Shown piece after piece: positions 1 to 64,000 of a DNA stretch of 64,000 bases (positions are counted from its first letter, which is position 1; every line of letters starts with the position of its first letter). Origin of the DNA: an uncultured Oscillospiraceae bacterium (lineage in GTDB: Bacteria; Bacillota; Clostridia; Oscillospirales; Oscillospiraceae); contig CATONV010000004.1 of NCBI GenBank assembly GCA_951801655.1, forward strand, positions 1-64,000. The letters are read 5' to 3'. The position numbers and the translations under genes were made by a program. The notes beneath the pieces were generated by a model. It was not told the origin of the DNA. It made no database searches and saw nothing but the letters and a program-made list of their open reading frames with translations.

Positions 1-340
1 AGGGGAACAGGGGGCGCATGGGCCGGTCGATCAGGCGGCTGGCCAGCACGGCGGGCAGGGAGGGCCGGCCCTCGCGGCGCATGAAGCTGCCGGGAATGCG
101 GCCCACGGCGTAGAGCTTCTCTTCAAATTCCACACTCAGGGGGAAGAAGTCAATGCCGTCCCGGGGGCGGGGGGAGACGGTGACGGCCACCATCACGGTG
201 GTCTCGCCGTACTTCACCAGTGCGCTGGCGCTGGCCAGTTCGGCCACCTTCCCCACTTCAATGGTAAGGGGACGACCGCACAGGTCCATGGTCCAGCTCT
301 TAAATTTCGGGAACTGTTTGTGCTTGATGATAGTTGACAT
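1..340 (-). CDS. pnp: Polyribonucleotide nucleotidyltransferase (PNPase), N-terminal part, cut by window edge
   Basis: Phosphorolytic 3'-5' exoribonuclease of the RNA degradosome. Only the first ~113 residues lie in the window; the ORF runs off the left edge. Reading the minus strand from ATG at 340 gives a typical PNPase start with the first RNase PH domain: '[20 protein letters not shown]', then '[10 protein letters not shown]' and '[15 protein letters not shown]', which are family signatures. An AAAAGGAG ribosome binding site sits 7 bases before the ATG. It lies downstream of rpsO on the same strand, the classical rpsO-pnp order. The ORF track does not list it because it is truncated. Identification is secure. 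Confidence 0.95.
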
Positions 341-385
341 GTCGATTCTCCTTTTCATTGGTATCCCCGGAGATTTGTCTGCCCC

Positions 386-573
386 TTAGCACTTGAATAC
401 GGGAACGATACGCCCATGTTGTCACGCCTCGCCTGTTCGCGACGCTCCCCTTCCCTTCGACTCGGAACACAAACAGCCGGGCCTTTGGCTCTGCTTGGTT
501 TGTATCCCTCTCTCCGGTCCAGGGTCGCTGCTCACCACGGCTCGGACGCTTCGCTGCCATATTCAACTGCTAA
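386..573 (-). repeat. Inverted-repeat-bounded ~188-base element between rpsO and pnp
   Basis: The 309-base rpsO-pnp spacer has no convincing gene. It is bounded by imperfect inverted arms: TTAGCACTTGAATACGG (386-402) and, on the other strand, TTAGCAGTTGAATATGG (557-573). The similarity continues weakly for ~12 bases inward on both sides. This could be a MITE-like or REP-like intergenic element, or a long RNA stem in the rpsO-pnp transcript. The 88-aa minus-strand ORF across it (300-566) overlaps pnp and resembles no known protein. Confidence 0.5.
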
Positions 574-607
574 AAGACCAGCAAAAACACCGGGGGTATA
601 TGCGAAC

Positions 608-640
608 ATAGGGCGGTGCGCAAAGACGCGCCGCCCTATG
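608..640 (-). terminator. GC-rich hairpin just 3' of rpsO
   Basis: On the minus strand ATAGGGCGG and CCGCCCTAT pair around an inner CGC/GCG stem, directly after the rpsO stop codon. There is no T-run after the stem, so this is more likely an RNA-processing or stabilising hairpin, or a leaky attenuator between rpsO and pnp, than a strong terminator. Confidence 0.5.
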
Positions 641-650
641 AAACACAATT

Positions 651-917
651 TTACTTACGGATGCCCAGCTTGGCGATAATAGCGCGGTAACGCTCGATGT
701 CCTTGGCCATCAGGTAGTCCAGCAGCTTGCGGCGCTTACCGATCATCTTATACAGGCCGCGGCGGCTGTGATTGTCGTGGATGTGAACCTTCAGGTGCTC
801 GGTGAGCTCGTTGATGCGGGCGGTGAGAATTGCGATCTGCACCTCGGGGGAACCGGTGTCGGTCTCATGGGTGCGGTTGGCCTCAATAACAGCCGTCTTT
901 TCGTCCTTGCGGATCAT
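651..917 (-). CDS. rpsO: 30S ribosomal protein S15
   Basis: Small-subunit protein that binds 16S rRNA helices 20-22 early in assembly. The 88-residue product carries the S15 signature: '[19 protein letters not shown]' followed by '[19 protein letters not shown]' and 'LLDYL'. The ORF track starts four codons earlier at a GTG (929). The ATG at 917 is chosen because AAAGGTGG lies 8 bases before it, the GTG lies inside that ribosome binding site, and 'MIRKDEK' is a normal S15 start. It is upstream of pnp on the same strand with its own promoter and a structured leader. Confidence 0.97.
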
Positions 918-956
918 GGGAAATTCCACCTTTCAAAATGTTCTGTCCAAAGGCCG

Positions 957-1008
957 GGTAACGGGCGGGTGTGTCCCCGCGCACCTGCGCGGGCCATGTC
1001 CCGTAACC
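957..1008 (-). promoter_or_regulatory. Structured rpsO 5' leader (possible S15 autoregulatory RNA)
   Basis: In the untranslated leader of rpsO an outer stem GGT(T/A)ACGGG...CCCGTTACC encloses a strong inner hairpin CCCGCGCA-N2-TGCGCGGG (976-993). S15 represses its own translation by binding leader RNA in several bacteria, with folds that differ between lineages. The structure is visible; the regulatory role is inference. The gene-free stretch 918-1242 otherwise holds the rpsO promoter and the short upstream region of the P1 peptidase gene. Confidence 0.45.
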
Positions 1009-1041
1009 AAGCGGCGGACGGCGCATATTGCATGCCCGGAT

Positions 1042-1070
1042 AATATATCATAGTTTTTTCCTGATGTAAA
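1042..1070 (-). promoter_or_regulatory. Sigma-A promoter of rpsO (extended -10)
   Basis: Minus strand: TTTACA (1065-1070), 17-base spacer, TATATT (1042-1047) preceded by TGA, an extended -10. It lies ~125 bases upstream of the rpsO start and just before the structured leader. Confidence 0.7.
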
Positions 1071-1242
1071 GGGAAAAATCCGGGTTTAGGAAAATTTTTT
1101 GCCGAAGTACAGTCCTTCGCCCTAATTCTTTCCCGCCCGGTCCAGTCATCTAGGTATAAAAATCCCTAATGCGGTCTCTTTCTGTGTATATACTTGGAAA
1201 AGCAGAACATCTGCGAAACGGAAAACGAGGGGCTTTCAGTCT

Positions 1243-2202
1243 ATGCAGGAAATTGGTATTATGGAGGTTGGCGGCTTTCGGGTTGGCCACTCTCAGGATA
1301 TGGAGGGGGCCACCGGATGCACGGTGATTCTCTGTGACCGCATGAGTCCCGCCGGTCTGGACGTGCGGGGCGGCGGACCCGCCTCCCGGGAATCACAAAT
1401 TCTGAATCCCGTCGCCGCCGCCGAGGGGATTAACGCAGTTCTCCTCTCGGGGGGCAGCGCCTTCGGTCTGGATGCAGCCGGCGGCGTTCAGCGGTATCTG
1501 GAGGAGAGAGGAATCGGCTTTGACGTGGGAATTACCAAAGTCCCACTGGTCAGCCAGTCCTGCCTATTCGACCTGGGCGTCGGGGACAAAAATCTGCGCC
1601 CTGACGCGGCGATGGCCTACGCGGCCTGCGAAAACGCCGCCTATGACCCGCCGGCCCAGGGCAATGTGGGGGCCGGTACCGGCTGTTCCATCGGCAAATA
1701 CCGGGGCATGGGCCGGGCCATGAAATCTGGCTTTGGTACCTTCGCCCTCCAGGCCGGAGGGCTGAAGGTGGGCGCGCTGGTGGCTGTCAACGCCCTGGGC
1801 GATATATACGGCCCGGACGGGAAGCAAATCGCCGGGCTTCTCAACGAAGAGGGCACCGGCCTGTCCTCCACGCTGGAGGAGATGTTCCGGGACACCTCTC
1901 CGGCGGAGAATCTCTTTGCCGGCAATACCACCCTTGGCGTGATCGTCACCAACGCCAGACTGGACAAGACCCGCCTTGCCAAGGTGGCGGGCATGACTCA
2001 TAACGGCTATGCCCGGGCCATCCGGCCCGTCCACACCACCGCCGACGGAGACAGCGTCTACGCTTTGTCTCTGGGCAATTTCCCCGGCGACGTCAATGTA
2101 ACGGGGGCTATGGCCTCTCTGGCCATGGAGAAGGCGATTGTCAGGGCGGTGCAGTCTGCGGTCTCCGCCTTCGGGCTGCCCGGGTGGAACGAGACGAACT
2201 GA
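1243..2202 (+). CDS. P1 (DmpA/S58) family N-terminal-nucleophile peptidase
   Basis: Predicted aminopeptidase/amidase of the P1/DmpA family, whose members self-cleave to expose a Ser/Thr nucleophile and hydrolyse N-terminal amino acids, amino-acid amides or beta-peptides. The 319-residue product shows the family landmarks: 'GFRVGHSQDMEGATGCTVIL' near the N-terminus, 'LSGGSAFGLDAAGGV', 'GNVGAGTGCSIGKYRG' in the middle, and 'AGNTTLGVIVTNA' about residue 225-238, where autoproteolysis occurs in the family. Length is normal. There is no signal peptide, so it is probably cytoplasmic. ACGAGGGG lies ~9 bases before the ATG; a second ATG six codons later is possible. It stands alone and converges on trmB; substrate unknown. 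Confidence 0.85.
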   Translation: MQEIGIMEVGGFRVGHSQDMEGATGCTVILCDRMSPAGLDVRGGGPASRESQILNPVAAAEGINAVLLSGGSAFGLDAAGGVQRYLEERGIGFDVGITKVPLVSQSCLFDLGVGDKNLRPDAAMAYAACENAAYDPPAQGNVGAGTGCSIGKYRGMGRAMKSGFGTFALQAGGLKVGALVAVNALGDIYGPDGKQIAGLLNEEGTGLSSTLEEMFRDTSPAENLFAGNTTLGVIVTNARLDKTRLAKVAGMTHNGYARAIRPVHTTADGDSVYALSLGNFPGDVNVTGAMASLAMEKAIVRAVQSAVSAFGLPGWNETN

Positions 2203-2208
2203 CCGCTG

Positions 2209-2913
2209 TCAGTCCTCCTCCCGCCGCCCCCGGTCGGTCGGCCCCACGATGGGCTTAAACTCTGGCTCCGGGTCCATGGGCTCCTTTGTCCCCACACATC
2301 GGTTGATGGGAGTCCCCATCAGATGAAATTTTTCCTCATAGTCTGTCATAATCCCGCAGATCCCCGCCCCGTGCAGGTCCCGTGTGACTTCAGACAGCGT
2401 GAAGCCCGCCTTCGGGAACTGGAACAGCGACCACTCAAACAGGTCGTGGTTGTCGCTCTTAAAATGTATCTGTCCGCCCTGGCGCACAATCCCCCGGTAG
2501 AGGATCAGGAACTGCTCATGGGTCAGCCGCCGCCGGGCGTGCTTCACCCCGGGCCAGGGATCACAGAAGTTGATGTACAGCAAATCAACCTCGTCGGGGG
2601 CAAAGTAGTCCCGCAACAAAGCTGCGTCCCCGTCAATAAAAAAGATATTGGTCAGCCCCTTGGCCTGGCACCTCTCCATGGCGACGATCATGGCGTCGGG
2701 CACTCTCTCCAGGGCAATGTACAGCACATCGGGATTTTTCTCCGCCGTCTCGGCGGAGAAGCGCCCCTTGCCGCAGCCGATCTCCAGCCGCAGCTCCCGG
2801 GCCTCGGGGCGCAGCTCCCGCCAGCGGCCCCGCATTGCCCGTGGATCAGAAATCAGCATCGCCGCACAACGCTCCATCCGTATCGGTAAATTTGGTTTTT
2901 TTCGCATTCTCAC
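2209..2913 (-). CDS. trmB: tRNA (guanine-N7-)-methyltransferase
   Basis: SAM-dependent enzyme that makes m7G46 in the variable loop of many tRNAs. The 234-residue protein has the TrmB motifs in order: 'LRLEIGCGKGRF' (SAM-binding motif I, ~42-53), 'YIALERV', 'NIFFIDGDA', 'INFCDPWPGVKHARRRL' (the family-specific PWP/K-RRL block, active-site Asp) and 'HFKSDNHDLFEWS'. The start is GTG at 2913, since AGAGGTG is 8 bases upstream and 'MRMRKKP' is the usual TrmB N-terminus; an in-frame ATG two codons later has poorer spacing. The C-terminal ~20 residues are charged and not conserved in the family. Confidence 0.93.
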   Translation of the reverse strand: MRMRKKPNLPIRMERCAAMLISDPRAMRGRWRELRPEARELRLEIGCGKGRFSAETAEKNPDVLYIALERVPDAMIVAMERCQAKGLTNIFFIDGDAALLRDYFAPDEVDLLYINFCDPWPGVKHARRRLTHEQFLILYRGIVRQGGQIHFKSDNHDLFEWSLFQFPKAGFTLSEVTRDLHGAGICGIMTDYEEKFHLMGTPINRCVGTKEPMDPEPEFKPIVGPTDRGRREED

Positions 2914-2971
2914 AGGTTGGTCACCTCTCTGGTTTGATTCAAAAAATATCTTAACATATTCCGCGGAATAC

Positions 2972-3000
2972 TTGCAATCATTTTTGAAATATATTATACT
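2972..3000 (+). promoter_or_regulatory. Promoter of tRNA-Pro
   Basis: TTGCAA (2972-2977), 17-base spacer, TATACT (2995-3000), ~42 bases before the mature tRNA 5' end. Confidence 0.7.
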
Positions 3001-3041
3001 GTAAAGGCCGTCCGATTTGAATGCACCAGAAAATGGAATAA

Positions 3042-3117
3042 CGGGGTGTTGCGCAGTTGGTAGCGCGCCTGCTTTGGGAGCAGGAGGCCCGGGGTTCGAG
3101 TCCCCGCACTCCGACCA
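3042..3117 (+). tRNA. tRNA-Pro (anticodon UGG)
   Basis: A full cloverleaf can be drawn. The acceptor stem CGGGGTG pairs with CACTCCG (one G-T), and the D arm contains AGTTGGTAG. The anticodon stem CCTGC/GCAGG holds the loop TTTGGGA (anticodon TGG, reading CCA and other proline codons), and the T arm is CGGGG-TTCGAGT-CCCCG. The discriminator A and CCA end are encoded. It has its own promoter upstream and a strong terminator right after. Confidence 0.96.
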
Positions 3118-3118
3118 C

Positions 3119-3153
3119 GTCGGAGCAAAGTCCGCTTTGCTCCGACATTTTTT
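3119..3153 (+). terminator. Rho-independent terminator of tRNA-Pro
   Basis: Perfect 12-base stem GTCGGAGCAAAG/CTTTGCTCCGAC with a TCCG loop, followed by ATTTTTTG. Confidence 0.92.
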
Positions 3154-3192
3154 GTAAAAAATTCCATCTACTCCTCTCCATACACAACATCA

Positions 3193-3226
3193 ACGGGCAT
3201 AGACAGATTTCTCTGTCCATGCCCGT
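3193..3226 (-). terminator. Hairpin ending the feo operon
   Basis: Near-perfect inverted repeat ACGGGCAT-GACAGA / TCTGTC-ATGCCCGT with a short loop, between the Cys-rich feo peptide stop and the tRNA terminator. It lacks a long T-run on either strand, so terminator strength is uncertain. Confidence 0.5.
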
Positions 3227-3239
3227 TCAGTATGCCGTT

Positions 3240-3377
3240 TCAGTGGCAGCTGCGGCAGTTTCCGCAGTCACCATTGCAGCCGTCGCCCTTACGGGACCTC
3301 CGCAATGCGCGGACAGCCAGTATTACCGCAGCGGCCAGCACGGCAATCACAATGACATCTCCCAATACAGGGGCCAT
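3240..3377 (-). CDS. FeoB-associated Cys-rich membrane protein (45 aa)
   Basis: Too short for the ORF track; read by hand on the minus strand from ATG 3377 with GGAGAG 7 bases upstream. It has one N-terminal membrane helix ('VIVIAVLAAAVILAVRAL'), a basic 'RRSRKGDG' segment, then a short tail with four cysteines (CNGDCGNCRSC). This is the layout of the small Cys-rich proteins that follow feoB in many Firmicutes and Bacteroidetes; a FeoC-like role or a metal/redox role has been proposed but not established. It follows feoB by 25 bases and is surely in the same operon. Confidence 0.88.
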   Translation of the reverse strand: MAPVLGDVIVIAVLAAAVILAVRALRRSRKGDGCNGDCGNCRSCH

Positions 3378-3402
3378 AATCAGTCTCTCCTTTCCAATTG
3401 GG

Positions 3403-5649
3403 TTACCTTGCAGCGGCGGCAGCCACGGAAGTCAGCCGGCGGGACTGCCCCTCCCCCTGATAACCCTTGCGCAGCAGCAGGAAGAGAATGCCAGCCAGCA
3501 GAATTATCGCTGCGGCGGTGCCGATTCCAAGGGTCGCCTCACCGGTGAACAGGCCGCCAAGCTGGAATACGATCAAGGCCACCACATAGGCGAAGCCGCA
3601 CATATAGCCAATGGCAAAGGCGGTCCATTTGGCATTATTCATCTCCCGCTTGATGGCGCCCATGGCGGCGAAGCAGGGGGCGCACAGCAGGTTGAAGATC
3701 ATGAAGCTGTAGGCGGTGATGGCGCCGAAGTCCGCCCCCACCAGGGCCCAGATCTCCTCGCCGTTCTCACTGACCTCACCGGCGAAGTGGTAGAGCGTGG
3801 CCATGGTGCCCACAACATTCTCCTTAGCGATCAGGCCGGTGAAGGAGGCCACGGTGGCCTTCCAGGCCATATCGCCCGTCCAGCCCAGGGGATAGAAAAT
3901 CCAAGCGATGGCATTGCCGATAGCGGCCAGCAGGGAGGAATTGTTGTCCTCCACCGGGCCAAACACGCCGTCAGTAAAGCCGTAGCCCTGGAGGAACCAC
4001 AGCACGATGGTGGACAGCAGGATCACCGTCCCGGCCCGCTTGATAAAACTCCAGCCCCGTTCCCAAGTGGCCCGCAGGACATTAGAAGCGGAGGGAGCGT
4101 GGTAGGCGGGCAGCTCCATAACGAAGGGGGCAGGTTCCCCGGCAAAGGCTTTGAACTTTTTCAGCATGATGCCGGAGATCACCACAGCGGCAATACCGAT
4201 GAAGAAGGCGGAGACCGCCACCAGAGCGGACCCGCCGAACACCGCGCCCGCAAACAGTCCGATGATGGGCATTTTGGCCCCGCAGGGGATGAAGCCGGTG
4301 GTCATGATGGTCATTTTCCGGTCCCGGTCCTGCTCGATGGTCCGGGAGGCCATGATGCCGGGGACGCCGCAGCCGGTGGCCACCAGCATGGGGATGAAGC
4401 TCTTGCCGGACAGCCCGAAGCGGCGGAAGACGCGGTCCATGATGAAGGCCACCCGGGCCATGTAACCCACGTCCTCCAGTATGGCCAGCAGCAAAAACAG
4501 CACCAGCATCTGAGGCACAAAGCCCAGCACCGCGCCCACACCGGCCACAATGCCGTCCTGAATCAGGCCGTACAGCCAGCCGCTGACGCCCAGGGAGGTG
4601 AGGATACTGTCAAAGAAGCCGGGAACCATTTCGCCGAACAGGGTGTCGTTGGCCCAGTCGGTACCCCAGGTGCCGATGGCGATACCCCATGGTTCGGGTT
4701 CCGCCGCAAAGGCAGAGCCATCAAACAGCGCCGCCGGGGAGGCGCCCATGGCGATGGAGTAGATTAGGAACATGACCAGCGCAAAGATGGGCAGGGCCAG
4801 GATTCGGTTGGTGACGATCTGGTCAATCTTATCAGAGACGGAAAGGCTTCCCTTAGCAGCCTTCTTCCGCACCGCCTTGGACACCACGCCGCTGATGTAA
4901 GAGTACCGCTGGTTGGTGATGATGCTTTCGGCGTCATCGTCCAGTTCTGTTTCGCAGTCGGAAATATGCTGCTCCAGATGGGCTTTCAGGTCGGCGGAGA
5001 GTCTCAGTTCCTCCATGACCTTTTGATCCCGCTCAAAAATCTTAATGGAGTACCAGCGAAGATACCCGTCCGCCACTTTGCCTTGGATGGATTCCTCAAT
5101 GTGGGCCAGGGCGTGTTCCACGCTGCCCGTGAACACGTGGGGCGGCTCCCCGGTCTGTTTCCTTTGGGCCAGAGTCACAGCCTTTTCTGCGGCGGCCATG
5201 CCGCCCTCACCCTTAAGGGCGCTCATCTCCACCACCTCGCAGCCCAGGGTGGTCCCCAGCTTGGCCAGGTCGATGGTATCGCCGTTTTTCCGCACCAGGT
5301 CGATCATGTTCACCGCCACCACCACAGGCAGACCCAGCTCGATAAACTGAGTGGTAAGGTAGAGGTTTCTCTCAATATTGGTGCCGTCCACGATATTCAG
5401 GATGGCGTCCGGCTTTTCGTTCACCAGATAACTGCGGGCCACCACTTCCTCCAGGGTGTAGGGGGACATGGAATAGATGCCGGGCAGGTCCTGAATGACC
5501 ACCTCCTTATGGCCTTTCAGCTTGCCCTCTTTTTTCTCCACGGTAACACCGGGCCAGTTGCCCACATACTGGCTGGAGCCGGTGAGGGCGTTGAACAGGG
5601 TGGTTTTGCCGCAGTTGGGGTTGCCCGCCAGGGCAATTTTGATGTCCAT
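3403..5649 (-). CDS. feoB: Ferrous iron transporter B
   Basis: Main inner-membrane Fe(II) uptake protein with an N-terminal cytosolic G domain. The 748-residue protein starts with the P-loop 'GNPNCGKT' (residues 9-16), then 'QDLPGIYS' (G3), 'NIVDGTN' and 'VNMIDL' (G4). A helical GDI-like domain follows, then a large membrane part with repeated 'GCGVPG' and 'PCGAKMPI' Gate motifs and 'LCAPCFAAMGAI'. Length is typical. The last residues 'RKGYQGEGQSRR' form a basic tail. It is the third gene of feoA-feoA-feoB-Cys peptide. A perfect 16-base palindrome matching the operon's operator boxes lies 20 bases upstream, between feoA and feoB. Confidence 0.97.
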   Translation of the reverse strand: MDIKIALAGNPNCGKTTLFNALTGSSQYVGNWPGVTVEKKEGKLKGHKEVVIQDLPGIYSMSPYTLEEVVARSYLVNEKPDAILNIVDGTNIERNLYLTTQFIELGLPVVVAVNMIDLVRKNGDTIDLAKLGTTLGCEVVEMSALKGEGGMAAAEKAVTLAQRKQTGEPPHVFTGSVEHALAHIEESIQGKVADGYLRWYSIKIFERDQKVMEELRLSADLKAHLEQHISDCETELDDDAESIITNQRYSYISGVVSKAVRKKAAKGSLSVSDKIDQIVTNRILALPIFALVMFLIYSIAMGASPAALFDGSAFAAEPEPWGIAIGTWGTDWANDTLFGEMVPGFFDSILTSLGVSGWLYGLIQDGIVAGVGAVLGFVPQMLVLFLLLAILEDVGYMARVAFIMDRVFRRFGLSGKSFIPMLVATGCGVPGIMASRTIEQDRDRKMTIMTTGFIPCGAKMPIIGLFAGAVFGGSALVAVSAFFIGIAAVVISGIMLKKFKAFAGEPAPFVMELPAYHAPSASNVLRATWERGWSFIKRAGTVILLSTIVLWFLQGYGFTDGVFGPVEDNNSSLLAAIGNAIAWIFYPLGWTGDMAWKATVASFTGLIAKENVVGTMATLYHFAGEVSENGEEIWALVGADFGAITAYSFMIFNLLCAPCFAAMGAIKREMNNAKWTAFAIGYMCGFAYVVALIVFQLGGLFTGEATLGIGTAAAIILLAGILFLLLRKGYQGEGQSRRLTSVAAAAAR

Positions 5650-5669
5650 TTGATTCTCTCCTTTCAGGT

Positions 5670-5685
5670 GTTAGCTATAGCTAAC
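5670..5685 (-). promoter_or_regulatory. Palindromic operator box between feoA and feoB
   Basis: GTTAGCTATAGCTAAC is a perfect palindrome in the 74-base feoA-feoB gap. It matches the GTTAG-N6-CTAAC pattern of the two boxes upstream of the operon and resembles DtxR/IdeR-type metalloregulator sites. An internal site suggests a second control point for feoB. Confidence 0.6.
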
Positions 5686-5723
5686 TTATGGTGCAAATAA
5701 CAACGGCCTTCCGCCGCGTTCGT

Positions 5724-5945
5724 TTACTGGACTTCGATCATTTCCGCGTCGCCCTTACGGACAGACAGCTCATAGCCCCGGACATTCAGCTCCATGGGGT
5801 CCCCCAGGGGGGCCACCTTGCGTACGAAAATCTCCACGCCTTTGGTGATGCCCATATCCATGATCCGGCGCTTCACCGGACCTTCTCCGTGGAGTCTGGC
5901 CACAGTGGCAGACTCTCCTACCTTGACATCCTTTAATGTTCTCAT
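5724..5945 (-). CDS. feoA: Ferrous iron transport protein A (second copy, SH3-like)
   Basis: Small SH3-fold cytosolic protein that partners FeoB. The 73-residue product has the FeoA pattern: 'LKDVKVGESATVARL', 'RRIMDMGITKGVEI', 'APLGDPMELNVRGYELSVRK'. It ends with 'ADMIEVQ'-like acidic residues as usual. It is separated from the preceding feoA by 13 bases, so two FeoA units are co-transcribed with one FeoB, an arrangement common in Clostridia. An AGGAGAGCAGC-type ribosome binding site precedes the ATG. Confidence 0.92.
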   Translation of the reverse strand: MRTLKDVKVGESATVARLHGEGPVKRRIMDMGITKGVEIFVRKVAPLGDPMELNVRGYELSVRKGDAEMIEVQ

Positions 5946-5958
5946 GCTGCTCTCCTCC

Positions 5959-6168
5959 TTATATTAAAATACGGCTCGCCATTGTCCTGTCCAGCGCGAT
6001 TCGACTGTCCTTCACCTGTACGATCAGGTTTCCCGCAATTTCGCTGATTACAGTTACCTCGCTGTCCACCACAAAGCCCAGCTCCGCCAGATGCTGCCGC
6101 ACCTCGTCCTTGCCTGAGATTTTGCGGACGGTCGCCGTTTCGCCCGCCTTTGCCATTGTCAGCGGCAT
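5959..6168 (-). CDS. feoA: Ferrous iron transport protein A (first copy)
   Basis: First gene of the feo operon, 69 residues. It shows the FeoA layout: 'MPLTMAKAGETATVRKISG', 'RQHLAELGFVVDSEVTVIS', 'GNLIVQVKDSRIALDRTMA' and the terminal 'SRILI'. It diverges from the second copy by about half its residues, so the two likely have distinct roles rather than being a recent duplication. The operon promoter and two operator boxes are immediately upstream. Confidence 0.92.
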   Translation of the reverse strand: MPLTMAKAGETATVRKISGKDEVRQHLAELGFVVDSEVTVISEIAGNLIVQVKDSRIALDRTMASRILI

Positions 6169-6224
6169 TCCGTTTTCGCCTCCCTTTTTATTCAGTTAGT
6201 CTTTTCCAACTGTTGTTCGGGTCA

Positions 6225-6253
6225 AGTTTACTATAACTAACCCTGCATGTCAA
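6225..6253 (-). promoter_or_regulatory. feo operon promoter with embedded metalloregulator box
   Basis: Minus strand TTGACA (6248-6253), 17-base spacer, TAAACT (6225-6230). The box GTTAGTTATAGTAAAC (6226-6241) fills the spacer and -10, so a bound repressor would block RNA polymerase. Confidence 0.7.
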
Positions 6254-6281
6254 GCCCCTTGGAGAAAGATTTTCCCTTTTA

Positions 6282-6297
6282 GTTAGAATATACTAAC
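6282..6297. promoter_or_regulatory. Upstream operator box of the feo operon
   Basis: GTTAGAATATACTAAC, same arms as the 6226-6241 and 5670-5685 boxes, ~30 bases upstream of the -35. Confidence 0.6.
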
Positions 6298-6401
6298 CCT
6301 CATAGAAACAGACGCTCCCGACGCAAAATCTTATCCAAATCCCTAAGTCTGCCCCGGCCATCTCAGCGGTCCGGAGTCGAGAGGCACAGGACCGCCGCCG
6401 A

Positions 6402-6456
6402 TTTTACACAGATTTTACATAACCCTGATAACAAATTTTACATCCACTGGTTACAA
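6402..6456 (+). promoter_or_regulatory. Pho-box-like direct repeats before the Na/phosphate cotransporter
   Basis: TTTTACA occurs at 6402, 6413 and 6436, with related GATAACA near 6427 and GTTACAA at 6450. The spacing is close to multiples of 11 bases, the pattern of PhoP (TTTACA-type) boxes in Gram-positive bacteria. The downstream gene is a phosphate transporter followed by a PhoR-like kinase, which fits. Confidence 0.55.
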
Positions 6457-6494
6457 TAAGAATGCATTAAACTATGTGGAAGGATTTTGATTCC

Positions 6495-8240
6495 ATGGAT
6501 ATTTTTGACGTACTCTCCCTGATCGGCGGACTGAGTCTGTTTCTGTTCGGCATGAGTCTTATGGGACAAGCCCTTGAACGGCGGGCGGGGGGACAACTTC
6601 GCGCCCTGCTGGAGAAGCTGACCACCGGCAAGCTGGCCGGACTTTTGACGGGTCTGGGAGTTACTGCGGTAATCCAAAGCTCCTCCGCAACAACGGTGAT
6701 GGTGGTAGGTTTTGTCAATTCCGGCCTCATGACCTTGAAACAGGCCATCAACATCATCATGGGCGCCAACATCGGCACCACCGTTACAGCCTGGATTTTG
6801 AGTCTTGCGGGCATCGAAAGTGAAAACCTGTTTATCAGACTTCTAAAGCCCTCCTCCTTTACGCCGGTGTTGTCTCTGATTGGCATCATCTACTATATGT
6901 TCTTCAAAAATGCAAAAAAGAAGGACACCGGCATGATCCTGCTGGGATTTGCCACCCTGATGTTCGGCATGGAGACGATGTCCGGCGCGGTATCCGGCCT
7001 GAGTGACATCCCGGCTTTTCAGCAGATGTTCATTCTGTTCAAAAATCCGGTGCTGGGCGTGCTGGCTGGGGCAATCCTCACCGCGGTAATCCAGTCCAGT
7101 TCCGCCTCCGTTGGCATCCTCCAGGCGCTGGCCGTCACCGGACAGGTCTCCTACGGCGCGGCCATCCCCATCATCATGGGCCAGAATATCGGTACCTGCG
7201 TAACCGCCATGATCTCCTCCGTAGGGGCCAATAAAAACGCCAAGCGGGCCGCGCTGGTTCACCTCTCCTTTAATATAATCGGCACGGTGGTCTGGCTGAT
7301 CGTGTTCTGCCTGCTGCGGGTCCTGTATTACCCTGCGTTTTTAAACGAGTCGGCCTCTCTGATGGGGATTGCCGTGGCGCACTCGATCTTCAACCTCCTG
7401 TGTACCATTTTGATGCTGCCGCTGTCCGGTTTTCTGGAGAGGCTTGTCACCGTCCTTGTGCCTGACGCCAAGCAGCCGGAGGCGTTTGAGGAGCTGGACG
7501 AGAGGCTGTTCGCCACGCCGTCCATCGCTCTGGACCGGTGCCATATGGTTGCCGCCGACATGGCCGAAAGCGCCGTAACCTCGCTGAACGAGGCGCTGAG
7601 CTGCCTGCAGGGGTTCTCCCCGGAGCTTGCGGCGTCCATCCGGGAGAAAGAAAACAAAACCGACCACTATGAGGACATTTTGGGCACTTACCTTGTCAAT
7701 CTCAGCACGCGGCAGATCAGCGAGGCAGATAGCCGGGAAGCGGCCAAGCTGCTGAAAATGATCGGCGACTTTGAGAGGATCGCGGATCACGCGGTCAACC
7801 TTCTGGAATCCGCGGAGGAATTGCAGGACAAGCGGCTGCGTCTCACCCAGGCCGCTTCCAAGGAGCTTGCCACAATTTCCGCAGCAGTCAGCGATATTTT
7901 GGAGTTGTCCCTCTCGGCCTTTCTCAAAAATGATCTGACTACCGCCGCTATGGTGGAGCCGCTGGAACAGGTGATAGACCAGCTGAAGGAGCAGCTGCGT
8001 ACCCGGCATATCCTCCGCCTGCAGAAGGGGGACTGCACCATTGACGCCGGCTTTGCCTGGCTTGATCTGCTGACCAATCTGGAGCGCACGGCGGACCACT
8101 GCTCCAATATTGCAGGGTGTGTGATAGACGCCGCCCACGACACTATGAATCTGCACCAGTCGCTGCGCGAGGTCCGCAGTGACAGCGAGGAATTTTGGGC
8201 GTATTACAAGGAATATACCCACAAGTACTCTCTCACCTGA
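6495..8240 (+). CDS. Na/Pi cotransporter family protein with C-terminal PhoU domain
   Basis: Sodium-coupled phosphate transporter (NptA/YjbB type). The membrane half (residues ~1-310) has the two inverted family repeats, 'GVTAVIQSSSATTVMVVGFV' and 'ILTAVIQSSSASVGILQAL'; the paired QSSS motifs bind substrate. 'MGANIGTTVTAW' and 'MGQNIGTCVTAM' follow each repeat. The C-terminal ~230 residues are a PhoU-like helical bundle ('LLKMIGDFERIADHAVNL', 'LTNLERTADHCSNIA'). The track starts at ATG 6474, but GGAAGGA lies 10 bases before ATG 6495, which also removes a non-conserved leader. Pho-box-like repeats upstream predict induction by phosphate starvation. Confidence 0.92.
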   Translation: MDIFDVLSLIGGLSLFLFGMSLMGQALERRAGGQLRALLEKLTTGKLAGLLTGLGVTAVIQSSSATTVMVVGFVNSGLMTLKQAINIIMGANIGTTVTAWILSLAGIESENLFIRLLKPSSFTPVLSLIGIIYYMFFKNAKKKDTGMILLGFATLMFGMETMSGAVSGLSDIPAFQQMFILFKNPVLGVLAGAILTAVIQSSSASVGILQALAVTGQVSYGAAIPIIMGQNIGTCVTAMISSVGANKNAKRAALVHLSFNIIGTVVWLIVFCLLRVLYYPAFLNESASLMGIAVAHSIFNLLCTILMLPLSGFLERLVTVLVPDAKQPEAFEELDERLFATPSIALDRCHMVAADMAESAVTSLNEALSCLQGFSPELAASIREKENKTDHYEDILGTYLVNLSTRQISEADSREAAKLLKMIGDFERIADHAVNLLESAEELQDKRLRLTQAASKELATISAAVSDILELSLSAFLKNDLTTAAMVEPLEQVIDQLKEQLRTRHILRLQKGDCTIDAGFAWLDLLTNLERTADHCSNIAGCVIDAAHDTMNLHQSLREVRSDSEEFWAYYKEYTHKYSLT

Positions 8241-8321
8241 ACTAATACGATGCTTTAAAAGCCGATCTCCTCTGCCGCCGTCCCCTTTGGCGTAAGCACT
8301 CCGGAGAGACGAGGTAACAAT

Positions 8322-10007
8322 ATGAGTCAAAAAATTTTTCGTTCCACACTGACCATAGCGGCAGCGGTGCTGCTGGCCTCCCTTGTGATCATACTGGGCT
8401 GCCTGTATGAGTATTTCGGCATGGTGCAGGCCAATCAGCTCAAGGATGAGCTGCGGCTGGCGGCCTACGCGGTGGAAGAAAGCGGCCATCGCTATCTGGA
8501 GAGGCTGACCGCCCGCGATTACCGCTACACCTGGGCGCCGAAGTACCGGCTGACTTGGATTGCCTCGGATGGGACCGTGCTTTTTGACACGGATGAGTCC
8601 GCAGAACAGATGGAAAACCACGCAAACCGCTCAGAGGTGCGGGAGGCCTTCGCCTCGGGCGAGAGTAACAGCGTGCGCTATTCCGACACATGGGCAGAAC
8701 GGACCCTGTACTGCGCCAAGGCCCTGAACGACGGGACTGTGCTGCGCATCTCCGTGCGTCAAGTGACCGTATTGGCGCTGGTGCTTACCATTCTCCAGCC
8801 CATTTTGCTGGTGGGCATCTTTGCTGTTATCCTCTCCGCCGTGCTGGCCAACCAGATGGCCAAACGAATCGTTCAGCCCCTTAACCGCCTGGACCTGGAG
8901 CATCCGCTGGAAAACCACGCCTACGAGGAACTCTCTCCGCTGCTGCAGCGCATCAAGCAGCAGCGCAGCCAAATCAACTCTCAGCTGCGCGAGCTGCGCA
9001 CCAGAAGCGACAAATTTGAGCAGATCACCCGGAGTATGAACGAGGGGCTGGTGGTGCTGGACCAGAAGGGGCTGATCCTAAGTATCAATCCGGCGGCGCA
9101 GAAGGTCTTCGGCGCGGACTGTTCCTGCATTCGGCATGATTTTTTATCGGTGGAGAGCAGTCATGAAATGCGTCAGGCGATTTTGGCCGCCCTGGAGGGC
9201 GGGCACAGCAAGATCAGGGCGGAGAAAAACGGCCGTGAAATACAGTTTGACATCAGCCGTATTGATTCAGAGGGCACCGTGATCGGAACCGTGCTGCTGG
9301 CTTTCGACGTAACGGAACAGGCGTTTGCCGAGAGCAACCGCCGGGAATTCACTGCAAACGTGTCCCACGAATTGAAAACGCCCCTTCAGTCCATCACCGG
9401 CAGCGCCGAGCTGCTGGAAAACGGTCTTGTCAAACAGGAGGATGTTCCCCAGTTTATCAGTCTGATCCGTACGGAAGCCGCACGTCTGGTTGCATTGGTA
9501 GAAGATATCATTCATCTCTCCCAGCTGGACGAGGGCGCCGCCCCGGCGCAGGAGACGGTGGATCTTTTCAAAACGGCGTCGGACGTGGCCAATGTTCTGC
9601 GCGACAGCGCCGCAGAAAAGGCCGTCCGTATCTCCGTCACCGGGGAGTCCGTTCAACTGGATGGCGTACCCGGTTTTCTGCATGAAATGATTTATAACCT
9701 CTGCGACAACGCCATCAAGTACAATGTAGAAAACGGCTGTGTGGAGATCAGCGTCTTCAAGGGAGAACAGGGGGCAGTTATTACCGTAAAGGACACGGGA
9801 ATCGGCATCCCGGCGGAGTATCAGTCCAGGGTGTTCGAGAGATTTTTCCGGGTGGACAAAAGCCGCTCCAAGGCCTCCGGCGGAACCGGCTTGGGCCTGT
9901 CCATCGTCAAGCACATTGTGCAGTACCACCATGGGACAATCGACCTGCAAAGCGAGGTCGGGAAAGGGACCTCTATTTCCGTTACTCTCCCTGCAGCGTG
10001 TTTTTGA
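8322..10007 (+). CDS. PhoR-like sensor histidine kinase
   Basis: Membrane-bound two-component sensor, 561 residues. Order: N-terminal membrane helix (~10-32), an extracytoplasmic sensor region of ~110 residues, a second helix (~145-180), then a PAS domain ('SMNEGLVVLDQKGLILSINP'). The HisKA phosphoacceptor box 'FTANVSHELKTPL' follows (His ~349), then the HATPase boxes 'NLCDNAIKYN', 'VKDTGIGIP' and 'GGTGLGLSIVKH'. The layout matches PhoR. It lies 81 bases after the phosphate cotransporter on the same strand, but no response regulator gene is next to it, so its partner must be encoded elsewhere. The phosphate role is inferred from context. Confidence 0.88.
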   Translation: MSQKIFRSTLTIAAAVLLASLVIILGCLYEYFGMVQANQLKDELRLAAYAVEESGHRYLERLTARDYRYTWAPKYRLTWIASDGTVLFDTDESAEQMENHANRSEVREAFASGESNSVRYSDTWAERTLYCAKALNDGTVLRISVRQVTVLALVLTILQPILLVGIFAVILSAVLANQMAKRIVQPLNRLDLEHPLENHAYEELSPLLQRIKQQRSQINSQLRELRTRSDKFEQITRSMNEGLVVLDQKGLILSINPAAQKVFGADCSCIRHDFLSVESSHEMRQAILAALEGGHSKIRAEKNGREIQFDISRIDSEGTVIGTVLLAFDVTEQAFAESNRREFTANVSHELKTPLQSITGSAELLENGLVKQEDVPQFISLIRTEAARLVALVEDIIHLSQLDEGAAPAQETVDLFKTASDVANVLRDSAAEKAVRISVTGESVQLDGVPGFLHEMIYNLCDNAIKYNVENGCVEISVFKGEQGAVITVKDTGIGIPAEYQSRVFERFFRVDKSRSKASGGTGLGLSIVKHIVQYHHGTIDLQSEVGKGTSISVTLPAACF

Positions 10008-10017
10008 TAGAAGTGCG

Positions 10018-10049
10018 GCAAAGGGCGGACCGGCAGGTCCGCCCTTTGC
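10018..10049. terminator. Bidirectional terminator hairpin
   Basis: GCAAAGGGCGGACC/GGTCCGCCCTTTGC with a 4-base loop lies between the converging kinase and beta-helix genes; its right arm touches the beta-helix stop codon. Confidence 0.7.
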
Positions 10050-11325
10050 TAATCCGCGTCGAATACCGTCTCTCTCAAATCCAGTTCCTGGCCGCACCGG
10101 TTGTCAATGTCGGTGCCGTTGCCAGTAAAGCGGGTTCCGGGGAAGGCCAGGATGGCATCGCCACTGACATTCTCCAGCAGAACGGCGGTTTCATTTCCCT
10201 GAAAAATATCGTTATGGTAGAAGTTGTCAGATACTATGGGTGTGTCCTGAGCGTTAAAGCACATCCCCACCGTGTTATCCACAAAAGCGGTTTCATCGGC
10301 ATTGATCCAGGCATGATCCTCGGCCAAAAAGCCGGTCTTCCAGCCGGATACCCGGCAGCCGATCAGATGAAGCCGGGAGGTGCCCAAGGCCCGTACTCCC
10401 GTATCCTGTCCGCTGCCAAGGAAGTGTATGTCGTGAAATTCCCGCACACCGCGGGGGGAGGTGATTTGGGTGGAACCAGTGAAGGTGGTGCGCTGCCCGT
10501 CGGGACCCACGCTGCCATAGAGGTTGATGCACCGATCCTTCATGACGAGTCCGCCCTCATAGGTAACGGCGGGGAGGTAGAGATAGATCTGGTCGTATTC
10601 GTCAGAGGAGGCAGTGATCCGGTCCACCAGAGTCTGGAGCTCTTCCATCGTCTCCATAGGTTCGTCCTGGGCTGTGTAGCGGAAGACATTGATGCTGGTA
10701 TACCTCTCCTTCTGGGTCAGGCGGAGGGTATCACCGTTTTTCATGGTAACAGTGTAGACCAGCTCCGCCTCGTAGTCCCCTGGCGCCACAAGCTGAAAGT
10801 CCACAAAGGTCACAGCGGCGGCGCCGGGGTAGTAATCGCTGGGCTGGGGCTCTGTGCAGGTGACAGACACGTACTGTTCGGCGCTGTTGATCTGGGCGCT
10901 GACAGAGGCCATATCCTGCAGAAAAGTCTCCGTGACGGGCACGCCGCTGTCCGGGTCAAGGACATACAAGGGAACAGGATCGCGATAGGAGTCGTTCAGA
11001 ACCGCGTGGTAGTGATTCTCAGGCTTGGGGACTGGAGGGTCCGTCCGGGAGAGGCAGAGGCGGTAGGTTCCGGTGCGGCCGGTGTAAAGCAGCTCGCCGG
11101 TGTCGCTCTCATAGGTCTTGGGCCGTGTCTGAATCCAGACCGTCAAGGCCAGAAGCAGACCCGCCGCGAGGAGGATCAAGAGGGCGCTGGTCAGCGCCCT
11201 CCGCGGCATATGCCGCGGAGGGGATATCTCTTTTCTCTCTTTAACACTCTGCGTACAGAAGGGACAGAAGGAGGCCTCCGCCGGCAGCCTGGACCCGCAG
11301 TGGGGGCAGTTTTTCCAAACTTCCA

Positions 11326-11326
<1 letters not shown>
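10049..11326 (-). CDS. Zinc-ribbon, single-pass membrane protein with right-handed beta-helix domain
   Basis: 425 residues. N-terminal zinc ribbon 'CPHCGSRLPAEASFCPFC' (two CxxC pairs), a basic stretch, one membrane helix ('ALTSALLILLAAGLLLALTVWI'), then a large extracytoplasmic part. Its second half reads as parallel beta-helix repeats ('INLYGSVGPDGQRTTFTGST', 'IHFLGSGQDTGVRALGTSRL', 'IGCRVSGWKTGFLAEDHAWI'). The track start at 11389 is rejected: ATG 11326 overlaps the stop of the upstream kinase gene (TGATG), so the two genes are translationally coupled. Such zinc-ribbon/membrane proteins often sit beside Hanks kinases and may be substrates or partners. Function unknown. Confidence 0.75.
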
Positions 11327-12042
<716 letters not shown>

Positions 12043-12150
12043 AAATTCAAACTCTATGCAGCCAGCATATTGTTTCTGGCAAAAAAGTTCGATACAATGG
12101 TAATCACATTATATCGCTTTCTTTTTAAAAAGTAAAGGGGAGGAGAACAT

Positions 12151-12576
12151 ATGAGGAAGAAATCCACTGACGATTTGAGTCAGGAGCTGATGGAGCAGCC
12201 CAATCTGGACCAGTATATCACCGAAAACGAGGAATATTTTTCAGATACGGACATCTCTGCATTTTTAACGGATCTCTATGACAAATGCAGCCTCTCCAAA
12301 GCGGAACTGGCCCGCCGGGCGGGGATGAGCGAGGTCTATCTCCATCAGGTTTTCTCCGGGCGGCGCAGGCCCTCCCGGGACCGGCTGCTGTGCCTGTGCA
12401 TCGGGCTGGAGTCTGAGCTGGAGGAGGCCCAGCTGCTGCTGAAGAGGATGGGCTACGCCCCCCTCTACCCCAGACTCAAGCGGGACGCCATCATCAGCCA
12501 CGGTCTGCTCCACTATACGCCCCTGGGGGAAATCAACAACAAGCTGTTTTCTGAGAACGAAAAGACCCTATTTTGA
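12151..12576 (+). CDS. XRE-family helix-turn-helix protein
   Basis: 141-residue DNA-binding protein. After an acidic N-terminal ~45 residues comes an HTH core 'LSKAELARRAGMSEVYLHQVFSGRRRPSRD' (about residues 49-79), with the rest helical. Strong ribosome binding site GGGGAGGAG upstream of the ATG. It diverges from the kinase/beta-helix pair across a 108-base promoter region, so it may regulate that pair or be phosphorylated by the kinase; this is inference from position only. Confidence 0.82.
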   Translation: MRKKSTDDLSQELMEQPNLDQYITENEEYFSDTDISAFLTDLYDKCSLSKAELARRAGMSEVYLHQVFSGRRRPSRDRLLCLCIGLESELEEAQLLLKRMGYAPLYPRLKRDAIISHGLLHYTPLGEINNKLFSENEKTLF

Positions 12577-12769
12577 TAAGGCCGCTGGCCGGCGAAGGAC
12601 AGCGGCGGACTGTATGTCACCGGCTTTGACCTGTCCGGGCTGACCATAGAAGGCGGAGCAGATGTCTGTGCCCTTTGTACCGGAGCCCCCGCCGGGCTCT
12701 ATCTTTCTTTTGCCCATATGGAGAATTGCAGAAGATTGAATTTTTCCCGTTTTTCCAGTAAAATGTAGT
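12577..12769 (+). other. Possible degenerate coding remnant before hsdM
   Basis: The 229-base gap before hsdM has a stop-free plus-strand frame of ~62 codons with no good start codon ('GLYVTGFDLSGLTIEGG', 'CALCTGAPAGLYLSF'). The composition looks protein-like, but no family is recognised. It could be a gene fragment or chance; the hsd promoter overlaps its end. Confidence 0.3.
12736..12764 (+). promoter_or_regulatory. Promoter of the hsd operon
   Basis: TTGAAT (12736-12741), 17-base spacer, TAAAAT (12759-12764), 42 bases before hsdM. Confidence 0.65.
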
Positions 12770-12805
12770 ATGGGGTAATTTCAAAAACATTGGGAGGATA
12801 TCGAT

Positions 12806-14311
12806 ATGGCAAAAGAGACTTCAACCGCTCAGATTGGGTTTGAGAAGCAAATCTGGGACGCCGCCTGTGTGCTGCGAGGAAACATGGACGCTTCCGAATA
12901 CAAGACAGTAGTTCTGGGCCTAATTTTTTTAAAGTACATCTCAGACCGCTTTGAGGAGAAGCACCAGGCCCTGTTGGAAGAGGGCGAGGGCTTTGAGGAG
13001 GACGTAGACGAGTACACCTCCGAGGGCATCTTCTTTGTCCCTGCCAACGCCCGATGGAATATCATTGCCAAGGCGGCCCATACCCAGTCCATCGGAATTG
13101 CCATTGACGATGCCATGCGGAGTCTTGAAAAGGAAAACCCGCGTCTGAAGGACATCCTCCCCAAGAACTTCGCCCGGCCTGAACTGGACAAGCGGCGGCT
13201 GGGGGATGTGGTGGACCTGTTCACCAACATTCAGATGATCGAGAACGGCAGCGAGAAGGACATTCTGGGCCGAACCTATGAATACTGCCTGTCCAAGTTT
13301 GCCGAGCAGGAGGGCAAGCTGGCCGGGGAGTTCTACACGCCGTCCTGCGTGGTGCGCACGCTGGTGGCGGTTCTCCAGCCCTACCATGGCCGTGTCTACG
13401 ACCCCTGCTGCGGCAGCGGCGGCATGTTTGTCCAGTCGGCCCGGTTTGTGGAGAGTCACACCGGGAACATCAACGACATCTCCGTCTACGGCCAGGACTC
13501 CAACCCCACCACCTGGAAAATGGCCCAGATGAACCTGGCGATCCGGGGCATCGACGCCGACTTGGGCCGCTTCAATGCCGACACCTTCTTCAACGACTGC
13601 CACCCCACCCTGCGGGCCGACTTCGTCATGGCCAATCCCCCCTTTAACCTCTCCGACTGGGGGGCAGACAAGCTGGGGGACGACCCCCGCTGGCAGTACG
13701 GCCTGCCTCCGGCGGGCAACGCCAACTTCGCCTGGCTCCAGCACATGATTTACCATCTGGCCCCCGGCGGGCGGATCGGCATGGTGCTGGCCAACGGCTC
13801 CCTGTCCTCCCAGTCCGGAGGTGAGGGGAAGATTCGGGAAAACATCATCCGGGCCGACCTGGTGGACTGCATCGTCGCCATGCCCACCCAGCTGTTCTAT
13901 ACCACTCAGATCCCGGTCTCCCTGTGGTTCCTCTCCAAGGACAAAAAGCAGAAGGGCAAGACGCTGTTTATTGACGCCCGGAAAATGGGAACTATGGTCT
14001 CCCGCAAGCTGCGGGAGCTGGCCGGGGCGGACATCCAAAAAATCGCGGACACCTACAACGCCTTTGCCGACGGGTCGCTGGAGGATGTGAAGGGCTTCTG
14101 CGCCGTGGTGAATACGGAGGAGATCGCCCGGCAGGACTACATCCTCACCCCGGGACGGTATGTGGGCATCGAGGAGCAGGAGGACGACGGCGAGCCCTTT
14201 GAGGAGAAAATGGGGCGGCTGACGGCGGAGCTGTCGGGGCTGTTTGCCAGGTCCCACGAGCTGGAGAAGGAAATTCGGGAGCGGCTGGGGGAGATTGGGT
14301 ATGAGATATGA
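12806..14311 (+). CDS. hsdM: Type I restriction-modification system, DNA methyltransferase (M) subunit
   Basis: N6-adenine methyltransferase subunit of a type I R-M complex (M2S methylase, R2M2S nuclease). 501 residues. The N-terminal helical HsdM domain ('IWDAACVLRGNMDASEYKTV', 'LIFLKYISDRFEEKH') is followed by 'GEFYTPSCVV', SAM motif I 'VYDPCCGSGGMFVQSA' and the catalytic motif IV 'NPPFNLSDWG' (~276). Length is typical. First gene of hsdM-hsdS-X-hsdR; it overlaps hsdS by 11 bases. GC-rich codon use, unlike the AT-rich hsdS that follows. Confidence 0.97.
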   Translation: MAKETSTAQIGFEKQIWDAACVLRGNMDASEYKTVVLGLIFLKYISDRFEEKHQALLEEGEGFEEDVDEYTSEGIFFVPANARWNIIAKAAHTQSIGIAIDDAMRSLEKENPRLKDILPKNFARPELDKRRLGDVVDLFTNIQMIENGSEKDILGRTYEYCLSKFAEQEGKLAGEFYTPSCVVRTLVAVLQPYHGRVYDPCCGSGGMFVQSARFVESHTGNINDISVYGQDSNPTTWKMAQMNLAIRGIDADLGRFNADTFFNDCHPTLRADFVMANPPFNLSDWGADKLGDDPRWQYGLPPAGNANFAWLQHMIYHLAPGGRIGMVLANGSLSSQSGGEGKIRENIIRADLVDCIVAMPTQLFYTTQIPVSLWFLSKDKKQKGKTLFIDARKMGTMVSRKLRELAGADIQKIADTYNAFADGSLEDVKGFCAVVNTEEIARQDYILTPGRYVGIEEQEDDGEPFEEKMGRLTAELSGLFARSHELEKEIRERLGEIGYEI

Positions 14312-15485
14312 AGTCATTCCCTTCGGAAATTTACTGAAAGAGCCTATTCGTAATGGGCTTACAAAGCCAAAAGCAATTAGAGGACAAGGTGCAAAAATGA
14401 TTGCCATGGGAGAAATTTTTGCGAATTCACGAATTGGCTCTATCAATATGGATAGGGTTCCCGTAACTGATAAAGAGCTTAATAATTGTGGCATAGAAGT
14501 AGGTGATTTGCTTTTTGCAAGGCAATCATTAGTATTGGAAGGCGCAGGGAAGTGTAGTATTATAACAGTAGTGGATGAGCCAACTGTGTTTGAGTCACAT
14601 TTGATAAGGGTAAGAATAGATACATCAAAAGCAAATCCATACTTCTTATATTATTATTTTAATTCCCATCATGGAAAGGAAAATATTAAAACTATTGTGG
14701 AGCAGGTTGCGGCGGCAGGAATTAGAGGCAGCGACTTGATAAGACTAAATGTACCTTGCCCTACTTTGGAGGAGCAAAATCATATAGCAGAAATTCTTAA
14801 TAGATTTGATGATAAAATCGAACTGAACCAGCGGATCAACAAGAATTTGGAGCGGCAGGCGGAGGCAATTTTTGCAGAGCATTTCTTGAATAATTCAGAT
14901 ATTCCCGATGGATGGAGAACAGGAAATCTCCTTGAAATCGCAGACTATTTGAATGGATTAGCAATGCAAAAGTATCGCCCAAAAGATGGAGAAGTTGGTT
15001 TGCCTGTTCTGAAAATCAAGGAGCTCAGACAAGGGGTGTGCGATGATAGCAGTGAGTTGTGCTCACCGAGTATCAAATCAGAATATATCATCCATGACGG
15101 CGATGTTATTTTTTCATGGTCGGGAAGTCTGCTTGTTGATCTCTGGTGCGGCGGGATTTGCGGCTTGAATCAGCATCTTTTCAAAGTTATATCGAAAAAT
15201 TTCGACAAGTGGTTTTATTATAGCTGGACTTTGCACCACCTTAAACGCTTTATCGCTATTGCCGCCGATAAAGCGACAACAATGGGCCATATCAAGCGGG
15301 AAGAATTGGCAAAGGCTGAGGTACTGATTCCGTCGAAATCCGATTATGACAGAATTGGGACAGTTATGGGGCCAATATATGACCTTATAATTGCAAATAG
15401 GCTAGAGAATCGAAAATTGGCAGAAGTTAGGGATAGGTTGTTGCCGAAACTTATGGCTGGGGAGATTGATTTGCCGGGGGATTGA
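14301..15485 (+). CDS. hsdS: Type I restriction-modification system, specificity (S) subunit
   Basis: Determines the bipartite DNA target of the R-M complex. 394 residues with two target-recognition domains (~1-150 and ~205-350). Each is followed by a conserved helical spacer: 'CPTLEEQNHIAEILNRFDDK' plus 'LNQRINKNLERQAEAIF' in the middle, and 'LAEVRDRLLPKLMAGEID' at the C-terminus. The track start (14244) is replaced by ATG 14301, inside the hsdM stop region (ATGAGATATGA overlap), which gives a normal N-terminus. The gene is markedly AT-rich compared with hsdM and hsdR, as expected for a frequently exchanged specificity gene. Confidence 0.94.
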   Translation: MRYEVIPFGNLLKEPIRNGLTKPKAIRGQGAKMIAMGEIFANSRIGSINMDRVPVTDKELNNCGIEVGDLLFARQSLVLEGAGKCSIITVVDEPTVFESHLIRVRIDTSKANPYFLYYYFNSHHGKENIKTIVEQVAAAGIRGSDLIRLNVPCPTLEEQNHIAEILNRFDDKIELNQRINKNLERQAEAIFAEHFLNNSDIPDGWRTGNLLEIADYLNGLAMQKYRPKDGEVGLPVLKIKELRQGVCDDSSELCSPSIKSEYIIHDGDVIFSWSGSLLVDLWCGGICGLNQHLFKVISKNFDKWFYYSWTLHHLKRFIAIAADKATTMGHIKREELAKAEVLIPSKSDYDRIGTVMGPIYDLIIANRLENRKLAEVRDRLLPKLMAGEIDLPGD

Positions 15486-15489
15486 TAAT

Positions 15490-16206
15490 TTGGAAACAGA
15501 AGAAATTATTGTGGCAATTCAAGAAGCCGCAAAGACAATAGCGACACCAAATTGGGCCGATATTTTATCAGTAATAGTCGCATTAGGTGCAGTTGTCGTT
15601 GCAGTTATTATTGCGTTTAAACAAAATAAAATAGCAAAACAGCAAAATGAGCTTGTAAAACAACAGAATGTATTTGCTGAACAGCAAAACCAGATCGTGA
15701 AACAACAGAATGAACTGGCAAAGCAACAAAATAAAATTGCAGAGAAACAGGCAGAAATTGCAAACCAGCAGAATAAAATTGCGTTATTCGGCAAAAGAGT
15801 ACAAGTTTATACTGAGATAGTAAAAATATATAACGTTGTCGAAATTTTAAATTTGACAAATATAAGTTCCTATCCTGCGAGAATGATTTTTAAATTTATA
15901 CAGGAGCAAATGGAATACGAAATTTCAACAGATTTACTTACTAATTTATCTATGTATCATCGTACAATAACAATTCTCAAGCAAGCACCATTCTTTTTCC
16001 CACAAATACCAATACATGATGTTAACAATTTTGGGTTTAATTTTAGTAGTTTGTTTTTTAATCTTAATACAGAATTAATTAATAACCCGGATATCACGAT
16101 GGAACAATTTGAAAATGAAGCAAGACAAAATTTTATTGCATCTGCTGAATCATTTTGTACAAAATATTTGCTATATATTGTAGAATGTTTAAAATTACAG
16201 AGGTAA
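15490..16206 (+). CDS. Membrane-anchored coiled-coil protein inside the type I R-M operon
   Basis: No recognised family. About 238 residues from TTG 15490 (GGGGGA 8 bases upstream; TTG 15466 is the alternative start). A short acidic leader is followed by one membrane helix ('ILSVIVALGAVVVAVIIAF', ~17-36). A ~55-residue polar coiled coil of repeated 'KQQNELxKQQN'-like heptads follows, then a ~140-residue AT-rich-encoded helical C-terminal domain with many Asn, Ile and Phe. It starts 4 bases after hsdS and ends 7 bases before hsdR, so it belongs to the operon. Strongly AT-rich, like hsdS, and probably acquired with it. It may be an accessory defence or anti-restriction factor; function is not established. 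Confidence 0.7.
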   Translation: METEEIIVAIQEAAKTIATPNWADILSVIVALGAVVVAVIIAFKQNKIAKQQNELVKQQNVFAEQQNQIVKQQNELAKQQNKIAEKQAEIANQQNKIALFGKRVQVYTEIVKIYNVVEILNLTNISSYPARMIFKFIQEQMEYEISTDLLTNLSMYHRTITILKQAPFFFPQIPIHDVNNFGFNFSSLFFNLNTELINNPDITMEQFENEARQNFIASAESFCTKYLLYIVECLKLQR

Positions 16207-16213
16207 TTCAATC

Positions 16214-19200
16214 ATGTCCTACACTGAATCAAATTACGAATCCGCCGTCATCGAGCTTTTCGTCCAAATGGGCTACACCCACGTCTATGCCCCCGACCTG
16301 AACCGGGCGGACTGCACCAGTCCTGTGCTGGATGCGGTGCTTCTGGACAGCCTGGTGCGCCTGAACAGGGACCTGCCCCCGGAGGCTATCCAGGAGGCCA
16401 TGGCGAAACTGAAAGATTTTGACAGCGGCAGTCTGGTGCAGAAGAACCGGATTTTCACAGGGTATCTCCAAAACGGCATAGAGGTGAAGTATTTCGCCCA
16501 GGGGGAGGAGCTCTCCGCTCTGGTGCGCCTGGTGGACTACCAGCGCCCGGACAACAACGCCTTCTATGTGGTGAACCAGTATACATACGTGGAAAACGGC
16601 AACACCCGCCGCCCGGACGTGATTTTGTTCCTCAACGGTCTGCCCCTTGTGGTGATGGAGCTGAAAAGCCCCTCCCAGGAGGACGCGGGGGTGGAGAACG
16701 CCTATCACCAGCTTCGCAACTACATGCAGGACATCCCCTCCCTGTTCATTTACAACGCCATCTGCGTCATCAGCGACCTGTCCGCCAGCCGGGCGGGCAC
16801 CATTACCTCCGGCCTGGACCGATTCATGGAGTGGAAGACGAAGGACGGACGCTATGAGAACACCGCCTACGCCCAGTTTGACACCTTCTACGAGGGCATG
16901 TTCCGGCGGGAGAGGCTACTGGACATTTTGAAGAATTTCATCCTGTTTTCCGGCGACACCCAGAAGCCTGTCAAAATTCTGGCTGGGTATCACCAGTACT
17001 TCGCCGTCCGAAAGGCGGTGGACAAGGCGGTGACCGCCACCGCCACCGACGGCAAAGGCGGCGTCTTCTGGCACACCCAGGGCAGCGGCAAGTCGTTGTC
17101 CATGGTCTTCTACACCCATCTTTTGCAGGAGCCGCTGGACAGTCCCACCATCGTGGTCATGACCGACCGCATCGACCTGGATGACCAGCTCTATACTCAG
17201 TTTGCCAGGTGTGCTGAGTTCCTCCGTCAGACACCGGTTCAGGCGGAGAGCAAGGAGCATCTAAAATCTCTGCTGGAGGGCCGGGCGGCCAACGGGATCA
17301 TCTTCACCACCATGTTCAAGTTTGAGAGGGGGGAGACCGCCCTGTCCACCCGGCGGAACATCGTGGTCATGGCGGACGAGGCCCACCGGGGGCAGTACGG
17401 CTTTGACGAAAAAGTGGTCTACAGCGAGAACGGCCAGGGGGAGCAGGAGGCCCATGTGGTGGTAGGCAACGCCCGGATCATCCGGGATGCACTGCCCAAC
17501 GCCACCTTTATCGGCTTCACCGGCACACCGGTGTCCGCCAAAGACCGGAACACCCGGGAGGTGTTCGGGGACTATATCGACATCTACGACATGACCCAGG
17601 CGGTGGAGGACGGCGCCACCCGGCCGGTGTACTACGAAAGCCGAGTCATCCACTTGAAGCTGGACCAGAACACCTTAAATCTCATCGACGCTACTTACGA
17701 TGTTCTGGAGAAGCAGTCCAACGCCGAAACCGTCGAGAAGAGCAAAAAGATGCTGGGGCAGATGGAGAGCGTCCTGGGGGCGGGCTCTACCATCCAGTCC
17801 CTGTGTGAGGACGTTATTGGTCATTATGAGAACTACCGGGCCAGCCTGCTCACGGGAAAGGCCATGATCGTGGCCTACTCCCGGCCCATCGCCATGAAAA
17901 TTTACCGGAAGCTGCTGGAGCTGCGGCCCGGCTGGACGGAGAAAATCGGGGTTGTCATGACCAGCGGCAACAACGACCCGGAGGAATGGAACGAAATCAT
18001 TGGCACGAAGAGACATAAGGAGGAGCTGGCCCGAAAATTCAAGGACAACAGTGACCCCATGAAGATCGCCATTGTGGTGGATATGTGGCTGACGGGATTT
18101 GACGTGCCCTCCCTGGCCACCATGTACGTCTATAAGCCCATGCACGGCTACAATCTGATGCAGGCCATCGCCCGGGTCAACCGGGTGTTTCAGGACAAGG
18201 AAGGCGGCCTGATTGTCGATTATGTAGGCATCGCCTCTGCCCTGAAGGCCGCCATGAACGAGTACACCGAGAGGGACCGGGGCAACTACGGCGATATGAA
18301 TATCGCCCAGACCGCCTACCCCAAATTTCAGGAGAAGCTCCAGGTCTGTAAAGACCTGATGCACGGCTTTGACTTCAGCGGATTTACCATAGGCAGTCCT
18401 CTGGAGATGGCAAGGGCAATTTCCGGCGGTGTCAACTTTGTTTTGGACGCGGCCGCGCCTGACCGCAAAGAGCTGTTCGCAAAGGAGTCTCTGCTGCTCA
18501 AGCAGGCCCACTCCCTCTGCTCCAGCCTGACCACCGCACAGGAGAGGCACGACGCCGCCTACTATGAGGCGGTTCGTTCCGCTGTGGTCAAACTGACAGT
18601 GGGTGGAACCGGAGGCAAAGTGCTGTCCTTGCAGGAGATTAACGCGCAGATCAACAACCTGCTGAAAGCCAGCATTCAGAGTGAGGGCGTCATCAATCTG
18701 TTTGACAGCAAGCGTGTGGGAGAGAAGTTCAATCTATTTGACCCGGACGTGCTGGAAGAGATTGGGAAGATGAAGGAGAAAAACATCGCTGTGGAGATCC
18801 TCCGCAAGCTGATGGCGGAACAAGTGTCCGTCTTCCAGCGGACAAATGTGGTACAGTCACGGAAGTTCTCCGAGAAGATCGCCCGGCTGATGAATTCGTA
18901 TTATAATGGCCTGATTACCAACGAGGAGGTCATCAAGGAGCTGCTGGACACCGCGGCCCAGATTGCGGCGCTGCATCAGCAGGGTGAGGCGCTGGGTCTG
19001 TCTCCGGAGGAGATGGCATTCTATGACGCGCTGACCAAGCCGGAGGCCATCCGAGATTTTTACAAAAATCACCAGTTGGTGGCCATGACCCGGGAATTGA
19101 CAGAGATGCTCCGCAAAAACCGAACCATCGACTGGCAGAGAAAAGAAACTGCCCGAGCCGGAATGAGGAAGATGGTCAAGCGGCTGCTGAGAAAATATGA

Positions 19201-19282
19201 CTATCCGCCCGAGGGCGTGGAGGACGCCATTAACACGGTGATCAGTCAATGCGAGACGTGGACAGACCATGGGATATTATGA
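16214..19282 (+). CDS. hsdR: Type I restriction-modification system, endonuclease/translocase (R) subunit
   Basis: ATP-driven DNA translocase and nuclease of the R-M complex. 1022 residues. An N-terminal PD-(D/E)xK nuclease ('RRPDVILFLNGLPLVVMELKSP', ~133-155) is followed by an SF2 helicase core with Walker A 'TQGSGKSLSM' (~287), motif Ia 'VVMTDRIDLDDQL', the DEAD-type box 'VMADEAHRGQYG', motif III 'FIGFTGTPV' and motif VI 'QAIARVNRVF'. A long helical C-terminal domain contacts HsdM. All catalytic motifs are intact, so the system should restrict. Last gene of the operon; codon use returns to GC-rich. Confidence 0.97.
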   Translation: MSYTESNYESAVIELFVQMGYTHVYAPDLNRADCTSPVLDAVLLDSLVRLNRDLPPEAIQEAMAKLKDFDSGSLVQKNRIFTGYLQNGIEVKYFAQGEELSALVRLVDYQRPDNNAFYVVNQYTYVENGNTRRPDVILFLNGLPLVVMELKSPSQEDAGVENAYHQLRNYMQDIPSLFIYNAICVISDLSASRAGTITSGLDRFMEWKTKDGRYENTAYAQFDTFYEGMFRRERLLDILKNFILFSGDTQKPVKILAGYHQYFAVRKAVDKAVTATATDGKGGVFWHTQGSGKSLSMVFYTHLLQEPLDSPTIVVMTDRIDLDDQLYTQFARCAEFLRQTPVQAESKEHLKSLLEGRAANGIIFTTMFKFERGETALSTRRNIVVMADEAHRGQYGFDEKVVYSENGQGEQEAHVVVGNARIIRDALPNATFIGFTGTPVSAKDRNTREVFGDYIDIYDMTQAVEDGATRPVYYESRVIHLKLDQNTLNLIDATYDVLEKQSNAETVEKSKKMLGQMESVLGAGSTIQSLCEDVIGHYENYRASLLTGKAMIVAYSRPIAMKIYRKLLELRPGWTEKIGVVMTSGNNDPEEWNEIIGTKRHKEELARKFKDNSDPMKIAIVVDMWLTGFDVPSLATMYVYKPMHGYNLMQAIARVNRVFQDKEGGLIVDYVGIASALKAAMNEYTERDRGNYGDMNIAQTAYPKFQEKLQVCKDLMHGFDFSGFTIGSPLEMARAISGGVNFVLDAAAPDRKELFAKESLLLKQAHSLCSSLTTAQERHDAAYYEAVRSAVVKLTVGGTGGKVLSLQEINAQINNLLKASIQSEGVINLFDSKRVGEKFNLFDPDVLEEIGKMKEKNIAVEILRKLMAEQVSVFQRTNVVQSRKFSEKIARLMNSYYNGLITNEEVIKELLDTAAQIAALHQQGEALGLSPEEMAFYDALTKPEAIRDFYKNHQLVAMTRELTEMLRKNRTIDWQRKETARAGMRKMVKRLLRKYDYPPEGVEDAINTVISQCETWTDHGIL

Positions 19283-19388
19283 ATCAAGGCAGATTCCGTC
19301 TCAGAATGACTTGCGCGCGGGACCACGCCGCAGACCTGACCTGAACGCAATGCTGGCCGGCGTGGCCACCGGCGCGGTAAAAGAGTAA
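19269..19388 (+). CDS. Possible 39-codon ORF overlapping the hsdR 3' end
   Basis: An open frame starts at ATG 19269, within the last codons of hsdR, and ends at TAA 19388. The product is basic then hydrophobic ('SQNDLRAGPRRRPDLNAMLA'). There is no ribosome binding site of its own, so translation would depend on coupling. No family recognised; it may be chance or the tail of a lost gene. Confidence 0.25.
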   Translation: MGYYESRQIPSQNDLRAGPRRRPDLNAMLAGVATGAVKE

Positions 19389-19432
19389 ATTTATGTCCCC
19401 GCCCCAAATTGGTACTGCGATAAGAAAACTTC

Positions 19433-19461
19433 TGTAGGGGCGGCTATCAGCCGCCCCTACA
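19433..19461. repeat. Perfect inverted repeat (TGTAGGGGCGGCT...AGCCGCCCCTACA)
   Basis: 13-base perfect arms with a 3-base loop between hsdR and lacZ. No T-run follows on either strand. The sequence resembles short GC-rich palindromic intergenic repeats dispersed in Oscillospiraceae genomes; it could also stop or stabilise the hsd transcript. Confidence 0.6.
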
Positions 19462-19516
19462 TATTCTGACAGCAGCGCCGCAAAATGGGCGGGGACTGTT
19501 CAAAGGAGAGTTGTCT

Positions 19517-22282
19517 ATGCAGGCCAATCTCAACTGGCTGACCAACCCCCAAATTTTCCAGGTAAACCGCCTGGACGCCCACTCCGACCATGTGTGCTAT
19601 GCCTCCCCGGAGGAGGCGGCCCGGGGGGAGACCTCTCTGCGGCAGTCCCTGGACGGGATGTGGCGCTTCGGCTGGAGTCAACGCCCGGCCGACCGCCCGG
19701 CGGACTTCTGGCAGGAGGGCTTTGACGACAGCCGCTTTGGGACCATCCGGGTCCCGGGGCACATGGAGACTCAGGGATATGGGCAGATCCAGTATATCAA
19801 CACCCTCTACCCCTGGGACGGCCACGCCGAGGTCCGCCCTCCGGAGATCGACTGGGAGGACTGCCCCGTGGGCAGCTATGTGCGTACCTTTGACCTGGAC
19901 GCCAGCCTGCTGGGGAAAGTGGTCTGCATCAGCTTCCAGGGGGCGGAGCAGGCCATCTATGTCTGGCTCAACGGCCATTTTGTGGGCTACGCCGAGGACA
20001 GCTTCACCCCCTCCGACTTCGATCTGACCCCCTACGTCCGGGAGAAGGGCAACCGGCTGTGCGTAGAGGTTTACAAACACTCCAGCGCCGCCTGGATCGA
20101 GGATCAGGACTTCTTCCGGTTTTCCGGCATCTTTCGTTCCGTTTTCCTCTACGCCAAGCCGGCGGCCCACCTGGCCGACCTGTGGCTCCAGGCCGTGCTG
20201 GAGGAGGACAACACCACCGGCGTCCTGTCCGTCCGTCTGCTGCTGGAGGGGGAGGGAACGGTCCGCATGAGGCTGACTCACCCCGGCCAGGGGACGCTGT
20301 TTGACGGACTTCTGGACCTGGCGGCGGAGGGAAACTACCTGCGCAGTCAGCCCTTCCGCTTTGAGAATGTTCTCCCCTGGGCCCACGACCACCCGGAGCT
20401 GTACCGGGCAACCTTGACTGTTTCCGCCCTGAACGGGACCGTCACGGAGGTGGTCCCCTACGAGATCGGCTTCCGCCGGTTCGAGTTGAAGGACGGCGTT
20501 ATGCTCCTCAATGGAGAGCGGCTGATTCTCAACGGCGTCAACCGCCACGAGTGGAACCCGGAAACCGGCCGGGCCATCGGTCCGGCGGACATGACCGCCG
20601 CCATGGAGACCTTCCGGCGCAACAACATCAACGCCGTGCGCACCTGCCACTACCCCAACCAAACCCGCTGGTATCACCTGTGTGACCAGAACGGCATCTA
20701 TATGATGGACGAGGCCAACCTGGAGAGTCACGGCTCCTGGCAGAAGCTGGGGCGGGTGGAGCCCTCCTGGAATGTGCCGGGCAGTCTGCCCGAATGGCGG
20801 GACTGCGTGGTGGACCGGGCAAAGTCCATGTTTGAACGGGACAAGAACCATGCGTCCATCCTCTTTTGGTCCTGCGGCAACGAGTCCTACGCCGGGGAGG
20901 ACATTCTGGCCATGGCGGACTTCTTTCGGAAAGCTGACCCCAGCCGGCTGGTCCACTACGAGGGGGTGTTCCACTGCCGGGCGTTTGACCGCATCTCCGA
21001 CGTGGAAAGCCGCATGTACGCCCCGCCGGAGGAGGTCCGGGCCTATCTGGAGAACAGCCCCAAGAAGCCCTTTATCCTGTGCGAATACATGCACGACATG
21101 GGCAACTCTTTGGGCGGCATGGAGAGCTACATCCGCCTTGGAGAGGAGTTCCCCCAGTATCAGGGCGGCTTTATCTGGGACTACATGGACCAGGCCCTGT
21201 GGCGCACCGACTGCAATGGCCGCCGGGTGCTGGGCTACGGCGGGGACTTCGGCGAGAGGCAAACCGACTACGCCTTCAGCGGTAACGGCATCGTTTTTGC
21301 CGATGGGACAGAAAAACCGGCCATGCAGGAGGTGCGGTACTGGTACTCCACTCCCGAAGAGAGGGCGGCTCATGACGCTGCCAACGAGCGGGCGAAAAGA
21401 GAGTCGCCCCTTCCCACGCCGAGAGCGAAAAAATTCCCTCTCCGCGTCACCCACGGGGACGGGGCCCTGGGGGTGCGGGGAGAGGGCTTTGAAATTCTGT
21501 TCTCCTATCCGGAGGGCGGACCGGCGTCGTTGGTCTCCGAGGGGCGGGAATGGCTGTGGCGGGCGCCCCGCCCGGCCTACTGGCGGGCCCCCACGGAAAA
21601 TGACCTGGGCAACGGCTTTGCGCTGAAAAGCTCCGTCTGGGCGGCGGCGGACAGCTGGCAGAAGTGTGAAAACATCGAAATTCTGGAGGAGAGTCCGGAG
21701 CGGGTCTCCATCCGCTTCACTTACACGGCTCCTGCCATGCCGGGGCTGAAAACCGACGTGACCTACACCGTGGAGGACTCCGGCTGTGTGACAGCTGCCG
21801 TCCATTACCACGGCGGGGCCGGTCGGCCCGGACTGCCCTTGCTGGGCCTGCGCTTCGCCACCCCTGAGCCGGTGGAGGAGGTGGAGTGGCTGGGCCTGTC
21901 CGGCGAGACCTACCCCGACCGGAAGAAGGGCGGCGTCTTCGGCTGGCACCGGGAGGTCCCCCACGTCTCCGCCTACCTGGTCCCCCAGGAGTGCGGCTGT
22001 CACGTGGACACCCGGGCGGCAGTGCTGCGGAACGGGCTCTCCCGGCTGACCTTGGAAATGGCGGATCGGCCCTTCGCCTTCTCGGCCATCCCCTACACCC
22101 CCCAGCAGCTGGAGCAGGCCGCCCATGTGGAGGAACTTCCCTTCCCCGTCCGCACCGTGGTAACCATCTGCGGGGCCATGCGGGGCGTGGGGGGCATCGA
22201 CAGCTGGATCAGCGATGTAGAGGAGGCCTATCATGTCAGCGGAGAGGCGGATCAGAAGTTCTCTTTCCGCCTGTGGCTGTGA
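19517..22282 (+). CDS. lacZ: GH2 beta-galactosidase
   Basis: Retaining beta-galactosidase hydrolysing lactose or other beta-galactosides, cytoplasmic (no signal peptide). 921 residues, a little shorter than E. coli LacZ. GH2 domains are in order: jelly-roll sugar-binding domain ('QGYGQIQYINTLYPWDGH'), Ig-like domain, then the TIM barrel 'LNGVNRHEWNPETGRAI', 'NNINAVRTCHYPN', acid/base Glu in 'CGNESYAGED' (~456) and nucleophile Glu in 'LCEYMHDMGNSLGG' (~523). A C-terminal beta-sandwich ends in 'SGEADQKFSFRLWL'. ATG 19517 is chosen over TTG 19511 because AAAGGAGAG is correctly spaced from it. It stands alone between the R-M and dynamin operons with no transporter or regulator beside it. Confidence 0.94.
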   Translation: MQANLNWLTNPQIFQVNRLDAHSDHVCYASPEEAARGETSLRQSLDGMWRFGWSQRPADRPADFWQEGFDDSRFGTIRVPGHMETQGYGQIQYINTLYPWDGHAEVRPPEIDWEDCPVGSYVRTFDLDASLLGKVVCISFQGAEQAIYVWLNGHFVGYAEDSFTPSDFDLTPYVREKGNRLCVEVYKHSSAAWIEDQDFFRFSGIFRSVFLYAKPAAHLADLWLQAVLEEDNTTGVLSVRLLLEGEGTVRMRLTHPGQGTLFDGLLDLAAEGNYLRSQPFRFENVLPWAHDHPELYRATLTVSALNGTVTEVVPYEIGFRRFELKDGVMLLNGERLILNGVNRHEWNPETGRAIGPADMTAAMETFRRNNINAVRTCHYPNQTRWYHLCDQNGIYMMDEANLESHGSWQKLGRVEPSWNVPGSLPEWRDCVVDRAKSMFERDKNHASILFWSCGNESYAGEDILAMADFFRKADPSRLVHYEGVFHCRAFDRISDVESRMYAPPEEVRAYLENSPKKPFILCEYMHDMGNSLGGMESYIRLGEEFPQYQGGFIWDYMDQALWRTDCNGRRVLGYGGDFGERQTDYAFSGNGIVFADGTEKPAMQEVRYWYSTPEERAAHDAANERAKRESPLPTPRAKKFPLRVTHGDGALGVRGEGFEILFSYPEGGPASLVSEGREWLWRAPRPAYWRAPTENDLGNGFALKSSVWAAADSWQKCENIEILEESPERVSIRFTYTAPAMPGLKTDVTYTVEDSGCVTAAVHYHGGAGRPGLPLLGLRFATPEPVEEVEWLGLSGETYPDRKKGGVFGWHREVPHVSAYLVPQECGCHVDTRAAVLRNGLSRLTLEMADRPFAFSAIPYTPQQLEQAAHVEELPFPVRTVVTICGAMRGVGGIDSWISDVEEAYHVSGEADQKFSFRLWL

Positions 22283-22419
22283 TTTTTTGCGCTTTCGGCC
22301 TCAAGACCACGGGGCCCAACTGGAAAGGGTCGGCAGGGAGAACATCGTCCTTAGAAAATGATCTGCGCCGCCGAAAAGGCAAAACCTTGGCAGAAACAAG
22401 GGCTTTTTGACGAACTATA

Positions 22420-22448
22420 TTGCATTGCACGGAAAAATTTAGTAAAAT
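22420..22448 (+). promoter_or_regulatory. Promoter of the dynamin-like GTPase operon
   Basis: TTGCAT (22420-22425), 17-base spacer, TAAAAT (22443-22448). The core AGTAAAATGT is identical to that of the hsd promoter. It lies 72 bases before the first ATG. Confidence 0.55.
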
Positions 22449-22519
22449 GTGATCCATTAAGGGCATTGACCATTGGTCTGGGACAGAGGCTGTGCTGAAT
22501 CTGTATTGGAGGGAATGAA

Positions 22520-24193
22520 ATGGTAAACAAAACTGGATATCTGCAAAAACTTGATGGAATATTGAACATTATGAGAAAATGCCAGCTGGAGGATGCTGTT
22601 TCAAATGAAATTGAGAAATTAAGGGACGCCATCGACGAATATGCGTTTCGGATTCTGATGATCGGCGGATTCAGCGCGGGGAAAAGCGCATTTTTGAACA
22701 CGCTGCTGAGCCGGGAGACGCTGTTAAAAGAGGATCAGGCGCCTGAGACTACCATCGCAACTGAGCTGGTATATGATGAAGCGGAGTTTATCGAGGCCGT
22801 CAACGCAAAGGGCGAAAAGACGCGCTTTTTGAGCAAGGAGGGAGATTCCCTATCCCCAAAGGACTGGAGATATTTGATTTATCATGTAAACAGTCCCTTT
22901 TTAAAAACTCATCCCAATGTGATCCTGGTGGATATGCCGGGACTGGATTCCAATATTTCCAACCACAACATGGCAATCGCGCAATATATTTCCAAAGGCA
23001 GCGCATACATCCTTCTGGTCAGCTGTGAGGACGGTACCTTGAAGGAATCCACGCGTGATTTTCTTTGGGAGGTCACACAGTATCCCCAGAGTATTACGTG
23101 CTTTGTTTCCAAGTCGGACCTTAAAGTGGATAGGGAGACCGCCGAAGTGGCAGAAACCATTCGAAGTGAGATTGCGGTGGCCTACGGGAGGAGTGTGCCG
23201 GTTTGTAATATTTCGGTTTTCGACGAAGATTTTATAAAAAAGGCGCAGGACGTAATCGAGGCATTTGACGCACAGACCTTATTTGAGGAAAAGTATCGGA
23301 CTGCAATCAATGCGGTCATTTCAACCGGGCAGGCTGCGCTGAGTACCGCTGCCGACGCAATGTTCCTTGACCTGCAGACGATCAACCAGAACATTTCCGC
23401 TTGTACGAAAAATCGGGACAACCTGAAACGGAAACTGGTGCAGGAAAAAGCGGAGCTGGAACGCAAATATAACCGGCAAGTGATCCCGGCCGTTTTAGAG
23501 GACGTTGAAAACGCGCTGCTGGGGCAGACCGGCCGCTTGACGCAGGCCCTCACTATCAGCGGGGAGGCATTTAACGCCTGTGTAAACTCGATCCTTCGTC
23601 CGATCCTTGTAAACTCTGCCCAGCAGCACATTGTCAGCAGCTTTGACGAATATATTGAGCATCTGGATTTGAACAATCTGATGGGAGAGGACAACGAAGC
23701 GGTTCGGCAGTCTATTGCGGACGGGCTTGAGCTTGTCCGTTCTTACGCCCATACGGTTCAGGAAAACGCCCGGAAGGCGGGGCTGCGCCAGGGGCGAGGC
23801 AGGTCTTACGAGCTGATCACAGGCGCCATTGCCATTGCCACAGATTTTGTTTCGCCGATTATCGAGCTTGCAATCGTGTTTTTACCGCTTATTTTTGAGG
23901 TTGCGGCCGGGATAAACCAAAAGTCTCAGTATGAAGATCTGGAGCAAAAGGTACGAAATGTTGTGATTCCGGAAATCGTTTCAAAACTTCAGCCGCAAAT
24001 TACCGCGGCAATCCAGGAGATGAGAGACGCCATGCTGGAAGAACTGCAAGCCAATCTGGATGAGACGATAAACGCCCAGGAAATGGCGCTGCAACAGGCG
24101 CTGGAGAAGAGACAGCAGGCTACAGATGATTTCAACGCAATGCAGGATGAGTGCAGACAGGCCATAAAACGGCTGGAAAGTTTGCGAGAATAA
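22520..24193 (+). CDS. Dynamin-like GTPase 1
   Basis: 557-residue bacterial dynamin family protein, expected to bind GTP and oligomerise on or remodel membranes. G domain: G1 'GGFSAGKSAFLN' (~49-60), switch region 'DQAPETTIATELVY', G3 'LVDMPGLDS', G4 'CFVSKSDL'. A long helical stalk follows, including a predicted coiled coil at ~285-315. A hydrophobic segment near ~445-475 ('VSPIIELAIVFLPLIFEVAA') probably inserts in membrane like a dynamin paddle, and the protein ends in another coiled coil. Good ribosome binding site (GGAGGG). First of four tightly packed genes; 28 bases precede the next start. Confidence 0.88.
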   Translation: MVNKTGYLQKLDGILNIMRKCQLEDAVSNEIEKLRDAIDEYAFRILMIGGFSAGKSAFLNTLLSRETLLKEDQAPETTIATELVYDEAEFIEAVNAKGEKTRFLSKEGDSLSPKDWRYLIYHVNSPFLKTHPNVILVDMPGLDSNISNHNMAIAQYISKGSAYILLVSCEDGTLKESTRDFLWEVTQYPQSITCFVSKSDLKVDRETAEVAETIRSEIAVAYGRSVPVCNISVFDEDFIKKAQDVIEAFDAQTLFEEKYRTAINAVISTGQAALSTAADAMFLDLQTINQNISACTKNRDNLKRKLVQEKAELERKYNRQVIPAVLEDVENALLGQTGRLTQALTISGEAFNACVNSILRPILVNSAQQHIVSSFDEYIEHLDLNNLMGEDNEAVRQSIADGLELVRSYAHTVQENARKAGLRQGRGRSYELITGAIAIATDFVSPIIELAIVFLPLIFEVAAGINQKSQYEDLEQKVRNVVIPEIVSKLQPQITAAIQEMRDAMLEELQANLDETINAQEMALQQALEKRQQATDDFNAMQDECRQAIKRLESLRE

Positions 24194-24221
24194 CGGAAAG
24201 AAATCATTGAGGAGGGCAAGG

Positions 24222-26477
24222 ATGAACACGCAGCGACAAAGGGAGAGAAACAGGCGGTTTGCAGCGGAGATACAAAAAATAAAAGCAGCAATTCAAACGC
24301 AGCAGGGACTAATCGGAGGCGATCCCATTGAGTCCTTTACAGATAGAGTTGAGAGAATTACAAAGTATATGGAAGGAGAGAAGGAGAGAGGGGACAGTCT
24401 CACCATTGGGATCATTGGAACAGTAAAAGCCGGAAAATCCTCTTTGCTGAACGCCCTGGTGTTCAACGGGGAAGAGATTTTACCGAAGGCGCCCGTTCCC
24501 ATGACAGCCGCTCTCACAAAGATAAGCTATGCCGCGGTGCCGCAGGCTACGGTTGTCTTTTATGAACCGTACGACTGGGAAAAGATTGAGGGCCAGGCGA
24601 GAAGATTCAACGAGGCTGTTGAGGAGGAAATGGCGCAGGCCCGTCAGATGGCTCAAATGGATCCGCAGATAACATATTCCGGGGATTTCCTCAGCCGTTC
24701 ATGGGCGGTAAATCGAGTGAAAGCGCATAAAAAAGTGTCAGAGGCGGTGGAAGCCAGCTATGAACTGGTCTCCATGATGGAAAATTGCGACTATAATTTC
24801 CGTGAATTGCTGGGGACAAAGCGGATTATTCCCGGAGATCCCGGCGATGCTCCGGAGGAATATGTAGAGAAACTGGGCGACTATGTAGGGGCCGACGGAA
24901 AGTATACTCCGCTGGTAAACCATATAGAATTACAGATCAACAATCCCCTGGTGCAGGGCTTCGTCATCGTCGACACGCCCGGCCTGAACGATCCGATTGT
25001 TTCCCGCAGCCTGCAAACGAAAAAATATCTGATGGATTGTGACGTGGTGTTTGTGGTCAGTTCGGTGGGGCAGTTTCTGACCAGCCAGGATATGCAGCTG
25101 ATTGAGAAGGATCTGGAGTCTGAAAGTATCTCTCACGCATATATTATCGGATCTCAGCTGGACAGCGGGATCCTGCAATATAACCGGGCGGAAAAGCGGT
25201 TTCAGACGGCTTTCGACCGCAGCATGGAGAACTATGAAAGGCAGGCGGACAAGGCTCTCAGCAGTATGGAGGGAGGGGGGCTGTTTGACAGGCTGAAAAA
25301 GTCTCTCCCGCCCTTGCTTACTTCTGCCATGATGTTCGGGATTGCCCGAAAAATGGAGAGAGGCCAGCCCTTTGACGAGTATGAGGAGCATACGCTGAAA
25401 CAATACAGAGTACGATTTAAAGATTTCGACGAGGTGCTGGAAACGGCAGAAGATTTCTATGTTTTTTCCGGAATCGGAGAGGTGAAGGAGCGCGCCTATG
25501 ATGAGGTGCGGAGAGACAAGGCGGCGATTATCGAAGAAGGTTTGAAAAAATATACCAGCGACCAGTCCGGCGAATTGATCCGGCTTTTGGAGGAGATCAA
25601 TATTACGGCAAAGTCAAACCTGAACGCACTGCGTACCGGCGATGTGGAGAAGCTTGAAAAGAAGCAGGAGGACTTGAAGGAAAAGCTGGATTCCATACGG
25701 CTTGAGGTAAAAAACATCTTTGAAAATCAGGCGGCGTCCTGTAACAGACAGATCCAGAATATCAAGATTGAGATATCAAAAGAGGTCGGCGAGCACACCG
25801 ACCTTGAGATCAAAACGGAACGCGAAAGGAAGACAGATCCAGAAAAATATGGTTTTCTTGGACTGTTCAGAAGGAACCGGGAATTCTATGAGGATAAAAA
25901 GAAAGCCGAGCTGGCACAGACGCTTAAAAATATCCGAGGATATACAACGCGCGCCCAGGAGCTTATCAACAAGAACCTGAAAGAAATTTTTGACGAGGAG
26001 GGTCTTCGGGATAAGCTGAAGCGGTGCGTCATCGGCGCGTTTGATCTGACATCCAAGGAATTCCGGGAAGATGAGATACTGCTTCCCGTTAACACGCTGC
26101 TGGCGCAGCTTACCGTAAAAAAAGTAGACTTTAAAATCATGCACGAGGTACAAGACAGACTATATGGCTCCTTTGCGGATTCAAATGGCGTGGTAGAGGG
26201 CAATGACATCCACAAGCTGCACAAGGTTCAGGAAGAGATCTTGAATGAGATACTGATGCGCTTATCCAAAGCTTTGGACGAGAGCTGCAGTTGGATCGAA
26301 ACACGCATGATTCAGGCGTCCGGAAGCTTTGTGGACGACGTCCAGAAAAAAATCTCAGACAACATTGAGAGAACCAGAATGCAGCTTTCCGACAAGAAGA
26401 AAAACCTGATGCTGTATGAGAATTTTATCGAAGACATTGCCCGGTACAAGGAGACAGTCAGGCAATTGGGGGAGTAA
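24222..26477 (+). CDS. Dynamin-like GTPase 2 (LeoA-like layout)
   Basis: 751-residue dynamin family protein. ATG 24222 is chosen over the track start 24207 because GAGGAGGG precedes it. G1 is 'GTVKAGKSSLLNAL' (~66-79), the switch is 'PVPMTAALTKISY' and G3 'VDTPGLNDPI'. The expected G4 (N/TKxD) reads 'GSQLDSG', so base recognition is non-canonical. The C-terminal ~400 residues are highly charged helices, likely stalk and coiled coil. No clear membrane helix, so membrane contact may come through partner GTPases. It follows GTPase 1 by 28 bases and precedes GTPase 3 by 5. The arrangement resembles the LeoABC cluster of enterotoxigenic E. coli; true orthology is untested. Confidence 0.85.
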   Translation: MNTQRQRERNRRFAAEIQKIKAAIQTQQGLIGGDPIESFTDRVERITKYMEGEKERGDSLTIGIIGTVKAGKSSLLNALVFNGEEILPKAPVPMTAALTKISYAAVPQATVVFYEPYDWEKIEGQARRFNEAVEEEMAQARQMAQMDPQITYSGDFLSRSWAVNRVKAHKKVSEAVEASYELVSMMENCDYNFRELLGTKRIIPGDPGDAPEEYVEKLGDYVGADGKYTPLVNHIELQINNPLVQGFVIVDTPGLNDPIVSRSLQTKKYLMDCDVVFVVSSVGQFLTSQDMQLIEKDLESESISHAYIIGSQLDSGILQYNRAEKRFQTAFDRSMENYERQADKALSSMEGGGLFDRLKKSLPPLLTSAMMFGIARKMERGQPFDEYEEHTLKQYRVRFKDFDEVLETAEDFYVFSGIGEVKERAYDEVRRDKAAIIEEGLKKYTSDQSGELIRLLEEINITAKSNLNALRTGDVEKLEKKQEDLKEKLDSIRLEVKNIFENQAASCNRQIQNIKIEISKEVGEHTDLEIKTERERKTDPEKYGFLGLFRRNREFYEDKKKAELAQTLKNIRGYTTRAQELINKNLKEIFDEEGLRDKLKRCVIGAFDLTSKEFREDEILLPVNTLLAQLTVKKVDFKIMHEVQDRLYGSFADSNGVVEGNDIHKLHKVQEEILNEILMRLSKALDESCSWIETRMIQASGSFVDDVQKKISDNIERTRMQLSDKKKNLMLYENFIEDIARYKETVRQLGE

Positions 26478-26482
26478 GTGAT

Positions 26483-27745
26483 ATGGCGCTGAAACGCAAC
26501 CACGCCGCGGCTGACGCGGGCCCGATCAAGACGGGCAACCCATATCTGGACAAGCCGGAGAAGGGGCTGGCTCTGGTATCCAGTATTATATCAAAGAAGC
26601 CGGGAGAGGCATATTATCAGAAGCAGCGATACCGTCGGGTGGATCATCTGCTGGATCGGAAGCTGCTGTCCTATACACACAGGCTTGAGCTGAACGACGC
26701 ACTGAAGCTGTATTCCGAGCTGGTAATACTCAGCGACCAGCTGCGGTTCCCGTGGAAATATCGGATTTTGCAGGACCGTGCGGTCATTGGCCTGGGCGGG
26801 AAATTCAGTGCGGGAAAGTCCCAGTTTATCAACTCGATTTTAGGCGCCGGTTTTAAGAATCAATTGCCGGTCGACCAGGCCCCGTCCACATCCGTTCCTA
26901 CTTACATCGTCAGCGGGGACAGCAACCAAGTGTTGGCCTATACGAAAAAAGGCGCACAGGTCAAGCTGGACAATTGGGCCCTGGCCGCGATCTCCCATGA
27001 ATTTCAGACTACGTATGGCTTGGGACTTGCGCAGTACATGGATTTCATCGCAGTTTTTGCCGAAGACTTTCAGGACAATATTGCCTTGCTGGACACGCCC
27101 GGCTATAACAAACCCGACGCTTCTCTGGTTGAGGACTACTCCGATTTGCAGCAGGCGTATTCTCAGCTTCAGGCGATTGATTATCTAATTTGGCTGGTTT
27201 CTGTCGAAAACGGCACGCTTACAGACAATGACATCCGGTTTATGGAAAAACTGAATCTTCGCACAAAGATTTTAATTGTTGTGAATAAGTGCGACCTGAA
27301 GACGGAGAGCGAGTCAAGGAGGGTAGCGGAACAGGTAGAGAAGGCCGCGAGGAACGCGGGGCTGCCGATTTTTGATGTGATCCGCTATTCCTCCTTTGAA
27401 CCGGATGAATACCAGGGCGCGGAATATGTAGGGCGGTTTTTTCGCTATGCGCAGAAACGGGAAAGCAAGGCGGAGGATATCCAGCGGCAGTTCCTCAATA
27501 TTTCCAAGAAATTTGAAGGAGCGTTTCAGGCTACCCAAGGGCAGCGAGTGGAGGAGAGGGACGCACTTGGAAAGCTGATTTTTCGGGCAAATAATATCTT
27601 TGAGATATCCGCACTGGTAACCATGTACGGAGATATCAATTCCGATATCGATATTATTCGTAAAAATGAGAAGAAATTCCAGAAAGCAAAAAAAGAAATC
27701 TCAGACAGCATCCGTGACATGTTGCGGGAGGAGAGGTATCGTTGA
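26483..27745 (+). CDS. Dynamin-like GTPase 3 (short)
   Basis: 420 residues, essentially a GTPase domain with short helical flanks. G1 'GGKFSAGKSQFINS' (~109-122), switch 'VDQAPSTSVPTYIV', G3 'LLDTPGYNKPD', G4 'VVNKCDL', all canonical. The N-terminal ~100 residues are basic and helical; the C-terminus ('NEKKFQKAKKEISDSIRD') is a coiled coil. It is too short to carry a full dynamin stalk, so it probably works as a hetero-oligomer with GTPases 1 and 2. It overlaps the next gene by 4 bases, implying translational coupling. Confidence 0.85.
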   Translation: MALKRNHAAADAGPIKTGNPYLDKPEKGLALVSSIISKKPGEAYYQKQRYRRVDHLLDRKLLSYTHRLELNDALKLYSELVILSDQLRFPWKYRILQDRAVIGLGGKFSAGKSQFINSILGAGFKNQLPVDQAPSTSVPTYIVSGDSNQVLAYTKKGAQVKLDNWALAAISHEFQTTYGLGLAQYMDFIAVFAEDFQDNIALLDTPGYNKPDASLVEDYSDLQQAYSQLQAIDYLIWLVSVENGTLTDNDIRFMEKLNLRTKILIVVNKCDLKTESESRRVAEQVEKAARNAGLPIFDVIRYSSFEPDEYQGAEYVGRFFRYAQKRESKAEDIQRQFLNISKKFEGAFQATQGQRVEERDALGKLIFRANNIFEISALVTMYGDINSDIDIIRKNEKKFQKAKKEISDSIRDMLREERYR

Positions 27746-30264
27746 ATGAAAAATTGACTTTTGATGCTCTGGCAAAGGTTTCTTCCGTAGACCGCCAGGC
27801 GGATTCACCGGCGGGCAGGGCGTACGAAAAGCTGTTTGCGGCAATCAACAGCGACAGTAAGCCATTGATCCGCCAGATAGAGGAGAGCGGTTACCCCAGG
27901 AAGAGTGAACTGAAAGACGCATTGGATCAAATTTTAAGTATGGCCGATCTGTTTTTACGGTATCCCTTTTTGACCGGGCGTACGTCAGTTGGGATCGTCA
28001 GCGGAAAATCGCCTGTCGGCCTTCGTGTGTTGGATCAACTCCAAAACAGCGGACGGCGGGCCGCCTACGGAAAACAGTGGGATGTCCCATGCGTTGTATA
28101 TGACAGTATCGTACCTGGGCAGATTATGGCGACAAACCGGGCGGGACAAGTGATGAGGCTGACGCAGGAACAGTTTGGCGAGATTTGCAGCATCTACCGC
28201 CATGACCTCAATGTGCGGGATATGGTCGCCAGTTATGCAATCTCAGCTTCCCTGGGATATCCCAGAATCAATTATGTTCTGTTCCCGCGCTATGCAGACA
28301 AGTCAACCCAGGAATTTGCCAGACTTGCCGAGCTTTGCGACCTGTTTTGCATTATTTATGAAAAAAACAGCGGCACGGAGGGCCTCGCTGACACGATAAA
28401 AAATTCTGCCGCGCCCATATACATCGTTTCCGGCGACAACGCTGAGGCAGAAAACAAATTTCGGATCGATCTTGTGCGTCAGTGTCCGGGCCGGAATATC
28501 CATGTGATTTCCGAGGCGCAGCTGTCCCAGGTTTTAGAGGAGTATGACCATTTCCGGCATAACACTTTTTTGGGCGACCGGTTCCGCGCGGCGCTGCTCC
28601 CCATGCAGGTGTGGCGCTGTTCAGCAATCTGCAAGCATATTACAAATATCAACGCCTTGGCCAAAGACAGCTTGTTTTCCGAAGATATCGGAAGCGAAAT
28701 TGCAAAATTCCGTAAGAATGAGATCGGTTTCAGGGAACGTGAAGAGGAACTGAAGTGTGAATTTGAGCAAAAAATGCAGGAAATTGTTGGCCTTGCGGCG
28801 GAATTTGAAAAATCGTTGCGCGAGATGACGTCCCCAACAGTGGATGAAGACGGCGTGGAAAAACAATTTTCGTTCTATTACGGCGAAACCTGTGGACAAA
28901 TCATCCTGCAGTCTCTGCAATGTGAAGACAACCAGACGGCAGAGTATTATCTTTCCAAACTTAAAAAGGCAAATTGCGATCTGCTGCCGCTGTATCGTCT
29001 CTACTATCATGAGGCGGTGGGAAAGAGTCTTCTGAGAAAAGACCTGGAGTGGCTGCAGTGGCAGGAAGGAACCGATGTTTCGTCACAGGAGATCATTCGG
29101 GGCCTTTTTCATTTCGCCGGAGAGATAAGAATATCAGAAAACGAGAGGTGTAAACTTGCCTACCGTCTCAAGGAACGGTCAGCGGAGGAGGCGTATTATC
29201 ATGCGCAATACGTCGAGAGTAAGGCTGGCGCAGATCGGGCCAGGGCTGATTATGAAAAAGCGTTTGAACTGGGGAGCACCTCAGCCGCAGCGTGGCTGAC
29301 AGAATATTACGAAAACACGCACGACTCCTACCAGGTAAAAAAGCTTGCGGACAGTCTGATCCCCCAGGCCGCTTTCCTCTATGGGAAACAGTGTCTTTCT
29401 CCGTGCGCAGGAGAAAAAGTGCGGTACGCTCAGGGGATCACATACCTCCGGGTGGCGGTTTCCCTAAAATATGTACCGGCAATTTTATATTACGCGGACA
29501 TGTTGTACCTGGAAGTACATGAACAGCGTAACCCTGCAAATATTGACGTCGTGATCAAACTCTACTTGTTTATCTATCAGAACAAGCTGTATGCCGGTGA
29601 TGTGGTCCCGAGAATTGGAATTCTCTACCATATAAAGGAGGACTTCGGAAATGCCAGAAAGTATCTGGAAATGGAGCCGCATTCGGGAGAAGTCTGCTGC
29701 CGTTTGGGATGTATCTACCGTCAAGGCAGCGGCGTTGCAAGAGATTTTGGCAAGGCCCGGCGTTACCTGGAGGAGGCAAAGCGTATGGGCTATTCAGAAG
29801 CGGACGAGCAGCTGCGGCTGCTGAAGCGGCAGGAGTCATATCAAAAAAGTAAAGAAAGATCGGATCATGAAACATACCATCAGGCCGCAGATTATAAAAG
29901 TCAAATTACTTCCGGGTCCACTTCAAGCAGTTGCTTTATCACAACGGCTACCTGTCAGTTCCAGGGAAAGCCAGACGATTGCGAGGAGTTGACCGCATTC
30001 CGCCGCTATCGGGATGAAACGCTGATAAAAACAGAGACCGGGCAGGCCCTGGTCAAGGAATATTATCGAATCGCGCCTAAAATTGTGGAACGGATTGACG
30101 AGGACGATGATTGCGGCAAGATATATCAGTACCTGTATGATAATTTTATCAGGCCCGGGTATCAGCTTCTTTTGGACGGAAGGGGAGAGGAGGCTGCATG
30201 CCTGTATGAGAAAGGCGTCCGGCTTCTGGCCCAAAAATACGCGATAGCGTTTCATGCACTTTGA
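27742..30264 (+). CDS. Pseudo-GTPase / Sel1-TPR-like / CFI-box protein, fourth gene of the dynamin operon
   Basis: 840 residues. TTG 27742 overlaps the previous stop and has GGGAGGAGAG upstream. The N-terminal ~300 residues look like a decayed small-GTPase fold: 'SVGIVSGKSPVGLRVLDQL' where a P-loop would be, later 'LCDLFCIIYEKNSG', without proper G1, G3 or G4. The middle (~380-720) is helical repeats of Sel1/TPR character ('LGCIYRQGSGVARDFGKARR', 'ARRYLEEAKRMGYSEADEQL'). The C-terminal region begins with the CFI-box 'SSCFITTATC' followed by 'LTAFRRYRDETL', a motif seen at the ends of diverse bacterial proteins of unknown role. Likely a scaffold or effector for the three GTPases; function unknown. 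Confidence 0.8.
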   Translation: MNEKLTFDALAKVSSVDRQADSPAGRAYEKLFAAINSDSKPLIRQIEESGYPRKSELKDALDQILSMADLFLRYPFLTGRTSVGIVSGKSPVGLRVLDQLQNSGRRAAYGKQWDVPCVVYDSIVPGQIMATNRAGQVMRLTQEQFGEICSIYRHDLNVRDMVASYAISASLGYPRINYVLFPRYADKSTQEFARLAELCDLFCIIYEKNSGTEGLADTIKNSAAPIYIVSGDNAEAENKFRIDLVRQCPGRNIHVISEAQLSQVLEEYDHFRHNTFLGDRFRAALLPMQVWRCSAICKHITNINALAKDSLFSEDIGSEIAKFRKNEIGFREREEELKCEFEQKMQEIVGLAAEFEKSLREMTSPTVDEDGVEKQFSFYYGETCGQIILQSLQCEDNQTAEYYLSKLKKANCDLLPLYRLYYHEAVGKSLLRKDLEWLQWQEGTDVSSQEIIRGLFHFAGEIRISENERCKLAYRLKERSAEEAYYHAQYVESKAGADRARADYEKAFELGSTSAAAWLTEYYENTHDSYQVKKLADSLIPQAAFLYGKQCLSPCAGEKVRYAQGITYLRVAVSLKYVPAILYYADMLYLEVHEQRNPANIDVVIKLYLFIYQNKLYAGDVVPRIGILYHIKEDFGNARKYLEMEPHSGEVCCRLGCIYRQGSGVARDFGKARRYLEEAKRMGYSEADEQLRLLKRQESYQKSKERSDHETYHQAADYKSQITSGSTSSSCFITTATCQFQGKPDDCEELTAFRRYRDETLIKTETGQALVKEYYRIAPKIVERIDEDDDCGKIYQYLYDNFIRPGYQLLLDGRGEEAACLYEKGVRLLAQKYAIAFHAL

Positions 30265-30335
30265 CAGAAGCGTTCTGAATTTGGAAAACGGGATGGGGCG
30301 AAATCATTTATACCAGCGGATGAGAGAATTCTGAT

Positions 30336-30367
30336 AGGGACAGCCTCTGTGCCAGGGACTGTCCTTT
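30336..30367 (+). terminator. Weak terminator hairpin after the dynamin operon
   Basis: AGGGACAG...CTGTCCTTT with a 14-base loop, ~70 bases after the last stop. The 303-base gap 30265-30567 holds only this and the opposing terminator. Confidence 0.4.
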
Positions 30368-30425
30368 GTAATGCTGTGAAACCCCTTTCTTGTTTACAGC
30401 GCACCAATTTCTGCCCGGCGTGAAC

Positions 30426-30459
30426 AAAAGGACCATCCGGTTTTCCGAATGGCCCTTTT
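30426..30459 (-). terminator. Terminator of the sigma-54 activator gene
   Basis: On the minus strand AAAAGGGCCATTCGG pairs with CCGGATGGTCCTTTT (two G-T pairs) around a 4-base loop, ending in CCTTTTG. The pairing is better on this strand than on the plus strand. Confidence 0.65.
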
Positions 30460-30567
30460 CTGCTGTCGTTTGGTTATGAATAGCGTTGTCGCTGTTGGAG
30501 ATGTTCAAACATGTAGCGGGATGCAATTGCATCATACCAGGTCGCGCCCATGCAGTCGATGAATGTT

Positions 30568-32013
30568 CTATTGGAGAGAGCGGTCTAATCCAAAGTACTC
30601 CATTTTTTTATATAGGGTGGACCGGTGAATGCCCAACGACTCAGCGGTGCGCCGGCAGTTAAACTCATTGCCCTCTAAAGCCCGCAGAAGAATAGCCCGT
30701 TCTGCCTTCTCCATCTGTTCCCGCAGTGTTCCCTTGCCCATCTCCTGTTCCCGGGTATTTTGAATCAGAAAGGGAACATGTTTACTTTCAATCAGGCCGT
30801 CTTCCGCATAGGCGTACATCCTCTCAACAAAATTCTGGAGTTCGCGAACATTTCCCGGCCAGTTGTAAGACTCCAGCACATCCATAGCCACATGGCTGAA
30901 GCAGGTCTCTGTTTTGTATTGTTCGTTAAGCCGCCGCAAAAAGTATTCTGCCAGGATGGAGATATCCTCTCTCCTCTCCCGCAGGGCCGGCACATGGATG
31001 CGAATTACGTTGAGACGGAAGAACAGGTCGCTACGGAATGTCTTATTTCTGATACACTCACCCAGATCTTTGTTGGTGGCGGAGATAATGCGCACGTCGA
31101 TGGGCCGGGGCTTGCTTCCTCCTACTACATCTACTTCTCTCTCTTGTAGGACCCGCAACAGCTTAGCCTGCATAGGCAGAGGCATTTCGCCAATCTCATC
31201 CAAAAAAATGGTTCCGCCGTTGGCCTGCTCAAATTTTCCTTTTTTCCCTTTTTTGGACGCCCCGGTAAAGGCGCCTTCCTCATAACCAAACAATTCCGAC
31301 TCAAACAATTCCGCCGGAATGGCCGAACAGTTCAGTTTTACAAAGGGCCCCTTTTTCCGGGGACCGGCTTTATGAATCGCTTCTGCGACCAGCTCCTTGC
31401 CCACGCCGGTTTCTCCTACAATCAGCACGTTAAAATTGACACCGGCTGTTTTTTGGATATCGTTCTTCATTTGGGTGATACTCTCGCTGACGCCAATGAT
31501 GGAGGTCAGACCATCGTCGCCGATGTCCGCTTTCTCTCTGGAGATACAGGCAAGCTCTTGCTTGTAGTAGCTCAGCTCCTGGTCGATTTGCTTGAGGCGA
31601 TTGTTCAGACGAATCACATGGTCGTAAAATTTCACCTGGGCTACCGCCCCCATCACGCCATGCTCTTCTGAATAAATTGTCGCCCTGGTGGAAATCAGAT
31701 GTTTTTCCTCTGCATTTTTCAGAAATTTATCTGCAATCTCCTGGCGCATGTCCATACCTTTGATGGGCTTGGATACATGGATAAAGTTCGGCAGAAGCGA
31801 GGTTGGAATATAGTCCAATATATCCTGCCCAATGATCTCCTCCTGTTTCAGACCATCAACCCCCTCCAGCTTCAGCACATAGGTTGGGTTGATATCTACA
31901 ATCTTTCCCTCCTTGTCGATCACCAGAAAACCGTCGCCGGACATTTCAAGAATCGTTCGATAGGTGTGGTAGATCATATTCAAATCGGGTTGTGTTAGTT
32001 TCTTTTTCTGCAT
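30568..32013 (-). CDS. Sigma-54-dependent transcriptional activator (PAS-AAA-Fis)
   Basis: Enhancer-binding protein that drives sigma-54 RNA polymerase. 481 residues: PAS sensor ('SGDGFLVIDKEGKIVDINP', ~25-45 onward), a coiled linker, an AAA+ domain and a Fis-type HTH. AAA+ landmarks are Walker A 'GETGVGKE', the sigma-54-contacting 'GAFTGA', Walker B 'GGTIFLDEIGEMP' and 'NWPGNVRELQN'; the HTH is 'NCRRTAESLGIHRSTLYKKM'. All catalytic motifs are intact. The PAS domain suggests a small-molecule or redox signal. It lies at the end of the catabolic island and is the obvious activator of the -24/-12 promoters at 38.5, 39.1 and possibly 47.4 kb. Confidence 0.93.
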   Translation of the reverse strand: MQKKKLTQPDLNMIYHTYRTILEMSGDGFLVIDKEGKIVDINPTYVLKLEGVDGLKQEEIIGQDILDYIPTSLLPNFIHVSKPIKGMDMRQEIADKFLKNAEEKHLISTRATIYSEEHGVMGAVAQVKFYDHVIRLNNRLKQIDQELSYYKQELACISREKADIGDDGLTSIIGVSESITQMKNDIQKTAGVNFNVLIVGETGVGKELVAEAIHKAGPRKKGPFVKLNCSAIPAELFESELFGYEEGAFTGASKKGKKGKFEQANGGTIFLDEIGEMPLPMQAKLLRVLQEREVDVVGGSKPRPIDVRIISATNKDLGECIRNKTFRSDLFFRLNVIRIHVPALRERREDISILAEYFLRRLNEQYKTETCFSHVAMDVLESYNWPGNVRELQNFVERMYAYAEDGLIESKHVPFLIQNTREQEMGKGTLREQMEKAERAILLRALEGNEFNCRRTAESLGIHRSTLYKKMEYFGLDRSLQ

Positions 32014-32119
32014 AATATTTCCTCCGTAAGCAATGGGGCCTGTCAGGATTGTTTCTGGCCATGTCCTTAAGTATAATCCTTCTCCCTCAAAACTTACACG
32101 GACCTGCTCCAGGCATCGG

Positions 32120-32160
32120 AAAAACTTTGGGAAGCACAGCGTCCGCTGTGCCTCCCAAAA
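32120..32160 (-). terminator. Terminator of the dctPQM-larA-reductase operon
   Basis: Minus strand TTTGGGAGGCACAGC/GCTGTGCTTCCCAAA followed by GTTTTT, 28 bases after the reductase stop. It separates that operon from the sigma-54 activator gene. Confidence 0.88.
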
Positions 32161-32187
32161 CAGAGGCTGGACTCATTGCCATCCCCC

Positions 32188-34128
32188 TCAGGGATCGAAC
32201 ACCCAGGCCTTGGTAAATCCATCTGATACGGCCTCTATAATACGGCCCTCGCGATTGGCGTCTCCCACCACCACCACGCGGTCAAAGGCACGTTCAAACT
32301 GTTCCACCACATCTTTTCGTGGGGAGACTCCCATAGCCAGGACAACTGCCTGCGTCGTCCGCTTTACCCGGCTCCCGTCCATGCGGGACAGCTCTACCGA
32401 GTCAGGAGAAATCTGTTCCAGTTTGTGTCCGGTCAGGATCTCCACGCCCCGGCTCTCCAATTGCTGGCACTCGTCGGCAACAACCTGCGGGAATACGCCG
32501 GCAGCGACTTCCGGGCGCATCTCCACCACAGTGACACGACAGCCCCGATTCCCCAGAAAGGCGGCGGTCTCCAGTCCGGCCAGACCGGAACCAATTATGG
32601 TGACACACATGCCATCCAATAGGGCCTGACCGGTGAGGACCTCGGGCACGGTAAAGACGTGGCTGTCAAAAATACCGGGAATCGAAGCGGGACGGATGGG
32701 CTGAGAGCCTGTGCAAAGAAATACCCCCACCGGGCGCAGTACGCCGACCAGCTCCGCAGTCGCTTCCTGGCCGGTGATGATATGGACGCCCGCACGCTGA
32801 AGGCGGCGAATCATTCCCTGCTTAGCCCAGGTTATCTTTTCCTTTTTGGGCGGTTTCTCCGCGTAGTTGAGCTGACCGCCCAGCTGTTCGCTGCGTTCAA
32901 ACAGGGTGACGTCAAACCCTCTTTGAGAGAGAACACAGGCCGCCTCCATACCTCCGGGACCACCCCCGATTACCGCCACAGCCCGGCCGCCGCCGTTGCG
33001 GTTCAGGTGGGCAAACTCGTCTTCCCTGCCCAGCATGGGGTTGACCGTACACGTTGGCGGGACGCCCTTGAGCTGAGTGGCCATACAGTTCAGACAGCTG
33101 ATGCAGGTGCGTATCTCGTCCTCCCGTCCCTGCATTATTTTTTTTGTGAAATACGGGTCCGCCAGATGTCCTCTGGACAGTCCCACAAAGTCGCAGACAC
33201 CTTCCTCCAACAGCGATTGGGCAAAGTCGGGCTTTTTAACCGTGTTCACCGCGATGACCGGGCAGTTTACAGCCTCTGTAACCGCCTTGGCCAAGTGCTT
33301 TTTCCACCCCTGTGGGAAGGACGGGGGCTCGCGGTTGAATTGAGAGGACTCCTGAAGCCCGCAGTTGACGTTAATAAAGTCCATACCCAGCCGGTCATAC
33401 ACCTTGGCCATCTCCACGCCGTCGGCCAAGCTGTTGCCGCCTTCTACAAACTCATCGGCGGACATTCTTACGCCTACGACAAAGTGTTCTCCTACCGCCT
33501 TTCGAACTGCCTGATAAATCTCTGCCACAATGCGCATCCGGTTTTCCAGGCTGCCGCCGTATTGGTCCGTGCGTTTATTGATGGTCGGGGTCAGGAACTG
33601 GCCCAAAAGGTAGCCGTGTGCCGCATGGATTTCAATCCCGTCCACCCCGGCGTTTTGCGCCAGAACCGCCGCGTTTACATAGCGGTCGATGATAAACTGA
33701 ATGTCTTCCTGCGTCATTTCCCGGGCCATGCTTCCGTCGTTGGCCGGAGTGGGGGAGGCGGACCAGGGTTCCAGGCCGTTCAGGTTGGCCCGGGTGGTAC
33801 ACTTGCCCGGATGGTAGAGCTGAAGAATCAGCCTGGCATCGTACTTATGGATCGCGGCGGCCAGACGCGCGTAGGACATAGCCTGGGCCCGGTTCTCCAG
33901 GACCAGCTCATTGGGACTGAGTCTTCCGGTTCTGGAGTCGATGGTGATGATGCCGGTCATAATCAGTCCGGCGCCGCCTTTTGCCCGTTCCTCCAGATAG
34001 GCCCGGTAGTGATCCCCTGCTTCACCGGTGCTGTCCGCGTAGAACAGACCCACCGGTGTGACGACAATCCGATTTTTGATGTTAAGCCGGCCAATTTTGC
34101 CTGCCTTCAGTAAATCAGGGTAGCGCAT
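32188..34128 (-). CDS. Old Yellow Enzyme/FAD NAD(P)H reductase (2,4-dienoyl-CoA reductase type)
   Basis: 646-residue flavo-iron-sulfur reductase. An N-terminal FMN-binding OYE barrel ('NRIVVTPVGLFYAD', 'GIEIHAAHGYLLGQFLTP', 'NKRTDQYGGSLENR', 'VGVRMSADEF') is followed by a 4Fe-4S cluster motif 'CISCLNCMATQLKG...C' (CxxCxxC-x11-C). C-terminal FAD/NAD domains follow ('VAVIGGGPGGMEAACVLSQR', 'VTIIGSGLAGLETAAF', 'GDANREGRIIEA'). This matches DCR, trimethylamine dehydrogenase and bile-acid BaiCD/BaiH-like enzymes that reduce activated C=C bonds. The usual active-site Tyr-His region is replaced by 'HAAHGY'. It is 3 bases after larA, with GGAGGA upstream. Substrate unknown; a steroid role is not implied by context. 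Confidence 0.88.
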   Translation of the reverse strand: MRYPDLLKAGKIGRLNIKNRIVVTPVGLFYADSTGEAGDHYRAYLEERAKGGAGLIMTGIITIDSRTGRLSPNELVLENRAQAMSYARLAAAIHKYDARLILQLYHPGKCTTRANLNGLEPWSASPTPANDGSMAREMTQEDIQFIIDRYVNAAVLAQNAGVDGIEIHAAHGYLLGQFLTPTINKRTDQYGGSLENRMRIVAEIYQAVRKAVGEHFVVGVRMSADEFVEGGNSLADGVEMAKVYDRLGMDFINVNCGLQESSQFNREPPSFPQGWKKHLAKAVTEAVNCPVIAVNTVKKPDFAQSLLEEGVCDFVGLSRGHLADPYFTKKIMQGREDEIRTCISCLNCMATQLKGVPPTCTVNPMLGREDEFAHLNRNGGGRAVAVIGGGPGGMEAACVLSQRGFDVTLFERSEQLGGQLNYAEKPPKKEKITWAKQGMIRRLQRAGVHIITGQEATAELVGVLRPVGVFLCTGSQPIRPASIPGIFDSHVFTVPEVLTGQALLDGMCVTIIGSGLAGLETAAFLGNRGCRVTVVEMRPEVAAGVFPQVVADECQQLESRGVEILTGHKLEQISPDSVELSRMDGSRVKRTTQAVVLAMGVSPRKDVVEQFERAFDRVVVVGDANREGRIIEAVSDGFTKAWVFDP

Positions 34129-34131
34129 ATT

Positions 34132-35430
34132 TTATCCTCCCATATTGCATTTTTCGTCCGCCAGGTAGGGGAAGGATTCGCCGCCCACCGGGATAATCAA
34201 AACCTCCGGCTCCTGATACTGAGCCAAAACCTGGTCGAATACCGTTTGGATTTCTTCCTCCCGGTGCCACACAAAGCGGCTGGGGCGGATTTCTTCCTCT
34301 GTGCAGCCGTTGGTCAGCCAATGGATCGTACAGATGTCATGAAGCTTTCCAATGCTGACGCCCACAGCCATAGACAGCAGCTCTTCTCCGGTCTCCCGGA
34401 CATCAATGCGGGCCTTCAGCTTTTCCAGACCGTGGTAAAGCCCCAAATGGCTGGGAAAATCCTTGTGGGGGCCCACCCCCTCCACACAGGGGGCCAGAAC
34501 AATCATGCTGCCGCCCTGCGCAATTATTCTCCCGCCGGCATATACTCCCTTCGTACACTGCCACATGTCCTGATCGGTGGGATAGGAGGAGACCACCACA
34601 ATGTTCGGCTTTCGGGGGACGGGGATGCCCAGTGTCTTTTTGCTGTTCTCCACGCCCGCGCGGTGGGCCTGGATATAGTCCCCGGCCACCACACGGTAAA
34701 TGCGGAAATCCCCGGTTAATGCCATGTTGATAATAAAGTGAAGACCGATCTTTTGCGTCCACTCTTCTACCGCCAGCCGTACAGGACATTCATCCATTCC
34801 GTAAACAATCCCATCCTGAAACCCCTGCATAACATGGAACTCTGACACGATATCTTCTGAGGTGATCCCGGGGTATAGGATTTTCGCGCCGCCCGACCAG
34901 CCCATGCAGCCATGGGGAATAATATTTCCGATCGCAATACGGAAATCAGCCTCCATGGCCGGCTTAAAAACTCGAATCGGAGTGCCCAGCTGGCTGGTCC
35001 CAACCTGCGTCAGCATGGACGGGTCGCTGAACTCTGAGTTCAGAACGGTATACTCCTCTACAACCCGCTTCCCAAGTTTTTTGATCATCTCTTCCCGCGT
35101 CATCCTGCGGTGACTGCCCAGAGCAATCACAAAGAAAATATTTTCTTTGGGGACTCCCGCAGCCAGCAATCTGGGCAGCAGATGCTCCAGAATCAGCCAG
35201 ACAGGCGTGGGGCGGGTAATATCGTCACAGATAATGCAGATTTTACTGTTCGGGCGAACCATCTCTTCAATGGGAGGGGTTCCGATGGGATGATCCAAGG
35301 CCTCCCGTATCAGCTGTCCGGGCTCCGGCAGATCGGGGAAGTGAGGCGGAACGGCAACCGTGACACGGACGGAATCGGGTATTTGCAGCGCATAGCTGCT
35401 GTGAGAGGAGGGAATCGCACACGACTTCAT
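34132..35430 (-). CDS. larA: LarA-type nickel-pincer racemase/epimerase family protein
   Basis: 432 residues of the LarA family, which uses a nickel-pincer nucleotide to racemise lactate or epimerise other 2-hydroxy acids by hydride transfer. The residues known to matter in Lactobacillus LarA are all present at nearly the same positions: His107 in 'GSHRRM', His173 in 'IPHGCMGWSGGAK', Lys183, and His199 in 'SEFHVMQ'. 'CDDITRPTP' (~68-76) is also conserved. LarB, LarC and LarE cofactor genes are not in this window, so the cofactor must be made elsewhere. Placed between a TRAP transporter and an OYE reductase, it probably acts on an imported hydroxy acid other than lactate. Confidence 0.88.
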   Translation of the reverse strand: MKSCAIPSSHSSYALQIPDSVRVTVAVPPHFPDLPEPGQLIREALDHPIGTPPIEEMVRPNSKICIICDDITRPTPVWLILEHLLPRLLAAGVPKENIFFVIALGSHRRMTREEMIKKLGKRVVEEYTVLNSEFSDPSMLTQVGTSQLGTPIRVFKPAMEADFRIAIGNIIPHGCMGWSGGAKILYPGITSEDIVSEFHVMQGFQDGIVYGMDECPVRLAVEEWTQKIGLHFIINMALTGDFRIYRVVAGDYIQAHRAGVENSKKTLGIPVPRKPNIVVVSSYPTDQDMWQCTKGVYAGGRIIAQGGSMIVLAPCVEGVGPHKDFPSHLGLYHGLEKLKARIDVRETGEELLSMAVGVSIGKLHDICTIHWLTNGCTEEEIRPSRFVWHREEEIQTVFDQVLAQYQEPEVLIIPVGGESFPYLADEKCNMGG

Positions 35431-35446
35431 ATCCTGTTCCCTCCTT

Positions 35447-36754
35447 CTAGTGGGCGAATTGGGCCAGCAGCGTGACCAATCCCATGGAAATGCCGGGAAT
35501 GAAGGTAATCAGCAGAAGACAAACAAACATGGCAATGATAAAGGGAATTGCCGCTTTGGAAATCTTCTCAATAGACAGCTGGGAGATGGCAGAGGCGGTA
35601 AACAGATTACATCCATAGGGGGGCGTTACAAAACCGATGGCCAGCGCACAGGTCATTACAATGCCAAATTGAACGTCACTCATTCCGGTGGCGGTAGCGA
35701 TGGGCAGCAGTACCGGCGTCAAAATCAGGCAGGAGGAGATGTTGTCTACAAACAACCCTACAAACAGCAGGATGAGCAAGATGACGATGCGCAGAACCCA
35801 AGGCTGGGTAAACGTTGCAGTCATCCAGGCCGCCACTTTCTGGGGGATCTGCTGCATTGTCAGAAAGTTGGCGAAGGACATGGAAAATCCAAGGGCCAGC
35901 GCGGTGAGCCCGCACATATCCGCGGTGGCGCGCAGAGAGGCCATCCAGGAGTTCCAGTCCAGCTCCCGGTAGATAAACACCCCGACGAACAGAGAATACA
36001 CCGTGGCGACAACAGCGGCCTCGGTGGGCGTGAAAATGCCGCCGTAGATCCCGCCCAGAATAATAACGGGAGAGAGAAGAGCAGGAATGGCGCTGAAGAT
36101 GATTTTTCCTGCGGATCGCTTTTCGCCACCCACGGCGGCGCTGTCCGTATGGCCCCGATAGCCACGCTTTTTGGAGATTATGTAGCATACTGCCATCAGC
36201 GCCACGCCAATCAGGATACCGGGCATGAAGCCGGCGATAAACAGGTCGCTGATAGAAGCACCGGAGGCCACACCATAGATCACAAAGGGAATGCTGGGCG
36301 GGATAATAACGCCAATTGTACCGGCGGTTGCGGTAAGGCCGGTGGCAAAATCCTTGTCGTAGCCCCGCTTTTCCATCTCAGGGAGCATCATGGTGCCCAT
36401 GGCGGATACGGTGGCTTGAGCGGAACCGGAGATTGCCGCGAAAAACATGGAGGCGGCCACTGTGGCCATCCCTAATCCGCCGGTAATCTTTCCCACCAGC
36501 AGGTCGGCTACTTCCACAATCCGCCGGGCAATTCCGCCGTTTGTCATCAGACTGCCGGCCAGCATGAAGAAGGGAACCGCCATTAGAGGGAAGGAATCCA
36601 ACCCTGAAAAAGCCTTCTGGGCCACCAGAATGGTCGGGGTGGAAGTGGCTGCCGCCATAGCAACAGCGGTGGACAGCCCCAGAGAAACGCCGATGGGAAC
36701 GCTGAGCATCAGGCAGGCAAACAGGATAACCAGACAAATTACGATACATTCCAT
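35447..36754 (-). CDS. dctM: TRAP transporter large permease (DctM)
   Basis: 435-residue multi-pass membrane protein, about 12 hydrophobic segments, the ion-driven core of a tripartite ATP-independent periplasmic-type transporter for organic acids. Family signatures: 'SIPFVIYGVASGASISDLF', 'GIFTPTEAAVVATVYSLFVG' and 'TPPYGCNLFTASAISQLSIE'. Its ATG immediately follows the dctQ stop (TAA-ATG). Third gene of dctP-dctQ-dctM-larA-reductase, transcribed from the sigma-54-type promoter at 38.5 kb. Confidence 0.94.
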   Translation of the reverse strand: MECIVICLVILFACLMLSVPIGVSLGLSTAVAMAAATSTPTILVAQKAFSGLDSFPLMAVPFFMLAGSLMTNGGIARRIVEVADLLVGKITGGLGMATVAASMFFAAISGSAQATVSAMGTMMLPEMEKRGYDKDFATGLTATAGTIGVIIPPSIPFVIYGVASGASISDLFIAGFMPGILIGVALMAVCYIISKKRGYRGHTDSAAVGGEKRSAGKIIFSAIPALLSPVIILGGIYGGIFTPTEAAVVATVYSLFVGVFIYRELDWNSWMASLRATADMCGLTALALGFSMSFANFLTMQQIPQKVAAWMTATFTQPWVLRIVILLILLFVGLFVDNISSCLILTPVLLPIATATGMSDVQFGIVMTCALAIGFVTPPYGCNLFTASAISQLSIEKISKAAIPFIIAMFVCLLLITFIPGISMGLVTLLAQFAH

Positions 36755-37270
36755 TTACGGCTGTCCCTCCTTTACCGGGGCCTCGGGAATTTCGTGTCGA
36801 ATACAGGGGCGCAGATAATCGGCATATAAGATCTCAAGCAGGCGCAGATCCATCAATCCGGCCCCCAGCGGAACGCCCAGATAGGCGTACTGCATAGGCA
36901 ATCCCAAAGCGGCTGAGACCTGTTTGAAGCGCAGGATCGAACGCACCATCTCCACGCCCTTGAATACTACAAAGCATCCAAAGCCAAGCCAGACCAGGGT
37001 GATCACAAGCTCCAGCCAGTAGGCGCCGCGTCCGGGAAGCCTGTCCCGAATCATGGTAATACGCAGATGAGTGCGGTTGCGCGCCGCATAGCTTACGCCA
37101 AACCACATCAGCCACACAAACAGATATCGGGCCAGCTCCTCTGACCAGGAGATCGAATTGTCAAAAATATACCGCATGATAACCTGCACAAAGATCAGTC
37201 CAACTTGGAACACCAGAATGGGCAGGAGGACAAACTCCTCCAAATGGGCCCATATTTTTTTTAGTATCAT
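36755..37270 (-). CDS. dctQ: TRAP transporter small permease (DctQ)
   Basis: 171 residues, four predicted membrane helices. It has the DctQ motif 'YIFDNSISWSEELARYLFVWLMW' and 'GVSYAARNRTHLRI'. It pairs with DctM to form the membrane complex. It ends in contact with dctM and begins 55 bases after dctP. Confidence 0.92.
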   Translation of the reverse strand: MILKKIWAHLEEFVLLPILVFQVGLIFVQVIMRYIFDNSISWSEELARYLFVWLMWFGVSYAARNRTHLRITMIRDRLPGRGAYWLELVITLVWLGFGCFVVFKGVEMVRSILRFKQVSAALGLPMQYAYLGVPLGAGLMDLRLLEILYADYLRPCIRHEIPEAPVKEGQP

Positions 37271-37325
37271 ATGGAAACCTCTCGTTCCTCTCAGATATTC
37301 CTAACCGCGTGCGGCTTCTGGCCTT

Positions 37326-38408
37326 TTACCGATTATAGAGATCGGTTGCCATCTCAATGGCTTTTTCGTCCTTTACAATTTCGCCAATCCGATCCCATAC
37401 GGGCTTTGTGGCATCCTTGAAGGCGTCCCGCTGCTCGTCAGAGAGATAGGTGATCTCCATTCCGGCCTGCTCCATCACGGGGATACAGGTCTCCTCCTGC
37501 TCCACCACAATCTTGCGGCCCTCAGTCAGGGCGTACTCCGCGCCGTCTGCAACCACCTGCTGAAGGTCCTCGGGCAGACTCTGCCAAAACAGCTCGGAGA
37601 CCACCAGGCCGTTGGCCAGGAAATACTGTTCCGTTACCGTATAGTATTTTTGAACCTCATAAAACTTCATCTGGTAGGTCATGACCAGACCGTTGTCCTG
37701 ACCGTCCACGGTTTTCTGCTGCAAACCGGTATACAGCTCATTAAAGGCCATAGGTGTGGGACTGCCTCCCAGGCTTTCAATAATGGCCATATCAATGGCA
37801 GCCTCCATCACCCGGAACTTCAGCCCCTTGCAGTCGTCGGGGGATGTGATCGCCCGTTTGCTGTTGGAGAGGTTACGAATGGCGCTCTCGCTCCATTTCA
37901 GGGCGCGGATCCCAACCACCTCCGGGAGGTCCTCCTTCATATACTCTCCAAATTCCCCGTCCAGCTGGGCATAGGCGTCTTCACGGTCGTGGAACAGATA
38001 GGGCATAGAGATCGCGTTGAGTTTAGGCATGTTGAAGTTGGCAATCACGTTTACCGGCGCAATGGCGGCCTGCACGGTATTAAGCTGCATTGCCTCGATC
38101 AGCTCCCGGTCACTGCCCAGAACCGAGTTGCAGTAAACCTCTACCTTGATGCGTCCGTTTGAATTCTCTTCTACATAGGGCTTGAAATAGTCGTTGGCCT
38201 CAATCCCCATGAAGGATTCCTCGTTGTAGGTGCCGGCAATTTTCAAAATGAATTCCGCCTCACCAGTTGACTGAGTCCCGGAGGAGGAGACAGATGTACC
38301 GGCGTCCGGTTTGCCGGTACTTCCGGCGGGGGCTGACGTCTTAGAGCAGCCTGTGCTGGCCAGGACAACCATAAGAGCCAAAGTAAGAGACAAGAACTTC
38401 TTTTTCAT
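37326..38408 (-). CDS. dctP: TRAP transporter substrate-binding lipoprotein (DctP)
   Basis: 360-residue extracytoplasmic receptor. ATG 38408 (GGGAGGT upstream) is chosen instead of the track start, giving 'MKKKFLSLTLALMVVLAS' as a signal peptide with lipobox 'STGC', then a Ser/Gly/Thr linker. The mature part has DctP features: 'GSDRELIEAMQLNTVQAAIA' and 'KGLKFRVMEA' (the Arg that usually salt-bridges the carboxylate). 'PTPMAFNELYTGLQQKTVDGQDNG' also matches the family. Substrate is thus probably a carboxylic acid. First gene of its operon, behind a -24/-12 promoter. Confidence 0.93.
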   Translation of the reverse strand: MKKKFLSLTLALMVVLASTGCSKTSAPAGSTGKPDAGTSVSSSGTQSTGEAEFILKIAGTYNEESFMGIEANDYFKPYVEENSNGRIKVEVYCNSVLGSDRELIEAMQLNTVQAAIAPVNVIANFNMPKLNAISMPYLFHDREDAYAQLDGEFGEYMKEDLPEVVGIRALKWSESAIRNLSNSKRAITSPDDCKGLKFRVMEAAIDMAIIESLGGSPTPMAFNELYTGLQQKTVDGQDNGLVMTYQMKFYEVQKYYTVTEQYFLANGLVVSELFWQSLPEDLQQVVADGAEYALTEGRKIVVEQEETCIPVMEQAGMEITYLSDEQRDAFKDATKPVWDRIGEIVKDEKAIEMATDLYNR

Positions 38409-38496
38409 AAAAGTACCTCCCTTTTGTACTGCTGGAGACGCGTGCATCTCCGCTGCCGCTGGCAGATTTGCGGCAAATGCCATACTTTAAGATGCA

Positions 38497-38512
38497 AGCA
38501 AACTCTATGCCA
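38497..38512 (-). promoter_or_regulatory. Sigma-54 (-24/-12) promoter of dctPQM-larA-reductase
   Basis: Minus strand TGGCATAGAGTTTGCT: GG and GC separated by exactly 10 bases, close to TGGCACr-N4-TTGCw. Start would be ~38486, leaving an ~80-base leader before dctP. Confidence 0.7.
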
Positions 38513-38875
38513 TATTTACAAAGCAAACCCAAACGACCCGTTCCAACCGCTTGGTCCGCCCTGTTCCGCCGCAAAAATACTTTTTTGAATTTTGGATAAA
38601 AAGCTGTGAAAACAGATGGATTTTTTTCTTAATTTTGCAGTTAAGTCCGAAATTGCAGCCTCCAAAAATCCCAAAATTTAGAAAGTCTCAAACGGTCGGG
38701 CATATGACAAAACATTGAATTAAAATAAAAAACCTGGAATTATTTTTGCCCAAACGGAGAAAGGCGCGGATGATCCGGCCTCTTAGAGGAAAAGTGTTGC
38801 TATTCGGCGACTTGCACAACGTCCGCAAAGTTAAAAAGCCTGAAATGTTAGGTTTTTCCCAGATGTCTTAAAATG

Positions 38876-38899
38876 GAGACATGTCTCTTTTTGTCGACA
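38876..38899. promoter_or_regulatory. Candidate upstream activator sites (two palindromes)
   Basis: GAGACATGTCTC (38876-38887) and TGTCGACA (38892-38899), centred ~200 bases from the plus-strand -24/-12 promoter. A TGATACA...TGTATCA inverted repeat follows at about 38917-38946. The distances fit enhancer sites for the PAS-AAA-Fis activator; binding is inferred. Confidence 0.4.
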
Positions 38900-39097
38900 T
38901 TGCTGGAGTTGTGAGCCTGATACATTTTTTCTGTGCAACCTGTATCATATTTTTCTCAGTTTGTGTTTTTGTCATTATTCTGAATATTTTGCCGACAAAC
39001 GTGGATTTTTCAGGAAAAGTTTTGCCAAATGGTTGAATCCGCTGAAAACCGCACAGTTCCGCGCCGCCCTTCCGGTCCCAAATCCTGCCGAAAAAGG

Positions 39098-39113
39098 TGG
39101 CACGTAAATTGCT
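39098..39113 (+). promoter_or_regulatory. Sigma-54 (-24/-12) promoter of the M20 peptidase operon
   Basis: TGGCACGTAAATTGCT is a full consensus match (TGGCACG-N4-TTGCT, GG-N10-GC). Transcription would start near 39125. Confidence 0.85.
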
Positions 39114-39180
39114 TATTCTGAATAACGTACACTCATGTTGTGGAGAGGCCACAGCAGGAAAATCCGATGGAGGAAGGAGG

Positions 39181-39222
39181 ATGGGTGCGGTGCAGTTCCA
39201 GCACCTAACACAACATGCTTGA
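39181..39222 (+). CDS. 13-residue leader ORF coupled to the M20 peptidase
   Basis: ATG 39181 follows a very strong GGAGGAAGGAGG. It encodes MGAVQFQHLTQHA and stops at TGA 39220-39222, overlapping the peptidase ATG (39215) by 8 bases. The peptidase start has no ribosome binding site of its own, so the leader probably feeds ribosomes to it by reinitiation. Confidence 0.5.
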   Translation: MGAVQFQHLTQHA

Positions 39223-40870
39223 AAACGGTTATTTTTATGAGGAGGCCCTAGCACTGACCAAGCGCCTGGTAGAAATACCAAGTATCAATGGGACGGAGGG
39301 GGAGACACATGTTGCCCGATACGTCCATGACTGGTTAGCGAAGCTGCCGTATTTCCAGACTCATCCCCAGCAGCTGGTAGTTCAAGAGCTGAAAAACGAT
39401 CCTCTGCATCGAATCAACGTATTGGCGCTGGTTCGTGGAACAAAAAGCGACTGCCAGGACACCTTAATTTTACAGGGACACTGTGACACGGTGGGAATTG
39501 AGGACTTTGGTCCGCTGCGTGACTACGCGTTTGATTATCAGACCCTGCCAGAGAAAATCAAAGCCCTGACCCAGGACCCGGAGGTGTTGGCGGATATTGA
39601 GTCAGGCGAGTGGATGTTCGGGCGCGGCGCCTGTGACATGAAGTGCGGAGATGCCGTGCTGATGTGCATAACAAAATATTTTTCTGAGAACACCGGCCAG
39701 TTCGACGGCAATATCGTCTATATGCTCAACCCTGTGGAAGAGAACCAGCACTATGGCATTATGGATGCCCTGGATATCCTGCTGGAATGGAGAGAGAAAG
39801 AAAAGCTTAACTATCTGATGTCCATCAATACAGATTTCTTTTCTCCCGCTTATCCCGGAGATACGCACAAGTATTTTCATTCCGGCGCGGTGGGGAAAAT
39901 ACTTCCCTGCTTCTATCTGATCGGAAAAGCGACTCATGTAGGACATGGCTTTGAGGGCTTCAGCGCCACGCTGGCCGCCGCTGAAATTGTGCGGCAGATG
40001 GAGCTTCAGGCTGACCTTGCCGACGAATACCGGGGGGAGCTGACTCTTCCGCCTTTGGCCTTACGATGCCGGGATCTGAAACCGTCGTATGATGTCACGT
40101 CCCCCCAGGCCTGTTTCCTGTATTTTAACTATTTCATCCACAGTCAGCCCATGGCTGAAATTATGGGGTGCCTGCGCAGAGTGGCTGAGACAGCGATGGA
40201 GACGGTGGTTCGCCATACCGATCAGCAATTTAAGCGATACTGTCAGCGCACCGGGGAACCCTATCAGCCCTGCGGGTATTCCTTCCAGGTGCTGGAATAT
40301 GACCGGCTCTATGAACAGGCCAAGGCAATAGACCCGGATGTAGACCGGGCGCTTCGGGAGCTTGCGGACCAAGAGGTGCAGAAAAACGCTGACCGCAGAG
40401 AGATATCTCTTTTATTGGTGCAGCATCTTTGCAACGTATGTGCCATTACTCAGCCCACAGCCATCATCTTTCTGGCCCCTCCGTTCTGCCCCAGAAACAC
40501 GATGAAACTCCATGTTCCGGAGGAGAAGGCCCTCTTGGAGGATGTCAGGCAATTGTTAGACGAGCTGGGGCCGGCGATGGAAGAGGATATGAGACTTATG
40601 CAATTTTTCCCCGTTCTCTCTGACAGCAGTTATTTGAAAATTGACGACGACGAGGAGTCGATCCAGACGCTGATTCGGAATTTCCCCGGTTACGGACAAG
40701 TCTATTCGCTTCCCTTCGAGAATATCAAGGCGCTGAATATTCCCGCTTTTTCCTTCGGATGTTACGGAAAAGATGGTCATAAGTGGACCGAGAGGGTCAA
40801 TCTGCCCTACACGTTTGGAAAACTGCCCAACATTATTTTTGCGGCGCTGGAACGCTATTTAATTCAATAA
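39215..40870 (+). CDS. M20 family metallopeptidase, RocB-like
   Basis: 551-residue zinc-dependent amidohydrolase/peptidase. The metal-binding motifs are present: 'LQGHCDTV' (His ~89, Asp ~91), 'GRGACDMKCGDAV' (bridging Asp), 'NPVEEN' (catalytic and ligand Glu) and a later 'FSFGCYGKDGHKW'. It resembles Bacillus RocB of the arginine catabolic (roc) regulon in length and layout, longer than typical ~400-aa M20 enzymes. Cytoplasmic. First long gene of a five-gene operon behind a sigma-54 promoter; roc genes of Bacillus are also sigma-54 controlled, an intriguing parallel but not proof of the same substrate. ATG 39215 overlaps a leader ORF. Confidence 0.87.
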   Translation: MLENGYFYEEALALTKRLVEIPSINGTEGETHVARYVHDWLAKLPYFQTHPQQLVVQELKNDPLHRINVLALVRGTKSDCQDTLILQGHCDTVGIEDFGPLRDYAFDYQTLPEKIKALTQDPEVLADIESGEWMFGRGACDMKCGDAVLMCITKYFSENTGQFDGNIVYMLNPVEENQHYGIMDALDILLEWREKEKLNYLMSINTDFFSPAYPGDTHKYFHSGAVGKILPCFYLIGKATHVGHGFEGFSATLAAAEIVRQMELQADLADEYRGELTLPPLALRCRDLKPSYDVTSPQACFLYFNYFIHSQPMAEIMGCLRRVAETAMETVVRHTDQQFKRYCQRTGEPYQPCGYSFQVLEYDRLYEQAKAIDPDVDRALRELADQEVQKNADRREISLLLVQHLCNVCAITQPTAIIFLAPPFCPRNTMKLHVPEEKALLEDVRQLLDELGPAMEEDMRLMQFFPVLSDSSYLKIDDDEESIQTLIRNFPGYGQVYSLPFENIKALNIPAFSFGCYGKDGHKWTERVNLPYTFGKLPNIIFAALERYLIQ

Positions 40871-40887
40871 GAAAGGAAGGATGATCA

Positions 40888-41868
40888 ATGAGTATTCAAA
40901 AGAGGAGTGTCGGTATAGTCGGGGTGGGGCATGTAGGTTCACACTGCGCGTACAGCCTGGCCGTCCAAGGCATTGTGGACGAGCTGGTTCTCTGCGACAC
41001 CAACGAGGCGCTTATGGCGGCGCAGGCCAAAGATCTTTTTGACGCTGCGTGCTGCTATCCCCACAGAGTAGCAATTCGTACCGGCCCCATATCTGCCCTG
41101 GCCGGCTGCGACATCGTAGTAATCTGTGTCGCCAGAGAAATCCCTGAGGTGGCGCTGCGGGATGCCGAGTTGGCCAACAGCGTCCGAGAGGTGAAGAGTC
41201 TGATTCCTCGGCTTATGTCCGCCGGTTTTGACGGGATTATCATCAACATTACCAATCCCTGTGATGCCATTACGCAGATTGTCTGGCGCGATTCAGGTCT
41301 GGACAGCAGAAAAGTGATCGGTACGGGAACCGGCCTGGATTCTGCCCGCTTCCGTTCCATCCTCGGCCGTGAGGTGGATCTCAATCCCAGCGCGATCAAC
41401 GGTTTTGTGCTTGGAGAACACGGAAACGCGCAATTTCCCGCCTGGTCCCACGTTACGGTGGGGGGCAAGGCGCTGGCTCAGCTGGAAAAATCCAGCCCGC
41501 GCTTCAGCCAGATTGACAAGGAGAAGATTACCCAGGAGGTCAAGGGGTCCGGTTATCAGGTCTGGTTTACAAAGCGGGGAATCGACTTTTCCGTTACCTC
41601 GGTGCTGGCGCAGGTGGTTCGCTGTATTTATAACGACGAGAAGGTGGCTATGCCCCTTTCTGTCATGCTGGACGGACAGTATGGGCAATCTGGCGTCTAT
41701 GTGAGTACCCCCGCGATTATTGGCCGGGAAGGAGTGGAGGAAATTCTGGAGCTGGAGCTCCCCGACGACGAGATGAAACATTTTGGCGCGTCCTGCGAGA
41801 GCGTGCGCAGGAATGTAAGAAGGGCCAACGAAATGGTGGCGGAAGGACTGGGAGGAGAAAATGAGTAA
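40888..41868 (+). CDS. L-lactate/2-hydroxyacid dehydrogenase family protein
   Basis: 326-residue NAD-dependent dehydrogenase of the LDH/MDH superfamily. Rossmann motif 'VGIVGVGHVGSHCAYSL' (~8-24), 'NITNPCDAI' and 'GTGTGLDSARFR' (substrate-binding Arg). Catalytic His is in 'LGEHGNAQFP' (~178). The mobile loop reads 'VAREIPEVALRDAELANS' rather than the usual LDH loop, so the substrate is probably a larger 2-hydroxy acid (compare L-2-hydroxyisocaproate dehydrogenase). AAAGGAAGG ribosome binding site. It overlaps the following cupin gene by 8 bases. With LarA nearby, it could oxidise the correct epimer of an imported hydroxy acid. Confidence 0.87.
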   Translation: MSIQKRSVGIVGVGHVGSHCAYSLAVQGIVDELVLCDTNEALMAAQAKDLFDAACCYPHRVAIRTGPISALAGCDIVVICVAREIPEVALRDAELANSVREVKSLIPRLMSAGFDGIIINITNPCDAITQIVWRDSGLDSRKVIGTGTGLDSARFRSILGREVDLNPSAINGFVLGEHGNAQFPAWSHVTVGGKALAQLEKSSPRFSQIDKEKITQEVKGSGYQVWFTKRGIDFSVTSVLAQVVRCIYNDEKVAMPLSVMLDGQYGQSGVYVSTPAIIGREGVEEILELELPDDEMKHFGASCESVRRNVRRANEMVAEGLGGENE

Positions 41869-42232
41869 ACTGTTTGACATAGAAGAAGTTCAGTGGACCC
41901 AGGAGGAAGGCGGAGTACGCTACTGCGTATTCCAGGCATCCGAACAGGCCACAGTTCAGTATTATGAGATTCCCAAAGGGCAGCAGACGGCCCAGGTGTC
42001 CTCGCCCTGCGAGATTTTGGTTCTGTGCGAGAATGGCATTTGCGACTATGTGATCGATGGGATCACCTATCCTGTCAATGACGGCGTCTGGTGCTGGATC
42101 CCCGCGGGATGTACCTATTTTGTTAAGAACCGGGATGGAAGCACTGCTGTCAATGTGCGCTATTATTTACCCGCGTGGGACTCTCTTCCGGAGAGTCCGA
42201 AGATTACGGACCGAGGCCATAATTGGCAGTAG
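41861..42232 (+). CDS. Cupin-fold protein without metal ligands
   Basis: 123 residues, small beta-barrel protein. It shares the start 'FDIEEVQWT' and the end 'ITDRGHNWQ' with the next gene, so the two are paralogues. The double-stranded beta-helix core is 'CEILVLCENGICDYVIDGITYPVNDGVWCWIPAG'. The usual HxH metal ligands are replaced ('QVSSPCE'), so it may bind a ligand rather than catalyse, or complete a heterodimer. It starts within the dehydrogenase gene (8-base overlap; GGAGGAG upstream). Confidence 0.75.
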   Translation: MSKLFDIEEVQWTQEEGGVRYCVFQASEQATVQYYEIPKGQQTAQVSSPCEILVLCENGICDYVIDGITYPVNDGVWCWIPAGCTYFVKNRDGSTAVNVRYYLPAWDSLPESPKITDRGHNWQ

Positions 42233-42257
42233 AACCACATAGAAAGGAGTGAATCGG

Positions 42258-42641
42258 ATGGAAGGCAGAAAACCAATCTTTTTTGATATTGAGGAGCAGG
42301 AGTGGACGGACGCGCCCAACGGTGCGCGGTCGGTCATTTTACAGGCCACGCCCAGAGCAACGATGCAGACGTGGGAGATGCCCCCCCAAGTGGGCCGGGG
42401 TGATCATCATCATTTTGCGGAGCAATTAGCCTTTGTCCGCCGGGGAAAGGCCAAAATCATTATTGAGGGCCGGGAGTATCATCTGAATGAGGGTTGCTTT
42501 GGAATTGTTTCCAGCGACGTGGTACACGGGGCCTTCACCTTGGGAAACGCAACAGCTATTGTGGTGGATATGTTCCTCCCTGCCGAGTCGGATCGCGTCC
42601 CCAGCGAAAAGGTTCGGGATCTGGGCCACCACTGGGAATAA
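42258..42641 (+). CDS. Cupin-domain protein with intact metal site
   Basis: 127 residues. ATG 42258 (AAAGGAG 8 bases upstream) is preferred to GTG 42249. Cupin motif 1 is 'GRGDHHHFAEQLAFVRRGKA' with histidines and Glu for a metal, and motif 2 is 'GIVSSDVVHGAFTLG' with a further His. It pairs with the upstream ligand-less cupin. Possible isomerase, dioxygenase or sugar/keto-acid-binding role; no substrate can be assigned. Confidence 0.82.
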   Translation: MEGRKPIFFDIEEQEWTDAPNGARSVILQATPRATMQTWEMPPQVGRGDHHHFAEQLAFVRRGKAKIIIEGREYHLNEGCFGIVSSDVVHGAFTLGNATAIVVDMFLPAESDRVPSEKVRDLGHHWE

Positions 42642-42654
42642 GGAGGGAAAATTT

Positions 42655-43428
42655 ATGAAATGGGTCCGCTTTCAGGCAAAACAGCGGCAACCTGCCTACG
42701 GTATTCTGGACGGGAGTACCATCCGTCAAATCAGCGGCAGCATGTACAGCAGTTACCAGGAAACCGGTGAGTGCTTTCCGAGAGAGGAAGTAAAATTACT
42801 GGTTCCCTGCGAACCCACAAAACTGTTCTGCATCGGCTCCAACTATGTAGATCATATTAAAGAGCTGGGGCTGGAAATCCCGGAGCGTCCCGCTACATTT
42901 ATGAAACCCGTCACCTGCGCCATTCCCAGCGGAGAGAACATTATCATCCCGCCTTCCGCCCAGCGGGTGGATTATGAAGGAGAGCTTGGAATTGTAATTC
43001 GGGATGTTACCTGCCGGGTGACGCCGGAGCAGGCGAAGGAACATATTTTTGGAGTGGTAGCCTGCAACGACGTAACGGAGCGCAGTTTGATGAAGTGGCC
43101 GCTTCAGCTGACCTATGGAAAATCCTTTGACACGTTTGCGCCCATAGGTCCCTTTATCGAGACAGAGATTGATCCTGACAACACGGTCGTGCGCACGTAT
43201 TTGAACGGCAAAAAGGTTCAGGAGGACGAAACGGCAAAGACGGTATTCAAACCGAGTGTGCTGCTGTCTTACCTGTCTCAGGTGATAACCTTCTATCCAG
43301 GCGACGTGATACTGACCGGTACGCCCTTTAATGTTCTCCCCATGAAGGACGGCGACTTGGTGGAAGTGGAAATTGAGGGCATGGGAGAGAGACTGAGTAA
43401 CCCGGTCTGCGAAGCCGCCAAACAATAA
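42655..43428 (+). CDS. Fumarylacetoacetate hydrolase family protein
   Basis: 257 residues. ATG 42655 with GGAGGG upstream is used; the track ORF extends falsely into the cupin gene. FAH-fold motifs: 'KLFCIGSNYVDHIKEL', 'FMKPVTCAIPSGENI', the metal-binding Glu pair in 'VDYEGELGIVI', 'ACNDVTERSLMK', 'SFDTFAPIGPFI' and 'TGTPFNV'. Family members hydrolyse or decarboxylate acylpyruvates, fumarylacetoacetate or related 2-oxo acids. As the last gene of the operon it probably performs the final C-C cleavage of the catabolised compound. Confidence 0.9.
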   Translation: MKWVRFQAKQRQPAYGILDGSTIRQISGSMYSSYQETGECFPREEVKLLVPCEPTKLFCIGSNYVDHIKELGLEIPERPATFMKPVTCAIPSGENIIIPPSAQRVDYEGELGIVIRDVTCRVTPEQAKEHIFGVVACNDVTERSLMKWPLQLTYGKSFDTFAPIGPFIETEIDPDNTVVRTYLNGKKVQEDETAKTVFKPSVLLSYLSQVITFYPGDVILTGTPFNVLPMKDGDLVEVEIEGMGERLSNPVCEAAKQ

Positions 43429-43448
43429 AATGCCATTTTGCAGAAAAA

Positions 43449-43490
43449 GGCCGGCGTTTTTATAACGCCGGCCTCTGTGCCATTTTAACA
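43449..43490 (+). terminator. Terminator of the M20-dehydrogenase-cupin-FAH operon
   Basis: GGCCGGCGTT/AACGCCGGCC stem with a 5-base loop, 20 bases after the FAH stop; a short CATTTT run follows ~10 bases later. Confidence 0.75.
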
Positions 43491-43658
43491 GGATACTGAC
43501 AAAACGCTGAAGCATTGATTTTATCGGTGTCCGCCCACAGAGGCACTGGAATAAGGTCTGTCCCCGCAGACTGCCTTGTCATCTTCCCTGCCGCTCCCCA
43601 TCATCAGACAGATGCTTTCTTCCTCTTCTATCAGCGGGGAGATTTCATCAGTGGTTCC

Positions 43659-44313
43659 TTAAATATTGGCCAGGCGGATCCCCTGTCGTCCCTTTCCTCG
43701 AACAATCATTTGTTTATCCAACAACTGTTTAATTAGTTTTTCAGCGTTTTTCTGACTTATGTGAATTCCCTCTTCATCCATAAGCGCGATAAGACGACTG
43801 CGCCCTATCCCCCCTTCCGGGTATCGGCCAAGCAGTTCAAGGATTTTTTTCTCCTCCCTGCTTTCCGGGACAATAACTGGTCGCTCAATCATGGTATGGC
43901 CAATTGTCCTAATATTGCCAATCATATCATAGTAAGCAGCTGTATTTTGAAGTTCCCGCACATTTCCTGGCCATGGATATGCAATAAGCTGCCGCTCCTC
44001 TTCCGGAGTCAATTTCTGATTGCGTTTGGAAAATATATAGAACAATGGAATAATATCCTCTTTGCGCATTCTCAATGGTGGGATATCTATCACAAAAGTT
44101 GATAATCGGTAGTATAAATCGGCACGAAATTGATTCTTTTCGATCTGACTCATCAGCTTTTTGTTTGTAGCGGACAAAATACGGATATCAATATTAATGA
44201 TGCGGTCGCTTCCTAATCGCATGATTTTCTTTTCCTGAAGGACCCGCAGTAATTTTGCCTGCAAGAAAAGAGGCATATCACCAATTTCATCCAGAAAAAT
44301 ACTTCCTTTCTTT
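43659..44313 (-). pseudogene. Sigma-54 activator, C-terminal half only
   Basis: The frame encodes the second half of an NtrC-type AAA+ activator. It begins abruptly at 'KKGSIFLDEIGDMPLFLQAK' (Walker B) and runs through 'RADLYYRLSTFVIDIPPLR' and 'YPWPGNVRELQN'. The C-terminal domain reads like a winged helix ('IGRSRLIALMDEEGIHISQ') rather than a Fis HTH. The N-terminal sensor, Walker A and GAFTGA are absent, so it cannot activate sigma-54. The breakpoint joins directly to a truncated HyuB gene at ~44310. The track start ATG at 44276 is internal. Confidence 0.82.
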
Positions 44314-44523
44314 GACCGCTTGGGGCATCACACCCAGATGAAGCGGAACATGCTCCGCTTGAGCCGTCATCATGCCGTCACAGTCATAAATAGAGCAGGA
44401 ACAGTCCCGTCGTTCCTTTACACCGGGGGAGTATGCAGTTCTGACCAAGCTTACTCCCATCTCTTCCGCAATGGAAACGAAGCTGTTCCTCACAACCTCC
44501 AGTGTTGCGGGATCAATACTCAT
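44308..44523 (-). pseudogene. Hydantoinase B/oxoprolinase (HyuB) N-terminal fragment
   Basis: ATG 44523 has GGAGGT upstream. The ~70 residues are a clear HyuB start: 'DPATLEVVRNSFVSIAEEMG', 'VSLVRTAYSPGVKERRDCS', 'QAEHVPLHLGVMPQAVK'. Normal HyuB proteins are over 500 residues. Homology stops at 'AVKE', and a few out-of-frame residues (stop at 44287) follow where the sigma-54 activator fragment begins. A deletion thus removed most of hyuB and the 5' half of the regulator. It was once downstream of the symporter in the same operon. Confidence 0.82.
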
Positions 44524-44631
44524 AATATATACCTCCGTTTGAAATAAGTTTGCCGGGACGACAGTCAGCCGCCCCGGCACTAAGAGGGGTGGTTCAGGCC
44601 TGCCTCAGAGGGAAAAGGCGAGTCGGCGGTA

Positions 44632-46124
44632 TCAATGTCTGCTGTTGTAGGCAATCAGCTCATCCTTCGTCCCATCGCCGAAGAAGGTGTTGACTACCAC
44701 CGCATCTGGAGCTTTTGTCATATAGCTGACCGCAAAAGTCATAGCAGCGCACACAACAACGGCAGGGAAAACAGGAACAACCAGGTCCCAGCCAAACTTC
44801 AACTCCCAAACAAAGGCTGTGATTGCGCCGGTAATCATGCCGCTTAGAACGCCGGCGGCGTTAAGTCGTTTGAAATGGGTACAGCCGCAGACAGAAAAGA
44901 GATAAATTGGAATCAGACAGGACTCCGCGAGAATAATCAAATCCAGCACGCCAAGGCCGGAATACAACGCTGTCAGGATACCTCCTATGCCGATCACAAT
45001 AGTGCTGATCACGCCGGCGTTATATACTTGCCTCTCTCTGTGGCATCCTTTTTGAAAACCCCCTTGTAAATGTCCTCTGAAAAGCAGCTGGATGCCACCA
45101 GAAGTTGAGAGTCGACGGTAGACGTCATGCATGCAAACACCGCGCATAGGGCCAGTCCCCCAAGAACAGGGGGAAAAACATTGCCCACAATGGTGGGGAA
45201 TACCGTTTCCCGGTCCGTAATACCGGGGAACAGCACGAAAGCAGATGTCATAACCAGCGCGATGGAGGTGCAGCCGAATGCATGGCAGGTAACCGCCAGG
45301 GGGAACGCACGCTTGATAACCTGTTCATCCTTACAGGCCAGATAGCGCACAAGCAGCGAGGGCTGTCCCAGCCCAAGACCGATTACCAGATAGACAAACC
45401 AGGATACGATCATAAGCGGCGGGAACTTGGGGGTAACAGCGGCAAACATTTCGGGCGCCTCTTTGGCAATTACCGCATTGACAGCACTGAAGCCTCCGGC
45501 CTTGACCAGCATCACGGGAACCAGAATCAGGAAAATTCCATACATGATAATGCCCTGGAAAAAGTCGTTATAGACAACCGACTTAAATCCGCCCAGCGCG
45601 GTGGCAACCGTCAGAACAACGCCGACAATGACAATACCGGCCCGATATGGAAGACCAAACGCAGCCTGGAATAGCTTGCCCGCCGCCACCAGCTGGGATC
45701 CCATCAGGGGGATGTAGATAATGATTGTAGCTAGAGAAGAAAAGCTCTTGATTCCCTTAGAGTTATAACGGTAGGCCAACAGGTCGGTAATTGTCAACGC
45801 CCCCAGCTTGTCCGTCAGATTGGACAAAGGCCTGGCATAGACCACCCAGGAGAGGATGACGCCAATGGTCATAAACATCATACCATAAATCGCAAACGAC
45901 CAGCCCTGCTGATAAATTTTAGGGCCGCTGCCCATAAACAGGGAGGAACTGACCAGGGTCGCCACAAAGGAGAAGGCAATGGGCCAGGGTCCAATACTGC
46001 GGTCCCCGAGCAAAAAACCTTCCCGGTCCTTGCGCTGCTCTCTATGCTTGACCCAAGCGGATATTCCCAGACAAGACAAAATATAGAAAATAAACACGAT
46101 AACGTATACGGTTGACCTGTTCAT
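44632..46124 (-). pseudogene. Sodium:solute symporter (SSS family), frameshifted
   Basis: Two ORFs (45009-46124 and 44632-45147) together encode one SSS-family permease of ~495 residues. 'MNRSTVYVIVFIFYILSC' starts it, with 'LACKDEQVIKRAFPLAV' and 'CMTSTVDSQLLVASSCFSED' near the end of part one; part two continues 'VYNAGVISTIVIGIGG' after the shift. The frames meet in the alternating tract GAGAGAGG (minus strand, 45031-45040). Removing two bases restores 'DATERQVYNAG'. It is a recent frameshift, a slippage-prone site, or a sequencing error. The small partner gene upstream overlaps its ATG. Confidence 0.85.
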
Positions 46125-46246
46125 CGTTTATCCCCTTTCTTTTTATTGTCAAACAGCTTTCCGGAAAAAGACAGTACCCAGCTTCCAATTACACTGGCCC
46201 AGTAGAAAATCAGCCATACCATAATCCATGCAGGCAAACCGAACAT
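46121..46246 (-). CDS. Small symporter-accessory membrane peptide (41 aa)
   Basis: Not in the ORF track; read by hand from ATG 46246 with GGAGGT 7 bases upstream. One membrane helix ('LPAWIMVWLIFYWASVIGSW') is followed by a basic tail 'KLFDNKKKGDKR'. Its stop overlaps the symporter ATG (ATGA). Such one-helix peptides precede many SSS-family genes and are thought to form part of the permease. Confidence 0.75.
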   Translation of the reverse strand: MFGLPAWIMVWLIFYWASVIGSWVLSFSGKLFDNKKKGDKR

Positions 46247-46297
46247 AAAGATAACCTCCTTACATTAAACTTCAATTACAGTTCTACAGATATGCGG

Positions 46298-46816
46298 TCA
46301 ATTCCCAGCCAATCGCGCCATTTCCTTCAGCTCACTGGTGCTTCTGTATTGGTACATCAATCCCACATGCCAGGGGAAGGTACAGTGATGCCAATAATGA
46401 ATGAGATTGATGTATCGTACATAGGCGCCCATAAGCTCTCTGTACTCCTCTTTTGTCTGGAGTTGGAAGAGAACGGCGTCAATATCTTTGGCAAACTCAT
46501 TGATCTCGGGGGTTGAGACGTAGGAGAGGAATTGCATGGACTGAAATCCAACTGCCAACTCGTTATGCGTCATTTTTTTGAGGGCTTCCAAAGATATCTC
46601 CGGTTCGTCGCACATCTGCACAAACATAAAGAACATGTGCTGACCATAAGCGATTGTATATACGTCAACAAACATCATAGTGGACAGGTACTGATTGAAG
46701 GAACCCGCCCCAGTTACATTGATTCCATGGCGGGTTTTCCACATTGCTTCCGGCTCTTTCAGCCAGTTTTCATCGATCTGTGCGTCAATTTTACGTTTGA
46801 CTTCTTTCCAGTCCAT
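46298..46816 (-). CDS. Helical protein, possibly cucumopine-synthase C-terminal-like
   Basis: 172 residues, all-helical by composition, soluble, rich in aromatic and Met residues ('MFVDVYTIAYGQHMFFMFVQM', 'YINLIHYWHHCTFPWHVGLM'). Not confidently recognised. The pairing with a cyclophilin-like DUF3830-type protein directly upstream recalls cucumopine synthase, which joins a cyclophilin-like domain to a C-terminal helical bundle. If right, the two genes encode a split enzyme. The histidine-rich 'HYWHH' could be a functional site. 14 bases separate it from the upstream gene. Confidence 0.5.
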   Translation of the reverse strand: MDWKEVKRKIDAQIDENWLKEPEAMWKTRHGINVTGAGSFNQYLSTMMFVDVYTIAYGQHMFFMFVQMCDEPEISLEALKKMTHNELAVGFQSMQFLSYVSTPEINEFAKDIDAVLFQLQTKEEYRELMGAYVRYINLIHYWHHCTFPWHVGLMYQYRSTSELKEMARLAGN

Positions 46817-46830
46817 TTCTCAGCCCTCCT

Positions 46831-47244
46831 TTAAGATGCCGCAGAGACGATTACCGTCTGTGGTTCTGTGTCACCGGTCATGAAACGGTGCTTGCAGTTT
46901 AAACCAGCTTCCACCAGCTTTGGAATATCCTCCTCCAGCACATCAGCAAAACAATTCACATTGCCGGGCTCTGTGGTGGCGGCATAGGGGATGACGATAC
47001 GCTGACCATTTGTGTAAATGAACAGGCGGCCCGGCTTGCGGGGCGCGTCATATTCTCTCTCAAGCCAAAGCAGCTTCATGGGAATACTCATATTGTGGCC
47101 GGAGATAACTGTGTGACCGTGAATGCTCTCAAAGGGGAGAAGCTTCTCCAGTTCCGCACAGAAATGGGGCGCATGGTCCCACATGAGTCTCGCGCGCACC
47201 TGAATGCCAAGCGACGGCCACTCCAATTGAATTTGATCTACCAT
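46831..47244 (-). CDS. Cyclophilin-like DUF3830-type protein
   Basis: 137 residues. ATG 47244 (GGAGGG upstream) replaces the track start, which adds an unrelated leader. The fold signature is cyclophilin-like: 'ARLMWDHAPHFCAELEKLLP', 'ESIHGHTVISGHNMSIPM', 'PGRLFIYTNGQRIVIPYA'. The family is found next to amidohydrolases and transporters in catabolic loci and in the N-terminal half of cucumopine synthase. First gene of an operon driven by the -24/-12 promoter at 47.4 kb; helical partner, symporter and HyuB follow. Confidence 0.6.
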   Translation of the reverse strand: MVDQIQLEWPSLGIQVRARLMWDHAPHFCAELEKLLPFESIHGHTVISGHNMSIPMKLLWLEREYDAPRKPGRLFIYTNGQRIVIPYAATTEPGNVNCFADVLEEDIPKLVEAGLNCKHRFMTGDTEPQTVIVSAAS

Positions 47245-47439
47245 ATAATTTCCCTCCATCCATAAATTTGCGCTGCCCAATTGAGTTGGTTTTTCCTCTA
47301 AAAAGCGGGAACGGCATTTGCGGGGCAATTCAATTGCTATTCCAGAATGAATTGCAGCACAAACAAATCCATTTGAACTCAAGCGAACAGATGCACTGAA
47401 TCGCTTGTTTGTGTACAATTAACTCTGTTTAAAAGTTAA

Positions 47440-47455
47440 AGCAAGGTTTGTGCCA
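47440..47455 (-). promoter_or_regulatory. Sigma-54 (-24/-12) promoter of the DUF3830-symporter operon
   Basis: Minus strand TGGCACAAACCTTGCT, a consensus match (TGGCACA-N4-TTGCT, GG-N10-GC), ~195 bases before the DUF3830 start. Confidence 0.82.
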
Positions 47456-47644
47456 AGTTCAAATCGGCCCTGAATTTGTGAAATATGATAGATTCTCAGA
47501 TTAAAAATTATGCACTATATACTCTTTTGCGTGCGTTTTTTCAACGATCAGGCTGAAAATTTTTTACCTCACGGTTTTTTCACTTAAACTGTTTACATCT
47601 GTTAGAAGCTGTTTTTACTTGACGATAAATCAGGGAGTAAGGCC

Positions 47645-47758
47645 ATGGGAAAAGACATGTCAACGCCCCACCAGACGCTGGCATACAAGCCGCCGGTGCG
47701 ATTTGAGAAATTTTATGGGCAGAAAAAAACACAGGCTCGAGAGAAAGCCTATGTCTAA
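47645..47758 (+). pseudogene. Probable IS3-type transposase C-terminal remnant
   Basis: A 37-codon frame with ribosome binding site GGGAG. The sequence 'TPHQTLAYKPPVRFEKFYG' resembles the 'RPHQ-LGYK-P' motif at the end of IS3-family integrase/transposases. Nothing else of the element is recognisable. It could be an independent small gene, but a remnant fits the local rearrangements. Confidence 0.4.
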
Positions 47759-47859
47759 AAAGTGAGCCTAAATCAATATTTTTTGACTCTTTTTCAGAAA
47801 TACATCATAGTTTGTCTTTTCAAAAAGTCAAGTTATTGCAGCGGCTGCAGAGAAAAACG

Positions 47860-47896
47860 GAGTTGTTTTTCGACAAAACAGTTCGAAAAACAACTC
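47860..47896. repeat. 14-base perfect inverted repeat
   Basis: GAGTTGTTTTTCGA/TCGAAAAACAACTC with a 9-base spacer, lying between the IS remnant and the TauE gene. It has no downstream T-run. It could be an activator-binding site, an IS end or an RNA hairpin. Confidence 0.6.
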
Positions 47897-48045
47897 TGTT
47901 TCAAATCCAGTCGGCGTTTGTGTCAAAATATTTTGCAATGGTGAGGTTGTCTCCTGTGCTTACCTTCATCTTTTCTTGTCCGCCATAAGCCGCTGGAACA
48001 TTGCTATACGTTTATTGGAATATACAACAGCGTCAATTTCACTAA

Positions 48046-48831
48046 TCATACCGCATACCGCCATGAATTAAACACGCTGACGCAGATGATCACTGCCATC
48101 AGCGCGATGAACAGTCTCTCCACCGCCTCGCCCTTCATCTTTCGGTTCAGTCTTCTGCCCAGAACGCCGCCGCCCAGTCCGCCCGCCGCCATCAGGGCCA
48201 GCACCGGCCAGTGGAACTCCGGGACAGCGCCCGTCATGATGGTGGCGAGAAGACTGCAAAGCTGGCTGAAAAAGATGATGTACAGGCTGTTGGCGGCAGC
48301 CGTTTTGGTATCCATACTGAAAAAGAAGTACAGCACCACCAGATTGATGGGCCCGCCGCCAATGCCCAGAAAGCTGGACATGCAGCCCAGCGCCAGACCG
48401 ATCACGACGCAGGCCCCCTTTCTCCGGACCTGATGGGTGGGAATGCGGGCCTTGTTCAGGGTGTACAGGAGGGTCCCCACCGTAACGGCGGCCAGGCAGG
48501 CAGCTTGGACCGCCCCCACCCGGTCGGGTGTGTCCGACAGCTCCCGCGCCAGGGCGAAAAGTCGATTGCCCAGCAGCCCCCCAACTGCCGCGCCGACGGC
48601 CAGGGGCGTTCCCACATCCAGCGAGACCCGTTTCTCACCGGCCAGCAGGGACTTTCCCACCGAGTAGCAGCTCATGGTCAGCACAGTGCAGCCGGACAAG
48701 AAGCTGATGGCGGACACACTCTCCAAGTGAAGCAGGTCCAGTGCCGGCTTGATAATCACGCCGCCGCCGATCCCGCAGACGGCCCCCACCACGCTGGCCC
48801 CCAGCGCCACAAGGAAAAAAATCAGCACCAA
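48046..48831 (-). CDS. TSUP (TauE/SafE) family membrane exporter
   Basis: ~261-residue, eight-helix permease of the family linked to export of sulfite, sulfoacetate and related anions. Two repeats start with 'VCGIGGGVIIKPALDLL' and 'FLGIGGGPINLVVLYFFF', the hallmark paired GIGGG motifs. The start is TTG 48831 or, with better spacing from GAGGTG, GTG 48828. It overlaps or abuts the anaerobic sulfatase-maturase gene. In this operon it is well placed to expel sulfate or sulfite released from organosulfates; transport direction is inferred. Confidence 0.87.
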   Translation of the reverse strand: MVLIFFLVALGASVVGAVCGIGGGVIIKPALDLLHLESVSAISFLSGCTVLTMSCYSVGKSLLAGEKRVSLDVGTPLAVGAAVGGLLGNRLFALARELSDTPDRVGAVQAACLAAVTVGTLLYTLNKARIPTHQVRRKGACVVIGLALGCMSSFLGIGGGPINLVVLYFFFSMDTKTAAANSLYIIFFSQLCSLLATIMTGAVPEFHWPVLALMAAGGLGGGVLGRRLNRKMKGEAVERLFIALMAVIICVSVFNSWRYAV

Positions 48832-48832
48832 A

Positions 48833-49948
48833 TCACCTCGTTCTTAACAGCTCCCGCGCACGGCGCAGGCGTGGGAGGGCGTAGGCAAAAAAACCAGCAT
48901 ACGCCTGGCAGTAATAATTACGTCCCAGTCCGTCGGCCTCAGCAAGCCGATCCCGGCGGCAGCCGTTGCGGCACAGGGCGTACCACTGACAGCGGCCGCA
49001 CTCCTCCGGAACGCGCTTCGACGCCTGGATAAATCCTATATCCTCTCTGGCCCGGTCCAACTCCGCCCAGGAGTTCTCCAGAATGTTCCCTAGGCGGTAC
49101 TGGTCCAGCCCGTAGAAGTCGCAGGGGTAGACAGTGCCGTCTGCCTCCACCAGATACTGCAGGCCACAGCACCCCCGCATGGAGCACTGTTCCGGGGCGT
49201 GTCCGCCCAGCATCCACACCAGATTGTCGAAGTAGCGGACAGACCAGTACCGGCCCTGCTCCAGCTCTCGGTACCACAGGTCAAAGAGGGTCTTTAAAAA
49301 TTCTTCATACTGCTTTGGCGACAGGGAAAAACTCTGTCCGCCCCTGTCACCCTCCAAAGGGTCCAGACAGGGGATGTACTGCTGGAAGCGAAAGCCCTCC
49401 CTGCACAGGCTGGAAAAAACACTCTGGACATGCCGGGCCAGATATCCGGTCACTACGGTGAGGACATTGTAGTCCACCTCGGCCCGGTCCAGCAGCCGGG
49501 CCGCCCGCAGAACCCGGTCGTAGGTCCCCCTCCCCGCCCCGTCCTTCCGGAAGCGGTCGTGGCACTCCCGGTTACCGTCCAGGGAAAGTCCCACCAGAAA
49601 ATGGTTTTCCCGAAAAAAGCGGCACCAGTCCTCATCCAGCAGTATCCCATTGGTCTGAACGGCATATTGGACTGCCAGGCCGGCAGGGAATGTCTCATGC
49701 ACATGGGAGACAAAATCCCGGTAGAACTCCAGCCCCGCCAGGGTTGGCTCTCCTCCTTGAAACAGAAAGCTGACCGAGCCCTCCGCCGCTGTCAGCGCCT
49801 TTTCAATCAAGGCATGGCTCACCTCGATGGACATCAGTCCGTAGTTGGGGACGGCGCGGGCGCTGGCCTCGTCGGCGTAAAAGCAGTAGGCGCAGCGCAG
49901 GTTGCAGCCGCTGGAGGCCGGCTTCAGCAGGATACTCAGGGGCGGCAT
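48833..49948 (-). CDS. Anaerobic sulfatase-maturating enzyme (radical SAM, SPASM)
   Basis: Oxygen-independent enzyme that converts an active-site Cys or Ser of sulfatases to formylglycine. ATG 49948 (AGGAGG 7 bases upstream) is preferred to GTG 49954. Radical-SAM motif 'CNLRCAYC' (CxxxCxxC, residues 15-22), 'FLFQGGEPTLAG', and 'VQTNGILLDEDWCRFF'. The C-terminal SPASM clusters are 'CSMRGCCGLQYLVEADGTVYPCDFY' and 'CGRCQWYALCRNGCRRDR'. Length (371) is typical. The sulfatase two genes upstream has Cys at the target position, a natural client. Confidence 0.92.
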   Translation of the reverse strand: MPPLSILLKPASSGCNLRCAYCFYADEASARAVPNYGLMSIEVSHALIEKALTAAEGSVSFLFQGGEPTLAGLEFYRDFVSHVHETFPAGLAVQYAVQTNGILLDEDWCRFFRENHFLVGLSLDGNRECHDRFRKDGAGRGTYDRVLRAARLLDRAEVDYNVLTVVTGYLARHVQSVFSSLCREGFRFQQYIPCLDPLEGDRGGQSFSLSPKQYEEFLKTLFDLWYRELEQGRYWSVRYFDNLVWMLGGHAPEQCSMRGCCGLQYLVEADGTVYPCDFYGLDQYRLGNILENSWAELDRAREDIGFIQASKRVPEECGRCQWYALCRNGCRRDRLAEADGLGRNYYCQAYAGFFAYALPRLRRARELLRTR

Positions 49949-49981
49949 AGGCACTCCTCCTCTCTCCCTTGTTTGTGAATC

Positions 49982-50003
49982 GGGCCGCCCAAACGGGCGG
50001 CCC
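49982..50003 (-). terminator. Hairpin after the GntR-type regulator
   Basis: Stem GGGCCGCCC/GGGCGGCCC with a 4-base loop, between regulator and maturase. No clear T-run; probably an attenuator. Confidence 0.5.
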
Positions 50004-50010
50004 TCGCTGT

Positions 50011-51120
50011 CTATTTTCTGGCCGGCCCCACAGAGCGGCCCAGATAGATCTCCGGGGCCAAGACATAGGTATAATTGATGTCGTCGCAGTCCCGGTTACG
50101 GATCATCCGCATCAGTCGGGAGGCCACCTCTCGACCGATGCGGAAGCCTTGATGGACCGAACAGGTAACCCCCTCGGTCTCCCAATCCTCGTTGGAGTAG
50201 TCGAAGCACACCAGGGAGCAGTCCTCCGGCACCCGCCGCCCCTGCTCCTCCAGCACCTTCCGCACCATCCGATAGATCATATAGTTGCAGCAGACCACGG
50301 CGGTACACTGGGGCAGGCGCTTGAGGAAGCGGTCGATGGAGCGGACAAAGCGGGAGTCGTGGGCCTCGTTGGAGACGCACCATTTGGTATAGTCGTCCTG
50401 ATACTCCACCCCGTTTTTTTGAAGGGTAGCCGCCATCCCCTGAAACTTCTCAATACTCTGGTAGTTGTCCGAGACGAAGATGCCCGCAATATTCCGGTGG
50501 CCCTGTTGGATCAGCAGGCCAATGAGCTCCTCGGCACACCGCAGGTCGTTGACCACCACCCGGGGGCATTTCAGGTTGCGGTAGTAGTTGTTGTAAAAGA
50601 TGACGGGGATGCGCTTTTGATAAATCTTCTGGTAGCAGTCCAGGTTGGGGTTGAGCAGGCTGGCCTTCACGCCGTCCACGATAAAGCCCTGAAAGCCCTG
50701 GTTGACGACGGTTTGAAGGCAGTGGCGCTCATTAGCGAATTTATTGTCTGTGAGGAAGATCCTCAAATCCACCTGATCGGGGGGCAGGATGCTACGAATG
50801 CCCTCCATCAGGCTGGAGTTGGCGTTGCCGTCCTGTCCCTGGAGGATCAGGCCAATTTTCAGCTTACTGACGCTGCCTCCCGGCTCCCAGGACAGGGCGG
50901 CCTCCTTGTTGATATAGGTACCGCTGCCCTTCACCCGGCGGAGAAGGCCCTCTTGCGTCAGCCTCTCCAGGGCCCGGCGCACCGTCTCCCGGCTGACGGC
51001 CAGCTTTCGGCTCAGGGTATTCTCCGAGGGAATCTTTGTGCTGCTGGAAAACTTGTTTTCTTCAATATAGGCCCGTACCCAGAGATAGACCATCTCCGAC
51101 TTCCCGTCCAGCTCCTTCAT
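50011..51120 (-). CDS. GntR-HTH / LacI-type ligand-binding transcriptional regulator
   Basis: 369 residues. N-terminal GntR winged helix ('KIPSENTLSRKLAVSRETVRRALERLTQEG', ~24-53, then 'VKGSGTYI') is joined to a periplasmic-binding-protein type effector domain ('KIGLILQGQDGNANSSLMEGI', 'GFQGFIVDGVKASL', 'VNDLRCAEELIGLLIQQGHRNIAG', 'CFDYSNEDW'). This AraR-like layout usually responds to a sugar or sugar derivative. It lies inside the sulfatase operon, so the inducer may be a sulfated carbohydrate or its product. ATG 51120, 31 bases after the sulfatase stop. Confidence 0.9.
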   Translation of the reverse strand: MKELDGKSEMVYLWVRAYIEENKFSSSTKIPSENTLSRKLAVSRETVRRALERLTQEGLLRRVKGSGTYINKEAALSWEPGGSVSKLKIGLILQGQDGNANSSLMEGIRSILPPDQVDLRIFLTDNKFANERHCLQTVVNQGFQGFIVDGVKASLLNPNLDCYQKIYQKRIPVIFYNNYYRNLKCPRVVVNDLRCAEELIGLLIQQGHRNIAGIFVSDNYQSIEKFQGMAATLQKNGVEYQDDYTKWCVSNEAHDSRFVRSIDRFLKRLPQCTAVVCCNYMIYRMVRKVLEEQGRRVPEDCSLVCFDYSNEDWETEGVTCSVHQGFRIGREVASRLMRMIRNRDCDDINYTYVLAPEIYLGRSVGPARK

Positions 51121-51151
51121 AGCGCCCTCCCTGACGCCGCAGCGGCGCCCC

Positions 51152-52504
51152 TTAGTCAGTAATGAGAGGCCGGGTCCCCTCCGCCCGCTGGATCCAGTCC
51201 AGCAGCCTCTCCCGCAGCTCCTGCTTCACCTGGACATAGGCCGGGTCGGCCACCACATTGTTCAACTGGTGGGGGTCCTTCTCCATGTCGTAGAGGAAGT
51301 CGTCGGCATACCGGCCAGCAGCGGCCGCTTCTCCGCCGTTGACGCCGGGGGCGTAGACGGAGTAGGTATACCGGGCGGTGCGGATGCACCGGCCCACCCG
51401 GCTCTCAGAAATCTGCGCGAAAACCTCGTTGGGTCTATTATCGTCCTTTTTCTCCACCACGTCAAGGAGGTTTTCCCCAATCATAGCCTCCCCCACGTCC
51501 ACTCCGGCCAGGGCCAGAATGGTCTTGGGCAGGCTGGCAGTACTCACCAGTTCCTCCACGGCAATTCCCCCCTTGAATGGCCCGCCGGCGATGACCAGGG
51601 GCACATGGAGGGCCGCGTCGTGGCAGGAACGCTTGTAGTCGTCGTAGCCGTTGAGGTGAGAGTCCCGGTTGCGGGTGAGGAAGTGGGAGCCGTGGTCGGA
51701 GGCGAAGATGATGACCGTATTCTCATACAGCCCCTTCTCCTTCAGCCTGGCCACCAGCCGGCCAAGATTTTCGTCCAGGCTGGCGCACTGGCCCAGGTAG
51801 TCGGGATACTCCTCCGCTGCGTTGCCCCCCAGAACCTTCAGGTCCTCGGGCAGAACAAAGTCCTTGAACCTCTCCCTGGAGCCCTCCGGCCCCTCGTAGT
51901 GCTTCCGGTCGTTCTGGTGGTGGGGCTCGATCTGGGAAATGGTCATAAAGAAGGGCTTTTCTCCGTCGTACTGGTCGAAAAACTCTAACGCCATGTCGTT
52001 GATGCAGTCGGCCCGGTAGCCCTTGAAGTCCACCCGCTGGTCGTTCTCGTCAAAGACGAAGCCGTCGTAGCCGTGGGAGGTGAACTCCAGCACGTCGGCG
52101 GCGCGCCAGAAGCCGGTGTAGCCCCCCCGCAGCTCCCGGGGAATAGCGGTGATGGTGTGGTCAATCGCAGGGGGCTTCTCCAGCTCCCCGTCGCTGGCCA
52201 GGTGCCACTTGCCGATGTAGGCGGTTTCATAGCCCGCCTCCTCGATATAGCTGCCCAGGGTCTTCACCCCGGCGGGCAGCATGATGTTGTTGCGGAAGCA
52301 GCCCGTCTCGGTGGGCCACTTGCCCGTCTGGAACAGGGCCCGGCAGGGGCCGCACACCGGCTGGGGGGAGAAGGCGTTGTCAAACTTCACGCCCTCCCGG
52401 GCCAGGTCGTCCAGATTGGGCGTGATGTCCAGGGGCTGGCCGAAGCAGCCGCAGGTGTCCCAGCGCTGCTGGTCGGTAAAATAGAAAATAATATTGTTGG
52501 GCAT
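51152..52504 (-). CDS. Type I (formylglycine) sulfatase, Cys type
   Basis: 450-residue hydrolase of sulfate esters. 'NIIFYFTDQQRWDTCG' (metal-binding Asp11) and the sulfatase signature 'PVCGPCRALFQTGKWPTETG' with Cys51 as the formylglycine precursor in C-x-P-x-R. 'AYIGKWHLA' (Lys and His) and 'IIFASDHGSHFLTRN' (second metal site) follow. There is no signal peptide, so it works in the cytoplasm on imported substrate, as the adjacent Tct importer suggests. It follows tctA by 3 bases, with AAAGGAGG upstream. Exact substrate unknown (sulfated sugar, choline sulfate or a phosphonate-like ester are possible). Confidence 0.9.
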   Translation of the reverse strand: MPNNIIFYFTDQQRWDTCGCFGQPLDITPNLDDLAREGVKFDNAFSPQPVCGPCRALFQTGKWPTETGCFRNNIMLPAGVKTLGSYIEEAGYETAYIGKWHLASDGELEKPPAIDHTITAIPRELRGGYTGFWRAADVLEFTSHGYDGFVFDENDQRVDFKGYRADCINDMALEFFDQYDGEKPFFMTISQIEPHHQNDRKHYEGPEGSRERFKDFVLPEDLKVLGGNAAEEYPDYLGQCASLDENLGRLVARLKEKGLYENTVIIFASDHGSHFLTRNRDSHLNGYDDYKRSCHDAALHVPLVIAGGPFKGGIAVEELVSTASLPKTILALAGVDVGEAMIGENLLDVVEKKDDNRPNEVFAQISESRVGRCIRTARYTYSVYAPGVNGGEAAAAGRYADDFLYDMEKDPHQLNNVVADPAYVQVKQELRERLLDWIQRAEGTRPLITD

Positions 52505-52507
52505 TTG

Positions 52508-54010
52508 TCAGTCCTCCTTTTGTGGGTTGGCCTTTCTCTCCTTGATCTTGCCCCTGACGATGGTGCCCACCGCCGCCACGATGAGGACCAGGAAGATGAT
52601 GCAGTAAACGCTGCTGAAAAAGATGCTGGGGCTGCCGTTGGAGATGAGCAGGGCCCTGCGGAAGTTGGTTTCGGTCATACTGCCTAGCACCAGGCCCAGC
52701 AGGATGGGCACAGGGGGCAGCTCCAGCTTGCGCAGCACCCAGGACAGGATCCCGAACACCAGGGCTACGCCCACATCAAAGTAATTTCCGTTGACGGAGT
52801 AGGCGCCCGCAAAACAGAAAATGACGATAATGGGGGTGAGGATTTCCTGGGGAATGGACACCACTTTAGCAAAGAGAGTGGTGAGGAACTTGCCCTGGAG
52901 AAGCATAAACACATTAACCAGAATCAGGCCCAGCATGATGGCGTACATGATGTCCCCCTGGGTGGTAAACAGGCTGAGGCCGGGATTCAAGCCGTTGATC
53001 ATCAGGGCGGAGAGCATGATGGCCACCGTGCCGTCGCCGGGGATGCCCAAGGTGAGCAGGGGGATCAGGGTGGCGCCGGTGACGGCATTGTTGGCCGATT
53101 CGGCGGCGGCGACCCCCTCCACGGAGCCGTGGCCGAACTCCTCTGGGTACTTGGACATGTTCTTGGCGGTGTTGTAGCTAAACCAGGAAGCCTCCGAGGC
53201 CCCGGTGCCCGGGATGATGCCCACCAGCACACCGATGATGGAGGAGATCAGCACCGGCCGGGCCATGCGCTTATACTCCGCCTTGGTGATGACCCCGTCG
53301 TCTTTGATCTGGGTGGTGTCCAGGTTGAGCCGGTCCAGCCGCCTCTCGGCTTTGGCCATGATCTCCACCAGGGCGAACAGGCCGATCAGGCAGATGGCCA
53401 GGTCCAGGCCCAGGTAGAGCCGGGAGATGCCAAAGGTAAAGCGGTCGTAGCTGGTCATGGGGTCGGAGCCCACACAGGAGATGAGCAGGCCCAGACAGGC
53501 GGAGATGAGGCCCTTGATCATACTCTTGCCCGACACGCCGGCGATGATGGTCAGGCCGAAGACGCAGACCATAAAGTATTCCGCCGTGCCCAGCTGGGCG
53601 GCAATTTTAGCCACCTGTGGCCCCAGAAACAGCAGCATCAGGGCGGAGAACACCCCTCCGAAGGTGGACGCGTACAGGGCGATTTTCAGTGCCGCCTTGG
53701 TGCGCCCCTTCTCGGACAAGGGGTGTCCGTCCAGCATGGTGGCCGCCGCGTGGGGGGTGCCGGGGGTGTTGATGAGGATGGCGGACACGCTGCCGCCGTA
53801 GCCGCCGGCGCAGTAGATGCCCAGCAGGAACATCATGCCGGGGATGGCCGTCATGGAGTAGGTGACGGGCAGGAACAAAATCACGCACAGGATGACACTC
53901 AGGCCGGGGATGGCCGCGAAGACCGAGCCGATAAACACGCCGATGTTGATCCAAAGGATATTTTCCAGGGTAAACAGCAGGCCGGTGGCCGGAATGATAT
54001 GCTGTAACAT
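52508..54010 (-). CDS. tctA: Tripartite tricarboxylate transporter permease (TctA)
   Basis: 500-residue, ~12-helix permease. Family motifs: 'NIGVFIGSVFAAIPGLSVIL', 'YGGSVSAILINTPGTPHAAAT', 'IIGVLVGIIPGTGASEASWF', 'ESANNAVTGATLIPLLTLGIPGDGTVAIML'. It forms the transport channel with TctB. Strong ribosome binding site GGAGGGGGAGG. Encoded between tctB and the sulfatase. Confidence 0.95.
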   Translation of the reverse strand: MLQHIIPATGLLFTLENILWINIGVFIGSVFAAIPGLSVILCVILFLPVTYSMTAIPGMMFLLGIYCAGGYGGSVSAILINTPGTPHAAATMLDGHPLSEKGRTKAALKIALYASTFGGVFSALMLLFLGPQVAKIAAQLGTAEYFMVCVFGLTIIAGVSGKSMIKGLISACLGLLISCVGSDPMTSYDRFTFGISRLYLGLDLAICLIGLFALVEIMAKAERRLDRLNLDTTQIKDDGVITKAEYKRMARPVLISSIIGVLVGIIPGTGASEASWFSYNTAKNMSKYPEEFGHGSVEGVAAAESANNAVTGATLIPLLTLGIPGDGTVAIMLSALMINGLNPGLSLFTTQGDIMYAIMLGLILVNVFMLLQGKFLTTLFAKVVSIPQEILTPIIVIFCFAGAYSVNGNYFDVGVALVFGILSWVLRKLELPPVPILLGLVLGSMTETNFRRALLISNGSPSIFFSSVYCIIFLVLIVAAVGTIVRGKIKERKANPQKED

Positions 54011-54026
54011 AAAATCCTCCCCCTCC

Positions 54027-54542
54027 TTAAAAGTCCACGCCCAGGGCGAAGCGGAAGGCGGCCCAGATAGCCACCGCCAACACCAGGGTGATCACGTAGT
54101 AGGACTTCTTCCGGCACCGGAAGTAGAGAAGAAAGCCCAGGCAACAGAAGACCGCGCCCACCACAAACAGGCCGGTGAGTCTGCTGAGCAGCCAGGTGCC
54201 CACCAGAATGGCCAGGATTACCAGGGCCTTTATCTCCACCTGCACATTGATGACCTTCCAGTTCAGGGGCTGTTTGGTGGCCAGTTTATACAGCTCCTTG
54301 CCCACCAGCATGGCGCAGCAGAGAATCATTACCACCATCAGCAGCGTGGGGAAGGCCCGACCGTTGACCACGTCCTTTTCGGAAATCGCCACCTGGTCCG
54401 GCATGACCAGCAAAACGCCAAGCCCCAAAAGGAAAAATACGACACCGGTCACCAAATCGATGGGAATCCGAATTTCTTTCTCATGCAGTTTCCGGCCCCA
54501 GGAATCCATGCGGCCGTTGAACTGCTCCACCCATTTACTCAT
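54027..54542 (-). CDS. tctB: Tripartite tricarboxylate transporter small subunit (TctB)
   Basis: 171 residues with about four membrane helices ('IDLVTGVVFFLLGLGVLLVM', 'AFPTLLMVVMILCCAMLVG', 'ALVILAILVGTWLLSRLTG', 'VITLVLAVAIWAAFRFALG'). Poorly conserved, as usual for TctB; identification rests on position between tctC and tctA and on the topology. Confidence 0.85.
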   Translation of the reverse strand: MSKWVEQFNGRMDSWGRKLHEKEIRIPIDLVTGVVFFLLGLGVLLVMPDQVAISEKDVVNGRAFPTLLMVVMILCCAMLVGKELYKLATKQPLNWKVINVQVEIKALVILAILVGTWLLSRLTGLFVVGAVFCCLGFLLYFRCRKKSYYVITLVLAVAIWAAFRFALGVDF

Positions 54543-54563
54543 GGGGGACCTCCTTTCCTGATG

Positions 54564-54605
54564 AAAAAAGGGGAATGGGCGGGATTCCTCCCGATCCCAT
54601 TCCCC
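54564..54605 (-). terminator. Attenuator/terminator between tctC and tctB
   Basis: GGGGAATGGG/CCCATTCCCC stem followed by TTTTTT on the minus strand. It probably gives more binding protein than permease. Confidence 0.85.
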
Positions 54606-54628
54606 GCATATCCGCTGTGGTACTCAGA

Positions 54629-55594
54629 TCAGCCGGCAACGATGTCCTTGTACTCGTTGACGATGTTCTTTACGTTGTCGATGTGGGCCTCCACGTCTTC
54701 CACGGACATGGTGTCCACCTCCAGCAGCATGGTGCCGTTCAGCCAGTCGGCGACCTCCTGGTCGGCCAGGATCTTACCATAGAGCTCCTTGAGTTCTTTC
54801 ACCTTGGCCTCGTCGGTGCCGGCGCGGGCCATGACGAAGCAACGGTTGCGGAAGTAGGGATAGCCGTGCTGGCCTACGCCCTCCACACCCTCGAAGGGGC
54901 CGTTGGCGATGTCATTCTCGTCAAAAGCGCACACCACAGTGACGCCGTTCTGCTGGAAGGTCTCCAGAATCTGGGACTGGTGGGAGACGGCGAACTGGGT
55001 CTCGCCCCGGGCCACGGCCTGGGCGGCCTCAGCGGCGGACTGATAGGGGGTGAGCTTCAGCTTGTCGCCGGCGCCCATGGAGCCGAACAGGGCGGCGGCC
55101 AGGAAGGCCTCGGAGCCGGTGGCGCCGTTGACGGCCACGCTGACCTCATTGCCAGCCTGCACATAGGCCTCCAGATCGGCGATGCTGCCGATGTTCAGCT
55201 TGGCGTCGGCGGAAAGAACGAAGATGGAGGAGTACAGGTTCTCCACAAAGGCGAAGTCCTCATAGCTGAACTGCATCTTGCCAGGATCCAGGATAGAGGT
55301 GATGGACAGCAGGCCCTCGCCCACGAACACCAGCTCGGTGGCGTTGGCCTTGGTGTCGGCCACCCAGGTGTTCACGGTGGCGGCGTCGCCCTTGATGGCC
55401 TCGGCCACCAGTGTGATGGTGTCGGAATATTCGGTGGACTTGGTGGCGGCCTGCTGGCTCACCATGGCGGCCACGCCGGAGGGGGCCCAGGGGCAGGTAA
55501 CCTTCCAAGTGGCATTCTTCTTGCCGCCGCAGGAGGCAAGAAGCGTCACGCACATGGCGCCTACAAGAGCAAGGCTGAGAATTTTCTTTTTCAT
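54629..55594 (-). CDS. tctC: Tripartite tricarboxylate transporter substrate-binding lipoprotein (TctC)
   Basis: 321-residue extracytoplasmic receptor. ATG 55594 (AAAGGAG 7 bases upstream) is preferred to ATG 55600. Signal peptide 'KKKILSLALVGAMCVTLL' with lipobox 'LASC'. The mature domain has 'TCPWAPSGVAAMVSQQAATK' and 'VAVNGATGSEAFLAAALFG', typical of the Bug/TctC fold. Substrate class cannot be read from the sequence, but the operon points to an organosulfate. Confidence 0.92.
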   Translation of the reverse strand: MKKKILSLALVGAMCVTLLASCGGKKNATWKVTCPWAPSGVAAMVSQQAATKSTEYSDTITLVAEAIKGDAATVNTWVADTKANATELVFVGEGLLSITSILDPGKMQFSYEDFAFVENLYSSIFVLSADAKLNIGSIADLEAYVQAGNEVSVAVNGATGSEAFLAAALFGSMGAGDKLKLTPYQSAAEAAQAVARGETQFAVSHQSQILETFQQNGVTVVCAFDENDIANGPFEGVEGVGQHGYPYFRNRCFVMARAGTDEAKVKELKELYGKILADQEVADWLNGTMLLEVDTMSVEDVEAHIDNVKNIVNEYKDIVAG

Positions 55595-55669
55595 AATCAT
55601 ACTCCTTTTACATTTTTGTGTTTATCAGATGCGGTCAATGTCGCTCCTTCCCGCATCTGTGATAGGCTT

Positions 55670-55698
55670 AATTTAACATTGGCTATCTTTTCTTTCAA
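55670..55698 (-). promoter_or_regulatory. Promoter of the tct-sulfatase operon
   Basis: Minus strand TTGAAA (55693-55698), 17-base spacer, TAAATT (55670-55675), ~75 bases before tctC. Confidence 0.6.
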
Positions 55699-55943
55699 CA
55701 TCTTTTTTCAGAAAATAACAAAAGTTGTATGGCTATTGTCCTTTCCGGCAAAACCTGTCTGTCTGATTTCACTTTGTTCAACGCTTTGTACAAATTTCGA
55801 TCGTTGATTTTGTCAGTTTCCGCATAGCGTAACGGTGTCCGAAATGCGAAAAAAACAGAGAACCAGATTAAGGCGGGATAAAACACATCGCTGCAAAAGG
55901 AATCCTATGACCCGTTTAAGGGTGAGTTGTCTCATAAGAGAAC

Positions 55944-55970
55944 ATAAAAACAGCCCCACATTCGTGGGGC
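55944..55970 (-). terminator. Terminator of the glycoside hydrolase operon
   Basis: Minus strand GCCCCAC-GAAT-GTGGGGC followed by TGTTTTTATG, downstream of the GH32 gene. Confidence 0.82.
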
Positions 55971-56100
55971 CGCTTGTAAGAGTATGTGGTGGGCAGTCCG
56001 CTTCACCACACCTTGAGGCACGGCCAATATTACGCCCTGATCGGGCGTGTGCAGGCCGCCCGTTTTACAGGCGGTCCTGATTCCGGCTAACCCGGCAATT

Positions 56101-57603
56101 TTAACGCTTATCCTCCCGATCGAATATCAGGTCATATTTTTCCACATCCACCAGCGCAGAGCCGCCGGCCTCAAAGGTGATGGCCTCCGCCTCCTGCCGG
56201 GTGTAGATTACGGTGCTGGCGGCCTGTTCGCCGTCGTTGACGAACACCTCCACGCTGAACCGGTCCAGGACGATGCGCAGTTTAATTGCGCTGTTCCCGG
56301 GCCGCACCAAAAACTTGCGCGTATGGACAATATCGTGGGGCAGGCCGCTGTGGGTCCGGTCCAGCTTCAGAACGCCGTCGCCGGGGCGGTACTGGAGTCT
56401 GGTCTCATACTGCTCGTCCTTGGCCACCCGGATGCAGAACCAGCGGCAGCTCTTGCCGTCGGCGGGCCGGACGGTAACCGTCATATCCAGCACCCGGCCC
56501 TGGACGCCGGGCAGGCTGACCTCCCCGCTGACAGGTACGCCGGTGTGCTTCACGCAGCGCCCCCAATAGTCCTCCAGCTCCCGGACCGGGACCTGATACA
56601 GCCGCCCGTTCCGCACCGAAAGCTCCCGGGGCAGTGTCATCTGCCCAAACCACCGGCAGTGGGCGGGCTTGGCCCCCGCCGAGGCCCAGTTCTGCATCCA
56701 CGCGATCATGATCCGCCGCCCGTCGGCCGTCCGCAGGGTCTGGGGGGCGTAGAAGTCCAGGCCGTAGTCGATGGCCTGGACGTGCCGGCGCACAAAGTCC
56801 CCTCTCCCGGGCTCACAGTCGCCGATGAGGCACACGGTGCCGTTGCCCGTGTGGAACTCCAGCCCCTCCGGGTCCATCTCCTGGGGGCTGACAATCAGCA
56901 CCTGTCTACCGTCCAGCGGAAAGAAGTCGGGGCACTCCCACATCTTGCCGTACCGGTTGCGGGAGCGGTCCAGGGTGCGGACAAACTGCCAATGAAAGCA
57001 GTCCGCGCTGCGGTACAGCAGGATGGCGCCGCTGTCGTCCTCGGTGCGGTTTCCGATTGCGGCGCGGTAGGTCCCGTCCTCCTCCCGCCACAGCTTCGGG
57101 TCCCGAAAATCAATGGCGCTCCCCCCCTGGGGCAGGTCTTCCCCGGTTAAAACAGGGTTGCCCGGATATTTCTCATAGTCCACCCCGTCTCCAATGGCCA
57201 GGCACTGGGTCTGGACGTCCTGGAGGTAGCCGTCGGCGTTGTGACTCCTTCTGACGCCGGTGTACATCAGCAGCTGCCGCCCGTCGGGCAGCTCCACAGC
57301 CCCGCCGGAAAAACAGCCGAAGGCGTCGTAGTCCTCGTCGGGGGCCAGGGCCACGGGCAGTCTCTCCCAGCGGAGAAAATCCCTGGATTTCAGGTGCCCC
57401 CAGTGCATGGGGCCCCACTCGTTGGAATACGGGTGGTACTGAAAGAACAGGTGGCACTCCCCCCGATAAAAGGAAAAGCCGTTGGGGTCGTTCATCCAGC
57501 CGATGGCGGGGGTGGCGTGGAAGGCGGGGCGCTCGCTGTCGGGGATGTGGGGGCCGTACTGAGTCTCAAACGCCCGGGCCTCTTGCAGCGGTCTACTGGT
57601 CAT
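56101..57603 (-). CDS. scrB: GH32 beta-fructosidase (sucrose-6-phosphate hydrolase type)
   Basis: 500-residue retaining beta-fructofuranosidase. GH32 motifs are in order: nucleophile Asp39 in 'WMNDPNG', 'YDAFGCFSGGAVEL', transition-state Asp in 'DFRDPKLW', acid/base Glu in 'MWECPDFFPL', then a C-terminal beta-sandwich. No signal peptide, so it acts on imported sucrose or fructo-oligosaccharide (possibly phosphorylated, but there is an ABC system and no PTS here). It overlaps the upstream GH13 gene by 4 bases (ATGA). The symbol reflects family similarity; substrate specificity is inferred. Confidence 0.92.
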   Translation of the reverse strand: MTSRPLQEARAFETQYGPHIPDSERPAFHATPAIGWMNDPNGFSFYRGECHLFFQYHPYSNEWGPMHWGHLKSRDFLRWERLPVALAPDEDYDAFGCFSGGAVELPDGRQLLMYTGVRRSHNADGYLQDVQTQCLAIGDGVDYEKYPGNPVLTGEDLPQGGSAIDFRDPKLWREEDGTYRAAIGNRTEDDSGAILLYRSADCFHWQFVRTLDRSRNRYGKMWECPDFFPLDGRQVLIVSPQEMDPEGLEFHTGNGTVCLIGDCEPGRGDFVRRHVQAIDYGLDFYAPQTLRTADGRRIMIAWMQNWASAGAKPAHCRWFGQMTLPRELSVRNGRLYQVPVRELEDYWGRCVKHTGVPVSGEVSLPGVQGRVLDMTVTVRPADGKSCRWFCIRVAKDEQYETRLQYRPGDGVLKLDRTHSGLPHDIVHTRKFLVRPGNSAIKLRIVLDRFSVEVFVNDGEQAASTVIYTRQEAEAITFEAGGSALVDVEKYDLIFDREDKR

Positions 57604-58916
57604 AGGGTGTCCTCCGCATCGCGGCCAGCCTGACCGTGGCTTTCAAAGATGATGGGCTGGCCCTGGCAGGTGACCCTGCCGAACTTCACCTCGACGCTGC
57701 CGCCGCAGGCCAGATTAGGATAGGTCCCGTCGGGGATGTCCACCGCCACAAGGCCGCTGTTTCCCTTCAGGCTGAAAATGCCGGTGAGCCGGTCCAGATT
57801 CCGGCGGTGGTCCGCCACGAGGATATCTCCGGACAGAGCCCGGACCTGATAGACGCTGTCGGTGAGCAGCGGATGCCCTTTCAGCCGGTAGAGCCGCCGC
57901 AGCAGCTCCGTCCGGTCCGGCCCGGCAGCCCAGTTGACGGCGTCTTTTTCAAAGAGTTCGGGCAGGTGGGTACAGCCTGCCTCCTGTCCCCCGTAGAGAA
58001 GGGTCATCCCCTTCTGAAAGTAGAGGAAGGCGGTCCAGTTTACAAGGGCGGCCTCCCCGGGGATGGCGGCCGCAGCCCGAAGCCGGTCGTGGTTCTCCAG
58101 AAAACGCAGCTTGACGTAGTTGTCCGGATAGATCGCCTCCTGACCGGAGACCGCCTCAGCGTACCGCCTCAGGGGGAGTTTCCCCTCCAGATAGTCCTGG
58201 AACAGGGGAAAGATGTCATAGTCGTAGCTGACATCGAAGGCCTGGAAAATCTCCGAATCGGACAGGGCGGCAACGCCCTGTCCCCGGGCGAAGCGGATGA
58301 ACTCCGGCTCCACCGACTCGGCCAGCCAGATACAGCCGGGGCGGACCGCCTCCACCTCCTCCCTGGCCCTGAGCCAGAAGTCCAGGGGGATCAGGGGGGC
58401 CACGTCGCACCGGAAGCCGTCTACCATTCCGGCCCAATATTTCAGCGTCTCGATCTGATAGTCCCACAGCGGCCGGTGGGTGTAGTCCAGGTCCGCTATG
58501 TCAGTCCAATCGCCCACGTGGCTGCCCAGGCTGCCGTCGGCCCTGTGATAGAACCACTCCGGATGGTGTTCGGCCAGCCAGGAGTCGGGGGAGGTGTGGT
58601 TATACACCACGTCGATGATGCACTTCATCCCCAGGCGGTGGATGTCCTCCACCAGCCGCCGGAAGTCCTCCAGCGTGCCGTAGTCCGGATGGACCGCCCG
58701 ATAGTCCGAGATGGCGTAGGGACTGCCCGCGGTCCCCTTGCGGGCCCTGGTGCCGATGGGGTGGATGGGCATCAGCCAGATGATGTCCACCCCCAGGTTC
58801 CTGATCCGCTCCAGGTCTTGGCGGACGGCCTCAAAGGTGCCCTCCTGGCTGTGGTTGCGGACAAACACTGAATACATCACCTGATTGCGGTATTCCTTTG
58901 GCGTGTTTTTTGCCAT
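57600..58916 (-). CDS. GH13 alpha-amylase-family glycosidase
   Basis: 438-residue alpha-glucan or alpha-glucoside enzyme. Conserved GH13 regions: 'IIDVVYNHTS' (I), nucleophile in 'GFRCDVAPLIP' (II), acid/base in 'CIWLAESVEP' (III), 'FLENHDRLR' (IV). It is short and ends in a small C-terminal domain ('LSGDILVADHRRNLDRL', 'GTYPNLACGGSVEVKFGR'). Cytoplasmic. It could be an oligo-glucosidase or sucrose/trehalose-type enzyme; the mix with MalQ and GH32 suggests malto-oligosaccharide or sucrose-related substrates. 9 bases after malQ. Confidence 0.9.
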   Translation of the reverse strand: MAKNTPKEYRNQVMYSVFVRNHSQEGTFEAVRQDLERIRNLGVDIIWLMPIHPIGTRARKGTAGSPYAISDYRAVHPDYGTLEDFRRLVEDIHRLGMKCIIDVVYNHTSPDSWLAEHHPEWFYHRADGSLGSHVGDWTDIADLDYTHRPLWDYQIETLKYWAGMVDGFRCDVAPLIPLDFWLRAREEVEAVRPGCIWLAESVEPEFIRFARGQGVAALSDSEIFQAFDVSYDYDIFPLFQDYLEGKLPLRRYAEAVSGQEAIYPDNYVKLRFLENHDRLRAAAAIPGEAALVNWTAFLYFQKGMTLLYGGQEAGCTHLPELFEKDAVNWAAGPDRTELLRRLYRLKGHPLLTDSVYQVRALSGDILVADHRRNLDRLTGIFSLKGNSGLVAVDIPDGTYPNLACGGSVEVKFGRVTCQGQPIIFESHGQAGRDAEDTL

Positions 58917-58925
58917 GATGATCCC

Positions 58926-60431
58926 TCATTTCTTGGACGTTTTCCCCTTGGGAAGACGCTGATAGACCCGCATCTCCCGGTACAGCCGCCGGGACAGCCT
59001 CTCGTCAAAGGTGCCGGGCAGGGTTCGCCACTGCCAGTTACTCCCCAAGGTGGAGGGGGTATTGATCCGGGCCTCGCTGCCCAGACCCAGCAGGTCCTGA
59101 AACTGCATCACCGCCAGCTTGGCGGGAGAGGCCCAGGCGGTGCGCATCATGCCCCAGTGGTAGCCCTCCTGGCCGGAGAGGCGGAGATAGGCCTTGGCAT
59201 AGGCCCGGTCCGCCTTGAGGGCGGAGGCCATCCAGCCCTGGACGGTGTCGTTGTCGTGGGTCCCGGTGTAGACCACGCAGTGGACGGGATAGCGGTAGGG
59301 CAGGTGGTAGACGCTGTCCGGGTCCCTGCTGTCAAAGGCCATCTCCAGCACCTTCATGCCGGGGTAGCCCGAGTCCTTCAGCAGCTTGCGTACCGAGGGG
59401 GTGAGAAAGCCCAGGTCCTCGGCGATGATGTCCTTTTTGCCCAGGGCCTTGTTCACCGCCTTGAAAAAGTCGATCCCCGGGCCGGGCTTCCACCGGCCGC
59501 CCTGGGCGTTGCTGTCCCCGCTGGGGACAGCAAAATACTGGTCGAAGCCCCGGAAGTGGTCGATGCGCAGGGTGTCGTAGAGTTGGAACTGGAAGGAGAT
59601 GCGCCGCAGCCACCAGGCGTAGCCCTCCTCCTTCATCCTCTCCCAGTCAAAGAGGGGGTTGCCCCACAGCTGGCCGTCGGCGGAGAAGCCGTCGGGGGGA
59701 CAGCCCGCCACCTCGGTGGGCCGGCCGTCCTCGTCCAGCTGGAACTGGGGCCGGTTGGCCCACACGTCGGCGCTGTCCAGGGCCACATAGATGGGCAGGT
59801 CCCCGATGATGGACAGGCCCAGGCGGTTGGCGTACCCCTTGAGAGCCCGCCACTGGCCGAAAAAGAGATACTGTACCGCCTTCCAAAAGTCTGTCTCCCC
59901 GGCCAGCTCCCGCCGGGCCGCCTCCAGGGCGGCGGGCTGGCGCAGGCGCAGCTCCCTGGGCCACTGGAACCAGGCGTCCCCGTCATGCCGGCTCTTTAAG
60001 GCCATAAACAGGGCGTAGTCCTCCAGCCAGTCCCGCTGCTCCCCGCAAAAAGCGGCAAACTCAGGGGGATTCCGGGCCAACAGGCGGTCACAGGCCCTTT
60101 TGAGAACGGGGTAGCGGGTGCGGTATAGCAGCCCGTAGTCCACCCGCGACGGGTCGGAGCCCCAATCCAGGCCCTGGTACTCCTCGGGCTTCAGCAGGCC
60201 GTCCTCCGCCAGCGTATCCAGGTCGATAAAGTAGGGATTGCCGGCAAAGGAGGAATAGGATTGATAGGGGGAATCCCCGTAGCTGGTGGGACCCACGGGC
60301 AGCAGCTGCCAGCAGCTCTGGCCGCCTGCGGCCAGGAAATCGGCAAACTTTCTCGCCTCCATCCCCAGCGTGCCGATTCCGAATGGGGAGGGCAGGGAGA
60401 AGATCGGCATAAGAACTCCTGCTTTTCTCAC
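58926..60431 (-). CDS. malQ: 4-alpha-glucanotransferase (amylomaltase, GH77)
   Basis: 501 residues, normal for bacterial amylomaltase. It disproportionates malto-oligosaccharides. Signatures: 'PSPFGIGTLGMEARKFADFL', 'SCWQLLPVGPTSYGDSPYQSYSSFAGNPYFIDLD', 'IIGDLPIYVALDSADVW', nucleophile region 'LRIDHFRGFDQYFAVP', acid/base in 'IIAEDLGFLTPS', and 'YTGTHDNDTVQGW'. Start is GTG 60431 with AGGTG 8 bases upstream. Three hydrolytic genes follow each other with almost no gaps. Confidence 0.95.
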   Translation of the reverse strand: MRKAGVLMPIFSLPSPFGIGTLGMEARKFADFLAAGGQSCWQLLPVGPTSYGDSPYQSYSSFAGNPYFIDLDTLAEDGLLKPEEYQGLDWGSDPSRVDYGLLYRTRYPVLKRACDRLLARNPPEFAAFCGEQRDWLEDYALFMALKSRHDGDAWFQWPRELRLRQPAALEAARRELAGETDFWKAVQYLFFGQWRALKGYANRLGLSIIGDLPIYVALDSADVWANRPQFQLDEDGRPTEVAGCPPDGFSADGQLWGNPLFDWERMKEEGYAWWLRRISFQFQLYDTLRIDHFRGFDQYFAVPSGDSNAQGGRWKPGPGIDFFKAVNKALGKKDIIAEDLGFLTPSVRKLLKDSGYPGMKVLEMAFDSRDPDSVYHLPYRYPVHCVVYTGTHDNDTVQGWMASALKADRAYAKAYLRLSGQEGYHWGMMRTAWASPAKLAVMQFQDLLGLGSEARINTPSTLGSNWQWRTLPGTFDERLSRRLYREMRVYQRLPKGKTSKK

Positions 60432-60457
60432 GTTTTTTCACCTGTTTCTAATATGGT

Positions 60458-60482
60458 AAAGGGCCGCCGTCAGGCGGCCCTC
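60458..60482 (-). terminator. Hairpin between lacI-type gene and malQ
   Basis: GGGCCGCC/GGCGGCCC stem with a 4-base loop then CTTT on the minus strand; likely a weak terminator or attenuator. Confidence 0.55.
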
Positions 60483-60485
60483 TCA

Positions 60486-61499
60486 TCAGCTGAGCCGAGC
60501 GACACTCTCTCCCTCCACCATGTGGAACGGGACCAGCCCATGCACAGAGGGACTTCTGCGCAGGATACTCCGGAGGAGGGCGTCCACGCCCCGTTCGGCC
60601 AGCTGCTGGATGTCCTGGCGGACGGTGGTAAGGCGGGGCAGAAAGTACTGCCCCGTTGTAATGCCGTCGTATCCCACCACGGAGATGTCTCCGGGGACCT
60701 GCTTGCCCAGATCGGACAGAGCCCGGATCGCCCCCATGGCCATCACGTCGCTGACGGCGAAGATGGCAGTGAGATCAGGACACCTCTCCAGCAGCACCTT
60801 GGTGGCGGCGTAGGCCTCCGGCATGGAGTAGCGGCAGGGCTCGCACTGCCGGTCCACGTCGAAGGGCAGTCCCAGGCGCTGACAGGCGTCCCGGCAGCCG
60901 GTTAGGCGGCTGTAGCTGATCTGAGAACAGGACCAGTTGCCCCCCAGCAGGCCGATGTGGGTGTGGCCCTTGGCCGCCAGCAGCTCCACCGCCTGCTGAG
61001 CGGCTAAATGGTCGTCAGTGGTGAAGGAGGAGAGGTTGGGAAAGCCCAGCTCCTGGGCCGTATTGGTCAGCAGCACGCAGGGCACCGTGATGGGGGCGAA
61101 GCCCGCGCGAAACAGCTCCAGGTCGCCGCCCAGGAAGATGATTCCCATGGGCTTGCGCTCCCGGCACAGCCGGCAGGCGTACGCCACCTCGTTGTCATCC
61201 TCGTCCAGGTAGTAGACAAAGGTGTCCTGACCCGCGTCCTGAAGCAGGGCCTGGAGCTTCCCCACCAGGTCGGCAAAGAGCATGTTCATGATCCCCTTTA
61301 CGATCATGACAATGCCGGTGCTGTTTTGAAGCTTCAGGTGCTTGGCATTGGCGTTGGGCTGGAAGCCCTGCTCCTCCACCACCGCCATCACCTTCTGCCG
61401 CGTCTCCTCGCTGACGTCTGGGTGATCGTTGAGTACACGGGACACGGTGGCCACACCGTACCCGGACAGCCGGGCTATATCTTTGATGGTCACAGGCAT
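60486..61499 (-). CDS. LacI-family transcriptional regulator
   Basis: 337 residues. HTH and hinge 'TIKDIARLSGYGVATVSRVLNDHPDVSEETR' at the N-terminus, followed by a sugar-binding domain ('GIVMIVKGIMNMLFADLVGK', 'GHTHIGLLGGNWSCSQISYSRLTGC', 'VVGYDGITTGQYFLPRLTTVRQDI'). It lies in the middle of the saccharide operon and most likely represses it until a malto- or fructo-oligosaccharide binds. Confidence 0.93.
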   Translation of the reverse strand: MPVTIKDIARLSGYGVATVSRVLNDHPDVSEETRQKVMAVVEEQGFQPNANAKHLKLQNSTGIVMIVKGIMNMLFADLVGKLQALLQDAGQDTFVYYLDEDDNEVAYACRLCRERKPMGIIFLGGDLELFRAGFAPITVPCVLLTNTAQELGFPNLSSFTTDDHLAAQQAVELLAAKGHTHIGLLGGNWSCSQISYSRLTGCRDACQRLGLPFDVDRQCEPCRYSMPEAYAATKVLLERCPDLTAIFAVSDVMAMGAIRALSDLGKQVPGDISVVGYDGITTGQYFLPRLTTVRQDIQQLAERGVDALLRSILRRSPSVHGLVPFHMVEGESVARLS

Positions 61500-61516
61500 C
61501 CCTTCTTTCTAAATGC

Positions 61517-61538
61517 GGGGCGGCCGACCGGCCGCCCC
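61517..61538 (-). terminator. GC-rich palindrome between permease and regulator genes
   Basis: GGGGCGGCC/GGCCGCCCC hairpin, 50 bases after the MalG-like stop; the following GCATTT is only a weak T-run. Confidence 0.5.
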
Positions 61539-61588
61539 CCGTAACCTGACAGCACAATCTTAACACATCGCCAGGGGAAACGCAAGCA

Positions 61589-62446
61589 TTACCCCTTCAC
61601 CGCGCCGGCGGCAACGCCCTTGATAATGTGCTTCTGGCAGGTGAGGTAGAAGACAATCACCGGGATGATGGACAGCAGAATCAGGGCCATGGTGGCGCCC
61701 AGGTCCACGGTTCCGTAGCTGCCCTTCAGGTACTGGATGTGGATGGGAATGGTGCGGTACTCGTTGATGTCCAGCACCAGAACGGGGAGAAGGTAGTCGT
61801 TCCACACCCACATGATCTCCAGGATGCCCACGGAAATCATGGTGGGCTTGAGCATGGGCAGCACCACAGAGAAGTAGGTGCGCAGGGGGCCGCAGCCGTC
61901 GATAGCGGCAGCCTCCTCAATCTCCAGAGGGATAGACTTTACAAAGCCCACGAACATGAAGATGGCCAGGCCCGCGCCGAAGCCCAGGTAGACGATGGGG
62001 ATGGTCCAGGGGGTGTTCAGCTTCAGCTTGTCGGCCGTCTTGGACAGGGTGTACATCACCATCTGGAAGGGGATGACCATGGAGAACACGCACAGGAAGT
62101 ACAGCACCTTGCAGAACAGGGAGTTCACCCGGGCGATATACCAGGCGGCCATGGAGGTAAAGAGAAGAATCAGGAAAGCGGACATCAGGGTGATGACCAC
62201 GCTGTAGAGTACGCTCTTGACGAAGGGGTAGTTGCCGAAGGTCATACCTTTGATGAAGTTGTCCAGTCCGGCGTACATCTCGCCGGTGGGCAGGGCGAAG
62301 GTGTCGGTTTTGACGAAGGTATTCAGCTTGAAGGAGTTGACGACCACCATCAGCACGGGGAACACATAGATAACGCAGATGACAGCCAGGATGGCAGACA
62401 GGGTGTTTTTCCTGCGCTGTTCCGCGGAGAGTCTCTTCTTATTCAT
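61589..62446 (-). CDS. Carbohydrate ABC transporter permease (MalG type)
   Basis: 285 residues with six membrane helices and the EAA loop 'EIEEAAAIDGCGPLRTYFSVVLPMLKP' that contacts the ATPase. 'IYVFPVLMVVVNSFK' at the start and 'YLTCQKHIIKGVAAGAVKG' at the end are typical. Its ATG overlaps the upstream permease stop by one base (TAATG). The ATPase (MsmX-like) is not in the operon and is probably a shared one encoded elsewhere. Confidence 0.94.
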   Translation of the reverse strand: MNKKRLSAEQRRKNTLSAILAVICVIYVFPVLMVVVNSFKLNTFVKTDTFALPTGEMYAGLDNFIKGMTFGNYPFVKSVLYSVVITLMSAFLILLFTSMAAWYIARVNSLFCKVLYFLCVFSMVIPFQMVMYTLSKTADKLKLNTPWTIPIVYLGFGAGLAIFMFVGFVKSIPLEIEEAAAIDGCGPLRTYFSVVLPMLKPTMISVGILEIMWVWNDYLLPVLVLDINEYRTIPIHIQYLKGSYGTVDLGATMALILLSIIPVIVFYLTCQKHIIKGVAAGAVKG

Positions 62447-63351
62447 TACTGCTGTACCTCCTTATTGCGGGTGTAAGCCAGCTGGGCCAGACCCATGCCG
62501 GCCACCAGGATGAAGAAGATAACCGCCTTGGCCTGGGCGATGCCCTGAGATGCGGACCCGGTACCGTTGAAGGTGTTGAAAATGTTCAGCGCCAGCATCT
62601 CGGTGGTCCGGATGGTGGTGCCGTCGGGCTGGATGATGAAGGGCTGGCCGGCAGTGAGGGCCAGGTTCTGGTCGAAGAGCTTGAAGCCGTTGGTGAGGGA
62701 CAGGAACACGCAGATGGTGATGGAGGGCATCACATTGGGGATGGTCACCTTGAACAGGGTCTCCATGCGGGTGGCCCCGTCGATGCGGGCGGCCTCCAGC
62801 ATCTCGCCGGGGACATTTTGCAGGCCGGCGATATAGATAATCATCATGTAGCCCACCTGCTGCCAGCACATCAGGATGATCAGGCCCCAGAAGCCGAATT
62901 TGCTGTCCATCAGAATGGAGGTGGACCAGCGGCTGAGGATGCCGTCGAAGATCATGGACCAGATGTAGCCCAGGACGATACCGCCGATGAGGTTGGGCAT
63001 GAAGAACACCGTGCGGAACAGGTTGCTGCCCCGGATGGACTGGGTCAGGATGTAGGCCACGATGAAGGCAAGCACGTTGATAATCACCAGAGAGGTTACG
63101 GCGAACAGGGCGGTGTACCAGAAGGCGTGGGTGAAGGAGGCGTCCTGAAAGGCCTTGATATAGTTGTCAAAGCCGATAAACTTGGCGTCGGAGACCAGCT
63201 TGAACCGGCACAGGGACAGCCAGATACCCTGGATGAAGGGCCAGACAAAGCCAATGCAGAAGGCGGCCACAACGGGACCCAGGAACAGCGGACTCCACAT
63301 CCGGGTGGCGCGCTGGATGGAGTTGCTGTTGGAAATCTTTTTCGTTTTCAA
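62446..63351 (-). CDS. Carbohydrate ABC transporter permease (MalF type)
   Basis: 301 residues from TTG 63351, which has GGAG 7 bases upstream; the track start (63444) would run through a terminator hairpin and is rejected. Six membrane helices ('WSPLFLGPVVAAFCIGFVWP', 'ALFAVTSLVIINVLAFIVAYIL') and EAA loop 'MLEAARIDGATRMETLFKVTIPN'. Partners the MalG-type permease. Confidence 0.93.
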   Translation of the reverse strand: MKTKKISNSNSIQRATRMWSPLFLGPVVAAFCIGFVWPFIQGIWLSLCRFKLVSDAKFIGFDNYIKAFQDASFTHAFWYTALFAVTSLVIINVLAFIVAYILTQSIRGSNLFRTVFFMPNLIGGIVLGYIWSMIFDGILSRWSTSILMDSKFGFWGLIILMCWQQVGYMMIIYIAGLQNVPGEMLEAARIDGATRMETLFKVTIPNVMPSITICVFLSLTNGFKLFDQNLALTAGQPFIIQPDGTTIRTTEMLALNIFNTFNGTGSASQGIAQAKAVIFFILVAGMGLAQLAYTRNKEVQQ

Positions 63352-63402
63352 AGTCTCAACTCCTCTACGATTGTTACGGGGGGATGCCCTTACCCGCGGC
63401 GG

Positions 63403-63434
63403 AAAAACCGGGGCGGGCGATGTGCCCGCCCCGG
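63403..63434 (-). terminator. Terminator/attenuator between binding protein and permease genes
   Basis: Minus strand CCGGGGCGGGC/GCCCGCCCCGG with a 5-base loop, followed by TTTTT. It allows higher expression of the binding protein than the permeases. Confidence 0.88.
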
Positions 63435-63461
63435 CTCGTGTCAAAGGGTAATGTGCAGGGA

Positions 63462-64000
63462 TCAGTTGTTGACGTTGTTATAGCACTGGGCCCAGCCGTC
63501 CACAAAGGCGGTGCGGAACAGCTCCCAGTTGGCGTCGCTCTGGTCGGCGTTGTACTGGTTGAGGGCGGACACCATGGCGGCGCGGTAGTTGTCCACGTCG
63601 GGCTGGAAGTTGGTGGCGGCGTTCATGCTGTAGCAGCCCTTGTCCATGTAGGCCTGGGCGGCGGCAAGGAAGCCGTTGGTGGAGGGAACGGCCTGCTTAT
63701 AGGGCATAATGCCGAAGGTGTCCACCAAGATGCGGCTGGCCTCGGGGTCGCTGACGCACCACATCATAAAGTCCATGGTGGCCTTCTGGTTGGCCTCGGA
63801 GGTCTTGGCGTTGATGGCCCAGTAGTTCTCGGTGCCCACGTTCAGACCGGCCTTCTCCTCGCCGGCCACGCCGCAGTAGTAGGGGATCATGGTTGCGTTG
63901 GGCACGGCGTCAGACACGCCGCTCTCGCCGGTGTAGGCCCAGGAGCCGTTGACATAGAAGGCGGCCTTGCCGGTCTTGAACTCGTTCAGGGGGTCGTGGC
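63462..64000 (-). CDS. Extracellular sugar-binding protein of an ABC transporter, C-terminal part
   Basis: The frame is open to the window's right edge; only the C-terminal ~178 residues are present. 'FKTGKAAFYVNGSWAYTGE' is the common binding-protein motif ('GKAAM-NG-W'). It is followed by 'NYWAINAKTSEANQKATMDF' and 'WCVSDPEASRILVDTFGIMP', typical of family 1 solute-binding proteins. The track's ATG (63917) is internal. It heads the permease-LacI-MalQ-GH13-GH32 locus. Confidence 0.9.
   Translation of the reverse strand, partial: HDPLNEFKTGKAAFYVNGSWAYTGESGVSDAVPNATMIPYYCGVAGEEKAGLNVGTENYWAINAKTSEANQKATMDFMMWCVSDPEASRILVDTFGIMPYKQAVPSTNGFLAAAQAYMDKGCYSMNAATNFQPDVDNYRAAMVSALNQYNADQSDANWELFRTAFVDGWAQCYNNVNN

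Follow-up and report, generated by a model that had tools for sequence, protein, structure and literature searches.

Bacterial dynamins are usually discussed as GTPase pairs. In Campylobacter jejuni, the available text of one report describes the heterotypic dynamin-like proteins Cj-DLP1 and Cj-DLP2, whose GTP turnover requires heterotypic G-dimers and whose genes lie side by side in an operon that putatively includes an HcpA-like gene; both partners are catalytic, since P-loop mutations abolished turnover (PMC6104087). Bacillus subtilis DynA, a bacterial dynamin for which phage resistance through membrane support is reported, carries two dynamins fused in one protein, and the available part of that account describes no fourth adaptor (PMC8844932). 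GTPase-centric conflict systems pair GTPases, some of them paralogous, with an adaptor or a variable effector (PMC7159879). The LeoABC/Eleos system, with LeoABC from enterotoxigenic E. coli, represents a dynamin operon on mobile DNA.

The locus described here lies in the window, the whole 64,000-nucleotide stretch of DNA analysed, and comprises a tight operon of three dynamin-like GTPase genes, D1, D2 and D3, that ends with a fourth gene, W4. The C. jejuni operon holds two dynamins rather than three, and its account, as far as available, describes neither a dead G domain fused to a Sel1 protein nor a CFI box (PMC6104087). D1 resembles LeoA and D2 resembles LeoBC in the PADLOC profiles; these matches are weak (44 and 48 bits), and the NCBIfam LeoA model scores 21.1 bits, far short of its cut-off of 325, which places the operon outside LeoABC/Eleos. 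Unlike the window operon, LeoABC contains neither D3 nor a pseudo-GTPase Sel1/CFI protein. The GTPase-centric conflict systems differ in being built from TRAFAC GTPases together with GAP1, HSP70 and tubulin homologues, with dynamin unmentioned (PMC7159879). No earlier description of this four-gene system was found in the literature searched.

The four-gene operon and its distribution

W4 is encoded by an open reading frame at 27742–30264 on the forward strand (840 aa), exactly as the preliminary description had placed it, and begins with a TTG start codon situated within a 4-nt TTGA overlap with the D3 stop codon. The features of the operon and of its neighbourhood are collected in Table 1. 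Among the subunits, D1 alone carries a strongly hydrophobic stretch (residues 447–465, hydropathy 2.33), and D1 hydropathy exceeds 2.0 in all seven D1 proteins checked; this stretch is likely a membrane-inserting paddle.

Table 1. Coordinates of the operon, the parts of W4 and the adjoining genes in the window
Feature	Position	Strand	Description and basis
Type I restriction-modification genes	12806..19282	+	hsdM, hsdS, 246-aa coiled-coil gene, hsdR; PADLOC MTase_I 2e-205, Specificity_I 2e-72, REase_I 1e-303; context only
Gene 1 (D1)	22520..24193	+	557-aa dynamin-like GTPase; Pfam Dynamin_N 4.4e-17; PADLOC LeoA 4e-12; intact G1 GGFSAGKS, G3 DMPG
Gene 2 (D2)	24207..26477	+	756-aa dynamin-like GTPase; Pfam Dynamin_N 1.6e-22; PADLOC LeoBC 2.3e-13; intact G1 GTVKAGKS, G3 DTPG
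Gene 3 (D3)	26483..27745	+	420-aa dynamin-like GTPase; Pfam Dynamin_N 1.3e-10; intact G1 GKFSAGKS, G3 DTPG, G4 NKCD
W4 residues 1–330	27742..28731	+	Predicted decayed D3-type G domain and helical neck; hhalign, AF2, Foldseek
W4 residues 87–93	28000..28020	+	SGKSPVG, G1/P-loop remnant; D3 has GKFSAGKS; no usable GK[ST]; alignment
W4 residues 179–184	28276..28293	+	VLFPRY at G3 position; D3 has LLDTPGY; Asp and Gly lost, Pro182 retained
W4 residues 230–233	28429..28440	+	SGDN at G4 position; D3 has NKCD; alignment
W4 residues 378–690	28873..29811	+	Predicted alpha-solenoid; AF2 secondary structure; Sel1 repeat at residues 652–684
W4 residues 711–730	29872..29931	+	Disordered Ser/Thr/Tyr-containing linker preceding the CFI box; pLDDT <50; alignment
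W4 residues 731–802	29932..30147	+	CFI_box_CTERM (CFITTATC ... DDC ... FRRYRD ... EYYRIAP); NCBIfam NF041770

The order D1-D2-D3-W4 is repeated at no fewer than 14 further loci (including L042, L043, L044, L046, L047, L048, L050, L051, L053, L060, L061, L082 and the cut-off L049), and four-gene loci occur on E. coli plasmids and in Lactobacillaceae, Veillonella, Lachnospiraceae and Synergistales. Moreover, the pairwise distances of D1, D2, D3 and W4 are correlated (r 0.80–0.91, Mantel p 0.0005). The W4 gene is rare, being found in 1 of 394 genomes of the host order and 1 of 399 sampled genomes of the host phylum; a lineage-specific gene was rejected, as W4 is near-absent from the host order and phylum yet occurs in distant phyla. 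A viral origin was also rejected, two viral-contig scans having returned no relative and the phage collection a CFI-box match only, once. Many D1-D2-D3 loci lack gene 4, and the dynamins can therefore work without W4. When the intervening genes of other layouts were tested as pseudo-dynamins, the main 43-member cluster proved negative and one Moraxella protein weakly positive.

Plasmid-borne copies of the four-gene set are present in E. coli, an intact one occupying 44300–51888 of NZ_CP148279.1, and a P. aeruginosa plasmid copy adjoins a Zorya-like EH-signature gene. WYL-domain genes lie directly upstream in 9 of the 42 loci with three-dynamin genes, a count without a matched control; with the exception of WYL genes, the PADLOC defence-gene counts flanking four-gene loci are not clearly above those of the control set. 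The plasmid copies, the upstream WYL genes, the type I restriction-modification genes beside the operon and the EH-signature neighbour are the grounds on which the four-gene set is read as probably a mobile membrane-remodelling system that responds to stress or perhaps to phage, which is the least certain step of the proposal. The operon might instead be a machine for vesicles or envelope maintenance, resembling LeoABC in secretion or IniA in envelope stress, with no defensive function and with W4 recruiting cargo. The likeness of D1 and D2 to LeoA and LeoBC agrees with such a machine, as does the association of LeoABC with vesicle-associated secretion (PMC4159319), but a rare, patchy and plasmid-borne spread with frequent upstream WYL genes suits accessory defence better than housekeeping, and we consider this alternative unlikely.

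The W4 N-terminus and the dynamin superfamily

A profile built from 15 homologues over W4 residues 1–330 aligns with the D3 family across 318 columns in hhalign (Prob 99.4, E 5.6e-22), while its match to D1 reaches E 1.5e-5 and its match to D2 is not significant. The W4–D3 score of 165.2 compares with 15.6 for the reversed control, a maximum of 27.0 for column-permuted controls (n=100) and 14.5 for the middle of the protein, and the W4 N-terminus is colinear with D3, including the hairpin that follows the G2 region. The AlphaFold2 model of residues 1–370 has a pLDDT of 82 and a pTM of 0.78, and two AlphaFold models give the N-terminus a dynamin-type fold. Additionally, all 26 Foldseek matches in the PDB at E<=1e-3 belong to the dynamin superfamily, with TM-scores of only about 0.2–0.37. 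The modelled N-terminus is thus not a fold unrelated to dynamin G domains, a comparison that the preliminary description had called for.

Single-sequence searches with Pfam, NCBIfam and PADLOC detected no GTPase in W4, and a plain HMM search of PDB sequences with the N-terminal profile returned no dynamin and only chance coiled-coil matches, as would be expected if the dynamin likeness were an artefact of low-complexity helices and a G-domain fold were absent. Such an artefact is highly improbable given the distance of the hhalign score from the permuted controls over the full alignment, the beta/alpha model with matches to the dynamin superfamily only, and the colinearity with D3. By fold and profile, residues 1–330 are assigned to the dynamin superfamily, and D3 is, on profile comparison, their closest paralogue.

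The catalytic motifs are lost throughout the family: neither GxxxxGK[ST] (G1) nor D.PG (G3) occurs in any of the 15 W4 family members. The intact D1–D3 genes of W4 operons keep both motifs, with the exception of the L082 D1, where no G3 pattern was detected; genes interrupted by a frame break or truncated at a contig end were incomplete. W4 is classed as a pseudo-GTPase because G1 and G3 are absent in 15 of 15 members and the window W4 also lacks G4, and it may bind nucleotide in an unusual manner compatible with this motif loss. Profile, fold and motifs together bear out the earlier suggestion of a decayed GTPase-like N-terminus devoid of G1, G3 and G4.

The solenoid and the C-terminal module

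Pfam finds a single Sel1 repeat in the middle of W4 (E 1.5e-5; 25.8 bits, below the curated cut-off of 30.7), and the AlphaFold2 model matches the solved Sel1-repeat proteins 8sxq and 6deh in Foldseek. Together with the helical model, these matches agree with the Sel1/TPR-like middle first proposed, and the region is putatively Sel1/TPR-like by sequence and predicted structure. HcpA-type proteins are Sel1-repeat proteins.

The C-terminus matches NF041770 above its cut-off and at full length (64.2 bits against 40; model positions 1–68 of 69), placing W4 among the CFI_box_CTERM proteins, and a genome search returned a hit at identical coordinates. The Cys box announced in the preliminary description thereby receives a domain name, although C731 is the single invariant residue among its three cysteines; F732, T735, A736, R757, E773-Y774-Y775 and P779 are also conserved in 11 of 11. 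The box is present in 11 loci, the window and ten others, and is absent in L082, while the two rumen loci L047 and L060 carry instead a tail that is rich in Tyr and Ser and ends in Gly-Trp; after it comes a cassette for a possible isoprenoid synthase, a radical SAM enzyme, an uncharacterised protein and a U32 protein resembling UbiU. Since the CFI box is missing or replaced in these three loci, W4 is probably not defined by it. It is tentatively conceivable that the W4 C-terminus accommodates a modifiable tail, whose post-translational, possibly lipid- or RiPP-like, modification would arm or anchor the dynamin machine.

Other carriers of CFI_box_CTERM encountered in the searches comprise proteins of about 310 aa, large proteins whose box is of the CFIATA type and one VWA/PP2C-linked protein, and a literature search on the box found no paper. 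Adjacency of CFI-box proteins to dynamins recurs in other loci, as anticipated, but the box itself is not dynamin-specific: none of the 33 loci fetched by the box has three-dynamin neighbours, with one distant, weak D3 match (L140), and the box was rejected as a dynamin-specific marker. It is thus a module of general use, for which the three-dynamin setting is one special case.

A swappable C-terminal module, with the box, no box, or a tail accompanied by radical SAM and U32 genes, is also what would be seen if W4 were an effector, the dynamins acting as a GTP switch and the module as the active payload. Variable effectors are known from GTPase-centric conflict systems (PMC7159879), and the box is found as well at the end of unrelated proteins, among them one whose neighbours are VWA and PP2C. 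Against a payload, the box matches no recognised catalytic family, its 72 helical residues are small for an enzyme, and the parts common to all W4 members are the solenoid and the pseudo-G domain; the effector function is accordingly judged doubtful.

Proposed role of W4

By sequence and model, W4 combines a dead D3-type G domain and neck, a Sel1/TPR-type solenoid and, usually, a flexible linker with a CFI box, and the profiles, folds and motifs of 15 homologues uphold the earlier picture of a dead paralogue to which a scaffold and a Cys box are attached. We consider it reasonably likely that W4 serves as the pseudo-GTPase adaptor in a membrane machine built on three dynamins, on the grounds of operon conservation, correlated distances and absent catalytic motifs. 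The same evidence fits the original proposal, in which the protein is a putative adaptor or effector of the three GTPases. The dead G domain would pair with an active dynamin G domain in a heterotypic G-dimer, with D3 as the first candidate partner because it is the paralogue, so that W4 may set or cap the assembly while hydrolysing no GTP of its own. Its solenoid would bind a partner, a sensor or a cargo, the C-terminal module (the CFI box, or the Tyr/Ser tail with its putative modification enzymes) would localise or deploy the complex, and D1 together with D2 would remodel the membrane.

In this arrangement a dead dynamin paralogue appears to have become a dedicated subunit, retained beside three intact dynamins in different phyla, and the regulation of heterotypic dynamin assemblies without catalysis becomes testable. 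The compact copy on E. coli plasmids could open the system to study in a K-12 laboratory strain, and the CFI box, a named domain, gains a defined molecular setting. Sel1 repeats are also fused to motif-intact D3-type GTPases at five loci (L064, L069, L087, L059 and L104), and these fusions look like possible intermediates.

Degenerate GTPase domain at the N-terminus of W4

W4, the fourth product of the window operon, follows the dynamin-like GTPases D1, D2 and D3 (Pfam) and starts at a TTG that shares four bases with the TGA stop of the preceding gene, with a GGGAGGAG-type ribosome site immediately 5' of it. Single-sequence searches of W4 return a weak Sel1 repeat (Pfam), a clear CFI_box_CTERM domain (NCBIfam) and nothing else, and leave dynamin similarity of its N-terminus undetected. 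Homologues were gathered by running a gene 2 profile against 84,980 genomes, giving at least 80 loci whose neighbouring ORFs were then read, and residues 1–330 of 15 fourth-gene proteins were combined into a profile. This profile aligns with the gene 3 family over 318 columns (E 5.6e-22) and with the gene 1 family at E 1.5e-5, with no significant match to the gene 2 family; no control profile, whether reversed or one of 100 column-permuted versions, scores above 27, and the real W4/gene 3 comparison reaches 165.

AlphaFold2 yields a confident model of whole W4 (pLDDT 83.4, pTM 0.67) and of residues 1–370 (pLDDT 82.2, pTM 0.78). At E<=0.001, all 26 PDB chains matching the 1–370 model, with modest TM-scores, are mitofusin, BDLP, IniA, Cj-DLP, SynDLP, Drp1/dynamin, Vps1 or Mgm1. 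The P-loop (G1, GxxxxGK[ST]) and the DxPG motif (G3) are absent from 15/15 fourth-gene proteins; both are retained by D1, D2 and D3 of the same operons except for one D1 (L082) in which the G3 pattern was not found, several of the surveyed genes being split by frame breaks or truncated at contig ends. Aligned with D3, window W4 carries SGKSPVG for GKFSAGKS, VLFPRY for LLDTPGY and, at G4, SGDN for NKCD. Profile alignment, controls, model matches and motif absence thus identify W4 as a predicted pseudo-GTPase with gene 3 as its nearest paralogue, in agreement with the preliminary description of a dead paralogue whose decayed GTPase-like N-terminus lacks working G1, G3 and G4.

Coordinates of W4 and related features (L-numbers are loci from the genome scans, with local coordinates)
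Feature	Location	Strand	Remarks
W4 ORF	window 27742-30264	+	840 codons, stop-free
D1-D2-D3-W4 run	window 22520-30264	same strand	near-gapless
CFI_box_CTERM	W4 residues 731-802		NCBIfam NF041770
Tail-swapped loci	L047:9290-15011; L060:13405-19217
D3-Sel1 fusions	L064:7782-9866; L087:7839-9896; L069:7950-9812; L059:7290-9869; L104:13829-16300
CFI-box protein with VWA and PP2C genes	L034:5742-10086		Lysinibacillus plasmid
317-aa protein and extended GTPase	L040:5611-10589		Moraxella osloensis plasmid
Interrupted genes 2 and 4	L033:7317-13191		E. coli plasmid CP148558.1
Three dynamins beside EH-signature gene	L039:2976-12130		P. aeruginosa plasmid NZ_CP133095.1
Heptad-repeat protein	window 15466-16206		246 aa

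Solenoid, CFI box and exchangeable tail

The proposed Sel1/TPR-like middle of W4 agrees with the model, in which residues 378–690 form an alpha-solenoid similar to solved Sel1-repeat proteins. A Ser-rich disordered linker then precedes the CFI box. Among 11 CFI-bearing W4 homologues, C731, F732, T735, A736, R757, E773, Y774, Y775 and P779 are invariant and the other two cysteines vary; the supposed conserved Cys box is a recognised domain in which only one of three cysteines is fixed. The box occurs in 15/300 genomes of the phylum sample (12 above cut-off). Its expected association with dynamins holds for W4 operons in other taxa but not for the 33 loci retrieved by the box from the family and phylum samples, none of which places three dynamins beside it. 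The CFI box is a general module, of which the limited literature collection searched contained no mention. Proteins of ~310 aa, forming a common family in the host's taxonomic family (L122-L138), carry a C-terminal CFI box that shares ~40-49% identity with that of the window; their genes lie far from dynamins. On a Lysinibacillus plasmid, VWA-domain and PP2C-phosphatase genes directly follow a CFI-box protein, another signalling-type setting.

In L047 and L060, W4 lacks the CFI box; its C-terminus is instead a Tyr/Ser-rich tail whose last two residues are Gly-Trp. Downstream lie four overlapping genes, in this order: isoprenoid-synthase-like (weak PF00348, L060 only), radical SAM, an unknown with distant relatives in 7/399 phylum genomes, and a U32 protein resembling UbiU/TrhP. 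This set looks like a tail-modification cassette; since tail and cassette replace the CFI box at these two loci, the W4 C-terminus may be an exchangeable position that can take a modifiable tail.

Distribution and related layouts

Among the loci listed, the D1-D2-D3-W4 order recurs on E. coli plasmids and in Clostridia, Lachnospiraceae, Veillonella, Synergistales, Limosilactobacillus and Ligilactobacillus, and D1-D2-D3 stands without gene 4 at many more. Gene 4 appears in ten Escherichia plasmid records (one E. albertii) and in 5/5426 complete E. coli genomes, plasmid-borne every time; one E. coli plasmid (L033) has genes 2 and 4 in pieces through frame interruptions, both intact in other E. 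coli records. Full-length W4 homologues number 1/399 in phylum and 1/394 in order genomes, each the window's own, and the gene is rare. Compared one gene at a time, the window and E. coli proteins are 22-34% identical, the value varying with the alignment used. Across 12 loci the four proteins have correlated pairwise distances (r 0.80-0.91), as expected for proteins travelling as one unit.

At five loci a D3-type GTPase that retains G1 and G3 continues into C-terminal Sel1 repeats; these fusions are possible intermediates, resembling what a W4 ancestor could have been. In Moraxella the modules seem reshuffled: a stand-alone protein of 317 aa, with weak similarity to the pseudo-G domain, adjoins a D3-type GTPase that carries an extension of ~1000 residues comprising helical repeats and a hydrophobic segment. 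A second layout, D1-D3-x-y-D2 (L068, L074, L081, L086, L102, L120 and similar), is widespread in Lachnospiraceae and others; its x/y genes group in a separate family that lacks P-loops, and several such loci carry a ~1060-aa protein downstream.

Proposed mechanism and defence context

Only D1 has a strongly hydrophobic paddle, and membrane insertion is therefore assigned to it. In Campylobacter, as described in PMC6104087, heterotypic G-dimers are required for GTP turnover and the dynamin operon putatively contains an HcpA-like gene. By analogy with these dimers, we infer that the dead G domain of W4 would pair with an active one, D3 first, regulating assembly; its solenoid would hold a partner, and its tail would localise the complex. 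We rate the operon as belonging with known bacterial heterotypic dynamin operons, from which a dedicated dead paralogue serving as putative scaffold subunit would set it apart. When the limited literature collection was searched for dynamin operons linked to Sel1 or defence, no account of the four-gene set was found, which is no proof of novelty. By PADLOC profile D1 leans to LeoA and D2 to LeoBC; however, the LeoA match falls far below the curated cut-off (NCBIfam), so assignment to LeoABC/Eleos was rejected.

Several features point to a putative defence role: the operon is carried on plasmids and patchily distributed, 9/42 loci with three-dynamin genes have WYL-domain genes directly upstream of these, type I RM genes adjoin the window operon, and the P. 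aeruginosa plasmid copy has a Zorya-like EH-signature gene next to it. Of the BrxR-family WYL regulators identified, about half are located together with defence systems (PMC9122601). PADLOC counts in the flanks of operon loci show no clear excess over control. At the P. aeruginosa locus, a WYL regulator precedes the three dynamins, with the EH-signature gene and a helicase adjacent. The window's type I RM has, between hsdS and hsdR, a gene whose product contains recurring heptads of the QQN(E/K) type.
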